A stretch of DNA of 64,000 bases from Thalassia testudinum (Eukaryota > Streptophyta > Magnoliopsida > Alismatales > Hydrocharitaceae), in assembly GCA_037157565.1 (NCBI GenBank), contig JAZHRO010000073.1:17490501-17554500 (forward strand), written 5' to 3'. The translations under genes and the position numbers were made by a program. The notes beneath the pieces are model-generated. The model saw only the letters and a list, made by a program, of their open reading frames with translations, was not told where the DNA came from and did no database searches. This document shows, one piece after another, positions 1 to 64,000 of this stretch. Numbering within the stretch: position 1 is the stretch's first letter; each line of letters starts with the position of its first letter.

Positions 1-755
1 TTTTAGTTCGTTTAGCATCCTCTCCAATACTTGTAGGTTTGATATCACTCATTAATCATTTGTATATCTATTATGTTACAAAAAATATTGGCTCACGCTT
101 GGGCCTACTTTTTTTTTTTTTTCTCATGGTCAACTCTTAGCTAAAATTGGATTCCTAATGAAACACTAGTTATTGTTTTTGTCAAGGATTTACTGGTCTC
201 ACGAGTTACCAAGTTCACATGGCCTAAACTACTAAGTGTGGCCGTAGCACACCGGCAGCGATTGATTAATGGACCTCTCAGGTCCTAAAACCAATAAAAT
301 TACACAAGTCAATTTGCTACCATTCTAAGGTACAGGATCAGAGGACAATCTAATATAAGTCACGGCATGTAGTAGATTTTGCAAATTATTCCTCTAGCGC
401 AACACTTAACATGGGTCATCCTAGGCAACTACCGGAAAGAAGCTTACCGAGGCCAACGAAGTCTTGCTACTTCTTTGACAACCCTTAACCATGACATCTT
501 TGAATTTTTGGCACCTTTGCATGATCTCAACGCCTTCAAGGGGATCCGAACACCCACAGATCCAATAATTACTGCACCAAGAGGTCTCATCTGATTAGGT
601 GCCAGCATTGGATTATGGCTTAGCTAAGCAATCGAAGAACCTAGTTCATCATGTCATTTTACATTCTCTTAATTTGTCAATATCAAATCATGCTTCGTGA
701 GTTCATATCTCAAGTCAACCCTTCTGTATTCTCAATTCCTACGTTGGTAGTACTT
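1..755. other. AT-rich sequence with no recognisable gene
   Basis: No convincing coding region or element boundary is visible. The 71-residue open frame at 379-594 has no recognisable motif and no homologue elsewhere in the window. A poly(T) run lies near 110-122. This is probably old, decayed repeat or intergenic DNA. Confidence 0.5.
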
Positions 756-1532
756 GGTATCTAGTCAGGTTACACGTGGATTGCATTAATTTGAAATTTG
801 ATCAATTCCAATCCTATTGGATTGCATTGGATTAGATTTTTCACTTATATAGATTGGATTGGATAAGGAAATTTTCATTCCATTAAAAATTGGATAGGAT
901 TGGGTAAGATCTCATCTAATTTGATAAAATCCGCAATCGGTGAAAAAAAAAATAATTGTGTGCATATAAACATATATGATATACTTCATTAGAGAAACAA
1001 AGTTTAATACCTCTAGAGTACATGTAATATAAAGTTTCCAAAATAATTTCTTTTCACTTCCAAATCCTTACCTCCTCGACCCATTTTCTTTCCTTAATAC
1101 AAAAACCCTTCGTTATGTCTATTATTTATTTGTTACTTTTGAACTTAGTTCCTTTATTTTGTTATACGTTCCATTAAGTAAATATTTTTTGTAGAGTTTT
1201 AGTACGTTTATATTTTTAGTTTTTCAAGAGGTGCCAATATCATCGTACTAGTAGGGAAAAGAGTAAACTTCAAATTTGAATTTTAGAATTTTACTCTTTC
1301 AAACCTTGCATTACTTAATAGGAAAATATGTACAATACCATGTACCATTTCAAAAAATGAGAAACTCTGATCTAATTCGAAGCAATATGGAATTTTATGG
1401 ATCGTATTAAATTGGATTAGACCTTGAATTGAATTCAATAGGATTACAAAAATCTTAATCTAGAAAAAGTGGATTAAATTATAGATTTAGTAAAAACCAA
1501 TCTAATTCGATCCATGTGTACCTTGAGTATCC
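756..1532. mobile_element. Possible MITE-like element with imperfect terminal inverted repeats
   Basis: The left end (GGTTACACGTGGATTGCATT near 768) resembles the reverse complement of the right end near 1503-1522 (GGTACACATGGATCGAATTA). Similarity extends weakly outward to about 756 and 1532. Next to both ends the interior carries degenerate ATTGGATTGGAT-type tracts, and there is no open reading frame. No clean target-site duplication was found, so boundaries and class are uncertain. A chance inverted repeat in AT-rich DNA is the main alternative. Confidence 0.4.
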
Positions 1533-2776
1533 AGGCATTCCCTCGTAATTTGTGCCTCATATTCTTGGAAATATTGTTTTCAAGTGATTGAAAACTTATT
1601 AATTCTTTATTCCTAAGCCATAGCATCCAAAACATTCAATTTACTAACCCTTATCATCGCAATCCACTTGGCTTCAATGGTAAGGATGCCCCCTTGTTTG
1701 CCCAATCCTTTTTGTATATTTATTTATTAATATACACAATTAAGTGCCCAAAATATGGATTTGGTTGCCCAAACCTATACCCTCAAACCCCTTGCTCTAG
1801 GTCTAGGTTTAGGTGCCTAAACATTCATTTTGGTAACCCAAATATGCAATAGAAATAATTGTAAAGAAGAAAAAAATATGTTCTTCAATTCATTCACGAC
1901 AGATTGGATTAACTCTTGATTTCTTCTTGACCCTCCTACAGTTCTAAAAGCATAGATCTCAATTAATCAAAAATCTAAATAAGAATAAATTGATTTAATG
2001 AAAAATTTCCAATTTCTACTCAGCAAGAGGACTCAAAATCAAATCCTAGAGTAAAAGGGACTATAATGACTCAAATCTCTGGACTATCCATATTTTCATA
2101 ATTCAATCATTATTGAGTTGCTAATTATTGGATCACCATTCCATGCTAAGCACAAGTGCACAAAATCTTCCCACGATATAATTTATCATGTCACAGAAGT
2201 TCATACAAAGCTACATAAAGGAACAACCTTTTATAAGTATTAAAAAAATTTATGTTTATTCCTATGTATTTTTACACCTTGTTCCCACTGAAGCCCATAT
2301 ATTTCTTTTTTTTGACCAAATAACTTTAGCAAAAATGTGAGCAAAATACTTAGTGGAGAGGATAGATAAAAATGCAATAGTCTAGTTAAATAAACAATAT
2401 AAGTGAAAATCATGGTTACTATGCTTGTGCAATCATCCCTTGTAACTACAAGGAGATTTCCATGTATTGTTTGGTGCATATCCCTCTATGTCAACTTGAA
2501 CAAAGCCCATGTCTACTCACTTGGATGGCAAAACTTGTCTCTTCTTGCCCTTAACCTTTTCTGGTACCAGGAAAATTGTTGGGATCCATGACCTTGATTG
2601 CAAGTAACATAAATAACACTGGAGCACCTTGATTACCAGTAAGCAACACAAGTAATGCTGGGAGAGTCTTAATTGCAAGAAACAAGACCTTAGTGCTAAA
2701 GATAGGTTTATATCCTTATCAAATCAAGATTTAACTAAGTATGAGAGTCCCTTCCTTTAGTTTCCATTTGAGTTTT
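1533..2776. other. AT-rich intergenic sequence, nothing recognised
   Basis: This stretch has no element boundary, no conserved protein motif and no long frame. The short open frames at 2240-2591 overlap on opposite strands and look like chance. It ends at the GTTTT that flanks the solo LTR beginning at 2777. Confidence 0.45.
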
Positions 2777-4544
2777 TGATGAGCGAGATTTTGTACAATA
2801 AAAGATTGAGTTAAAAACCCATTGTTGTAGTTGCGTAAAAATCCACTATCAAATAAAATTTACAACCGAAACTCTGGTGAGACCCGGGTTGAACACAGGG
2901 AGACGTATGTTTGATTAAAAATTATGTTTAGAATTATTTTTCACAAAGTAGATTAGCTGGTTGAAATTAATCTACGCAAGCTATTCTACTTAAATAATAA
3001 ACAATAGAAGAGAGAGATAGAATAATACAAAGAAAGAGAAAACTAGAGAGAGAATCAATATTTCATAATCACATGTCTATTATATCTACTTGCTACAACT
3101 AGAAAGCAATAAAAAGATAGGGATGAGAAAATCCTCCTCAACGGTTGTTTGGAGGACGAGCCGCATTGACGGAGTGCCTAGAAGAGGGTGGTGAGATGTT
3201 GGACGAGGGAGAATGGAGCTGGAGGACGGAGGATGGAACAGGGCGGCATCGCAGCTTGATCTGCTTCCCAAATGGTGGCGAGAAGACAATTACGGGATGC
3301 TCCACGAAGGGGCTGAGAAGATGGAAAATTATTTTACTCTACTTCTAGTGGAGCATCCCAGGTATGGGATCAGCTTGTAGAGCTTTTGGAAAGGGTGAGA
3401 GGAGAAGAGAAATTATGAAGAAGTGAAGGGGAGATGGCTATTTATAGGTGTGGTCATGAGGGCAAAAGAGTCTTTTTAAGGGCTTTAAAGGTTAATCCAC
3501 GGCCTTTAGTGACTCATGTAAGCGTTGCTAAAGTTGGCCGTTGCTGAAGGCGCAACAAAGGAGAGCCCTTAGATCGTGATCGCATGCTCCTCATGCAGCC
3601 ATGTCACTTGGCCGCTCGTCTTCAGTTGCTTGCATGTCTCATTGCGCCTAATCAATCTCAACGATCGGATGGCTTAGATCACGTGAGCATGCTTCAGCTT
3701 AAAACATTACGCGTGCTCGCATATGATAGCATGTACGATCACACGTCATCGCGCTCGTGCGTGCGCTCCTCCATCTGGGGCATCCAAGCGTGCCACGTCG
3801 CCGCATCTAATACCGCTCGATCACCATCCAACGGGTGAATTTCGCCTGCGCTCGCCTTCAGCGAATTTAATCCATTCGTGAGGGCTCGATCGTGTGTCGC
3901 TGAGTTGCGCGTGGAGGTGTTCTCCACTGTGCTATCTTCGTGGATTGTCGTAGAGATGATTTGATGCCCGTGCTCTCTCGGTCATTGGATGAAGATCTAA
4001 TAGCTGAGATCTCATGGTGGAGAAGCCTTTAAGGAGGAAGGGCTAGCTGATGGTGCTCTTGGATGGCTGGGATGGTGCCACGTGGTGCCATCTTAGCTGT
4101 CCAACTTCTTTGCTTTGTAGGTGGTGCCGTGGTTATCGAATTGAACCTATTTTCGCATTGTTGGGCTGTGATTGTTGATTCGAACCCATCCGTGCAGTTG
4201 GATTTGTCATCTGAGGCACGTATTTTCACCACCTTAACCCCTGACCTCTGATATTTCTCGGACTGCATTTGATGCTATGGAGATCCAATCGAGGCGATCT
4301 CGGAGGCACTGAACTCCGATCTTCTCCCTGATCAGATTCGTATGGTTGGATATTCAATCTGAGGCCCCAAAATGATATCACCCTATCCCCTCGCCACAAA
4401 AAGGAAAATTAACCTATATTTTGTACAAATTAATCTAAATGCAGAATGATGCATGTTATGCAATATTTATAATGTTAAATGCAATTATACGCCTAAGAAC
4501 ACGCATAAATAGACAGTTTATGTGAAATAGATGTGTCTACATCA
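2777..4544 (-). mobile_element. Solo LTR of the Athila-like superfamily (family I)
   Basis: The segment starts TGATGAGC and ends CTACATCA on the + strand. It reads as an LTR on the minus strand. It is flanked by GTTTT (2772-2776) and GTTTC (4545-4549), a 5-bp target duplication with one change. It has the superfamily landmarks in order: the AACACAGGGAG block near 2893, a GTCCTCC/GGAGGA hairpin near 3131-3156, a minus-strand TATA box (CTATAAATAGCC) near 3436, a TTTAGTGAC motif near 3487, a TTGGATGAAGATCTAA dyad near 3985 and a CACGTG dyad at 4071-4092. No internal region or partner LTR adjoins it. A PPT-like stretch follows 4544, so a truncated element is the alternative to a true solo LTR. 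Confidence 0.75.
4071..4092. promoter_or_regulatory. CACGTG-centred dyad in U3 of solo LTR I
   Basis: A G-box CACGTG is flanked by imperfectly inverted arms (GATGGTGC on the left, GTGCCATC on the right). The same dyad recurs at the same relative place in LTRs A1, A2, B, B', E and F. Such a core is the classic binding site of plant bZIP and bHLH factors. Function here is inferred from conservation only. Confidence 0.55.
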
Positions 4545-5565
4545 GTTTCCCATAGAATCATCTTGCTAGAAGAACATTAAGTATCATATTTATGTAAATG
4601 CTTAAATATCTCTACCTTATATTTTTTTACATGCAATGCAAGGAGTGATTTATTGAGTGCGAGTGGACATGGTATATCACTTTTAGTGTTTAGAAAATTT
4701 TTGCATAGATTTCTGTTTATATTTTACCAACATTTCATCTTAGTTCCTTATATAATGTTCAAAACCCTGGGAAAATTTTGGAAGAGTTTTCCCTTATACA
4801 AAGTAATATTTAAACAAAAAATTTAGATATAATTTCCTGTTACAAAAAGTCATATTTTAACTAAAAATTTTGGTTGAATTGTAGCTTACACAGAAAATTA
4901 ATAGATTAAAAGAAAGTAACCCATAATATCCATTTACGTCTTAGAATTTAGCAAATGTTGCATCATGGGCCAATGAACTATTTCTAAGTCTCCCCAAGGA
5001 AATGCAATGGGATAGTAGAACGAGCTATACTTGCCTTAGATGCTCACCAATCCAGTAATGACCAAGGTGCCATATCTACGAAAAATGCATTGAAGCTTTA
5101 TTTCTTAAAAGATGGGGCATATGTCGTGCTACCATATGCCAATAAATTCTGGAATTTTGCATCGTGAGTTGGTAGAAGACGTCTCTAGGGCTCCCTAAGG
5201 GTGGAATGAAGTAGTAGGCTATGCTTTACAAACCTTGAAAGGAAAACATCAAATTGCAAAGCCACCCTACTCACAAAAGGTCTCACGAGGTTTTCCATCG
5301 GGTAATAGCTAATAATAATAAGCCAAACCATACTAAACCCTAGATTTTTGAAGAGGGAAGGATTTCCCATCCTCTTTAACCTTTTAACGAAGTAGTGATG
5401 GATCCTTTCTTATCTTCCTAGTCTATCCTTCTCTTTAGTAGTGCTTTTCCCTCCTTTTGTTTCCGACATCACTTTGCTCCTTGCTCCTTCTTTCTTCCTC
5501 CCTTTCTTAGCCCTAGGCTTATATGTATTATATGATGGATGGTTGAGAATGATGAACAGAAGGGG
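4545..5565. other. Non-coding flank, possibly remnant internal sequence of an older element
   Basis: There is no supported gene. Two stretches, about 4945-5030 and 5150-5240, resemble each other weakly and may be an old local duplication. The end (AACAGAAGGGGATGTT) is purine-rich, like a polypurine tract, directly before element B. With the CATGGGGG immediately right of B, this may be the 3' internal end of an older element that B interrupted. That is inference. Confidence 0.4.
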
Positions 5566-6018
5566 ATGTTTGATGTACACACATCCATTTAGGTTAAAAT
5601 GACTTTTTATGCATGTTCCTAAGCTTAGGGATGCATTCCATATCATAAATATTGCATAGCATGCATTATTCTGCATTTAGAATAGTTTGTGTAAATTATA
5701 GTTAATTAGTGTCCTTTGGTGGCCAGGAGAGAAGGAGATCTATTTCGGGGCCTTGGATTGACGATCCGACCATATCGATCTGATTAAGACGATGATTAGA
5801 GTCTAATGCCTCTGAAATCGTTTTGATCAGAGTTCCGTAGCACCTTATGCAATCCGAGAAAGGTCAACAGCCAAGGGGCTAGGTGACACACTTTGGAGCT
5901 TTAAAAGACAAATCCAACCACATGGATGGATTTGGATCAACGATCGCAGCCTAATAGTATGAAAATCGACCCAATTCGACGTCTATGGCGTCATCTACAA
6001 GCAAAAGGTGGACGGTCC

Positions 6019-6042
6019 AGATAGTGCCATGTGGCACCATCT
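6019..6042. promoter_or_regulatory. U3 dyad (CATGTG variant of the G-box dyad) in the B 5' LTR
   Basis: The left arm is AGATAGTG, the core CCATGTGG and the right arm CACCATCT. The core has lost the perfect CACGTG of family A, but the arms remain inverted. The position matches the dyads in the other LTRs. Confidence 0.5.
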
Positions 6043-6159
6043 TAGCCGCCTATGGTCGTCTGCTCAGCACTAGAGCATTTGTAGAGCATGATCTCAGCCC
6101 TTGGATCTTGATCCAATGGCTGAGCATGCATCGTACCACTTTCATCATGTTGACAATCT

Positions 6160-6228
6160 GGCGGCTTGACTCATTGGTTACGCACCCTAATATGCAACAT
6201 GAGGCACGGGTTCGAAACTCGCAAATGC
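6160..6228 (+). other. tRNA-like sequence (A box and B box) inside the B 5' LTR
   Basis: TTGACTCATTGGTTACGC (6166-6183) resembles a tRNA D-arm/A box, and GGGTTCGAAACTC (6208-6220) resembles a T-arm/B box. The spacing is within the range found in tRNA genes. A full cloverleaf cannot be drawn convincingly, so this is not called as a functional tRNA. Equivalent pairs occur in the same part of the B', B 3', A1 and A2 LTRs. Confidence 0.55.
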
Positions 6229-6575
6229 CTATAATCCACAGTGCGGGAGGGTTGCGCAAAATTGGACTGTGCAATGCCTGATAAGTGGTTCGGACGAGGC
6301 CGCGTCGAAACACGGATGAAGAGGAGCGCGCACGTGCTATCATACGCATGATCCCACGCTCCATCTAACGCGTGCTTGAGGCGCGATTCGCAGTCTCCCT
6401 TAGCCATGCTATTTGAATAGAATGGCTGCCATTCAATCACATGCTCTCTTAGTGTGATTTCAAAGAGTGGATGCAAGCGGTGGCGTGATGGCTTTAGCAA
6501 CATTTAGGGCGGATCTTTAGCGACACCTTTAATGTCACTAAATGTCCCATGCACGAAATGCCTCCTCTCCTTCAC

Positions 6576-6583
6576 TATAAAAG
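6576..6583 (+). promoter_or_regulatory. TATA box of the B 5' LTR
   Basis: TATAAAAG in the context CACTATAAAAGGACC lies just downstream of the paired TTTAGCGACA/TGTCACTAAA motif. The same context is kept in B' (8185) and the B 3' LTR (32139), and in reverse in family A LTRs. It is the expected Pol II core promoter of the LTR. Confidence 0.75.
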
Positions 6584-7278
6584 GACCCTTACCCCTCCCA
6601 TTTCTCTTGATCTCTTCCTTTGTCTCCCTCACCACCTTTAAGGTTCTAGAGAGAGCTTGTCCCAAGATCGGGATGCTCCTCTAGAGTAGAAATCAAATAT
6701 TTTTCTTGCCTCTCACCCCTATTCCTGGAGCATCTCGTGGCTGTCCCCTAACCAGCTTTTAGAAGAAGATCCTCACCGCGACGCTGTCCCATCTTGCCCT
6801 TCTTCCTCTGACGCCGTTCTCCTTCATTCAGCTTCCCACCACCTTCGTCTGAGATGTCGTAAAAGCGAGCCATCCTCTAGCGACTGTTGAGGGGGATTCT
6901 TCTCAACCTATTCTATCTTTTATTGCTTTCAAGTGTAGTTTCAATTAGTTGTAATATACATCGATCAATTTTATGAAATGTTTCTTTCCCTCTCTTTCTC
7001 TTTCTCTCTCTCTCTCATTTTGTTAGTGTGGAGCAGAATAGATAACAATTCACATGATATTCTATCTTATAAAATACCAAAAAAATCTCAAAAGATAAAA
7101 ATAACAAAAAAAAAATAAAGTCAAAGCGTGGATTTCAAAACCAAATGCTCGCCTCCTTGTGTTCGACCTAGGACTCTCGTTGAGTTTCAGTATAAATTTT
7201 ATTTGATAGTGATATTTTGTGACTACAATGGCGGGTTCTCCAAAACCCTGATTTCCCTCGAGGAATACACGCCCACCA

Positions 7279-7288
7279 TTTTGGCGCT
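7279..7288 (+). other. First part of element B's primer-binding site, interrupted by solo LTR B'
   Basis: TTTTGGCGC follows the LTR end directly, as in other Athila elements whose site begins TTGGCGCCGTTGCC. The site breaks off after GCGCT, where the B' LTR begins, and resumes at 15995 with GCACCATTGCCGGGGA. GCGCT and GCACC are the probable mutated target duplication of B', from an ancestral GCGCC. Confidence 0.7.
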
Positions 7289-7740
7289 TGATGTAGACAC
7301 ATTTAAGTAGGATAAAATGCCTATTCATGCATGTTCGTAGGCTTAGATTTTCATTTCATGTTATAAATATTACATAGCATGCATTATCCTACATTTAGAG
7401 TAGTTGTGTATATTTTAGGTTAATTACTTCCTTTTTATGGCCAGGAGGGAAGGAGATTTATTTTAGGGCCTCGAATGGACGATTTGACCGTATGGATTTG
7501 ATCAGGACGATGCTCGAAGTCTAACGCCTTTGAAATTGTCTAGATCGGAATGCCATAGCACCTTATGTGGCCTGAGGAAGATCAACGACCAGGGGGGTAA
7601 TATGACATCCTTACGAGCTTCGAATGAAAAATCCGACCGTACGGATGGATTCAGAGCGACGATCACAATTCGACAATACGGGAATCATCTCGATCTGAGC
7701 ACCATGGCTCCCTTTGCAACAAAAAGAAGATCGATGAACT

Positions 7741-7764
7741 AGATGGTGCCATGTGGTGCCATCT
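7741..7764. promoter_or_regulatory. CATGTG-core dyad in the B' LTR
   Basis: AGATGGTGCC and GGTGCCATCT surround an ATGT core. The location matches the family A G-box dyads. The central CACGTG has decayed to CATGTG. Confidence 0.5.
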
Positions 7765-7899
7765 GGGCTGCCCAACATTGGTCAACAGCCACCGCCCAAC
7801 CCTTCATCATTTGCGCCCTCATTCCCAGTCATTGGATCTTGATCCAATGGCTGAGAAGCTTCCTCCACCGCATGCCATAAGACGTCTTCTTGACAAACT

Positions 7900-7970
7900 T
7901 GTCAACTTGGTGTAATGGTTGGGACGTTGGCCTCCATTGGAGGGGCGCGGGTTCGAATCCCCGTGCCCCC
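7900..7970 (+). other. tRNA-like sequence inside the B' LTR (best-preserved copy)
   Basis: The A-box-like TTGGTGTAATGGTTGGGA (7907-7924) resembles the D-arm of plant tRNA-Gln. The B box GGGTTCGAATCCC (7949-7961) matches the tRNA consensus. Between them GCCTC and GGGGC can pair as a 5-bp stem around a 7-nt loop, as in an anticodon arm. The acceptor stem is not convincing. A captured tRNA or SINE head is the simplest reading. Confidence 0.6.
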
Positions 7971-8184
7971 CCTCCTGCCAATTGAGAACATGAAGCCAAC
8001 ACAGTGCACATGTGCACGCTAGCACTAGCACCGCAGTGCCAGCACGCGAGCGCGCGACAAGGAGTGAGTGATGCGCATGCCAGCATAAGTGAGGGCAGAT
8101 CTTTTGCAACAGTTGGGTGGGCCTTTAGTGATGATTGTAGCTGTCACTAATGCCCTATGCACGATTTCTTCCTCTTCCTTCCAC

Positions 8185-8192
8185 TATAAAAG
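8185..8192 (+). promoter_or_regulatory. TATA box of the B' LTR
   Basis: TATAAAAG sits in CACTATAAAAGGACC, downstream of the TTTAGTGAT/GTCACTAA motif pair. It is at the same relative position as in the B LTRs. Confidence 0.7.
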
Positions 8193-8975
8193 GACCTACC
8201 CCCCTCTATTCTTCACCATCTCTTTCTTTCTTCCTCACCACCTCTAAGGTTCTAGAGAGAGCTTGTCCCAAGCCCAGGATACTCCTCTAGATTAGAATCA
8301 AATATTTTTCCCTCCCATCATCCCCATTCATGGAGCATCCCACGACCATCTTCTCACCTACTTCAGGAAGTAGATCCTTGCCGCAACACCGTCCTGCCCT
8401 ACCCTCCATCCTCTGGCTCCGTCCTCGTTATTCCCGCTCCTTGCCATCTTCCTCCAGGTGACATTAGAGCGAGTCGTCCTCCGAGCAACCGTCAATGGGG
8501 ATTCTTCTCATCTCTATCTATCTTTATCACTTTCTAGTGTAGTTTTCCTGCTTTCCTAGTTGTAACAAACATTTGTGTTGAACGTTCGAATTGCTACGCT
8601 AACGTGTTCGATTTTGGAGAACCAGTCGTTATAGTTTGAAAGTGAAGAATTCGTGTTCAACAAATAAAATTTATACCGAAATGAAAATTCCAGGTCGAAT
8701 ATAGGGAGGCGGACGTTTGATTTAAAAACTGCGTGTTTCTTTTTATTTGTCATGAAGTAATTCAATTTAAAACTATCTAAGTATCTACAACAAATAGAAG
8801 AGAGAGAGAGGGTAAGAGAGAGAGAATATTATACATAAAAATCAAAATGAGATGTAGAATAAACATAGAATTTATCATCAGGGGGATTGTTCATTACAAC
8901 TAGAAAGCATAAAACAATTACGCTAGAAAGCGATAAATTTACTCTAGAAAGCATTAAAAGAATGGAGGGAGAAAT

Positions 8976-9074
8976 GTCCTCCTCGACGATTGCTTGGAGG
9001 ACGAGCAGAACTACACTAGAAAGTAGTAAAAAAAATAGGGAGAGAGAAATCCTCCTCGACGGTTGCTTGGAGGA
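8976..9074 (-). other. Tandemly duplicated R-U5 hairpin module of the A2 LTR
   Basis: Two copies (8976-9002 and 9050-9074) of a hairpin with TCCTCC/GGAGGA arms and a 13-nt loop lie 48 bp apart, separated by AGAAAGCAGTAAA-type sequence. A1 and the B-type LTRs have a single copy. The right A2 LTR also has two (14295 and 14391), so the duplication predates the A2 insertion. Confidence 0.6.
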
Positions 9075-9312
9075 CGAGTCGGACGGGACGACTCCTGGAC
9101 GAAGGAGAACGAAGCAGGATGAAGGAGGACGAAGCAGAAGAACGGGAACGGTGCAACACGCCGTCGTCGTCGCGGGATCCACTTTCGAAGTGGGACGAAA
9201 ATTTGGACTTTATCTCGCGAGAAGCATCCTAGGTGTGGAACAAGCTTCTCTTGAGCTTTGGAGGGGTAGAGAAGAGAAGGAAGTGATGAGAATTTTGTAT
9301 GGAGGGGGTCTC

Positions 9313-9320
9313 CTTTTATA
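9313..9320 (-). promoter_or_regulatory. TATA box of the A2 3' LTR
   Basis: Minus-strand TATAAAAG in the context ACTATAAAAGGAGACC lies about 60 bp downstream of the TTTAGTGAC dyad. The same arrangement recurs at 14652-14659, 34259-34266 and 44166-44173. Confidence 0.75.
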
Positions 9321-9378
9321 GTTGCAAGGAGTGGGGGCAAAATGGGCATTACAACTTTAAAATAATAAATGAGGGGTC

Positions 9379-9406
9379 TTTAGTGACGGATAAATCCGTC
9401 ACTAAA
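9379..9406. promoter_or_regulatory. Perfect 28-bp palindrome with TGACG half-sites upstream of the TATA box
   Basis: The arms TTTAGTGACGGAT and ATCCGTCACTAAA are exact reverse complements around a 2-nt centre. It is preserved in the A2 right LTR (14718-14745) and the A1 right LTR (44232-44259), and nearly so in the A1 left LTR (34325-34352). TGACG is the half-site of plant TGA-type bZIP factors (as-1-like elements), so a stress-responsive enhancer is plausible. Confidence 0.65.
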
Positions 9407-9675
9407 GCCCCCAACGTGGACGTAGCTCCCGCGCCCATGCGCGCCTCCTCCGCTGCCTGCTTCCTCAACGCCATCGTACGTTCATTGATTTTCAGCCGTC
9501 CGATCGCGAGATTGGATGGCTTAAGACGCATCTCTGCCCGCTGCTGCGCCCGCCTGGCGCTTGTGATCGCACGTGACGACGCGCGTTCAATAGCGCGTGC
9601 TCTCGATTGAGCGCTGATGGCCGTCCGATCGCGATCCAACGGCCGCCATCGCCTGCACGCCCGCGCCTTCCTCAC

Positions 9676-9745
9676 CTTCGCTGCGACTCGAACCCGCGCC
9701 TGCAGCTCGCGTAAGCGCGCTCGACCGCTGTGCTACGAGGTGCGG
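9676..9745 (-). other. tRNA-like sequence in the A2 3' LTR
   Basis: On the minus strand a TAGCACAGCGGTCGAGCG A box (9718-9735) precedes a CGGGTTCGAGTC B box (near 9685-9696). Both fit the internal Pol III promoter pattern. The intervening and acceptor sequences do not give a full cloverleaf. Confidence 0.55.
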
Positions 9746-9783
9746 ATGGTCGAGCGGACGCTTTTAAGCGTGGCTGACCACAG

Positions 9784-9805
9784 CCGTTGGATTGAGATCC
9801 AACGG
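9784..9805. promoter_or_regulatory. CCGTTGGAT/ATCCAACGG dyad in A2 U3
   Basis: Nine-base arms CCGTTGGAT and ATCCAACGG are perfect inverted repeats around TGAG. Comparable dyads with TTGGATC/GATCCAA arms occur in every LTR of the superfamily in the window (near 3985, 6100, 7834, 15108, 18502, 31665, 34730, 44638 and 46975). Confidence 0.6.
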
Positions 9806-9862
9806 CGAAGAGCAAGCAAATGTGGGGTCTTCAGAGGTTGCATGCGGCCGTTTGGGCGGCTG

Positions 9863-9886
9863 AGATGGCACCACGTGGCGCCATCT
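9863..9886. promoter_or_regulatory. 24-bp G-box dyad of the A2 3' LTR
   Basis: AGATGGCA, then CCACGTGG, then CGCCATCT forms a dyad with one mismatched pair around a CACGTG core. Equivalents lie at 15189-15212, 34808-34831 and 44716-44739, with further relatives in B, B', E, F and I. Confidence 0.65.
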
Positions 9887-10339
9887 TGGCCGTCCATCTT
9901 CTGGAAGTTGTAGATGGTGCCACAGATGTCGGATTGACTCGATTTTTGTGTCGTTGGGATGCGATCGTCGATCCGAATTCATCCGTGCGGTCGGATTTGT
10001 CATCTGAAGTACGGATTTACACCATCCTGGCCCTTGATCTTCTAGGGTTCCCCGGTCACTATCTTATGCTACGGATGCCCGATTAGGGCGATCTTAGAGT
10101 CGTTGAAATTCAATCGTCGCCCTGATCACATCCATACGGTTGGATCTTTGATCCGAGGCCCCGATAAAATGTTTACCCTGTCCAAGCACATAAAAGGAGA
10201 TAATTAACCTCCATTTTATTCAAACTACTCTAAATGCAAGATGATGCATGTTATGCAATATTTATATCATGAAATGCAATCCTATGCTTAAGAACATGCA
10301 TAAATAGACATTTTATGTAGTGTAAATGTGTTTACATCA

Positions 10340-10938
10340 TATCCCCATGCCTATCTTTTGCTAGTCCCTAGCAAAAACTATATGCTATTTATAAAGGAAT
10401 TAGGTTGGATTATTTGGACCTGGGTTATTTTCAATCATTAATAAATTGTCTACTTAGGAACTGAACTTTCAAAGACACAACAACACCCGCGTATCAGCCA
10501 AAATGCAGACCGCCTCAAGCCTCGCCTTATTCAAAGAAAAATTTCTTTTTCTCTTTTTACTCTTTTCTAATATTTTTTTGGATTTTCAAATTTTAGGGTT
10601 TAAGAGTGGCTTTCTACGGCCATTCAACTCACCCAAGATTTGTTGAGAACCCTAAGTTTTAAGCATCTTATTGTGAATGTGATAGACTCGTTGACCGGTA
10701 GTTAAAACGGAGTTCGGATTTCTACGCCTTTAGGTGACCTCAAAAAGAATTCTGTCTAAAGGTGTATCTTTACAACTGGTAGCTTTCTCCCTACTTTTAT
10801 TTTTTTACGGGGTCAACACAAGGGTGAATCCAGTGTATATCTCCCCGATTTATTCTACTTCTCCGCTGCTTCCTAAGTGTTTTAGGAATTTTTAGTGCAT
10901 TTACTGAGCTGGGTTCTGGACAACCGGTCGATGAGCTG
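10340..10938 (-). other. 3' UTR and polypurine tract of element A2
   Basis: Next to the 3' LTR the minus strand reads AAAAGATAGGCATGGGGATA, a purine-rich primer tract. The rest is non-coding and nearly matches the A1 3' UTR at 35284-35900, for example the ACCACCGACAACTTGCCAGC block found in both. It also resembles the 3' UTR of B on the other strand. Confidence 0.7.
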
Positions 10939-12708
10939 TTACCACCGACAACTTGCCAGCCATACTTGCGTGAATGTCAGGTCCGCTCCGAGATGAAAAC
11001 GAAAAAGAACTGTATATGTGCTGAGTTTAGTGCCTTCCGCTAGGCACACTATACAAAGAAAAGAAATGAAGAATTCACGAGTGCAGGTTAGAATTAAAAT
11101 AAACAGAAGAATCCTCCGACCTGTCAACAGAGGTCCACAGATGTGGACCAGATTGTGGTGCAGACCCATCCCCCATAATCGAGAATATCTTAGGCTCTGG
11201 ATAAAAATTACCCAAAACCTAAAATCAGAATGCAAGAGGGGTCGGGCCTGCGATTTATGAGGATGCAACTCAAGACCAAAAAGTCGGGTTACAGAGAATT
11301 GAAGTTCAAAAGGATAATCATTGACTGTGTGCTTGAGTTGAACATCCTTGAAACAAATGTCGTAAGGGTTCTGATTTGATGGTTTCAGCTTAAAAGGAAC
11401 CCTTTGACTGAATCTTCCATTTCCTCAAAAGTTAACTTCCCAAATTAGAACTTCCCAGCTCCTATCCTCCTCATTCCGAATGTTAAATTCTGAGACCTCT
11501 TGCATGTTAATCACCCCGTCTGAAATCTCCAAGTCTAAATGATGTGGCAGAATCAGAATTGACTTGGGTCTAATTATCTCAGAAATAGAATTATCGATAA
11601 GCTCAACGGGGTGTAACTGATAATTAGGGCATTGAATTGATTCCTCCAGAAAATGCGATTCTGGATCCGTAATGTGTGCCCTAATAAGATCAGTTTCCTC
11701 AGTTATTGGGCTATCAAATGATCTATCAGATTCCTCAGGCCCAATCATCTCACAGAAATCATGTTCAGAAAACTCGCTTGAGACTTCGCAACTTGAATCT
11801 TCACCATCAAAGAAATCAGGATCCGTATCAATGTATGTCCCAAAATCAGTTGTCACTTTATGTTCCCAGGAGACATACGTTTCCTCGTAACTCGGCTAAG
11901 GGATCTCAGGTGAAGAAATCAGATCTTCCTTAATTGGTCGCTTTAATTCAATCTGGTCATAACACGTGTCCCCCCCAATAGGTGCCTGAGCGGGTTCTGT
12001 CATTGGCTTTCCTGAAGAGGGTTCATCCTGGGAATCATCCCAAGATTGAATCAAAGCAACCACGAATCTCATCCTCAATTTCGCTAATTTCCCAAGTAGA
12101 AACTCACCCGGGTTCTTATCCTTAACGTCCTGGAGCCAATCCAACAAAGACTTATTCAAATCATCAATCATTTCAATCAGGGGCTCCAATCTCTCAATGC
12201 AAGGTATTGGCTGAACTTCTAAAGATTGTATAATATTCCTCAAGTTAGCCATAACCTTATCTTGAACCTGGTTAACCTGAACCAAATGAGTTGGTTCAGG
12301 GTTGGGTGGGTTTGATATCAATGCAGAGGAATTAACGAATTGAGATTCGTTATACCTTTCCTGATAATAGGTCATTTCGGATTGTTCAAAAGATGGTGAT
12401 GACCTAAAGGCAGCGAAATCAGAGGATGGGTAAAGATTGGTGTATCCTTCTTGATTGTAGATCGTATTAGGTTTTCCATGAAAGGAAGACGATCTATAAT
12501 CGATGTAGCTCTGAGAAGGATAGAAATCAGAATCAAAGTGTTCAGGGTTAGACCCTAAACATAGAGGTCCGGAGCTGTATCCCCAATTCGAATTATCCCA
12601 ACTAATTGATGGTCGATTACAATACGAGTCGGGATAATCGTCATGTTGAGGATAATTCACAACAGGAGGAAAAGAGTGGGAATGCGTGAAATATGTGGAA
12701 GGATTCAT
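10939..12708 (-). pseudogene. Orphan protein of non-autonomous elements (A2 copy), about 590 codons
   Basis: One continuous minus-strand frame runs from ATG at 12708 to a stop at 10939-10941. It is interrupted only by TAG at 11896-11898 and TGA at 11425-11427, with no frameshift. The frame is also open upstream to 12744, where TATTGCAGGGC looks like a splice acceptor. The first 150 residues are rich in Tyr, Asn, Ser and Pro. About residues 165-260 look helical (VNQVQDKVMANLRNIIQ, then LLDWLQDV). Next come a strongly acidic segment (TYIDTDPDFFDGEDSS) and a hydrophobic tail with WGMGLHHNLVHICG followed by LLFILIL. It occupies the place of gag-pol. Colinear homologues lie in B and, more diverged, in D. 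It shows no Gag, protease, RT or integrase motif. An env-like origin is possible because of the hydrophobic tail. Function is unknown. Confidence 0.65.
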
Positions 12709-12846
12709 GAGACACGGGAGGAAGAAAGGTGCCCTGCAATACAAATAATCAAACCTGTCCTTAAGTTGGTTAGCCTACAGACCTACAGACTCCCAAAACC
12801 CGTCTTGAGATAAAGGAACGATTTGATCTACTTCCGTCTGTTGAAT

Positions 12847-12965
12847 CCAACCAGTTAGAAGGAGGGACTGGGGAGAACGTTCTTCCTTCGGCTTGCGCCA
12901 CCGGTTCCTAGTGTACCCCCCAGCCGTGATCGTTTGACTCTGCTTCCCTAGCTAGACATTAGATT
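12847..12965 (-). promoter_or_regulatory. Conserved leader block shared by A2, A1 and B
   Basis: About 120 bp of non-coding leader is nearly identical to A1 at 42431-42549 and recognisable in B at 27743-27862 on the other strand. It includes AAGGAAGAACGTTCTCCCC, CTCCTTCTAACTGGTTGGAT and the CTAGGGAAGCAG region on the minus strand. Conservation in elements with unrelated coding content suggests a cis-acting RNA role such as packaging or splicing. That is inference. Confidence 0.55.
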
Positions 12966-13088
12966 GAATAGTAGAAACAGACTAATCGAAAATAATCTCG
13001 TTCTGGGTTCTGAAGAGCGAGTTCAATCCTTAAGGCCAACGTCTACTCTATTTTATTTAGGGCTAGGTTTGAATGTGCTTTGGAATGT

Positions 13089-13116
13089 GATGGGCCCTTT
13101 AAATGGGTTGTGCCCT
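13089..13116 (-). other. GGGCCC palindrome and short hairpin in the A2 leader
   Basis: TGGGCCCTTTAAATGGG followed by TTGTGCCC contains a 6-nt palindrome and a GGGCACAACCC hairpin on the minus strand. The same arrangement occurs in A1 (42671-42699) and B (27591-27620). A dimer-initiation-like role is possible. Confidence 0.4.
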
Positions 13117-13866
13117 TAATGATTGATTGATTTGTGTGTGCGTGCACAACCAATGATTTTCAAGCAAGATTATTTTTGATGTGGTGAATTTTAAGGTTCA
13201 AATCTTGCTTAGTAGCTTTTAGGATTCAACTTTAGGTATTTTCAAACAAGTTTCATTGGCACACCAGGTTTTACAAGCACAGGTGAAGATGTTTTCCTTT
13301 AAAGCTTAAAAAGAATGTGGAGTGCCTGGTAAATCCCTAAGAGTTGAACCTAAGTGGCAGCTACTTGATGAGTTTATTTTATTTGAAGTGGTGCGGACCA
13401 ACAACTCAAACAATTGGCCTGATGCACCACTTAATTAGGCACACAAATGATTACCTAATCTGATTTCTACTCAATTATGTGTTTGAATGTGTGTACCGGT
13501 TCCTGAGGTTGGTTTACCGGTTGAGTTTGAAAATCAGATGAGGTTATGTACCTCTTTGAGATTTTTTTAAGTTTTTCTTTTTTTTAATGTGGGGGTTGGG
13601 GTGAGTATGGGTGTCAAAAAATAAACAATCTAACCTTAGAGTTTATAAAAACACCTAGGTTGATTGATGTTTGAATTATTATATTGTGAAATGAAATCTA
13701 ATGGGTGGGGGGTGTGGGATAACTCACAGAACCTTCCACAGTACTTTACTTTGATCTATCGCTTTTTCCTGTCTCGAAAGAGTACCTGCAATTACAATAA
13801 GAAAGGAGAAAAAGTGAGGTAAATGATTTGTAAGTTACAAGACGCGAAGAGAAATCAAAGATCGTC

Positions 13867-13887
13867 GCCTCCCTGGCAACGACGCCA
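13867..13887 (-). other. Primer-binding site of element A2
   Basis: On the minus strand TGGCGTCGTTGCCAGGGAGG lies 3 bp inside the right LTR. It differs little from the Athila consensus TGGCGCCGTTGCCGGGGA, which is attributed to tRNA-Asp priming. It fixes the direction of the element. Confidence 0.8.
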
Positions 13888-13890
13888 AAA

Positions 13891-15666
13891 TGTTGAACGT
13901 TCGAATTGCTACGATAACGTGTTCGATTTTGGAGAACCTGTCGTTGTAGTTTGAAAGCGAAGAATTCGTGTTCAACAAATAAAATTTATACCGAAATGAA
14001 AATTCCGGGTCGAACATAGGGAGGCAGACGTTTGATTTAAAAATTACGCGTTTCTTTTTATTTGTCACGAAGTAATTCAATTTAAAACTATCTAAGTATC
14101 TACAACAAATAGAAGAGAGAGAGGGTAAGAGAGAGAGAGAGAGAATATTGCACATAGAAATCAAAATGAGATGTAGAATAAACATAGAATTTATCATCAG
14201 GGGGATTGTTCATTACAACTAGAAAGCATAAAACAATTACACTAGAAAGCGATAAATTTACTCTAGAAAGCATTAAAAGAATGGAGGGAGAAATGTCCTC
14301 CTCGACGATTGCTTAGAAGACGAGCAGAACTACTCTAGAAAGCAGTAAATCTATACTAGAAAGCAGTAAAAAGAATAGGGAGAGTGAAATCCTCCTCGAC
14401 GGTTGCTTAGAGGATGAGCCGGACGGGACGACGCCTGGACGAAGGAGAACGAAGCACGACGAAGGAGGACAAAGCAGAAGAACGGGAACGGAGCAGCACG
14501 CCGTCGTCGTCGCGGGATCCACTTCCGAAGGGGACGAAAATTTGGACTTTATCTCGCGAGAAGCATCCTGGGTGTGGGACAAGCTTCTCTTGAGCTTTGG
14601 AGGGGTAGAGAAGAGAAGGAAGGGATGAGAATTTCGTATGGAGGGGGTCTCCTTTTATAGTTGCAAGGAGTGGGGGCAAAATGGGCATTACAACTTTAAA
14701 ATAATAAATGAGGGATCTTTAGTGACGGATAAATCCGTCACTAAAGCCCCCAACGTGGACGTAGCTCCCATGCCCACGCGCGCCTCCTCAGCTGCCCGCT
14801 TCCTTAACACCATCGCACGTTCATTGATTCTCAGCGATCGGACGGCTTAAGACGCATCTCTGCCCGTTGCTGCGCCCGCCTAGCACGTGCGATCGTGCGT
14901 GACGACGCACGTTCAATAGCGCGTGATCTCGATTGAGCGCTGACGGCCGTTCGATCGCGATCCAACGCCTGCCATCGCCCGCACGCCCGCGCCTTCCTCA
15001 CCTTCGTTGCGGCACGAACCCGCGCTCGCAGCTCACGTAAGCGCGCTCGATCGCTACGCTACGAGGCGTGGATGGTTGAGCGGACGCTTTTAAGCGCGGC
15101 TGACCACAACCGTTGGATCGAGATCTAACGGCAGAGAGCGAGCGAGTGCGGGGTCTTCAGTGGTTGCATGCGACCGTTTGGGTGGCCGAGATGGCACCAC
15201 GTGGCACCATCTTGGCCGTCCATCTTCTGGAAGTTGTAGATGGTGCCATAGATGTCGGATTGACTCAATTTTTTGTGTCGTTGGGCTGCCATCGTCGATC
15301 CGAATTCATCCGTACGGTTGGATTTGTCATATGAAGTGCGGATTTACACCATCGTGGCCCTTGATCTTCTAGGGTTCCCTAGTCACTATCTGATGCTACG
15401 GATGCCCGATTAGGGTGATTTTGGAGTCGTTGAACTCCAATTGTCGCCCTGATCACATCTATACGGTTGGATCTTTGATCCGAGGCCCTGATAAAATGTT
15501 TGCCCTGTCCAAGCACATAAAAGGAGACAATTAACCTCCATTTTATTTAAACTACTCTAAATGCAAGATGATGCATGTTATGCAATATTTATATCATGAA
15601 ATGCTATCCTATGCTTAAAAATATGCATAAATAGACATTTTAAGTAGTGTAAATGTGTTTACATCA
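13891..15666 (-). repeat. 5' LTR of element A2
   Basis: This is a 1,776-bp direct repeat of the LTR at 8576-10339, with a few percent divergence by eye. It has the G-box dyad at 15189-15212, a tRNA-like pair at about 15004-15070, the TTTAGTGAC palindrome at 14718-14745 and a TATA box at 14652-14659. It holds two hairpin copies near 14295 and 14391 and a GA tract (CT on the sense strand) near 14112-14143. Confidence 0.9.
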
Positions 15667-15994
15667 ATTTGTTTCGAAATATATGATTGTTTCTCTCTCT
15701 CTCTCTCTTTCTTTTATATTTTGCAAGTAGATTAGCTAGATAAAATTTCATCAACCTGATCTCTTGCCCTATTAAAAATAAAAAAATTATAAAAGATAAA
15801 AAATGACAAAAAATAAATAAAGCGAAACATGTATTTTTCAAAACCAAACTTCACCTTCCCATGTTTGACCTGGGACTCACTTTTTGAGTTTCGGTTATAA
15901 ATTTTTTCTGATCGACGAATGTTCTCGTGAATCGAACTACGACGATGGATTTTCCAAACCCGAACCCTTTCCTCGTGTGAATCTGATGTTATTA

Positions 15995-16236
15995 GCACCA
16001 TTGCCGGGGATCTCGCTCTTCATTTTGGTGCCGTTGCTGAGGAGGCAATGCTCTTTGGTTTTTTCATGTTTTTTGCCTTAACTTTTATCTTACTTTTTCT
16101 ATGATATTATTGTGATTGCAGGTACTCTTCCGTGGTGGGCCAGAGCGGTTATAATGGAGAAAAGTGTGGATGAAGGTTCTGTAAGTGTATCCCCACCACC
16201 CCTACCCATTAGATTTCACTTCGTCATACTAATAAC
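15995..16236 (+). other. Resumed primer-binding region and start of the B leader
   Basis: After the B' insertion the sequence continues GCACCATTGCCGGGGATC and then, 23 bp on, TTTTGGTGCCGTTGCTGAGG (16023-16042). Both resemble the Athila primer-binding site, so element B carries two tandem site-like copies. A TTGTGATTGCAGGTAC stretch near 16110 resembles a splice acceptor and is matched in the A2 and A1 leaders. The leader is then broken by element D. Confidence 0.6.
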
Positions 16237-17084
16237 TAATGGAACAATTCTCATTTTTGTTGAATTTTTAAACATAAAGTGATGTGTCATATTTTGTCGC
16301 GTGGCAGAAAATCACTTAATCAAAGATTAAAATAGGTGTCAATTTAAACCATGAGGGTTAGGTTGTATCCACATGGAGGTTTAAGCCTAATAAAACTCGT
16401 AAATTGCTTATCTTATTATTCCATCATGATAGAGCCTACAATTATAGTTTAACATGCAATGTACGTAAGGCTAATAGATTAAATAGATATGCAATCAGAT
16501 AATATAGCAAAAACTCAAGGGGCTGGCTGCAATTCATGTAATAAATAAATATTCTAAGAAACATAGCCCACAATTTTCTAAACCAAGAAAGTCAGCCAAC
16601 AACTTAATCCCCTTGCATTATTGAATTAGCCATGTGCGTTGGAAGAGGGATTGAATGCATAGGAGAAAAGAATGAATTACCAGATAATTATAGAAAAGCT
16701 GAGGGGCTGGTCAACAATATTACTCAATAAATTAGAATTATTTTATTTGAAATAAACACTCACACAATATTGCTCTGGAGGATGGTCGGTCGGTGCGAGG
16801 GTAGTTCGATGATGGTGGAATCATGGCATGGGGCAGCCGGGCATGGCCGGTTAGAAGAAAGGGAGATGGTGGGTCACGCTCTGTTTACAGCAGCTTGCGG
16901 CACTGGCGATGGGTGCGCGAGGGGTGTGGACGGCTGAGGTGAGCTGCAAATGGAGTGGTCGCCAGGCGTGCGCTAGGTGGAACGACGTGGGGGCACTGGC
17001 TACATTGTTGGTGGCGCGGGCTGCGTTGCTGGTGGTGCGGGATACGCTGCTGGTGGTGCACCCACACGCAGAGCCCGTTGCTGG

Positions 17085-18911
17085 TGGTGTGTGATTGCAC
17101 GGGTTTCGCATGTTTGAAATCGAGGTTACAAGTAACCCATCATTGTAGTTGCAAAACTCGTGATCAAATAAAATTTATACCGAAACTCCAAGGGAGTTCC
17201 AGGTTGAACACAGGGAGGCAACGTTTACTTTGTATGAAAATCGTGCATTGATTTATTTGTTTTTGGTATTTTAAAGTTCTGTTATTTTTTTGTGTTTTTG
17301 AAAGAAGATAAGAAGAATAAATCACAAGAGATATTGAACAAATGTGATATATATCATGAATGTCTATTACAATAATCTACGAAAGCATAAAAAGAGATGG
17401 TGATGAGAAGAAATCTCCCGAAGTGGCTATTCGGTGAGACAATGGTACCTGGCAGAAGCTCGGACGAAGGAGGTGAGGAGCGGGATGATGGAGGTGAGAT
17501 GCAGGAGGACGTTAGGTAGAGGAAAGCTTCAGTGTAGCTTTGGAATGGTGGTGAGGAGGTAGAGATGATCTACTACTGGAATGGAGGTGGGAGGATGGCT
17601 CCAAGATGACTTATGAATGGGGATGGGAAGATGGAGGAATATTTAGTAAGGCAGAGGTTCGCTACACTAATAGGAGCCTTGGGAGCTTGAGAGTAAGCTC
17701 TAATGGAGTGTTGGTAGGCTTGCTAGAGCTTAGGAGTAGTTGGGAGTAGAGTAGGTAGAGATGAAGAAGAATGGGGGGTGTAGGGGTGTTTATATAGTGG
17801 AGGGAAGAAGAGCATCCCGCACATAGGCATTCAGCAACAGCTACAAGCATCACTAAAGGCCGCTCAAGCTGTCGCCAAAAGATCCATGCCTCTTCAATGC
17901 CTTTGCTGGCGCACGCACTACGCAGGCCATTTAGTGATAGCTGCAAGTGTCACTAAAGGCCCGTTCTTCTGTCGTAAATCCCACGTCCAACACTCACCCT
18001 CGCAGCTGTCATAGGCGTGGCGATCGTCGATCATTGGATCAGGCGTGGATGACTACGATTGCGAGAGGAGAGCGTGTGCCTGCCAGCGTTTGAAATTCAC
18101 ACCACTGGTGCGTGCGTTGGCAGCCATCGGATGAGGCATTGCACGGTTGAGGTGCGCTTGCAGATCACGCGCGCTCTGATTTGAATCGCGCTCCTCGCAC
18201 TATTGTGAAGATCCGACGGCGGGCGCTGCTCGCGATCGACTTAAATGCACACCCTAGATGGCATGCGTGTGATCTGGCGTTTCCTTCGCGTCGGTGGGTG
18301 ACGTTGGATTGCACGTGGGGAATCTCAACCGCTCGATTGCGATCGGGTGGCCCTATTGCAGCTGGCATTCTAGTGGGCGTAGCGCATCGCGGCTCGATCT
18401 CACGCTCGCTCTTTGAGATCTCTCATCCTCATTGTTGCGCCACATCTGTGGGTGTGTTGTGAAGAAGAATTGCGACTGTGCAGTGAGGGCTGCCTCTCAG
18501 TCGTTGGATCTTCATCCAACGGTTGAGATCACTTAAGGGGCAGCCTTTGAAGATGTGGCGGGTGGCTTTGGGCACTCGAGATGGTGACACGTGGCGACAT
18601 CTGGACTATCCACACTTCATTGCTTGCAGAGGATGCCACGGTGCTCGGATCGAGGTGATTTCTATTTTGTTAGATTGCGATTGTCGCTCTGGATCCATTC
18701 GTACGGTTGGATTTTTCATCCAAAGTTCGTAAGGACGTCGCATTGCCTCCTGGCCATATAAAATAAAGGAATTAATATACAAAACATACAACTATCCTAA
18801 ATGCCATGCAATGGATGTTATGCAGTATTTATAACATGATATGCAATGCTAAGCCTAGGAACTATCATAAATAAGCAATTTATCATGAATTCTTGTGTGT
18901 TTATTAATGCA
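17085..18911 (-). mobile_element. Solo LTR E inside the left LTR of D
   Basis: A 1.8-kb LTR-like block interrupts D sequence that is continuous near 26140-26170. It carries the superfamily marks: ACACAGGGAGGC near 17208, a TATA-like ATATAAAC on the minus strand near 17792, CACTAAAGGCC motifs near 17850-17965, a CACGTG dyad at 18579-18602 and a TTGGATCTTCATCCAA dyad near 18502. Its U3 terminus is near 18911. Both exact ends and the target duplication are unresolved. Confidence 0.6.
18579..18602. promoter_or_regulatory. G-box dyad in solo LTR E
   Basis: AGATGGTGA, CACGTG and GCGACATCT form an imperfect dyad. The exact CACGTG core is kept although the flanks differ from family A. Confidence 0.5.
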
Positions 18912-19744
18912 CCAACATGCGGGGGCGAGGATGTGCGAGGGGACTTAGGTAGGGGTGGCTTGCTAGTGGCGTGCACAAGGATGTGCGTAAGGAGCTGGTG
19001 GCGAGCGGTGGGTGTGATAGCGTGTAGAGAAGGTCTTGCTGGTGCGTGTGCGCAGGACGCATGCGGTCGCTACGTGGTGAGTGTGGTGTTGGTGGCACTC
19101 TCGGTTGCATGTGGGTGCAAAGGAGATGTTGGGTTCCTTTTGGAAAGTTGCAGGGGGCGGTTGGAAGAAGAAGAAGAAGGAAAGGGAAGAAGAAAAGGAA
19201 GGGGAAGGGCAGAGGCTTTGGCGAGGGAGCTCGATGGTGCTCTGGATGGTGTTGGTAGTGGTGATGGTGTGTGTGCTATCACCGCACACACCACGACAGG
19301 GAAGGTGGAGGTGTTATCTTTTATCCACAGTGCACGCTTTCTCCACAGTGTTTGCCCCGGCCACGGTGTTGGCGAGGGAGGAGATCCCCGTAGGGGGAAG
19401 GATGTTTTCAAAAGAGAAGAGCCCCTGCTTTTGTACTTCTTCGCGAATCATCTCCACCTCCTCTCCCCTTTTCACGGCTTCCATTAACTCTACCTAAAAA
19501 TAGCCTGTTTTGGGTTGGCCAGCCATGAAGAGGGTGAGTGGGTTAGGCGGAGGAGCTTGGATTTATTCCTAAAATAATAAAATATGAAATAATTATTTAT
19601 ATTTATAAGATGCAATAACACATATGCAAACCTAAGTAATGATGCATGAATCATTTTATGACCTAATGTAGGTGTTAACGAACATAAAATGCAAGAATAA
19701 AGTTAACTTAGGTGTAACAGTAGTCCATTCAAATGGACTCATCA

Positions 19745-21387
19745 AATACCTTCATGCATAAGTTTTGCTTGTCCCTAGCAAAAATGAAAAGTGATGGAAG
19801 TGACCAAAGGATTTCTTCTTTTCTAATTCCAAAAACTTAGAGATTTAGAAAAATGTGAAGTGATAGTAGCCTAGGTAATGGATCCAAGTGAAAAGCCAAC
19901 TTACACTTACAGTTTATACTTAACCCTTGATAAAACTTCTATTAGGATAGGCAAATCCTTCCCTCAAGGATAAAGTAGAAAAGAATATGAGATTTGGCCC
20001 CAGCTTTCTAGCTTAGGTAGGACATACAGAGTCAAATGGATTTATATTTAGTGGTTTACACTCGTCTGGTGTTACATGTAGTCTACTACTAGAGACTCTA
20101 AATCTTTAGACTATCAAGCAAGTCACCCCAGAGAGAGGTTAAAAACTGTGCTCTCTATGCGTTCCTTTGTACTCACTCACTCTCTCTTTTCATTTTTCAT
20201 TTTTTCTTTTTCTTCTTCCTTTTCTGAGATCACATATCTTACCTGATTTTGTAAATGTACTCACTATTTGGTGGCCTCACGTAGCATCCACATTTTAGGT
20301 AAAGTTCTAATAACCCTACAACTAAGTTAGAAGTCCTCAGCCAGTATTCGGACAATCAGAAATACTGGAAAATAGGTATGGACAATATTTTGTGGATCGC
20401 AATGAATGTTATTGTTGTTGCCTCCAAAACATCGACATAATGAAAAATGATACTAAGATAAATTATAAACTTGAACTCTTTTCTTGTTCTTTTCTCTCTC
20501 TCTTCTTTTTTTTTCATATTTTTCTAACTATAAATGTTTCTTTTTCTTTTTCTTTTTTTTTTTAACTACTAACACAAAATGACGTATACTTTTATTAATG
20601 AGGCATTATTAGGGATGATGATGATCAAGAGGATGTTGTGTAGCTTATTTGGTGGAAGTGCCTACTCTTGACATTGGGAAGGAATGGATAGGACAATTGT
20701 ATTTCTGACTTTTGACACTATTACCCTCCTTCAGTCGAGGACTCTATGAAGGATGGTCATAACCATCCACCATAGTCATAGTTTTATTATGACTCTATCT
20801 CTATGTATCTGCCTTGTTTGGCGACTCTCAGGATTTCACACACTATTTGCATACAAGAACAGAGAGCGAAAACTATGCCTAACTCTGAGGTATCATCATC
20901 TAATTGTCTAGAACTTAAGAGTCCTTACACTAGATTTAGTGCACCAGTAATCTCTCTACTTTCTCCTTACAAACAATAGGTGGATCTAATAGAAGATAGT
21001 TTGCTTAACTCCCTTCAAATTGTCTATGGATTTAGTCAACTAAAAATGCTTAGTGGTTTTCTTCAAAGATCCATTACCCAGTATATGTGCATGTGAATGT
21101 ACTGGATTCTAAACTCAGAAACAATTTAACAAGAAACTCTTCAATGACACCTCCTTGACAAAGATGTTTTGCTAGTGCACCCAACCTAAATGCATGAATC
21201 CTACCTAAAAATGCAAAATGCACACCCCCATGCCTAAATCTTACAATGTCCTCATTGTAAAATTAAAACTGGGGGAGAAAGGAAGGAAATCACCTGATGA
21301 AGGCATTATTCAGGACGTTGGGTTGCCTCCCAACAAGCGTTGCATTTTCTGTCAACAGCTGGACTTATAGGGAACCTGTAAGTCTGG
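19745..21387 (-). other. 3' UTR of element D
   Basis: No coding region is supported. A polypurine tract lies next to the LTR. The sequence includes pyrimidine-rich runs near 20170-20225 and 20480-20565. Confidence 0.55.
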
Positions 21388-23345
21388 TTACAAACAGAAA
21401 GAGCTATGCCCTAAAAATATGCATAACAGTGCGGGCTTAGAAAACAGGTAGCCATGAATGTTGGCGAGCTGATGATGCAGCGTGATTCTAAATGCTCGCC
21501 AGAAGGTATGAAAATAGAGAACCTCGTAGGCTACCTGGGGAGGTCTAGGAATAACAAAAGGAACATGAAAAGGGACCTCCCAAAATGGAATAAGTGGAGG
21601 ATAACTAGGGTCCTCCAAAGTAGGAAGGGTTTTAAAAGATATAAACATAACAATTTCAAACCCTTGAATGGTGAGACTAAAAGTACAAGCATCAATCCAC
21701 ACTCGCCATTCTACCTGACGATGTACTGGCCTAATATGTTCCCTAGAAAGAATATAAGTAAGCAGAGACCTGAGCCAAGGATCGGTAAGGGAGTGTAAGG
21801 GTTGCTTGTGGTGTTGGGCGGTAATGGTTAAGTCCATGGAGGGCTTAGTTTGTGTCCAGTTCAACAATTCAGATTTTGTATTATTCTCCCTAATAGTTGT
21901 AGAAAAATTCACATCACCCTGCCTATCATTAATGATTTCCTCAAGAATCGGAGTCATATTTTCACCTTCTGGTGAATCAATGGTGGACTCCAAATCAAAT
22001 TCCTTTGATGGCAGGGTCGAAGCAACAAAATCATTATCATTAATTTCATCCCCGGATTCTTTTGGTTCACTTAAATTTTTGTTGAGGTGTATATGTGATT
22101 CACCAGTAAAGAGAGGAGTTGCTTCAGTATCCTCAATTATTTTTGAAGGAGGATCAGTCTTAATGTTTTGGAGTAAGCCTATATCACTTAATTCTTTGTT
22201 CTCCTCGGAGCATAAATCCTCAATTGATGTGTATTATCCCCGAGAGTCTCCCCTAGGCTTCTCACTATTATGTTTGTTCTCCTTCAATATCAACTCTTAA
22301 TTTTGCGGAGGATGACTCTCAGAGTCAAAAGAAGAGAGAGATCCGGATTTCACCAAATCATCAATATCCTCGGGGGGTAAGTCCTTAAATAATACATAAT
22401 CCCCTTGAGATTCACTCCAAATTCTAAGTCCGGGTTCCTCCATTGGGTCCTCATCCTCCTCTAGAATAGACTCTTTGTATCCCTGAGATCAAAATTGATC
22501 CAATTCATCTTCCATTCCCCTAGGGTCACCTACATTAGGTATATGTAAATCCTCAAGATGTTGCATGGGAGGTGTTGGCTCCCTAGGTGGAGGATCAGGA
22601 TTAGGCTCACTAAGGGTAGAATGGGTTTCCACCACATGATCAATCGAGGAAGTGATATGACTAGCATGACCTTGACTTGGGTCATCAGGGGTAGGAAACA
22701 TACTGTCAACTGAGTCAAGGTCCTTAGATGGTACTATCTTCCCTTCCTTTTGAATCCAATATAGCTCAGGTGGATAATCACTAGGATCATTCTCCTCTAG
22801 AGGCCTTGTCTCATGGGGATTGTCTAAGTGATAGCTACTACTCAAAATGAAATCCCTGTTGTCATTGGTTTCCTCAGAATTATTTTGATGATCAATGTTG
22901 TATGAGTAGGAATCAGAATCAATAGTAGGAAGGTAGCTCAGTTGACTAATTTCCTCATTCAGTCGTTGACTATTCCTCTACATCTCTTCCATAGACTTCA
23001 TCATTTCTTTTTGTTGTTTTTGCATTTCTATCATAAAAGAGGAGAGGCTACTACTATCAGATTAAGGAGGATAGTCAATCTCAGGCTCTGGTTGCCTAGG
23101 GGTATCGATCCAGCCTCGATAAGGAAAATCATGAAGGGTGGGAGGGTTGGGTGTTTGAAAATTGAAAAATTCCATTCCTAGGCTCTGCTCAAAAGTGGGA
23201 GTTATCAGGCCAGTACTCCTAGGATAGGAATACGATTGATCCCATGAATTGTCATTATACCCATCAAAGGATGGATATGCTTGGGGCATGGGATTCGGAA
23301 GTGTTGACTCTGATAATTTAAATGATAGGAGTAAGGGTGATCCAT
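21388..23345 (-). pseudogene. Decayed orphan protein of element D, about 650 codons
   Basis: The likely start is ATG at 23345 (MDHPYSYHLNYQ), with one frameshift before 23289. From 23289 to the stop at 21388 the minus strand is one frame broken by several nonsense codons (one ends at 23062 and another at 22489) but by no further frameshift. The N-terminal region is rich in Tyr, Ser and Pro (YNDNSWDQSYSYP). A Met/Gln/Lys-rich helix follows (MIEMQKQQKEMMKSMEEM). The middle is long, acidic and Pro-rich. The C-terminus is hydrophobic and ends near NIHGYLFSKPALLCIFLGH, resembling the tails of the A2 and B proteins. It occupies the whole coding part of the element. Homology to A2/B is weaker than between A2 and B. 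Function is unknown. Confidence 0.5.
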
Positions 23346-24592
23346 TTCTTCAAGCCAAACAGGTTTAACTCTCTTAGGATTTAGAACAAATCAGAATAAA
23401 AATAGAAACTTCCTAAAGAGTTCTACCACTGTCAAAAGAAACGCAAATACAGTGGGATCTATTTTTAGTAGATTCTAGGTCTTAGAATTAAGTATTTAGT
23501 TGGTGGCCAAACAAGTTTTGCAAGAATTATGCTTCCTAGGCTGACTTTCGTTGGTGCCTACAACCTACTTGTAGGGAATGGAAGTCTCGAATCGAGCCCA
23601 CGCATGAGGAACTGAAGTAACTTGGTGGATAGGCTTGTTGATTTCTAACTAACTTCCCTTGTGGTGCAAAGAGGAGAGGTAACAATTTATCTAGTGACCT
23701 TATGTGTGATGTACATAGTGTATCAAGTGGGCAACACACGTACGCATTTTGAATTTTGAAATCTTGCAAACAAGATCCTTTTGCACATAGTTTCAAGTCA
23801 TAGATTTTAAGGTCAACCTCTTAGCAGTCCCAATTTTTTTAAAGTGTTCACTAAATTAATTAGATTCAAACACTCTAGTGGTCTTGAATTTAAGTTCAAT
23901 GCAGATGCATGATAGGTATTTGATGTTAAAGAGAATACGTACCTTACTCTAGCTTTCTTTGCGCAAGATGTCTGCAATGCAGAAGTATAAACTAGATGCT
24001 GCTCATTCAAACCTAGATGGTCGTCCTATAGATATGCAGCTTCTAGTAGGCAGTTCGAATTTTTTTTTTCTTTTTCTTTCTTTTTATTTTTTTTTATCAC
24101 ACAATTCAAACAAACCTAAACAACCGACAACTAGCAAACCACATAAAATAATAGTCCTAGTTACTAAAGAAATGGGACATGCTCCCAAAAATACCCTAGA
24201 ACAAGGGCCCAATCAATCCAACAAAATTGGGGAACAAACCTTGCAAACCAACCCAAATGAACAAGGGTGAGAAAACAATGAATAAAAATTTTGAGTCAAA
24301 AGTTTATTCTAACACCTAATTAAATGGAAGGTGGATAGGAGAAGTCCTCCTCAATGAAACTCCAGGTTTCTCAATCTCTCAGCTACTTGTCTCCTCGCTA
24401 GGTGGAATCGAGGCTCATAGGCTTCTGCGATTATCTCTGAGGTGGTGACAAGGTCCACCAAGATGAGCGTCCGTTGTGTGTGCCTTCTCCTTCGATGTAC
24501 CTCACACGGAAAAAATGATAGATCAATGAATATAATCTCAATTAGAGCTTAATGTAGACAGAAAGAATACTTGAGAGTTTACTAGGCCTGTT
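23346..24592 (-). other. Leader of element D
   Basis: This is non-coding sequence between the primer-binding site and the orphan frame. A poly(T)-rich run lies at 24059-24095. The conserved leader block of A1/A2/B was not recognised here. The short open frames look like chance. Confidence 0.5.
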
Positions 24593-24611
24593 GCCTCCCC
24601 GGCAACGGCGT
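24593..24611 (-). other. Primer-binding site of element D
   Basis: On the minus strand ACGCCGTTGCCGGGGAGGC directly follows the LTR end. Apart from the loss of the leading TTGG it is the Athila-type site, and it gives the element its minus-strand direction. Confidence 0.75.
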
Positions 24612-26977
24612 TGATGGAGCGATTCTCATTTTTTTTGAATTTTTAAACATAAAGTGATGTGTCACATGGAAAAAAATTGCTTAATCAAAGATTAAAATAA
24701 ATGTCAATTTAAACCTCGAGGGTTAGGTCGTATCCACAGGGAGGTTAAGCGTAATTAAACTCGTAAATTCCTTATCTTATTACTCCATCATGATAGAGCC
24801 TACAATTATAGTTTAACATGCAATGTACGTGAGGTGGTGGTTGGCGACATGGCTGAAGTGGCCGACGGAGGGTTGCTGGAGATTTTGCTGTGGAGGCACG
24901 TGCACGCACGCGGGGAGTTGTGGCTGCACGCGGTGGCTGCTGGTGTGTCTGTAGGGGCGGATGCACGTGAGGAGTGCGTGCGGAGGTGTGCTGCCAGCTG
25001 TGCGCAAGAGGTGAAAGCACGGAGGACAGCACCTACCTTGCTGGGCGGGTGTGCAAGGGGTGTAGGGGCACGCACGCGTGATGGAGAGGAAGCTGTTGCA
25101 CGCATGTCTTCTGCTGGAAGAGGCCGCTGCACGTGCGGACTGCTGGCTGCGAGCATGATGGAGGTGCAACGAGGGCATCACGTGCCTGCACGCAGTGGAG
25201 CTGGAGGGCGGTCGTGCGGGCTGTGAGTGGAAGGGAAGATGTGCTCAGGTAGTAGGAGGTGGCTGCTGCTGTGCGTAGGGATGGCATGACGTTGGGTTTG
25301 TTTTTGAGGTGAAGACAAATAGAGGAAGAAGACGAAAGAAGAAGAAGATATGGGGCTGAGCTTCAGACGTTCGGGAAACTTCCCGGACATCTTAACTGAC
25401 GGGGGAGATGAGGATGAAGGGCGTGGAGTTGCAGGGGCTGTGGTGGTGGTTGCTGGTGATGGCGGTGAGGGTATTTTACGCTGAGGTGCTCACAGTAATG
25501 CAAACAAGCTCCAGATGGCGGTGTGGCCTGTCACGCCACACGCCCATGGTGGTGGAGAGGACGAGAGTGGTGCACTCTCTGCACAGTGAGGAAAGGGAAT
25601 GAAGGCCTCTCGAACACAGTCGTCTCCTCCCCCTTTTGTAGCTGCAGCCAATACATTTGAAATCACAGGAGGCGAGAGCATATCCTCGTAAATGCTAGCA
25701 GCTGTAAGGAATGAATGGGCACAAGAGGAGGAGGCGGAGTGGTTACCTGCAGAAGAAGCAGAAGAAGAAGAATAAAATAATTAGGGTTATTTATACATAA
25801 CTCCTTAACTTCTATGTTAATTAAAATAATGTATGTAATACACCTAATTGGTTAACTAATCAAATGCATGCAATTCTAAGTTAATTCTAAATGCATTTTG
25901 ATATGACTGCCACACATGAATTATGCAATTAAGCTAAAACTATGAATTAATTTATTTACATCCTAATGTATGCTATCTAAATGTTAAAATTAACTTAATG
26001 TCTAGGCACTTAAATACTTAAATAGCCCACAAATATGGGCTAATCAGTCGCTAGGCGTGCGCTAGGTGGAATGGCGTGGGGGAGTTGGCTGAGCTACTGG
26101 TGGTGCGGGTTGCGCTGCTAGTGGTGTGCCCACACACGGAGCCCGCTGCTGGTGGTGCGCCCACACGCGGGGGTGATGATGCGCGAGGGGACTCAGGCAG
26201 GGGTGGCTTGCTGGTGGCGTTCACAAGGATGTGCGTGAGGTGCTGGTGGCGTGCAGTGGATCCGACGGTGTGCGAAGAAGGTCCTGCTGGTGCGTGTGCG
26301 CGGGAGGTGCACGGTCGCTGCGTGGTGAGCGCGGTGTTGGTGGCACGCTCAGCTGCATGTGGGTGCAAAAGAGATGTTGGGTTCCTTTTGAAAAGCTGCA
26401 AGGGGCAGTTGGAAGAAGAAGAAGGAAAGGAAGGGGAAGGGAGGAGGCTTTGGCGAGGGAGCTTGATGGTGCTCTAGATGGTGTTGGTAGTGGTGATGTT
26501 GTGCGTGTTGTCACCGCGCACAACACGACAAAGAAGGTGGAGGTGTTAGCTTTTATCCACAATGCATGCTTTCTCCACAGTGTTTGCCTCGGCCATGGTG
26601 TTGGCGAGGGAGGAGATCCCTGTAGGGGGAAGGATGTTTTCAAAAGAGAAGAGCCCCTGCTTTTCTACTTCTTCGTGAATCATCTCCACCTCCTCTCCCC
26701 TTTTCACAGCTGCCGTTAACTCTACAAAAATAGCTTGAAAGTTGGTTTGGCTAGCCGTGAAGAGGGTGAGTGGGTTAGGCGGAGGAGCTTGGGTTTATTC
26801 TTGAAATAATAAAATATAAAATAATTATTTATATTTATAAGATGCGATAACACATATGCAAACCTAAGTAATGATGCATGCAATCATTATATGACCTAAT
26901 GTAGTTATTAATGAACATAAAATGCAAGAATAAAGTTAACTTAGGAGTAATAGTAGTCCATTCAAATGGACTCATCA
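24612..26977 (-). repeat. 5' LTR of element D, with a foreign middle
   Basis: It starts TGATGGAGCGATTC and ends GGACTCATCA. The outer parts match the left LTR, but 24834-26047 does not. Outside that block it matches the left LTR closely, including the GTCGC(C/T)AGGCGTGCGC junction near 26048 and the TTCAAAAGAGAAGAGCCCC block near 26637. Confidence 0.7.
24834..26047 (-). repeat. Foreign LTR-like block inside the D right LTR
   Basis: This 1.2-kb block is absent from the partner LTR. It ends TGGGCTAATCA, which has the form of an LTR U3 terminus (TGATTAGCCC on the minus strand). Together with 24612-24833 it would make a full TGATGG...TAATCA LTR of about 1.44 kb. It may be a related LTR joined by recombination or template switching, or a truncated insertion. 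No target duplication was found. Confidence 0.45.
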
Positions 26978-26982
26978 ATAAC

Positions 26983-27954
26983 TCAAACCCTAATTAACCT
27001 AGGGGCTTGCATAAACCCTAGGTTAGTCGTGGTTGTTTGATGGTCACTTCACCTCACCTCACCCACTAGCATAAATTCAAGAAAATAAAAAATACTCTTC
27101 TCTTGTGGGATTTAATTAAAAGACACACTTAACACCCACAAATTCTCATCCTAAGATGCATAATCACTTTGATTCTACCACTTAACCAAGATCTGACTTG
27201 TGGACCCGGTACACTTCAACTCAATACACATAAGTGAGTAGAAATTTGATTAGGTTAAGACATTGTGTGTCTTAATATGTGGAGCAAAGAGGCCAATTGA
27301 TTGAATTGTTTGGGCCGTACCACTTAAGATAAAAGTGATTCATCAGTAGCTTGCCCCATAGGGTTGATTTTTCGGGTTGAACTAGGCACTCCACATTATC
27401 TCTGATTTTTAAGAAATATATTTACACCTGTGTTTGCAAAACTTGAAGTGTTCTATTGAACTTGATTGAATACACCTAAAGATTAAATCCTAAAAGCTAC
27501 TAAACAAGGTTAAACCCTTAAAGATACATCATAATAACTTTGTTTGAAAACCCTAGTTGTGCACACACACATTTTTAAACTGATCATCAAGGGCACAACC
27601 CATCTAAAGGGCCCATCACATTCCAAGAGCACAATCATCCCAAGCCAAATTAAAATTGAGTAGACGTTGGCCTTAAGAATTAACTCGCTCTTTGGGACTA
27701 CAATTGAGATTTTTTTTCGATTAATTTTCTTCTACTAGTCTATCTGATGTCTAACTAGGGGAGTAGCGTCAAATGACCACGATTGGGGGGGTATCAAAGG
27801 AACTGAAGGTGCAAGCCAAAGGAAGAACCTTCTCCCCAACCCCTCCCTCTAATTGGTTGGATTGATAGGATAGAAGTAAACCAAATCGTTTATTCCATCT
27901 CAAGATGGGTTCGGGGAGTCTGTTGGTCTTTAGGCTACCTAAGGACAAGTTTGG
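26983..27954 (+). other. Leader of element B after the D insertion
   Basis: The leader resumes directly after the second ATAAC. It is colinear with the A2 leader (13800 down to 12750 on the other strand). It includes the GGGCACAACCCATCTAAAGG and GGGCCC region (27591-27620) and the conserved block at 27743-27862. It ends at TTGTATTGCAGGGCACC, the splice-acceptor-like sequence that precedes the orphan frame in both elements. Confidence 0.65.
27743..27862 (+). promoter_or_regulatory. Conserved leader block, B copy
   Basis: It contains AGCCAAAGGAAGAACCTTCT, CCCCAACCCCTCCCTCTAAT and TGGTTGGATTG, matching the A1 and A2 leader blocks after reverse complementing. It is more diverged than A1 against A2, in line with the age of B. 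Confidence 0.5.
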
Positions 27955-27964
27955 TTGATTGTAT

Positions 27965-29723
27965 TGCAGGGCACCTTTCTCTATTCTATTTTCCCTCATA
28001 CTTCATCATGTATTCTTCCACATCCTACACACATTTCCAATCCTACCCTCTTTCCACCACTTATCCTTAAAATGATTAATATCTTAACTCGACTTATGAC
28101 TACCTATCTTCTAGTCGGGATAACTTTGATTGGGGTTATGATTCCGGACTTCAATGTCTAGGACTTAACCCTGGACATCATGATTATGATTTTTATCCTT
28201 CCCAGAACTACACTGATTATAGATCATCGCTCTCTTATGTACAAACCAACCCGATCTACAATCAGGAAGGATATGATGATTGTAACACCTACCCTCCCTA
28301 GGATTATACTGAATATAGGTTACCACCATTCTTTGAACAACCCGAAATGACCTACTATCAGGGAGGGACCCAAGAACCTCAATTTCTTGACTCCCTTAGT
28401 TTTGACCCAAACCCACCCAACCTTGAACTGAACAATTTGGTTCAGGTGAACCAGGTCCAAGATAGGGTGTTGGCTTATTTGAGGAACACCATACGATATT
28501 TAGAAACCTGGCCAACACTCCACAATGAAGAATTGGAGCCCTGATTTAAATAATTGACGATCTAAATAGTTCGTTATTGGATTGGCTCCAAGATATTGAG
28601 GATAAGGGCCCAATTGAGTTTTTACTTGGGAAATTATCAAGATTAAGGATGAAATTTGTGGCTGTCTTAGTCCATTCTTGGGATGATTCTCAAGATAAAC
28701 CTCCTTCAGGAGAGCCAATGTTAGAAATCGCTTAGGCACCTGTTTGGGGGGACACATTTTATGAGATCGGGGATGACCAGGTTGGTCTAAAGCAACCCAT
28801 TGAGGATGAATCGATTTTCTCACCTGAGATTCTCGAGCCAGGGAGTGAGGAAAAATGTGTCTATAAACCAAGGAACAACATATGATTTTGAGACATATAT
28901 AAATGAGGATCAAGAATTCTTTAATTCTGAGGGTGAGGAATCTCTTAGTGAAGTCTCACTTGAGCTCAAAGAAAATGATTTTAGTGAGACAAACGGGCTT
29001 GAGGAATTTGATGAATTATTTGATGGCCCTGTAATTGAGGAATTTGATCCTACTGGGGCCAACATGGAGGATTTCGATCTTGAATTATTGGATGATTCAA
29101 TCAATAGCCCCATTCCTCAACCACACTCCAAAGAATTGAATGATGATATTCGTGAGATCACTAAACCCAAGTTAATTCTGATTTAGCCACAATTGTTTGA
29201 CTTGGATATTTTTGATGGGGTATACAACGATCGAGAGGTGTCGGAAACCCTGATTTTGGAGGGTAGAAATTTGGAAATGAAAATCTGGGAGGCTACTTTT
29301 GAGGGAAATACAAGTTTGAATTTAAGGGTTCCTATTGACCTGAAACTACCTACCTTCTATCAGGACCCTTACGATATCTTTAATGTGTGACCCAAGTATA
29401 GAATAATTGACTATCTTTCTGAGCCAAACTCTAAGTGGACATCCGAATCTAGTGAATCTAATCTACCTAGTGTCTACCACTTTAGACTTGGGTTGCACAC
29501 CACAAAACCACAGGCTCGGCTTCGCAAACACAATAATCTTCAATTTTCGGTGATTTTCATCCAGAGCCTTAGAACCACTCGACCTTGGGGCATGGGTCTG
29601 CATCACAATTTGGTCCACATCTGTGGACATCTTTTTGCAGGTCCTAAAATCAATCTTCTTATTCTAATTTTGATCTACACTGCTGAACTTTTAATTAATT
29701 CTTTACTTGTGAACCATGCCTAG
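27965..29723 (+). pseudogene. Decayed orphan protein of element B
   Basis: Segments colinear with the A2 orphan protein lie along the + strand. Examples are the MTYYQ region (28347-28544), the acidic region with FETYINEDQEFF (28800-29186), the segment at 29193-29390 with KIWEATFEGN, and the tail at 29493-29723 with WGMGLHHNLVHICG and LLILILIY. The last four share one frame. Between about 28545 and 28875 the homologous frame is shifted and returns, so two compensating frameshifts are present. Nonsense codons also occur (for example at 29388). The first about 130 codons are frameshifted and less certain. Conservation against A2 is highest in the acidic part and the tail. There is no Gag-Pol motif, and the role is unknown. 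Confidence 0.6.
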
Positions 29724-31133
29724 CTGAAGGCAATAAACTTAGCACATGTGTATATTCCACGTTCTCTACAGAGATGACTAGAATTTCACGAAATTCAGGT
29801 GATATTCTGTTTATTCCACCCTTTTCATGTCGTTATTTTTACAATGAGGACATTGCATCATTTAAGCATGGGGGGTGAATACTTAATCCTGAGATTATTT
29901 TGTTAGCTTCGTGGTATTTCTTTTATTTTCCAAAAAAAATTAAAAATTAAAAATTCTAAAAGAAAAAAAAAAGAATTAGGAGAAGAGAACTTAGGCATTA
30001 GGAATTGTTAACTTTAGAAAATAATACTTTAGGACCTGAACACTTGGACTCTTCAGGTCTTCGGGCTTAATCAGCCCAAGTATCCACTAAAATGTGGAGT
30101 TGTTTTTTGAGTCCTCACCAAGTTAATCTTATTTTAATTTGGTTAATAAATTGGGGTGATAAGTACATGACTTATCAACCCACCCTCTGATTTGAGGGGA
30201 CTTTAAGTCTAAATCATCTACACACTATTTGCACTGACTCACTTTTCAATGATTTTTACAGAAATTAGGTAGCTAATGAACTATCTATGGTAGTATGGCT
30301 AGCATGTTGTCGTGGGTAACCCATTGGTCGATTTTCCAGAGCCTAGCTACATGACCATACACTTTCTAATGCCTTTAGGTAAATCTTAGTTTAGGGAAGC
30401 CACCTACTCAGAAAAAGAAAAAAAATATATACTCAAAAAGAAAAAAAATAAAAAAATAGAAAAAGGAGAAAAAAAATCACACTTCACCGCACGAGTATGG
30501 TTGGTAAGTTGTCATGGGTAACAACCCATTGGTTGGTTGTCCAAAGCCCAACTCAAAAAAATGCACAAATAATTCCTAAAACACTTAAGGAAGAAGCGAG
30601 GAAGTAGAATAAACCGAGGAGATATACACTGGGTTCGTCCTTTTGCTGACCCCCATAAAAAATAAAAAAGTAGGGAGAAAGCTACCAGTTGAACAGATAA
30701 ACCTTTAGGCAGAAACTCTTTAGGTCACCTAGGGTCGTAGAAACCTGAAGTCTATTTTAACGGCCGCCTAGTGAGTCTATCACTTTTCACAAGATACTTA
30801 GAACTTAAAGTTCTTTTCCAATCTTGGGTTGGTTGGGTAGTCGTAGAAAGTTACCTTGAAACTCTATACTCAAAAATCCAAAAAAATGAGAAAAGAAGAG
30901 AAAATATAAAAAAATGTATCTTCCCTTTTCAAAATAATGTAAGGACTTGGGTGGTCTGCATTTTGGAAGGCACTTGGGCACAGTTGAGTCTTCATAGTTT
31001 AGGACCTTAATTGAATTTTTTTTTGTTAATAATAAACAACTAATGCCTTATGCGATTGAGTCCTAATTATGTTTTCATACATATCATATAGTTTAGTTTT
31101 GCTAGGTACTAACAAAAGATAGGCATGGGAGTA
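29724..31133 (+). other. 3' UTR and polypurine tract of element B
   Basis: This is non-coding and resembles the 3' UTRs of A1 and A2 on the opposite strand (for example the GTCATGGGTAAC/CAACCCATTGGTTGG and AAGTAGAATAAACCGAGGAG regions). AAAAGATAGGCATGGGAGTA (31114-31133) is the polypurine tract directly before the 3' LTR. Confidence 0.7.
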
Positions 31134-32612
31134 TGATGTATACACATCTATTTAGGTTAAAATACCTATTTATGCATGTTCCTAAGCTTAGAGATGCATT
31201 TCATGTTATAAATATTGCATAGCATGCATCATTTTGCTTTTAGAATAGTTTATGTAAATTATAGGTTAATTAGCATCTTTTTGTGGCCAGGAGAGGAGAT
31301 GTATTTCGAGGCCTTATATTGACGATCCTACCAAACGGATCTAATCAAGATGACGATCGGAGTCTAACGCCTCCAAAATCATCTTGATCGGAGTTTCTTA
31401 GCACCTTATGCAGTCTGTGGAAGACCAATGACCAAGGGGTTAGGTGACACAATTTAGAGCTTCAAAAGATAAATCCAACTGCACGGATGGATCTGGATCA
31501 ACGATCCCAACCTAACGGCATAAAAATCGACCCAATCTGATCTCTGTGGTGTCATCTATGAGCAAAGGAAGGTGGACAGTCTAGATGGCCCCATGTGGCT
31601 CCATCTTAGCCTCCTATGGTCGTCTGCTCAATACTAGAGCATCCTCAAAGCACAATCTCAGTGTTGGATCTTGATCCAATGGCTGAGCACGCGTCACACC
31701 ACTTTCATGAGGTTGACAATCCGGTGACTTGGCTCATTGGTCACGTGCCTTAATCCGTAAAATGAGGTGTGGGTTTGAAACTCACAAGTGCCTCTAATCC
31801 ATAGTGCAAGAGGCTTGTACAAAATTGGACCATGCGGTGATTGATGAGTGGTTCGGATGAGGTCGCGTGGAAGCATGGATGAAGAAGAGCATGCACGTGC
31901 TATCGTACGCGTGATCCCATGTAGCATCTGACACACGCTTGAGGGGTGATCCGCAGTCTCCCTCAGCCGTGCTATTTGAATTAAACGATTGCCATTCGAT
32001 CACGCGCGCGCTTAGTGCGATTTCAAAGAGCAAACGCCAGTGGTGGTGTGATGGCTTTAGCAACATTTTGGGTGGATCTTCAGTGACACCTTTGATGTTA
32101 CTAAATGTCCCATGCAAGAAATGCCTCCTCTCCTTCACTATAAAAGGATCCTTACCCCTCTCATTTCTCTTGATCTCTTCCTTTCTCTCCCTCACCACCT
32201 CCAAGGCTCTAGAGAGAGCTTGTCCCAAGCCCGAGATGCTCCTCTAGAGTAGAAATTAAATATTTTTTCTGCCTCTCACCCCCATTCATGGAGCATCCCG
32301 TGGCTGTCCTCTTACCACCTTCTAGAAGAAGATCCTCGCCACGATGCCGTCCCGTCCTGCCCTCCATCCTCCGACGCCATTCTCCTTCATCCAGCTTCTC
32401 ACCATATTCGTCCGGGGCGTCGTCAAAGAGAGTTGTCCTCCAAGCAACCATCGAGGGGGATTCTTCTCAACCCATTCTATCGTTTATTGCTTTCTAGTGT
32501 AGTTTCAATTAGTTGTAATATACATTGATCAATTTTATGAAATGTTTCTCTCCCTCTCTCTCTTTCTCTCTCTTTCTCTCTTATTTTGTTAGTGTAGAGT
32601 AGAATAGATAAT
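31134..32612 (+). repeat. 3' LTR of element B, proximal part
   Basis: It starts TGATGTATACACATC and matches the 5' LTR at 5571 along its length. It has the dyad at 31583-31606, a TTGGATCTTGATCCAA dyad near 31665, a tRNA-like pair, a TATA box at 32139-32146, the GTCCTCC/GAGGGGGA hairpin near 32435 and a CT tract near 32546-32582. It is broken at 32612 by solo LTR C and resumes at 46285. Confidence 0.85.
31724..31790 (+). other. tRNA-like sequence in the B 3' LTR
   Basis: CTTGGCTCATTGGTCACG (about 31728-31745) matches the A-box pattern well and GTGGGTTTGAAACTCAC (about 31769-31785) the B-box arm, which can pair. It is homologous to the copy at 6160-6228. Confidence 0.55.
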
Positions 32613-32839
32613 TGATAAATGCCAGTTTATCATCATTCTTATGCATTAAAACAAACCTAGCTCTTAGGATTTTGCTTCGCAAATGAGTTTTTGGGATGCA
32701 TTTAGGCATTAATTAGGTTAGCCATGCGTTGCACTTTTTATTATCTTTTTAATGTGTTTTTGTGAGTGTTAGGGATATACAGATTATCAGAACTCCAAAA
32801 CCTTAACACTCAGGAAGGCAATTGGTGAAGAAGCTCAGA

Positions 32840-33510
32840 CTAGCTGGAACTCAGCTTGATCCAGCTCACCATAGTTGGATTCCAGCTCACTTGAACTAGG
32901 GTTAGCTCATCCTAGCTCCATTCAGCTCATCTTAGCTGAATGTCAGCTTAAGAGAGCTCATCTTAGCTCACCCTAACTCAGGTCAGCTCAGATCCAACTC
33001 AACTTAGCTGAATCTAGCTCATCTCAGCTCCTATTAGTTCATAGGGAGCTCTAGCTAGCTCAGCTGCGTTGATTAGAGTTCATCTTAGCTCAGGAGCAGC
33101 TACATCCAGCTCCACTCAACTCCAGCCACCTGAAGATGACTTCATCTTAGCTCAAGAAGCTCAACTCCAGCTCCCGGGGACTCAGCTTAGCTCAACTTAG
33201 TTGTGCTAAGCTAACTTAGCTACCTCTACTAGCTAGGTCCTCCTCGGAAGCATCAGACCCAGCTCACCTTAGCTCCTTTCAGCAGAAGCCATCTTGCTTT
33301 AGCTGGGCTTAGCAGCTAGCAAAGAACTAGAAAGTTAAGCCAGCTAAGGTAGCTCCTTGCAGCTCTCTTCAGTAGCCACCAACTCCAGTGCAGCTCAAGA
33401 TGACTACCTCCAGCTCTTCTCCCTGAAAACCCTAGCTCCAAATGCCTTCAAACCTACTCCCTACTAGCCAAGCTAGCTAAGCTAGCTTAGCTTAGCTAGT
33501 CCACCTCCAT
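32840..33510. repeat. AGCT-rich low-complexity tract in U3 of LTR C
   Basis: The segment is dominated by variants of TTAGCTCA, CAGCTCA and TAGCTAAGCTAGC. AGCT recurs every roughly 10-20 bp for about 650 bp without a fixed repeat period. No other LTR in the window has this. It ends before the A1 insertion. Confidence 0.65.
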
Positions 33511-33600
33511 GGCACCAAAACCTACTACCCTACTGCCTAAGCTCCAGCAAAAAGACCACCTACTCCTACTTTATTTTGGTGTCAACTATCCCTTCCATCA

Positions 33601-33822
33601 TGTTGAACGTGTTTTTGAATCGCTACGCTTATGCGTTTGGTTTTGGAAAATCTGTCGTTGTAGTTCGAAAGCGAAAAATTCGTGTTCAACAAATAAAAAT
33701 TTATACCGAAAAGAATTCCGGGTTGAACATAGGGAGGCTACGTTGATCTATATTCGCAATTATATATTTTTTTTAGGATTTTTGTTAAGCAAGGTGATAT
33801 AATTACAATGGAGCTATCAAAC

Positions 33823-33867
<45 letters not shown>

Positions 33868-35283
33868 AAGAGAACATGCATTCAATATTTCAATTGTTTA
33901 TAAAAGTTACACTAGAATACGGAAAATCAATTACACTATAAAGCAGGAAAATTCTACACTAGAAAAGCTGTAAATAAGAATGGGAGAGAGAAGTTATCCT
34001 CCTTGACGATTACTTGGAGGACGAGCCGGACGGGACGATGCCTGGACGAAGGAGAACGAAGCAGGATGAAGGAGGACGAAGCAGAAGAACGGGAACGGAG
34101 TAGCACGCCGTCGTCGTCGCGGGATCCACTTCCAAAGGGGAACGAAAATTGGACTTTATCTCGCAAGAAGCATCCCGGGTGTGGGACAAGCTTCTTTTGA
34201 TCTTTGGAGGGGTAGAGAGTAGAAAGAAGGGATGAGAATTTCGTATGGAGGAGGTCTCCTTTTATAGTTGCGAGGAGTGGGGGCAAAATGGACATTACAA
34301 CTTCAAAACAATAAATAAGGGGTATTTAGTGACGGATAAATCCATCACTAAATGCCGACGTGGGCGTCGCTTCTGCGCCCACGCGCGCCTCCTCGGCTGC
34401 CCGCTCATCAACGTCCACGCACGTCCAGTGCTCCTCAGCCGTCCGATCGCGAGATCGGATAGCTTAAGTCACGCCTTCTTTCGCTGCATCGCACGCCTGC
34501 CCGCGCGTCTGATTGCGTGTCCGATTGCGCGTCCAATCGCGTGTCGACGCTATCGGGTGCGCGCGGCCGTCCGATCTCCATCTGACGCTCCACCCGCGCC
34601 CATTCGCTCGCGCCTGCCGCTCCTCACCACGGCTCGAACTCCCGCCCCGCGCTCGCGATAACGCGCTCGACCACTGCGCTATGGGGCGCGGATGGTTGAG
34701 CGGGCGCTTTTAAATACGAGCGCCCACAGCCATTGGATTAAGATCCAACGGCGGAGAGCGATCGGGCGCGGGGCCTTCACAAGATGAAGTAGCCACTTGG
34801 GCGGCTGAGATGGCGCCACGTGGCGCTATCTTGGCCGTCCATCTTTTGGAAGTTGTAGATGGTGCCACGGATGTCGGATTGACTCGATTTTTGTGTCGTT
34901 GGGCTGCGATCGTCGATCCGAATTCATCCGTGCGGTTGGATTTATCATCTGAAGTGCGATTTACACCATCCTGACCCTTGATCTTCTAGGGTTCCCGGGT
35001 CACTATCTGATGCTACGGATGCCTGATTAGGGCGATCTTGGAGTCGTTGAACTCCAATCGTCGCCCTGATCACATCCATACGGTTGGATCTTTGATCCGA
35101 GGCCCCGATAAAATGTTTTCCCTGTCCAAGCACATAAAAGGAGATAATTAACCTCTATTTTATTCAAACTACTCTAAATGCAAGATGATGCATGTAATGC
35201 AATATTTATATCATGAAATGCAATCCTATGCTTAAGAACATGCATAAATAGACATTTTAAGTAGTGTAAATATGTTTACATCA
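33601..35283 (-). repeat. 3' LTR of element A1
   Basis: A 1,683-bp LTR. The G-box dyad is at 34808-34831, the tRNA-like pair at about 34622-34690, the TTTAGTGAC palindrome (one change) at 34325-34352 and the TATA box at 34259-34266. One hairpin lies near 33997 and an (AG)n tract at about 33822-33873. Confidence 0.92.
34622..34690 (-). other. tRNA-like sequence in the A1 3' LTR
   Basis: On the minus strand TAGCGCAGTGGTCGAGCG (34664-34681) is a near-consensus A box and GGGAGTTCGAGCC (about 34631-34643) a B box. The equivalent copy in the right LTR is at about 44530-44598. Confidence 0.6.
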
Positions 35284-36649
35284 TACCCCCATGCCTATCT
35301 TTTGCTAGTCCCTAGCAAAAATTATATGCTATTTATAAAAGAATTAGGTTAGTTTATTTGGACTTGAGTTATTTTTCAATCATTAAGAAATTGTCTACTT
35401 AGGAACTGAACTTTCAAAGACACAACAGTGCCCGGGTATCAGCCAAAATGCAGACCGCTTCAAGCCCTCGCCTTATTAAAAGAAAAATTTCTTTTGTTTT
35501 TTCTTTTTTAATTTTTTTTTGATTTTCAAATTTTTGGGTTTAAGAGTGGCTTTCTACGGCCATTCAACTCACCCAAAATTTGATGGGAACCCTAAGCTTT
35601 AAGCATCTTATTGTGATTGTGATAGACTCGTTGATCGGCAATTAGAGCGGACTTCGGATTTCTACGCCTCTAGGTGACCTAACCAGAATTCTACCTAAAA
35701 GTGTATCTTTACAACCGGTAGCTTTCTCCCTACTTTTTTTTTTTTATGGGGTCAACACAAGGGTGAATCCAGTGTATATCTCCCCAGTTTATTCTACTTC
35801 TCCACTTCTTCCTAAGTGTTTTGGGAATTTTTAGTGCATTTTCTGAGCTGGGTTCTGGACAACCGGTCGATGAGCTATTACCACCGACAACTTGCCAGCC
35901 ATACTTGTGCGGCGAAGTGTGGTTTATTTCTTTTTGTTCTTTTCTCCTTTTTTTTTTTTTTTAAAGTAGGTGGCTTCCCTAGTCTAAGATTTACCTAAAG
36001 GCAGCAAACTAAGAAAGGTCCAGTGACTGGGCTCTGGACAACCTACCTATGGGCTGTTACCCACGATAACTTGCCAGCCATATCACCCTAGAAGGTTCAT
36101 TAGCTACCCAATTTCCGTTAAAATCGCCGAACAACGAGTCAGTGCAAAGAAAGTGTGTAGATGCTTAAAACTTAAAATTCCCTCAAATCAGAGGGCGGGT
36201 TGATAAGTCGTGTACTTATCACCCAAACTTATTTACTCCAATTACGAAAGAATTAAGATGGCGAGGACTCAAAAATAAATCCACATTTTAGTGGATACAC
36301 AGGCTAATTAAGTACAAAGACCTGAGGGGTCTTTGTGTTCAGATCTTAATGTAAAATTTCTTAGGATTGAAAAGTCCCAATGTCCCACTAATCCTTCCTT
36401 TTTTTTTTTTAATTTTTTAAATAAGAAGAGAGACAATTTACATGAATTTCACAAGGCTGACCAAATAATTCAAGAATGAATCCACCCCCCCATGCCTAGC
36501 TGATGCAGTGTCGTCATTGAAAAAGAGACATGAAAGAAAGGGTAGAATATGAAAGATGTCACCTGGATATGAAGCTCGTATCAGCCTTGTGTCATATGTA
36601 CAATTGCTGAGTTTAATGCCGTAAGCTAGGCGAGGTCCAGCCAAAGAAA
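35284..36649 (-). other. 3' UTR and polypurine tract of element A1
   Basis: AAAAGATAGGCATGGGGGTA on the minus strand (35284-35303) is the polypurine tract. No env-like gene is visible. The only frame (36438-36653) overlaps the pol end and has no recognisable domain. Much of the sequence matches the A2 3' UTR. Confidence 0.75.
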
Positions 36650-38395
36650 TCACAGAATGGCTAGAGCAACAGAGTCTGAGATGGGTTCTGGAAAATTACG
36701 GTCAACAACAGGCTTCAAACGTTGACCGTTGACTTTAAAGGTGTTACCCGTCTTTGGGTCAGAAATCAAAACGACACCATTAGGAAAAATCTGATCAATT
36801 ATGAATGGGCCATTCCATTTAGATCTAAGTTTACCAGGAAAGAGCTTAAGTTTAGAATCAAATAACCAGACCTTCTAGTTTGTCTCAAAGCTCTTGCGGG
36901 AAATCAATTGATCATATAGAGCTTTGGTCCGAGCCTTGTAGATCTTGGCATTCTCATAAGCATCATTTCTAAGCTCCTCCAACTCAGATAGTTGGAGTTT
37001 CCTGGTCTTTCCAGCTAGATTCAAATCTAAATTACATTGTTTGATTGCCCAGAATGTCCTGTGTTCAATCTCTACGGGTAGATGGCACGCCTTTCCATAC
37101 ACCAAACGGAATGGAGACATGTCGATGGGCGTTTTATACGCCATACGGTAGGCCCAAAGAGCGTCCTCAAGCTTTTGAGTCCAATCCTTATGATCAGGCC
37201 TAACCATTTTTTGCAGAATGTTCTTGATCTCTCGATTGGAGATCTCGGCTTGTCCATTCGTTTGGGGATGGTAAGGTGTGGAAATTCGATGATTAACCCC
37301 GTATTTGGCCAATAAATTCTGGAATTGGGCATTAGTAAAATGAGTGCCACCATCACTGATGATAGCCCTCGGAATCCCGAACCTACTGAAGATATTTTTC
37401 TTGACAAAATTGATGACCACCTTGTGGTCATTGGTTCGGGTGGGAATTGCCTCAATCCATTTGGACACATAATCAACAGCAACAAGAATGTACTGATGTC
37501 CAAATGAAGGGATAAAGGGTCCCATGAAATCGATGAAAATTTCTACAAGAAGAATAGGGTTTAGGGGCATCATATCTTTCTTAGTTATGTTCCCGAGTGA
37601 CTGACATCGAGAACATGACCTTGAGAAGTCCTGGGCATCATTGAATAAAGACGGCCAATAGAAGCCAGATTGCAAGATTTTTGCAGCCATCTTTCTCCCG
37701 GAGAAATGTCCACCACATCCAGATGCATGGCAGAACTCGAGTATACTGTTGAATTCATTCTCCAGTATGCATCGGTGAATAATCTGATCAGAGCCGATGT
37801 GATACAGTTCAGGGTCCTCCCAAAAGTAGTATTTGGCCTCAGATTTAAGTCTATCCCATTGTTGCTTGGTCCAATCCTGGGGGATTTGACCAACGGCCAA
37901 ATAGTTAACAATATCAGCAAACCTTGGGGTGTGGACACCTAAAACTGTAAGAATGGTTTCGTCCGGAAAAGTGTCAGCAATCGGTATGTCCGGACCAGAA
38001 GAATCACCTAGGAGTCTCGACAAATGATCCGCTACCACATTTTGTACCCTAGCTTTATCCTTGATTTCAAGATCAAATTCTTGAAGAAGAAGCCAACGAA
38101 TAAGCCGGGGTTTAGCATCCTTTTTAGCCAAGAGATGTCTCAAGGCCGAGTGGTCGGTATATACAATAACATGAGACCCCAAGAGATAAGCCCTGAATTT
38201 TTCCAAAGCAAATACTACAGCTAGTAATTCCTTCTCAGTAACAGTGTAATTCCTCTGGGCTTCGTCCAGAGTTTTACTAGCGTAGTAAATGACAGAGGGC
38301 TTTCGATCAATTTTCTGACCCAAGACAGCCCTGACCATGTAATCAGAAGCGTTGGCCATGATCTCAAAAGGTGCTGTCCAAATTGGTGGTTGCAA
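36650..38395 (-). pseudogene. pol: A1 pol, RNase H and integrase part
   Basis: The frame begins in the RNase H domain ([20 protein letters not shown], then the DHSALRHLL region). It continues through the integrase zinc-binding region ([10 protein letters not shown] ... CSRC) and the catalytic core ([30 protein letters not shown]), giving the D, D and E positions. Between the zinc region and the core a few residues usual in the family are missing near [13 protein letters not shown] at 36875-36877 cuts off the C-terminal segment ([11 protein letters not shown]), which stays in frame to a final stop at 36650-36652. RNase H removes template RNA and integrase inserts the cDNA. The copy is inactive as read. 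Confidence 0.9.
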
Positions 38396-38421
38396 AATTG
38401 GAGCACAGGTGACTGCCGTTT

Positions 38422-38754
38422 TCAGAAAATCAAATGCCTTTCGGCATGATTCGTAAAAACAAATGGCATTTCTTTGGTAAGAAGATTGCTCAAAGGACGA
38501 GCAACCTTTGAGAAATCCTTGATGAATCTTCGATAAAATCCCACATGGCCAAGAAATGATCTGATTTGTTTAACAGATGTGGGATGAGGAAGTTTAGCGA
38601 TAGCATCAACCTTAGCTTTGTCCACTTCAATTCCCCGTTCAGAGATTACATGACCCAAAACGATGCCCTCTTGGGTCATGAAATGACTCTTTTCCCAGCT
38701 AAGGACCAGTCGTGTCTTGATACATCCCTTAAGAATTATTTCCAAATTAGCCAA
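38422..38754 (-). pseudogene. pol: A1 pol, C-terminal part of reverse transcriptase
   Basis: The segment contains GHVISERGIEVDKAKVDAI and [18 protein letters not shown], the conserved region after the RT catalytic core. It is out of frame with the upstream RT part because of a small deletion near 38745-38780, just after the FMDD motif. It ends in another frameshift near 38440 before the RNase H region. Confidence 0.88.
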
Positions 38755-40236
38755 ACATGAGTCAAATGATTCTCCGAAAATAGAGAATCATCCATGAAGA
38801 CTTCCATAAACTCTCCCACCATGTCGGAAAATATGGCTAGCATACACCTTTGAAAAGTCGCAGGTGCATTGCATAACCCAAAAGGCATCCTACGAAAAGC
38901 AAAGGTTCCGTAGGGACAGATGAAAGTAGTTTTTTCCTGATCCTCGGGATGGATAGGAACTTGGTTATATCCCGAGTAACCATCAAGAAAATAGTACTTC
39001 TGCCCAGCTAATTTTTCCAAGATTTGATCAATGAAGGGCAGGGGAAAATGATCCTTTTTAGTGGCTCTGTTCGGCTTCCTGTAATCAATACAAACTCTCC
39101 AAGAGGAAGTTGAACGAGTTGTGACAGATTCACCTCTCTCATTAGTGACAACAGTAATCCCGACTTTCTTTGGAACAATCTGAACGGGACTTACCCAGGG
39201 ACTGTCAGAGATTGGATAAATAATTTCTGCATCGAGCCACTTGATGATTTCCTTTTTGACCACTTCTCGCATATTTGGATTCAATCTCCTCTGCATCTGG
39301 CGAGAAGGGTGGGATCCATCTTCCAAAAATATTCTATGATTACAGTAAGATGGCTCGATCCCCCTGAGGTCATGAATGGTCCAACCAATTGCCTCCTTAT
39401 GATCCTTTATGACCTTAATTAATTTGATCTCTTGCTCCTTTGTCAATTTAGCACTAATAATCACAGGGAGCGTATTCTGCGGTCCTAAAAATTGATATTT
39501 TAAATTCTCAGGCAATGGTTTCAATTCAAGCTGGGGTGGGGTAATGATTGATGGTAGGGTAGATGCTGAAGATTCAACAAGAGGAAGAGGGTTTGAGTGA
39601 ACAAAATTAGTAACCTCTTCTGAAGATGTCAGGTCAGAGGGTTGCGGGTCAAATTCATCAACCAAAGAGGAACTTTCAATTGAAGAAACTGTCAAACAAG
39701 TTTCAATATTAACATTATCCTCATCAAGTTCCTCAATAAATCCACAATCCTCAAATTTGTTGATCGCCTTAAAAATATCCAATTTCATTCGTTGGTCCCC
39801 AAAGGCGATTTCCATGCTACCGCTTTCACAATTAATGTTAGCCTTTGCGGTAGCCAGGAACGGACGCCCCAGAATGATGGGCGTGTTCCTCAGATTATCT
39901 GGTACATCCATGTCAAGGACAATGAAATCTACAGGAAAATAGAAATTCTTGACCTTAACTATAACATCTTCAATAACGCCTCGCGGGTTTGTGACCGAAC
40001 GGTCCGCTAATTGTAGCGTTACTGAAGTTGGCCGAAGTTCACCTAACCCAAACTTCTCGTAGAGAGAAGTAGGAATTAGGTTGATGGATGCACTGAGATC
40101 CAAAAGTGCTCTATCAAATGTGTAATCTCCGATAATGCAAGAAATCAAAGGAGCACCAGGATCTCTCTTTTTCTGAGGGAGGTAGTGCAGGATAACAGAG
40201 CTAGCCTGCTCGGAGAGTACCACCTTCCTCGGAACA
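38736..40236 (-). pseudogene. pol: A1 pol, protease and reverse transcriptase core
   Basis: It begins right after the TAA that separates it from gag and continues in the gag frame. Aspartic protease motif: LLDLSASINLIP, where the usual D-L-G-A-S has Ser for Gly, followed by the ILGRPFLA flap region. RT follows with VPKK, RVCIDYRKPNRATKKDHFPL, FLDGYSGYNQ, FAFRRMPFGLCNAPATFQ and the catalytic FMDD. The frame is lost just after FMDD. The distance from gag and the order are those of a Gag-Pol polyprotein. Confidence 0.9.
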
Positions 40237-40238
40237 GA

Positions 40239-42191
40239 TTATCTCGACTTACGCTTTTGTGTACATAATTCCTTTAAAAATTTTGCGTAAGCTGGTATGT
40301 GCTTGATAGCATTAAGGAGCGGAATATTGATCTCAACATTCTTAAATAAATTCAGAAGCTCCTCATTGCTATCAACAGACTTCTTCTTCTTTGCTTTGGC
40401 TAAGGCTTCAGGAAAAGGAACATGAGTCAGATCTTTGGAATCAGGTTCCTGAGCTTTGATTTCTCCTCTAGAATTCTCCTCTCTCTCCTCAGATTCTTCA
40501 GGATTCAAAAGATCAGAATAGTGTGGTTGTGGATCCTGAGTCTTCTTACCACTCCTCAAAGTGACAGAATTTGTAGAAGAGTAAGAATTTTGGTCTTGGG
40601 GAGGGTTAGGAAAGATTGGAGGGGCTTGATTGACCATGAATTGTTGATTAGTATAAGAAGAAGATGAGGAACCCTGCTCAACCACCTGAGCATGTGCATG
40701 CGGGTCCCTCTGATTTCCGTACCCTTGGGCTTGATTGCCCGAATTTATAATGTTTCGCGGGTTGGGTACAGGTTGGGATGGTAGAGATCCGGGTTGACGA
40801 GAGTTAGCAATGAGCCTGTATTGCAAGTTGTCCAGCGAGTTTTTCATTTGCTGCATAAGCTGGAGCATAGATCCTTGCATCTCTACCATTTGACGGTTCA
40901 AATCAGCCTGCCCTACGGGTTGACGGGCATTCCAAGCTTGCTGATTGACCTGATTCAGAGGCAACTGAGTATATACTTGACCCTGACCCATTGGTCGTTG
41001 CGGAGCATAGTTGCTGGGTTGGAATTGGGTCTGTTGCCCCGGATTTTTCCAAGAGAAGTTAGGGTGGTTTCTCCAACCTGGATTATAGGTATTCGAGTAG
41101 GGATTGGATCTAACATTCTCTTGTATAGCACAAACATCCTCATAGGGTGAGGATGGAGAGAAAGAAAGGGAAGGATCAGAAAAACTGGGATCAAACGCCC
41201 TAGTTGGGAACCCATGGGGTTCCGAGAAATGCTGACTCATAGGTTGAGTCGCATCGAGTTGATTCACGAACTCCCGTCCAGAAGGAGCTCGTGAGGAATG
41301 GAATCCCAAATTTTGGGATTGAGTGGATCAAGAGTTGTTCATATAATTGCCAGCCATCCACTCTTCCATTCTTTTAGCAACAAAGTCCACCTTATCAAGT
41401 TTATTACAAATCAATTCCATATCAAATGAATGAAAGTCATGGACTTCATTGACATTTGATCTGGGTTTCTGGGACCGGTTAAAAGTATCCATGGAGGCAT
41501 GATTAATTGAATTCTCACTCATTTCCTCAAATAAATCATGTGCACTATCTGCATCTTTATTGAGGAAATTGCCTCCGCAAGAAGCATCCACATGGTTTCT
41601 GAGTTGCTCATTCAACCCATGATAGAAGATCTGCACAAGTTGCCATTTCGGCACCTCGTGGTGTGGACACCTCCGCAATAAGTCCTGGAATCGCTCCCAG
41701 GCCACATGAAACTGCTCCCCTGGCGGCTGGGTAAAGGTAGTGATTACCCGTCTCAAAGCATTGGTACGACCGACTGGGAAGAATTTCTTCAGAAAAGCCG
41801 ATTTCAACTCATTCCAAGTTGTAATTGGTCTTCCTATTGTCCTATACCAATGCGCATCTTTATCCCTAAGAGAGTGGGGGAAGAGCCTCATGATCATTTG
41901 CTCCTCGTTAACGTTTCGAGCCTTGGTGGTCTGGACCAAAGTGGTCAAATCTTCCAAGTGCTGAAACGGATCTTCGAAGCCAAGCCCATGATAATGTTTA
42001 ATCAGGCTTAACACCTGGGGCTTGATTTCTACGTCACCAGCTGGAATCTGGACGCCGGGACGTTCCCCGTAATTCGAAGGATCATAAAAATCCTTCAAGG
42101 GCTGAGCACCCTGCATTCTCTGCATTTGTTCCAGCTGCCTTCGAAATTCTTCCTGTGGATTTTCAAGCAGAGGAGGTTGTTGTTCGGCCAT
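40239..42191 (-). pseudogene. gag: A1 gag
   Basis: ATG at 42191 (MAEQQPPLLEN) is the likely start. The frame is also open upstream to 42263. A TGA at 41328-41330 interrupts the frame and a TAA at 40239-40241 ends it. Otherwise gag and pol share one frame. The capsid-like region has the Athila signatures LKSAFLKKFFPVGRTNALRR, WERFQDLLRRCPHH and FYHGLN. The later part has NTYNPGWRNHPNFSW, a Gln/Asn-rich stretch and VPFPEALAKAKKKK before the junction with protease. No CCHC zinc knuckle is visible. Gag would form the cytoplasmic particle that packages the RNA. Confidence 0.9.
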
Positions 42192-43515
42192 GGGATCAAA
42201 TTGACCAAAATCTAACTTGCGCCTCCTAGAATATTCTAACGGTCCTTCCAATCGGGGATTCAATTACCGTCTTCCCTGCATAAACTAGGAGAAGGTCGGA
42301 AGGACTGGGGATAGGGACCCTATAGCACACAAAACAAGGCTGCCCTTAAGTGGGGTAGCCTAAGGATCTACTGACTCCCAAAGCCAGCTTTAAGACTGTA
42401 AGTGATTTACTCTCCTTGCATCTTTTTAATCCAACCAGTTAGAAGGAGGGACTGGGGAGAAGGTTCTTCCTTTGGCTTTCTCCTCCGGTTCCTAGTGTAC
42501 CCCCCAGCCGCGGTCGTTTGACGCTACTCCCCTAGCTAGACATCAGATTAATCAGTACAAGTAGGTTAATAAAAAATAATCTCAGACTAGGCCCTGAAGA
42601 GCGAATCAAACCTTAAGGCCAACGTCTACTCAATTTTATTAAGGCCTGGGATTGTGGTGCTTATGGAATGTGATGGGCCCTTACAATGGGTTGTGCCCTT
42701 AATGATTGATTGAAATTTGTGTAAGTGCGTGCACAACCAGGGTTTTCAAGCAAGATTATTGATAATGCGTGAATTTTAATGTTCAAATGTTGCTTAAGTA
42801 GCTTTTAGGGTTTTAAATTGGGTGAATTGCAATCAAGTTTCTAGGCAAACCAAGTTGTAAAACATGGGTTAAGATTGTTTTCCTTTAAAATCAGAAAGAA
42901 AGTGGAGTGCCTGGAATATACCTAGATTGAAAACTCTAAGGAGGAGCTACTTGATGAGTTGGTTTTAAAATAAAGTGGTGCGGCCCAAACAACTCAAACA
43001 ACTGGCCACAAATACACCACTAAGTTAGGCACTCAAAGATGATTAACCTAGAATGATTTCTACTCTGTTATGTGTTGCTTTGTGTGTACCGGTTCCACAA
43101 ATCAGAACCTGGTTGAGTAGAAAACAAATCAAGTTGATCAAGTGCCTTGAATGTGGGTGTGTGTTGTGTGTTTGTTGAAAATTACCCCACAAGATTATCT
43201 TTTTGTTATTATTATTATTATTTTTTTTATGGATGAGGGTGGAATGAATGTGAGTGAAAATCCAAACAACCAAACTATTCCTAGGATTTATACAAACACC
43301 TAGGTTAATTGGGATTTGGATTTAATGTGGTGAATGAAATTTATGGAGGGGGAAGGAATAGGGGAACACTTATAGTTGTCTTCAACTTCACTTTACTCCT
43401 GTCTACCGCTTGTTGATTCCTTGATGGAGGTCTCTGCAAAACAATAGACACAAGAGAAAGCTAGTTAGAAAACAAATAAAGTGCAAGAAATGTGAAGGAA
43501 AGATCGGAAATCATT
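42192..43515 (-). other. Leader of element A1
   Basis: This is a long non-coding leader. It holds the block shared with A2 and B (42431-42549) and the GGGCCC/GGGCACAACCC hairpin region (42671-42699). TTTATGCAGGG near 42280 and TTGTTTTGCAGAGACC near 43440 resemble splice acceptors. Confidence 0.7.
42431..42549 (-). promoter_or_regulatory. Conserved leader block, A1 copy
   Basis: It is nearly identical to 12847-12965 in A2, for example CCAACCAGTTAGAAGGAGGG and TTCCTAGTGTACCCCCCAGC on the + strand. The coding regions that follow are unrelated, so the conservation points to a cis function of the RNA. Confidence 0.55.
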
Positions 43516-43536
43516 GCCTCCCCAGCAACGGCGCCA
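43516..43536 (-). other. Primer-binding site of element A1
   Basis: On the minus strand TGGCGCCGTTGCTGGGGAGG starts 3 bp inside the LTR. It matches the Athila tRNA-Asp-type site with one change. Confidence 0.85.
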
Positions 43537-43539
43537 AAA

Positions 43540-45191
43540 TGTTGAACGTGTTTTTGAATCGCTACGCTTACGTGTTGGTTTTGGAAAACCTGTCGTTGTA
43601 GTTCGAAAGCGAAAAATTCGTGTTCAATAAATAAAAATTTATACCGAAAAGAATTCCGAGTCGAACACAGGGAGGCTACGTTGATCTATATTCGCAATTA
43701 TATATTTTTTTAGGATTTTTGTTAAGCAAGGCGATATAATTACAATGGAACTATTAAACTGAGAGAGAGAGAGAAAGAGAACATGTATTCAATATTTCAA
43801 TTGTTTATAAAAGTTACACTAGAATGCTGAAAATCAATTACACTATAAAGCAGGAAAATTCTATACTAGAAAAGCTGTAAATAAGAATGGGAGAGAGAAG
43901 TTATCCTCCTCGACGATTGCTTAGAGGACGAGTCGGACGGGACGACGCCTGGACGAAGGAGAACGAAGCAGGACGAAGGAGGACGAAGCAGAAGAACGGG
44001 AACGGAGCAGGATGCCGTCGTTGTCTCGGGATCCACTTCCGAAAGGGAACAGAAATTGGACTTTATCTCGCAAGAAGCATCCCGGGTGTGGGACAAGCTT
44101 CTTTTGAGCTTTGGAGGGGTAGAGAGGAGAAAGAAGGGATGAGAATTTCGTATGGAGGGGGTCTCCTTTTATAGTTGCAAGGAGTGGGGGCAAAATGGAC
44201 ATTACAACTTCAAAACAATAAATAAGGGGTCTTTAGTGACGGATAAATCCGTCACTAAAGCCCTGACGTGGGCGTCGCTTCCGCGCCCACGCACGCCTCC
44301 TCAGCTGCCCGCTCATCAATGTCCATGCACATCCAGCGCTCCTCAGCCGTCCGATCGCGAGATCGGACGGCTTAAGTCGTGCCTTCTCCCGCTGCATCAC
44401 GTGCCCGCTCGCGCGTCTGATTGCGCATCCGAATGCGCGTCCAATCACTCGTCGACGCTATCGGGCGCGCGTGGCCATCCAATCTCCATCTGACGCTCCA
44501 CCCGCGCCCAATCGCTCGCGCCTGCTGCTCCTCGCCACGGCTCGAACTCGTGCCCCGCGCTCGCGATAGCGCGCTTGACCACTGCTCTATGGGGCGCGGA
44601 TGGTCGAGCGGGCGCTTTTAAATAAGAGCTCCCACAGCCGTTGGTTTAAGATCCAACGGCGGAGAGCGATCGGGCGCGGGGCCTTCACTAGATGAAGCGG
44701 TCGCTTGGGCGGCTGAGATGACGCCACGTGGTGCTATCTTGGCCATCCATCTTCTGGAAGTTGTAGATGGTGCCGCGGATGTTGGATTAACTCGATTTTT
44801 GTGTCGTTGGGCTGCGATCGTCGATCCGAATTCATCCGTGCGGTTGGATTTATCATCTGAAGTGCAGATTTACACCATCCTGGCCCTTGATCTTCTAGGT
44901 TCTCGGGTCACTATCTGATGCTACGGATGCCTGATTAGGGCGATCTTGGAGTCGTTGAACTCCAATCGTCGCCCTGATCACATCCATACGATTGGATCTT
45001 TGATCCGTGGCCCCGATAAAATGTTTGCCCTGTCCAAGCACATAAAAGGAGACAATTAACCTCTATTTTATTCAAACTACTCTAAATGCAAGATGATGCA
45101 TGTAATGCAATATTTATATCATGAAATGCAATCCTATGCTTAAGAACATGCATAAATAGACATTTTAAGTAGTGTAAATGTGTTTACATCA
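43540..45191 (-). repeat. 5' LTR of element A1
   Basis: A 1,652-bp direct repeat of 33601-35283, a few percent diverged by eye. The G-box dyad is at 44716-44739, the tRNA-like pair at about 44530-44598, a perfect TTTAGTGAC palindrome at 44232-44259, the TATA box at 44166-44173 and the hairpin near 43903. Confidence 0.92.
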
Positions 45192-45389
45192 CATCACCAC
45201 CCTACATCCACCATCAAAACCCATCTCTACCCACCATTTTTTTCCTCCAAAATCAATACCTTCTAGAAGGTATTTTTGGAGGGAAAACCAAGGCACCTCT
45301 TAATTTCACTTCCATTTTTCCCTCCAAAAATATCCAAGCACCCCTTCATTTCCCTCCAAGAAAACACCATAACCACCCCCTTCCCATCC

Positions 45390-45397
45390 TATAAATA
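45390..45397 (+). promoter_or_regulatory. TATA box of LTR C
   Basis: TATAAATA in the context CCTATAAATACCC lies in the distal half of LTR C. The short frames downstream (45496-46030) have no conserved domain and lie within the LTR's presumed R-U5. Confidence 0.6.
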
Positions 45398-46284
45398 CCC
45401 TACCCTACCACCGCATAATTCCCATCCTCCATTAATTTAGTCTACCATATACCCACCATAATTCAAGGACAAGGAGGAAGAAGAAGAAAAGAAGATTAAG
45501 GGGGCATCCTACCCACCCCCTTGGTGCCTTCTTCCCCTTTTTCTTCTCCCTTGTGCCACGCCAAGGAGGAGGAGCACTCCCCCACTAGGAGGATGGCCAG
45601 GCACGGGGGAGCAAGGGTGGTGCATGCCCACCCTTGGAGGAGGAAAGTTAAGGTGGAAGCTTCCACCTTGGAGGACACCATCTTGGAGGAGCATAGCAAG
45701 GAAGGAGTTGGAAGACTCTTTTCAAGCTCGGGAGCTACCAGGCTTGGAGCAAGAAGCCATCATTTTCTTCACCATTTCATTTAGAGGATTTGTGTTTTTA
45801 TCTTCTTGCATTTCAAGTAGATTAGAAGCTTTCCTCTATGTGTTTTGTGTAGAATAAGTTCAATTCAATTCAAGTTGCCTTCTTTTAAATTCTTGTTGCA
45901 TTTGTTTTTTTTTTATCTTGATCTAGCCCTTTTTCACTCCTTCTCCCTAATTACTCTAGGCCCCCACGTGCCTAAAGTGAGCTTAGGGAGAGACCTTTCT
46001 TGTCACTCTAGCAATAGTTTAGTGGACTAGGTTTAGATCGCCTTTTTCTTTGTCAACCACTTTGCGAATGCTCGTTATTTCAAAACCCTAAAAAAATGAT
46101 ATAGTTAAAAAGACCAAAAAGAAAGATGATTTCTATTTCCAAGCAAGAGACCTAATTTTTGCAAACATATTGCCTCCTTGGACAACCCTAGATATCCCAC
46201 TATCTAGGTTTATAAATTTAAGAGTTGATCTGTTTTGCGTGTTACAATGATGTATTTTACAAACCACGTAAAATTCGTTATCAA

Positions 46285-46478
46285 TAACAAATCACCTGAT
46301 ATTCTGTCTTATAAAGTACCAAAAAAATCCCAAAAGATAAAACAATAAAAACAAATAAAGTTGAAGTGCGGATTTTAAAAACAAACGTTTGCCTCCCTGT
46401 ATCCGACTCGGGCTCAGCCTCATGATTTTTTGTGACTACGACGATGGGTTCTCCAAAATACTAAATTTTCTCATGAAA
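46285..46478 (+). repeat. 3' LTR of element B, distal part
   Basis: After the duplicated ATAAC the B LTR resumes with AAATCACCTGATATTCTGTC, matching the 5' LTR at about 7051-7068. It ends GCTCACCA at 46478 and is followed by ATATT, the right target duplication of B. Confidence 0.8.
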
Positions 46479-46508
46479 TTTATGCTCACCAATATTCATG
46501 GGGGTTCC

Positions 46509-47436
46509 TGATAGATATACATTATTTCATGATAAAATGCTTCTTGTGCGTGTTCTTATGATAGTTAATTACTTTTAGCATTGTAAACAACAAATAATTG
46601 TCGTCACCATGCATTTAGGGTAGTTCGTGTAATTTGTATAGTAATTTATCTCTTTTGATGGCCAGGGCAAGGGGTGACATACAAACTGGCTTTAAATGAA
46701 GAATCCAACCATACAGATGGAATCAGGGAGATGATTGGAGACCAACATTGCAAAAATCAAGTGAATCGGACCCTTGTGGCACCCACTATGAGGAAAAGAA
46801 GGTGAATGCCTCAGATAATGCCATGTGGAATCATCACAATCGCCCAACTCCAAAGCATGCCCAATGCACGATCTCGGCCATTGGATGCTCATCAAATAGT
46901 TGAAAGCGAGCCACGTCACCCTTCCAGCTGTGCCTCACATGCATTAAAGGATACCTCAAAGTGCAATCCTAGTCGTTAGATCATCATCCAACGGCTGAGC
47001 CTTCGCTGTGTTGCCACCTGCAGCTCTACTTTGCACTCATTACCTTGTGATCTCAACTGTCGATTCGCGATCCAATGGTTGACGTACACTCTTGGCCACA
47101 AGCGTGGTGGTGGGAAGCCTACCTTCACAAGCAACAGACACGAGATTGTGCAGCAATGTGCGCCTGCTCGAAATGCCACCTTTGATTTAGTTCATTTGCT
47201 TGATTTGAATCGAGCAGCAGAGAAGCTGCCATGTCACGCGCTAGCAGGAGAAGAGCGTGCTCAGCATGCTTTTAAGGCACGACCTTCGTGCAATCAGGTT
47301 CGCCTGATTGAGATTAGGCGATGAGGATGACTGCATGTGGCAGTGTGGACCTTCGTGAGCATGATACACGCGATCGTACGCATGTTAGGTATAATCTGTA
47401 GTGCTGTCTCGCATGATCGTGTGTTTGTGCAAAATC
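46509..47436 (+). repeat. Truncated LTR F
   Basis: TGATAGATATACATTATTTC begins a B-like U3 region. It has GGCCAGGGCAAGGGG near 46662, a decayed G-box dyad (AGATAATGCCATGTGG, 46813-46828) and a TTAGATCATCATCCAA dyad near 46975. No TATA box or R-U5 follows before LTR G begins. The bases before it (CATGGGGGTTCC) look like a polypurine tract. Confidence 0.55.
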
Positions 47437-48277
47437 ATCCATGTTTAAGAAAATGCGTGTAGTATAGTTAATGAAAACGCAAAACACTTAAATTTATAAA
47501 GCTCAGAATCAAAAGTGAGTCTGAGATCATTCGCAGGGAGCAATTGTGCAATTTAATTCACCAATGACAATTTATCCAAAGAATATGCAATTGAAATCAA
47601 TAGGATGCTCAAAATGATATTTCAATAAGCACTAGAAGACTAGTGCAAAAAGATCGATTTAAAATGGTGATTTGAATCACCAATTTAACCCTTAATGTTA
47701 AGCTCTTAATCTACTTAAATATTTGAATAGTAGACCACAACCATTAATCCATGTTAGGCACTTAAATGTTTCAACAGTAACCAGCAGCCTCAGACAATAG
47801 AAGAAGGCATCAGATGCCTTATCAGAAGAGTCATAGCACCATAGAAGAAGCACAAAGGCTTCTCTTCTTTAAGCCTTAGAAGAGGCACAGTAGCAACCAC
47901 GAAGGCTTAAGGGCCTCTTAGAATTTTCGTTAAGTGTTGAGAGAGGAGAGGGCTCAAATCCCAATGCAGCCAAAACCCCCTCCTCCCTCTCAGATTCTCT
48001 TTCTTCTCTTCACTACTCAGAATAGACCAGGCTCGGGTAGCTGTGTAAACGGATCAGCCTAGACCCGTCGACGTGTATGGCGAGATAGGGCATGTGTACA
48101 CACATGCAAGGAGGGACCTCACCCCGTGCTTACTGAGGAAATGGGGTTGAGGCACAAAATCAAGATAAGCATGGTCTTGAGCACTCCCACTAACGATGTG
48201 GGACTATTGTCCTGCTTCTTCTTCGCTTGGCAGCTGCAGGTGGTGTAGCATCTGATTGGGGATGATGGAAGCCCTGG

Positions 48278-51037
48278 TGTTCGCAAGCAAAATCGAGGTT
48301 TTAAAAACTGCGTTATAGTATAGATGAAATCGCTTTGAAAACAAATAATATTTATTACTTGAATTTGAAATCCAAGGTCGAACACAGGGAGCAATATGGA
48401 ATTCAATCTCAACATTGCAATTTAAACACAGTATTGGCAATTTATAATGAAACTTCAAGCAAGAATGATATATTAATGAAAGCTAATATCAATATTGTAA
48501 AAATAATGGAGTAAAATGATGATTTGAATCACCAATTACTTCGCACAATGATAGCTAAGAGATGCACAATATCAATTAGGAATTTAAAAGAAATCTCTTT
48601 CTTCTGCTTAAACTCTTCCTCTTTTCTCTTCTTTGTTTGTGCGGGTCCTCTTCTTTCCTTCTTTCTTCTTCTGCCTTTCTTCTTTTGTTTTCTTTGCTTC
48701 TCTGCTTTCTCTTCTTTTGCCTTTCTTCTTGTGCGGCTCTCCTTTCTTCTCCTTTCCTTCTTCTGGCTCAGGTCTTCTCCTCTTCTTCTTGCCTTTCTGC
48801 CTTTCTTCTCAGCTCTCCTTCTTCACGCAGAGGGGGGAAGGTTCTTCAAAAGGCTAAGTGTCAGCCATTACTCTTTGTAGAAAAACCCCTTACCCCTGCA
48901 TATGATCCTCTCTTTTTCTCGATAGGTCACGCTCTCTTAGAGCCTCCAGCAGTACAGGGTTATCGAGTTTCGGACCTAGAGCACACCCTGGTCCAGAGAT
49001 GCGGGCGTGATCGTAGCCGAGGAGTGGAGTTGGGTTAGGCAGGTCAAGTCTGCATGAGGCCCGCGAGGGACAATTCAGGGGCGAGGTGCAGGTGAGTGGG
49101 TGAGTGGGGGACCTGACCCTCCAAGTGTCTGAGACGACAAGCCCCAGACACTTTTTCAATTTATGCGCTGCGGTGCACTCTTCAGTCCACGTTGTGAGAC
49201 TAAATCCCACCACCTTTCTTTGCGTGCAATTGCAGCTACTTCTTCTCATGATTGTGGTCAAAGGCTCTGTCAAAGAGCCAAATTGGCTCCTTGGTTGCGC
49301 TCCTGGAGATGTTCCGTGCACCTGGAGCTTTGCCTGGGGCCTGTAGGTGCTAGAACAACTTCAAGCTTTGCTCGAAGGTTCGTTAATGGTGGCCAAGGTA
49401 GAGAATACCTAAACACAAGAGTACGGCCTTGTAGACAAGTTAAAGAGGTTTAGGAGCTTCGCAGGGATGCAGTGAAGGTGTGGGTGGCTGTGGCGTGTTG
49501 CGAAGGTGTGTATAGGTTGCTGGCGAAGAAGGAATAGGTCGGAGATGATGGGTTTGTTTGGCGGGGAGTTCGGGTGGATGGGAAGGCGAATAGAGATAGG
49601 GGTTTTGTGCGCGGAGGGATGACGGTGCTTTTGGGAGTTGTGGCGAGGCGTGTGGATGAGTGTAGTGTGCGGAGGACCTCGTCGGAGATGCTACTGGAGA
49701 TGGGGAAGACAGAGGTGAGCAGCGGCGGTTGGAGGTTTGCTTCTGTGAGGGTGGAAAAATTAAATAAAAAGAGAGAGGGAGCTAAAGAAGGGCTTAGCGA
49801 GAGGATAGGGGGGCGGAGGGCTCCGATGTTGGTTGACTGGAGCCGGAGAAGGAAGTTGGCGCTGCGTGGGGATGACGTTGACTGAGGTAGAGGCATGACC
49901 TCTCATTGGCAGGAGAGGTTCGCGAGGATGAGAGGAAGCTAGTCGACCGTCCAATTTGATGGTTGGACGGCCAAAGGAGGAGAGGGGAGAGGAGTCCCTG
50001 GAGCTAAGTCTGAAGGTGGTCGGAGATGGAGTAGAGGAGGGTTTCTTCGGCCAAAACTTGCTGAAATGCACAGTTGTGCCCTGGGGATCTTTTTATAGGG
50101 CTCAGAAGGGGTTTTGAGCTTGGAAGCCAAGCTTCCAAGCTAGGAATTGCTGTCGGAGTAGGAAACCCAATTGTTCCACGAGTTCGCATTAGGATTTGGG
50201 TGAGGATTGGAGTATAAGATGAGGCTCAAATTGTAGGAAAATCTTTCAAGAATCTCCCTTCCAATTTTGGAAGGGATTTGCTAATCAATCAGGGAGAAAT
50301 TCCTAGTTAAAGGTCGTCGGAGTAGGAATCCTCCACGATAATGGTGGAGGGACCTATTTGCAAAGAGTGACGACAAAGACAGGAGCCTTTTTGTAAGGAA
50401 TTCAAAAGTTAGGGGTTTGAATGAGATAGAAAGAGTTTGACTGGACCAAAATGCAAACTTGCTCAATGTGATCTTAGATTGGGCCCAAATTTTGATAAAA
50501 ATCTAATTTAGACACAAGGAATCCAATGGTGAAATTAGATTTAGGTTTTGACCATGTTTGACTTGGTAATTTATGTAAAAATGTAAATTAGGGCAAATGT
50601 TTATCTGAGACTATTTTGGGTCAAGACGGGTTTTGATTGTCAAATTGAAGGTTTTAAACCCTAGAGAATATTTTTATATGAATTTTAGAGTGTTTAGGTA
50701 AATTTTATCCTGACCAGAACCTTAGTTAATTAAACAGGTCTATTTTTAGGATTTCGAAAGTTATTTAATTATCAAAACACGTGCAAACCCTTTTCTGTCT
50801 GTTCTAACCCACTTAGACTTTTAAGGCCATTTAACCCTTAATTACCCCTTGGGAGAACCTTTGAGTGTACTGCATTCATGATATGATGGTAAAATTACAG
50901 TTTTAACCCTATTTTCTTGTCTTTTCCTCAGAATGACTTTGCAATGGAATATGGCTCTTTGACAGTTATGTAGGAGCATTTACTGACTTAATTGGATCAA
51001 AATGAGCTAGTTATGGCTCATGATGGTGTTCTCATCA
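48278..51037 (-). repeat. 3' LTR of element H
   Basis: A 2,760-bp LTR, TGTTCGCAAGC to TTCTCATCA. A long polypyrimidine tract (about 48595-48820, GA-rich on the sense strand) lies in R-U5. The minus-strand TATA-like CTATAAAAAG is near 50090. The short frames inside are not supported as genes. The family A U3 modules are not evident. Confidence 0.88.
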
Positions 51038-52738
51038 TACCCTTATGCCTAACGTTTGCTAGTCCCTTAGCAAAATCTCATGGAATTACCTTTAATTCTA
51101 GACCATATGCCTTTCTATGCTCAAAACTCTGATGTATGATTTCTTTTGTAGATTAGGTCAGAATGGTAATAGTAGGCCTAGATGTACTCAAGTACCAACC
51201 AAGATATGAACCTGACTAGCTCTAGCCTCAGTCAGCCGCGAAGGCTTCTATGGCCCACAGGAACTATCCTAAGCTTCGTTAAACTCCACGGTTAAAGCAC
51301 ATGTGCTTGTAACATGTTTTAGCCCAAGTTCAGTTTGCAGTGCATTTTTGTAAGAGAGAGACAATAATTTTTCTTTATTTTTGGAGAGTTTTCTCTTTCT
51401 TTTCTTTCTATTTCTAGCCTCGGATTAGCTTTACAACATGGTCTGTATCGGATTCCTATTTCCCACCATCAAACCTCGCAGGGTCCCTAGCAATCGATGC
51501 TTCAAGATAGCACCGCCCATGGCAACCCCCAGAATCCTGGCTTTTGAGATTTTGAGATAATTTCACCCATGGCATTCTATAGCTAAATCCAGACCCTGGC
51601 AATTGACATTTCGTGATAATGCTGCCCATGACATCTGAACCAGCACAAGGTGCTTACATGCCCCCGGTAGGATATTTAGATATCATAGGAGACAAGCATT
51701 GAGGAGATGATATGTTACTGCGCATCTTCGAGGGGAATTTCTCGCCTCTCCGCGCCAGGAACTCGTCCGAATCAACTTGTGTTGATCAGTTGCTCCTAAT
51801 CTAGGTAACTTTTTCAAAATAGATTTAATGCATTTACGTGATTTTGATACTTAAGCGCACTGAACTAGACTGTGTGTGGATTGGGGTGCTTAGGTTACCA
51901 AGTCCCGCAAACTAGAGGTCAGTTAACGAGGCCAAATAATCCCTAAGCCTTAGACCTAATACTTAAACTTCGCATTTTCCCCAACCACGTGAGGACTATC
52001 CAGATCTTAATGGATACTTGAATTTTTAAGCCTAGGATCGTAGCCCAAGAGGCCTAAGATCAGCGTTCCTACTAATCTCTTTTGTCAGTTAGCACTTTTT
52101 CTCTTTCATTTTCTTTTTGATTTGGTCTAGAATTTAGTCAATTCCTTAATCTTTTACTAATAACGATTTCTTTTTCTTTTCTTTTCAATTGTGCTCCTTT
52201 TTGACATTTTTATCTCCTTTCTTTTTTCTTAAAAAGTGATATGCAATCAATTCAAAATTTCCTCCCTTCTTTTTTTTTTCAATTTTTTTTTTTTTTTATT
52301 TTTGGAATATGTGATGTTTTTTTTATGAAACCCTTTTTTGTGGAGTGATTTTCACAACGTTTTGCACTTTAATACCCCCCTATGCTTACGATTTTTAATG
52401 TCCTCATTGTAAATTAGATGGGTTTGATTTCAGCTTAGATCATTCATTAGAACAGGTGTTGGATGGGTCAGGATGACTGTTGCGGACGATTTCAAGCTCA
52501 GGTTCGGGCAGCAGAGGTTGAGTTGGCTATTCTAATGGATGAACCCTAAAGTGCAATATGAGTTCAGCATAAGATGTGTCAAGAAGGGTTTCGAGTTTTT
52601 CAAAAAGATGACGGGTTGCCTCCTGTTAAGCACTGAATTTAACGCCCTCAGCCGAGCACAATAAGCTCAGGGAGAATGGAGATCAAATGATACCTCAGCC
52701 CTGTTCGTATCGGTGATTTCAATGAACGGCTTGAGTCA
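51038..52738 (-). other. 3' UTR and polypurine tract of element H
   Basis: AACGTTAGGCATAAGGGTA on the minus strand next to the LTR is the polypurine tract. The remainder is non-coding, with poly(T) runs at about 52269-52299. No env-like gene is present. Confidence 0.7.
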
Positions 52739-54065
52739 CTAACTATTCACAACAAGGGGTTCTGAATCAAGGCTAGGTTGGCTGATTTCAATAGCTCTAT
52801 TTCCAAAGATTCGTCTTACCAAGAATGGTCCAATCCATTTTGATTTGAGTTTTCCTGGGAAAAGTTTGAGTTTGGCATCACAGAGTAGCACTTTTTGACC
52901 AGGATGGAAAGATTTTCGCACAATGTGCCTTTCATGGGAGGCTTTAACCCACTCTTTGGTAGATACGTGAGTTCTCATACACATCATTGCGTAATTCCTC
53001 GATCTCACTTAATTGCAACTAGCGGTGTATTCTAGCCTTCACTAGATCTGGATTGCACTTCCGTACTACCCAATAAGCCTTGTGCTCCATCTTGACGGGA
53101 AGGTGACATGCCTTACCGTACACTAATCTGAAGGGAGACATGACTAATTGGGTCTTGTGGGCGGTCCTATAGTCCCACAAGTCTTCCGGAAAGCAAGAAG
53201 ACCAATCTTTTCTATCAGGCCGAACAGTGACCTGAAGGATCTTCTTGATCTCTCGATTTGGTAGTTCTACCAGTCCATTAGTCTGGGGGTGGTAAGGAGT
53301 TGAGATATGGTGCGACACCCCATACTTTTTCATCAGGGACTGGAAGTGCAGATTGGTAAAATGAGACTCGCCATCACTGATGATGGCCTTGGGAACCCCA
53401 AATCTGGTAAAGATGTTCTCCTGGATAAATCAAAGGGTAATTTTATGATCACTAATTCCCGTGGGGACGGCTTCGACCCATTTAGAGACATAATTAACAA
53501 CGAGTAGAATGTATTCGAAGCTGTTAGATTCGGGAAAGAGTCCCATGAAATCAATTCCCCGTATGTCAAAGATTTCGTACGCAATAATTGGGTTTAAGGG
53601 CATCATATCTTGCGGGCCCATGTTGCCATGGGTCTAACAATGAGCGCATGCCCTACAATATGTCTATGCGTCTTTGAACACAGTGGGCCAAAAGAACCCA
53701 CACTAGAGAGTTTTTGCTATGGTTTTACGCCCAGAGAAATGGCCACAGCAGGCCTGGTCGTGATAGAATGATATTATGTCATTGACCTCGTCGTCAGGAA
53801 TGCATCTTTGGATCACCTGATCATTGTCGATGTGGAAAAGGTATGGTTCCTCCTAAATATGGTACTTTGCCTCAGCAATCAATTTGTCCCACTTGGAAGT
53901 TGGCCAATCTAGCAGAACTTTCCCCGTAACCAAGTAGTTTACAATATCAGCAAACCACAGGAGATTGTGAATGGCTAGCAGGTGCTTGTTCGAAAAATGC
54001 TCGGTGATTAGACCAGATGGGTCGATGAAGGAAGAAGGAAGAAGGGACAAGTGGTCAGCTACCAC
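52739..54065 (-). pseudogene. pol: H pol, integrase
   Basis: Segments at 53853-54065, 53430-53621 and 53019-53333 lie in one frame. 52739-53008 is shifted. The catalytic core shows IDFMG, ISDG and HPQTNGLVELPNREIKKIL, then [15 protein letters not shown]. The C-terminal segment has KLFPGKLKSKWIGPF. The zinc-binding region (about 53640-53800) is broken by nonsense codons. In the usual Q-A-E context before the catalytic Glu this copy reads LVELPNRE. Confidence 0.88.
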
Positions 54066-54068
54066 GTT

Positions 54069-54326
54069 CTATTTTCCCACTTTATCGTGAATCTCGAGAT
54101 CGAATTCTTGCGATAGCAAGATCCAGCGGATTAGTCGAGGTTTTGCATCCTTCTTCGCAAGGAGGTGCCTTACTATAGTGTGATCTGAGTATATGATAGC
54201 ATGGGAACCCAAAAGATATGATCTGAATTTTTCTAGGGCAAATACTATGGCTAGCAGCTCTTTCTCAGTAACTGTATAGTTACATTGAGCCTCGTCAAGT
54301 GTCTTACTAGCGTAGTAGATGACCAC
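54069..54326 (-). pseudogene. pol: H pol, RNase H part
   Basis: [20 protein letters not shown] and [19 protein letters not shown] are the RNase H signature of this lineage, followed by [19 protein letters not shown]. The region between it and RT (54330-54724) is broken by stops and a frameshift. Confidence 0.88.
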
Positions 54327-54724
54327 AGGTTTCCCATCTATTTTCTACCCAAGTACCACCCCTACAGCATAATCAGATGTATCGCACATGATCTCAAAGG
54401 GTTGAGACCAATCAGGGGACTACAGGATAGGTGCTTGGGTAACTCAATCATGTAGGATCTCAAATGCCTGAGCGCACTCCTTGGAGATTTCAAAGGGGAC
54501 ATCATAGATAGAAGATTAGTCAGGGGGCGTGCGATTTTTGAGAAATCAGGAATGAATCGACGGTAAAAATCGACGTGCCCCAGGAGGGATCAGATGTCTT
54601 TGATCGAGCTAGGCATAGGGAGTTTGGAAATCAGATTCACCTTGGCTTGATCAACCTGGATGCCTTTTTTAGAGATGAGATGTCCCAGGACAATTCCCTC
54701 AGGTACCATGAAGTGACTCTTTTC

Positions 54725-55294
54725 TCAGGAAAGAACCAAGTTCATGTCGATGCACCTCCTAAGGATTTGGACCAAGTGTAGGAGGCAATCATCAAATGAT
54801 TCACCAAATACCGAGAAGTCATCCATGAAAACTTCAAGGTATTCACCTACCATATATGAGAATATGGCAAGCATGCACCATTGGAAAGTGGCAGGTGCAT
54901 TGCAGAAATCGAGTGGCATCCTTTGGAATGCGTATGTTCCGAAGGGGTAGGTGAAGGTGGTCTTCTCTTGGTGCTCAAGATGGATTGCGACCTGATTGTA
55001 ACCGGAGTACCCGTCCAAAAAGTAGAAGGATCGATTTTTCGCTAGTTTCTCAAGAATTTGATCAATGAACGGTAGTGGGAAATGATCCTTCTTCGTGGAG
55101 GAATTGAGTCTTCTGTAATCAATGCAAACTCTCCACAAGTTTGCTATACGAGTCGGTATGGTTTCTCCGATTTCAGTCGTGATGATGGTGAGCCCTGCCT
55201 TTTTAGGCACAACTTGGATTAGACTCACCCACCGACTGTCGGAGATCGGGTAGATGATCCCTGCATCTAACCACTTGATGATCTCCTTTTTCAC
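54725..55294 (-). pseudogene. pol: H pol, reverse transcriptase core
   Basis: It contains IKWLDAGIIYPISDS, RVCIDYRRLNSSTKKDHFPL, FLDGYSGYNQ, QRMPLDFCNAPATFQ (the usual PFGLCNAP is altered) and the catalytic FMDDFSVFGES. A frameshift near 55300 separates it from the protease region. Confidence 0.9.
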
Positions 55295-55314
55295 GACATC
55301 TTGCAGATTTGGAT

Positions 55315-58197
55315 TTAGGCGTCTCTACAATTCACGGGATGGTCGTGAGCCCTCTTCAATGTAGATGTGCTGTTTGCAGTATGAAGGGTTGATACCGTTA
55401 GATCATTGAGAGTCCATCTAGTGGCTATCCGATGCTGTTGGATAATAGAAATCTGGCGTGTTTCCTGATCAGGTGTGAGTCGGGAGTTGATAATCGCAGG
55501 AAACGTCTGATTGGAACTTAAAAAGACGTACTTGAGATGATCAGGAAGAGGTTTTAATTCCATAACTGGGTTGTCAGCAGCAGCAGGTGGTTCAGGGTGG
55601 GTGTTGGGAACAAAGGAAGGAGCTATGGGTGTGTCTAGGTTGCGTTCGGACTTCTCTAATTGCTTGTTTTGATCCTCTTGTGGTTGATCAGAAATAGTCG
55701 GGTTTTCCTCGATAAAGTCGTCAACCACAACTTCGATATCGCAAATTTGTTCTATGACTCCGCAATTAATTCCTTGTTGGGCCTTAAAGATGTTGATCTT
55801 TAGTGCCTTGCTCCCAAATTTTAATTCAATTTGACCCTCCTCACAATTGATATTGGCCAGAAAGGGTCTCCCTAATATGATCGGTGTATTCTTCACATTC
55901 TTAGGAGCATCCATGTCTAAGACAATAAAATCAACTGAAAAATAGAAATCATGTATCCTAACTATGACATCCTCGAGAATTTCTTTTGGTGACTTAATTG
56001 ATTGGTTGGCTAGCTGTAAAGTCATTTTTGTTGGTTTAAGTTCGGATTCCTCGAAGTAGTCTAGTAGGGATATAGGTATCAAATTTATGGAGGCACCTAA
56101 GTCCAATAAAGCTCGATCGAATTGTATATCACCGATTGCACAGGAGATCAGAGGGGTGCCTGGGTCTTTTGCCTTAGGCAGGAGTTTGCTTAAAATGACA
56201 GAGCTGGCTTGCTATGATAGTACGATCAGATTCCCGCCTTTGGTTCACGGCTTATGCTTAGGTGTACACATGTCTTTCAGAAATCGTTCGTAAGCCGGTA
56301 CGTGCCATATCGCATCCACCAAGGGGATGTTTATATGGACCTGCTCAAAGAGCTTAACCAGGTCCTCCTCAGGTGCCACAGGTTTGGTTGTCCTTTTTCC
56401 TTTGGTCAAGGCCTCGGGAAATGGAACCTTAGATGGTTCCTCTAGAATGGGTCCAGGTTTTTGATTTGGGATAGAGGTATCTTGGATGACTATCATAGGG
56501 TTAGGGTTTGTATTTTCAGGCTGGGAGTGACTTAGACAAGGTGGGTACTGTGTTATTTTGCCACTGCGGCTAGTAACAGAATTCAATCCCACCTGGTTCT
56601 GGTTTGGTATAGGTAAAAGAGGTGCTTGCTGCTGGTAACTCGCATATCATGTTAAAGCCTCCATCCCGTCGGGTGATGGAGTAGAAGGGGCCTGATAAAC
56701 AAAGTGAGCTTGGTCCTGATTTGAGTTCATAACGTGCCTCTGGTTCGGCACATTATTCGGATTAGGCAGAGGTTGTGAAGGAAGTGCACCAGGTTGGCAA
56801 GGATTTGCCATCTGGGCAAGTTGATTGTAAACCTCTATGATCTCGTCTCTGTGCTATTTTTGCATAGCCGCATTTGTCTTCTGAATGTCAGCTAGAGTCT
56901 GAAGGATACGAGTCATTTGATCTATATGACTCGGCCCAGATTGATAAGTTGGGTTAGGCCGAGGCTGCCGCAGCTGATATGGACGAGGAGCTTGTGGTCG
57001 GGGTTGATATTGAGGTCTGTGATTTTGATTATTTCCTGACCATGTGAAATTAGGATGATTACGCCATCCAGGGTTATAGGTGTTTGAGAATGGATCATTC
57101 TGAATGGCGTTGAGGTCCTCGTAGGTCTGAGGAACCTCAGAAAAGTCAGAATACGAGGGTTCAGAGTTCCCCCAACTAGAGTAGGTGGGTCCAGAGTTTC
57201 CTTCGAAACCAGAATCAGACGAGGGTGGATACGGGTCCATCCCCTGAGAAGATCGGTGATAGATGTTGTGCACAGCCTCCCTGCTAGAGGGCAGTTGTGC
57301 AAATGAGTTTTGCGTAGAGGTGGCTCGCTGCAAGTGTCAAGTTAGCTCATGCACCTTCTTCTCAATAATAGAGACCTTGTCTAGATGACTGGGCATTAGT
57401 TCCAAGTCAACGGAAGAGGACCGACCCTACGTCTCATGTGCTCCCTTAGGATTCGTCAATGCACGGGCATTTGTCTGATCGAACATGCCCATGGATTCAT
57501 TATTTATGGAGTTCTTGCATATATTCTCGAGAATCTCCCACACGGTGTCTTCGTGTTGACCCATGATGTTTCCTTCGCAGCTTGTATTGACGAATAATCG
57601 AATATCCTCACGGAGTCCCTGGTAAAAAGACTGGATTTGTTCTCATTTAGGAACTCTGTGGTGGGGGCACTTTTGCATGAGATCCAGAAAACGATCCCAT
57701 GCCTCGTGAAGCGGTTCTCTTGCTTGTTGTGTGAAATGTGTGATCTGGTGCTGTAAAGCATTTGTCCGACCAACAGGAAAGAACTTTCTCAAAAACTCTG
57801 ATTGAAGTTCCGCCAAGGTGTTGATTGGACGTGTTTGGGTTTGGTACCAATGAGCAGCTTTATCTATGAGAGAGAAGAACATTTTCATGAGTAGGACATC
57901 CCGATTTTGAGCTTCTGACTCGATGGTTTGGGCCAGATGCTTGAGTTGCTTGATATGCTGGAAAGGATCTTCGGAATTACGCCCATGGAATTTGGGAATG
58001 GCATGAATAATGTTAGGCTTGAGTTCAGTGTCAAGACCTCCAGTAGGGATTTGTACTCGAGGTTCGATTGCCACCACAGCGGGATTGTAGTGATCTCTCA
58101 TCATTGGATGCTGGGGTGGGTTCACAAAGGCTTGGAATAGATCATTGAGGCGTTGAAGCTGATTTTCAAGATTATTTTCTTCTGTTGGTTGTGCCAT
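55315..58197 (-). pseudogene. gag-pol: H gag and protease
   Basis: From ATG at 58197 (MAQPTEENNLEN) to about 55315 the minus strand is one frame without a frameshift. It is stopped at 57643-57645, 57427-57429, 57337-57339, 56854-56856, 56647-56649, 56245-56247 and 56212-56214. Gag has EFLRKFFPVGRTNALQHQ, WDRFLDLMQKCPHH and NTYNPGWRNHPNFTW, with a Pro/Gln/Tyr-rich later part. No CCHC knuckle is seen. Protease has the intact LGASINLIP motif near 56100 and ILGRPFLA. Most stops can be explained by C-to-T or G-to-A transitions. Confidence 0.88.
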
Positions 58198-58944
58198 GAT
58201 GATGGATGAAGGAGAATTAGGTTCAGATGAATTAGAAGAGATATCGATTGGATAGGGTTGTTGCACAAACAAGGAGGTCGAGGCTTGGCCTCGACGGGAA
58301 TGAGTAGCTAGAAGAGGCCTTAAGGATGGTCTTAAAGACGTCCTCTTGAACATGCACTGATGGAGTAGATGAGAGGTAGAATGTGATGGACCCAATCAAG
58401 ACACCCAAAAAATTTTGGATGACTATAGAGGTTCGGGACGGATGATACCTCTTAGTCAGAAAGCCGTCCACCTGAGAATTACTTTGGCAGCCAGAGAGGG
58501 AGAGTCCCGCAAAGACCCCTACACGGTAGAGTGCCCCCACGGGTTATAGGGTTTCCCCCACCCGACCTCTCTTGTCACTGATGATCCAGATAGACCAGAA
58601 TGGTGACTTGACCTCTTAAGTCTACCAGTTTTAATTAAGATCAAGGGTGCTTATGATTTCACTTGATATTTTAAGATTTTTTTGTGAAAAGTGACCTAAT
58701 TTGAAGATTAGTTAACCCAACAAGGTGGGCCAACTTCACCTGTATTGTCCTCTTGTGAAATTTAGGTCCCTCTTTTAGTGTTCAAATGAATTTAAGAACT
58801 TGATTTTAGGGTTTTACTTGAATAGATCAACTTAATCAAGGTTTAGGCACACATTGTTTTGGAAAGGTCAATTCTTGATTAAGCAAGTGTGTCTCTAAAA
58901 CCCTAAACTGGAATCCTTAATTGGCACTGATTTGGTCCAAGGTC
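58198..58944 (-). other. Leader of element H with its inner end deleted
   Basis: This is non-coding. No primer-binding site is found at the junction with the right LTR near 58945, unlike A1, A2 and D. The shared leader block of A1/A2/B is not recognised. Confidence 0.65.
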
Positions 58945-61655
58945 GAAAATAAATAATATTTATTACTCGAATTTGAAATCCGAGGTCGAGCACAGGGAGC
59001 AATATGGAATTTAATCTCAAGATTGCAATTTAAACACAGTATGAGCAATTTCTAATGAAACTTCAAGCAAGAATGATATATCAATGAAAGTTCATGTCAA
59101 TACTGTAAAAAGAATGGAGTAAAATGGTGATTTGAATCACCAATTACTCCACACAATGATAGCTAAGAGATGCACAATATCAATTAAGAATTTCAAAGAA
59201 ATCTCTTTCTTTTGCTTAAACTCTTCCTCTTTTCTCTTTTCTGTTTGTGCGGGTCCTCTTCTTTCCTTCCTTCTTTCTTCTACCTTTCTTCTTTTCTTTT
59301 CTTTCCTTCTCTACTTTCTCCTCTTCTTCTTTTGCCTTTCTTCTTGCGTGGCTCTCCTTTCTTCTCCTTTCCTTCTTCTGGCTCAAGTCTTCTCCTCTTC
59401 TTCTTGCCTTTCTGCCTTTCTTCTCAATTCTCCTTCTTCACGCAGATGGGGAAGGTTCTTCAAATGGCTAATTGTCAGCTGTTACTCTCTGTAGCAAAAC
59501 CCTTGCCCCCACACACGATCCTCTCTTTTTCTCCCTATGTCACGCTCTCCCAGAGCCTCAAATAGTACCAGGTTATCGGGTTTCGGACCTAGAGTGCACC
59601 CGGGTCCAGGGCTGTGGGAGTGATCGAAGCCGAGGAGTGGAGTTGGGTTAGGCGGGTCGGATCTGCGCCAGGCCCGCGGGGGACAGGTCACGGGCGAGGC
59701 GCAGGTGAGTGGGTGAGCGAGGGACCTCACCTCCCAAGTGTCTGAGGCGATAAGCCCCAGACACTTTTTCAATTTATGCACTGCGATGTGTTCTTCAGTC
59801 TGCGAGGTGGGACTAAATCTCATCGCCTTTCTTTGCGTGCAATTGCAGCTGCTTCTTGGCATGATTGTGGTCAAAGGATCAGTCAAAGAGCCAAATTGGT
59901 TCCTTGGTTGCGCTCTTGGAGATGTTCCGCTGTGCCTAGAGCTTTGCTTGGGGCCTGTAGGTGCTAGAACAGCTTCAAGCTTCGCTCGAAGCTTCGTTAA
60001 TGGCGGCCGAGGTAGAGAATACCTGAAAACAAGAATACGTCCTTGCGGCAAAGTTAAAGAGGTTCAGGAGCTTTGCAGGGATGCGGTGAAGGTGTGGGTG
60101 ACTGTGGCATGCTACGAAGGTGTGTATAGGTGGCTGGCGAAGACGGAATAGGTCGGAGATGATGGGTTTGTTTGGTGGGGAGTTCGGGTAGACAGGAAGG
60201 CGAATAGAGATCGGGGTTTTATGTGCGGTGGGACGACAGTGCTTTTGGGAGTTGTGGCGAGGCGTGTGGATGAGTGTAGCATGCGGAGGACCTCGCTGGA
60301 GATGCTACCAGAGATGGGGAAGACGGAGGTGAGCGGCGGTGGTTGCCAGTTGTGTGTCTTTGAGGGTGGAAAAATGAAATAAAAGGAGAGAGGGAACTAA
60401 AGAAGGGCTTAGCGAGAGGATAGGGGGGCGGAGGGCTCCGATGTTGGTTGACCAGAGTTAGAGAAGGAAGTTGGTGTGGCGAGGCGGCGACGTCGACTGA
60501 GGTAGAGGCACGACCTCTCGTTGGAAGGAGAGGTTCGTGAGGATGAGAGGAATCTAGTCGGTCATCCAATTTGATGCTTGGACGGCTAGAGGAGGAGAGG
60601 GGAGAGGAGTCGCCGGAGCTAAGTCTGAAGGTGGCTGGAGATGGAATAGAGGAGGGTTTCTTCAGCCAAAACTTGCTGAAATGCACTGTCATGCCCTCGG
60701 GATCGTTTTATATGGCTCAGGAGAGGTTTTGAGCTTGGAAGCCAAGCTTCCAAGCTAGGAATCATCATTGGAGTAGGAAACCCAATTGTTCAATGAGTTT
60801 GCATTAGGATTTGGGTGAGAATTGGAGTCCAAGATGCAGCTCAAATTGTAGGAAAATCTCTCAAGAATCTCCCTTCCAATTTTGGAAGGGATTCGCTAAT
60901 CAATCAGGGAGAAATTCCTAGTCGAAGGTCGCCAGAGTAGGACTCCTCCGTGATAATGGTGGAGGGACCTATTTGCAAGGTGTGATGACAAAGATAGGGG
61001 CCTTTTTGTAAGGAATTCAAAAGTTAGGGATCAGAATGAGATAGTAAGAGCCTGACTAGACCAAAATGTAAACTTGGTCAAGATGATCTCAGATTGGGCC
61101 CAAATTTTGGTACAAACCATATTTGGACATAAAGAATCCAATGGTAAAGTTAAATTTAGGTTTTGACCAAGTTTGACTTTGTAATTTATGCAAAAACCTA
61201 AATTAAGGCAAATGTCTGTCTAAGACTATTTTGGGTCAAGACGGGTTCTGATGGTCAAATTGAAGGTTCCAAACCCTAGAGAATATTTTTCTATGAATGT
61301 TAGAGGGTTTAGGTAAGTTTTATCTTGACTCGAACTTTAGTTAATTTAGCAGGTCTGTTTTTAGGGTTTTAAAAGTCATTTAATTATCAAAACACGTGTA
61401 AATCCTTTTCTGTCTGTTTTAACCCACTTGTTAGACTTTTAGGACCATTTGACCCTTAAGTACCCCCTGGGAAAACCTGTGAGTGTACTGCATTCATGAT
61501 ATGATGGTAAAACTGCAGTTTTAATCATATTTTCTTGTCTTTTCCTCAGAATGACTTTGCAATGGAATATGGCTCTCTGGCAGTTATGTAGGAGCATTTA
61601 CTGACTTAATTGGATCAAAATGAGCTAGTTATGGCTCATGATGGTGTTCCAATCA
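58945..61655 (-). repeat. 5' LTR of element H, lacking its inner about 59 bp
   Basis: It matches 48337-51037 to the end. The TGTTCGCAAGC terminus and the next bases seen at 48278-48336 are missing. It ends GGTGTTCCAATCA followed by CCTGG. The polypyrimidine tract is at about 59208-59445. Confidence 0.85.
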
Positions 61656-63436
61656 CCTGGCAGCAACAACTGATGACCTGGGAGGGAACCTGGAGATGGC
61701 CGGAGCACCTGGGTGTGGTAGCGATGGAGAACATGGCCAGAGAACTACAACGGAGGTCGGAGAAGGTTGCAGCGGCGATGCTCCAGCAGGTACTTGAAAC
61801 CATGAATACGGCCTTTTGGCCTTGTTATAGAAACTCAGAGGCTTCTCCTGGAAGAGGCGAATATGCTGGTGGGTGTGGCCTGCAGTGAGGAGGCACGTGG
61901 AGGGCTGACAGAGTCGAGGAAAGTGTGCGAAGGAGGTCGAGTTCGGTGGAGGTGTCGAGGGTGCAAATCCCTCAATTTATTTAGGGGTTTTGGTGAACAT
62001 GGAGTGGCAGAGGTTTTAGGAGTGACGCGAGGGTGTTTGGTGGACTGTGGAGTGCATGCGTGCTCGCTAGAGTGTGGCCAGAGTTGGGGATGGTGATGGT
62101 GACGGTGGGGCGGTCGTGTGGGCGTGCGAACCTAGAGTTTAAGTGTGTTAGTAGAGTTAGGGGAAGGAGAGAAGTTGAAGGGGAGTAGTTGCGAACGACG
62201 AGAGGGTAGAGGCGACGTCGGCTATGATTCACCAGTGCCGTAGACGAAGGAGGCTCCGGAGGGGGGAACGACGATGTCTGAAGGAGGAGGAAGCCCCTTG
62301 CAGGTATGGCAAGGTGCGGACAATGGAGAGGAAGAAGGACCTACTACCTATAGTACGTGGTAGCAAGCGAAGAGGCCAGAGGCGGACGGTCACCAGAGCA
62401 AGGTGGAGCAAGCCGTAGGTCAAGGAAATAGAGGAGTTTTTAGGCCTAAAACTTGCTAAGGAGCAAGGTCTCGTTATGGGGGACCTTTTAAAGGCCAAAG
62501 GGCAGCTTCCAAGCTTGGAAACAAACTTGAGGAGATTAGATTTTTGGGAAATAAGATCCCTGATCTTGAGGAGTTTGCACGAGCTTTTGGATGCGAATTG
62601 AGGTCAAAGACTTAGTTCAGATGATTGGGGATTCTCTCAAGTCATTCCTTCCAATTTTGGAAGGAATTGGTCGAGAAATCAGGGAGAAATTTTAGATTGA
62701 AGGTCAGTGTGTTTGGGTTCACACTATTAATGGATGCAGGGCCGTTTTGAAGAAAATGATGAGAAGTTAGGGGGCTAGATGTAAAGATTTCAAAAGCTAG
62801 GGCCTTAGGTGTGAAAAATAAAGTTTAAATGGAATAAAATGCAAACTAGATTAAGATGGACTCTGGTTGCGCCCAAATTTTGGCCTTAACCTAATTTGGA
62901 CCCAAGGAATCTAATGGTGAAGTTGGATTTCAATTTTGACCAAGTTTGACTAGATAATTTGCATAAAAACCAAAATTAGGGTAAACTTCTATTTGAGACT
63001 CTATTCAAGGTCAAAATAGGTTTAGATGATCAAACAAAGGGTACCAAATCTCATAGAACATTTTTATATGAATTATAGGAGGTTTAGATGAATTTTATCA
63101 TATCCAGAAACTTATTAATTTAAGCGGATCTGAAATTAAGGTTTTGGGTGTTGTTTTGGTTCTTGAAATGTGTGAAATCCCGTTTCTATCTGCATGGACC
63201 CACTTATTTGTCTTTATTGCTCATTTGACCTTCAGTTTATCCCTGACAAACCCCGTGGTTATTGTGTTTTCGTGATATGCTGTTAAAATTATAGAATTAA
63301 CCTTAGTTTCCTGTTCTTTTCTCAAAACATAATGATGTGGAGTTGTAACCCTCAGATGGTTATGTAGGAGCATTTATCTTTTAATCATGACTAAAAGTCG
63401 CTAGTTAGGGCCTATGATGGTGTTCCCATCACCCAT

Positions 63437-63845
63437 CTAAAAAGTAGTAATAAAAAATATTATCTTTATGATTGGGGGACTGTATTAAAATCTACACATC
63501 TCAAAACACCCACAAGACTAACTCAAGGTGCACTACCTCTCTGATTTCGTTACTCAACCGGGATTCTGAGCTATGGAACTGGTACACTTGAAAACACACA
63601 TATAAGTGAGTAGAAATTGGAATAGGTTGAACACTTTTGTATGCCTTAACCTGGTGGTGAGAAAGGCTAATTGATTGAATCATCTAGGCCACACCACTTA
63701 TTGAAAGTGAGGAATCAAGTACTTGCCCCTAAGATTCAATCTTTAGGACTAAACCGGGCACTCCTCAATTTTTTCTAATTTTCAAAGGAAAATATCTACA
63801 CCCGTACTTGAAAACTTGGCATGCCTTGAAAACTTGATTGAATAC
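63437..63845 (+). other. Fragment of an Athila-type leader
   Basis: The sequence parallels B's leader at about 27090-27490, for example AAGTGAGTAGAAATTGG, CTAATTGATTGAATCAT and ACCGGGCACTCC. It is cut at the left by LTR G and at the right by the C-like LTR. With LTR F it may be the remains of one + strand element. Confidence 0.55.
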
Positions 63846-64000
63846 TGATGCAAGAAATACGCGGTTTGTTAAATGATGTAATTAATGTCGTTGCAACACG
63901 TAAATCCACAATCAAACTTTTACATTTATAATACCTAGATAGTGGAGTATCTAGGGTCGTCCAAGGAGGCTAATTTTTTAGTCACAAAGAATGGGTTCTC
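63846..64000 (-). mobile_element. Start of a C-like LTR running off the window
   Basis: TGATGCAAGAAATACGCGG begins a segment homologous to the reverse complement of the LTR C end (46284 down to about 46140). It includes CCTAGATAGTGGAGTATCTA and GGTCGTCCAAGGAGGC. It is therefore an LTR of the C family read on the minus strand, entered from its U5 end. Confidence 0.65.

Follow-up and report, generated by a model that had tools for sequence, protein, structure and literature searches.

An open reading frame with a signature of purifying selection in place of gag-pol in two related non-autonomous LTR retrotransposons

Non-autonomous LTR retrotransposons are abundant in plants and are usually regarded as passive or as donors of Gag, and elements in which one long reading frame of a different kind occupies the gag-pol interval raise the question of whether the encoded protein acts. 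Three such elements, here called A2, B and D, had been proposed in a sequence-only reading of the window analysed here (the whole 64-kb stretch of DNA). A pair of copies with measurable selection, together with an intact relative, makes the question testable on a concrete protein. The reading favoured below, with a probability of roughly 0.6, is that A2 and B belong to one lineage as non-autonomous members with a selected ORF, and that they were mobilised in trans; that the protein served in their own replication cycle is given lower odds.

The window consists of nested LTR retrotransposons, several of them inserted into one another, and its content points to a plant genome. A2 (8576–15666, minus strand) has TG...CA ends, a 3′ LTR at 8576–10339 and a 5′ LTR at 13891–15666 (93.3% identical over 1750 aligned bases), and is flanked by a 5-bp target duplication, ATTTG, at 8571–8575 and 15667–15671; the host site of the insertion was another LTR. 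B lies on the plus strand, with its 3′ LTR at 31134–32611 (right end approximate) and a primer-binding-like site and the start of its 5′UTR at 16026–16238; the 5′UTR resumes at 26984, and D is nested within it. D extends over about 16240–26977 (minus strand), with LTRs at about 16240–19744 and 24615–26977 that align in two pieces of 87–88% identity and one of 73%, the remainder being unalignable. The LTR pieces of B and D were located, and no clear target duplication was established for either element. Two B-type LTRs stand side by side at 5563–7045 and 7288–8575/15667–16020, followed by primer-binding-like sites at 15993 and 16026 (3/18 mismatches each). Either LTR is a candidate for the 5′ LTR of B: the copy at 7288–8575 plus 15667 onward runs to the primer-binding-like site (identity to the B 3′ LTR 0.751), and the copy at 5563–7045 is nearer to the B 3′ LTR in sequence (0.842).

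Coding capacity of the Ty3/gypsy type was found in two further elements. C (33601–45191, minus strand; LTRs 33601–35283 and 43540–45191) encodes gag at 41328–42263 (Retrotrans_gag, PF03732, E 2.8e-21) and pol in two parts, of which 38736–40238 carries reverse transcriptase (RVT_1, E 3.5e-18), with a protease-like stretch that falls narrowly below cut-off, and 36875–38569 carries RNase H and integrase (RT_RNaseH, rve), all on the minus strand. The ends of C are of the A2 type, and CATCA, read as its 5-bp duplication, flanks it on both sides; the LTR of C itself ends in CATCA. E (48337–61655) is a decayed second element of the same kind with LTRs of about 2.7 kb (88.7% identical), gag and reverse transcriptase matches, and an integrase match under cut-off. 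At 62571–64000 another LTR with a B-like 5′UTR (63472–63845) runs beyond the end of the window and may belong to the group. Primer-binding-like sites next to the 5′ LTRs were scored against an 18-nt site of the tRNA-Asp type, with 1 mismatch in C (43536), 2 in A2 (13870–13887, minus strand), 3 in D (24613) and 3 in B (16026). Of the earlier description of A2, B and D as elements with primer-binding site, polypurine tract and LTRs and no gag-pol, the LTRs and the primer-binding-like sites (2–3 mismatches in 18) were found again, and no gag-pol domain was matched above cut-off by Pfam in the scanned pieces of the three elements, C giving matches; the polypurine tracts adjoining the 3′ LTRs were seen by eye only.

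In elements that otherwise follow C, the gag-pol region gives way to unrelated sequence for a protein that has no known homology. A2 was aligned with C over the LTR and 3′UTR (9011–10968 against 33954–35907; 87.5%, 1975 columns) and over the 5′UTR and LTR edge (12747–14025 against 42332–43676; 74.2%), and the sole unmatched part, the interval between these blocks, is occupied by the ORF in the former element and by gag-pol in the latter. B showed the same pattern against C, with 72.0% identity in the 3′UTR and LTR and 71.8% in the 5′UTR. The LTRs of A2 and B, which had been called clearly different families, were instead related, at 71.8% over 1137 columns of LTR and 3′UTR. Primer-binding-like site, LTR and 3′ signals are thus common to A2, B and a gag-pol element, apart from a 29-nt 3′ motif that A2 lacks, and C is probably the type of the autonomous partner. 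A2 itself has both paired LTRs and a target duplication. The lineage of A2, B and C is presumably Athila-like; the domains found identify it as Ty3/gypsy-type only.

Two side observations concern the non-coding ends. Identity of A2 to C was 0.928 in the 3′UTR, 0.860 in the LTR and 0.836 in the 5′UTR, and A2 (8576–10968 against 33601–35907 of C) seems to be a mosaic, with a more C-like 3′UTR (92.8%) than 5′UTR (83.6%); this difference suggests that A2-type and C-type elements may have exchanged ends. The 29-nt motif, which reads GAGGACATTGCATCATTTAAGCATGGGGG in B, stands 3′ of the ORF or of pol in four otherwise diverged elements, namely B (29846–29874, plus strand), D (21225–21253, minus; 4 mismatches to the B form), C (36487–36515, minus; 5 mismatches) and E (52377–52405, minus; 8 mismatches), and is absent from A2. 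The motif is possibly a signal conserved for replication or transcription.

The ORF of A2 lies at 10939–12708 on the minus strand, in sense orientation relative to the LTR and the primer-binding-like site, from an ATG at 12708 to a terminal TAA at 10939–10941. The claim that this frame is interrupted by only two stops and no frameshift was borne out, the stops being a TAG at 11896–11898 and a TGA at 11425–11427. The longest stop-free run was 292 codons, and none of 300 Markov shuffles gave a run above 205; 600 codons contained 2 stops, and none of 100 shuffles had fewer than 16 (300 shuffles served as the null for run length and 100 for stop counts throughout). The ORF is about 590 codons long in A2 and B, and the B ORF (27984–29723, plus strand) is homologous to that of A2 along its length. 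As had been predicted, the two proteins are colinear (tblastn, 41% identity over 596 columns, E 2e-96); the ORFs are 73% identical as DNA. The B copy is broken: when aligned in the frame of A2 it has 9 stops in 535 codons, and the reading frame shifts close to 28541 and 28861 and possibly also close to 29702. Its longest runs, 151 codons in the element (on the opposite strand) and 131 on the ORF strand, are within chance (null maximum 249), and the fewest stops in 520 codons, 11, is slightly below the null minimum of 12. The picture of a single long frame in each element applies to A2 and D, and B is more fragmented than had been described, with 9 stops and at least two frame changes. Elements of the LARD and TRIM classes are defined as being without coding capacity, and both assignments were ruled out by a frame that is open beyond chance and under selection.

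Selection was estimated from the A2–B pair over 525 codons with stop codons removed. The dN/dS ratio was 0.452 (bootstrap 0.35–0.59), and the remaining five frames gave 0.68–0.84. The mean ratio was 0.616 in neutral simulations that used the substitution pattern of the pair itself, and 2 of 1000 runs were as low as the observed value; on this single pair the dN/dS check came out in favour of selection. B has 9 stops where 20.2 ± 4.4 were expected neutrally, the lowest simulated value also being 9. Lengths in multiples of three were found for 11 of 34 indels in the ORF, for 1 of 22 in the 5′UTR and for 6 of 36 in the A2–C LTR alignment; a small control, a B-type LTR pair, gave 2 of 7. By region, the ratio was lowest among six regions in a core (residues 140–225; 0.246, with 5/1000 neutral runs as low), was 0.298 in the tail (13/1000), and was 0.566 outside core and tail (282/1000); core and tail were picked after looking at the data, and the regional contrast was not significant, since shuffled codon order gave an equally low minimum window in 71 of 300 trials. 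Differences were spread almost flatly over the three codon positions (136/561, 154/561 and 167/562), and the divergence of the ORF, 27%, is above that of the 5′UTR (20.5%) and the 3′UTR (22.5%). Decay of both copies after insertion (the A2 LTRs are 93.3% identical) pulls the ratio toward neutral. The ORF shows purifying selection, with a modest signal from the single A2–B pair.

An intact relative of the A2 protein was found by database search. The 588-aa A2 read-through had a single match at E ≤ 1 (4044 candidates, 5.8 billion sequences), P0002, a protein of 597 aa from a JGI metagenome contig of 5655 bases that is 89% identical to the query over 99%; its cluster contains 6 sequences. P0002 has no internal stop and its start resembles that of A2. 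At 492 sites aligned among A2, P0002 and B, 260 were the same in all three, 18 were changed only in A2, 12 only in P0002 and 179 only in B; in alignment columns 151–200, A2 and P0002 differ at 1 of 50 sites. At 10939–11015 the A2 frame continues beyond the similarity to B into the 3′UTR common to C, and P0002 overshoots likewise. The first 292 aa of the A2 frame had no match at E ≤ 0.01 (213 candidates, 5.8 billion sequences), and a search with the D read-through was negative at E ≤ 1 (5028 candidates, 5.8 billion sequences). A search of IMG/VR was uninformative for A2 and P0002, the control query, the gag of C, being unmatched as well. In Pfam and NCBIfam the orphan proteins had no match above cut-off, weak Pfam lines (E 0.07–0.23) being attributed to chance, as were the best PDB sequence matches (E 0.35 and 0.98). 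Within the limits of one pair and one intact relative, the data show the ORF to be a genuine gene on which purifying selection acted during the time when the lineage was mobile.

The A2 protein has an acidic middle part (net charge −17 over residues 301–360) and a hydrophobic stretch at residues 533–555. Its helical core is encoded at 12019–12291 on the minus strand (residues 140–230 for folding, 140–225 for dN/dS). The fold model of the full-length protein was useless (pLDDT 28); the core model was weak, with three helices, pLDDT 64 and pTM 0.36, and matched no PDB fold at E ≤ 0.001 (best E 1.7). A zinc-knuckle pattern was not found in A2 or D.

D resembles A2 and B in layout, in a long open frame and in the shared 3′ motif. 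Its main open frame (21388–22977, minus strand) contains 3 internal stops, and a possible N-terminal part extends upstream to about 23316 with one further stop. The longest run was 281 codons (null maximum 170), and 3 stops were counted in 520 codons (null minimum 14). A tblastn search with A2 does not detect D, and alignments of A2 with the D main frame scored at shuffle level. A segment of about 29 C-terminal residues (21412–21498, minus strand; LHH.L..I.G.LF) is common to D, A2 and B. None of 1000 shuffles was as good as the match of the B tail to the D tail, and 32 of 1000 were as good as that of P0002; profile comparison with hhalign selected the same D segment in a colinear position (E 0.037, probability 1.4%). 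The HH of this segment precedes the shared 3′ motif by 224 bases in D and 245 in B. The likeness of the Tyr-rich start of D to that of A2 was rejected, 353 of 1000 shuffles of the N-termini being as good. Of the same order of parts proposed for the D protein and those of A2 and B, about 29 C-terminal residues show a resemblance, and the N-termini and the main frame compare no better than shuffled sequence. D is probably a third, much diverged member. That an own protein was kept across subfamilies is supported for A2 and B by dN/dS, stops, indels and P0002; for D it rests on a short segment and its position.

In the explanation that we prefer, A2 and B would be non-autonomous members of one Ty3/gypsy (Athila-like) lineage. 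Both keep LTRs, a primer-binding-like site, a 5′UTR and a 3′UTR like those of C, and the ORF occupies the gag-pol interval. A C-type partner would supply the proteins for packaging, reverse transcription and integration of their RNA; mobilisation in trans is the standard reading of such pairs (criteria given in PMC11302176, PMC5738225 and PMC13270711). The protein would then act in the replication of its own RNA; its helical core would self-associate, and its hydrophobic tail would attach it to a membrane or particle. Of the conceivable roles, at the particle, on RNA or against silencing, that of a particle-associated accessory protein or stand-in for Gag is our first choice, tentatively and at somewhat under even odds, because of the protein's position, its helical core of a kind that self-associates, its hydrophobic tail and the capsid-like proteins reported for two RLG_Sabrina variants (PMC9744471).

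Should the ORF instead encode a Gag diverged beyond recognition by sequence, or a virus-derived capsid-like protein, A2 and B would be partners of the Gag type. In cereals this lineage commonly includes partners that encode Gag alone (PMC5738225), two wheat RLG_Sabrina variants are reported to encode structurally capsid-like proteins (PMC9744471), and the order of Tyr/Ser-rich, helical and acidic parts is, by eye, loosely like that of the gag of C past its capsid region. Yet the orphan has no Pfam match, whereas the gag of C matches at 2.8e-21; A2 scored at shuffle level against pieces of that gag (z 1.0 and 0.5), hhalign gave probabilities of 0.1% and 0.5% with low-power profiles of one or two sequences, no zinc knuckle was found, and no capsid turned up when the weak core model was compared by fold. 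The suspicion of a degraded Gag was thus unsupported by sequence, in tests with little power for a very remote relation, and we consider it unlikely. An origin from the env-like gene that some Athila elements carry 3′ of pol, remaining after deletion of gag-pol, has in its favour that the ORF lies directly upstream of the 3′ motif that trails pol in C and E, and that the tail is hydrophobic. It is nevertheless improbable: a Pfam match is absent, the space ahead of the motif in C reads by eye as the end of pol, and P0002, searched against the window, hits C and E at no better than E 0.8.

A protein that shields its element against silencing by the host, or that influences transcription, would also be compatible with selection on the ORF, and a regulatory role has been proposed for the antisense accessory protein of Retand, present in 97% of clusters (PMC11963269). 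Such a role is doubtful here, as no DNA- or RNA-binding domain was matched in Pfam and an acidic protein with a hydrophobic tail is no obvious nuclear regulator. The frame could also be a captured host or foreign passenger, open only through a young ancestor of the copies; most of the ORF outside core and tail is near-neutral, codon positions are almost flat and divergence in the ORF exceeds that in the UTRs. Against this improbable reading stand a sub-neutral dN/dS, a stop count below and an in-frame indel count above expectation in a pair diverged by 27%, and the existence of the intact P0002. Beyond the preferred explanation of a selected ORF in trans-mobilised elements, it is conceivable, at clearly less than even odds, that a long-lived non-autonomous class of plant elements encodes a single protein of an origin other than Gag, Pol or Env, built of a helical core and a hydrophobic tail, and that selection retained it across subfamilies for an advantage of the elements' RNA in the partner's particles or against silencing; D would then show the class to be old.

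Closest in kind among known systems are the RLG_Sabrina_NA variants of wheat, in which gag-pro is replaced by sequence for proteins without homology, those of two variants being likened by structure to capsid-forming viral proteins (PMC9744471); the likeness is one of description, and the system differs in host and in proteins described as short, no selection test being given in the sections used (PMC9744471). The oat element RLG_Beth, treated together with RLG_Ava, encodes only a large unknown protein; both belong to the centromeric (CRM) lineage and are likened to A2 and B by description only (PMC13270711). RLG_Cereba and RLG_Quinta of wheat are partners with common LTR ends and primer-binding site, the non-autonomous member retaining a coding part with a domain of unknown function, DUF1, but RLG_Quinta retains a clear Gag and none is recognisable in A2 or B (PMC11302176). 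Wheat Fatima elements have LTRs 91% identical, dissimilar interiors and non-autonomous ORFs including one for the hypothetical protein PTREP232, here likened by description; unlike A2 and B, non-autonomous Fatima still encodes gag and protease (PMC3129301). The barley elements RLG_Sabrina, RLG_WHAM and RLG_Derami are non-autonomous members of the Athila clade with partner-like primer-binding sites and LTR ends, whereas their proteins are Gag, Gag remnants or none (PMC5738225).

TR-GAG elements likewise have two LTRs and a single ORF, and one transposed in Arabidopsis ddm1, but their ORF is Gag (PMC8704663); assignment of A2 and B to TR-GAG or to Gag-only partners was rejected, their ORF not being Gag by the sequence tests. 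Retand elements with a TRP28 ORF share a conserved accessory protein and include non-autonomous members, yet that ORF is antisense, follows pol and has a named domain, whereas the ORF of A2 and B is sense and replaces gag-pol (PMC11963269); the assignment was excluded by the sense orientation and by the lack of a PF04195 match. Partners that keep Gag, or Gag with an unknown domain, antisense accessory genes and a replaced coding region are thus already in print, and what is new relative to the parts of these accounts consulted is that selection on such a protein was tested between two diverged subfamilies, together with an intact relative.
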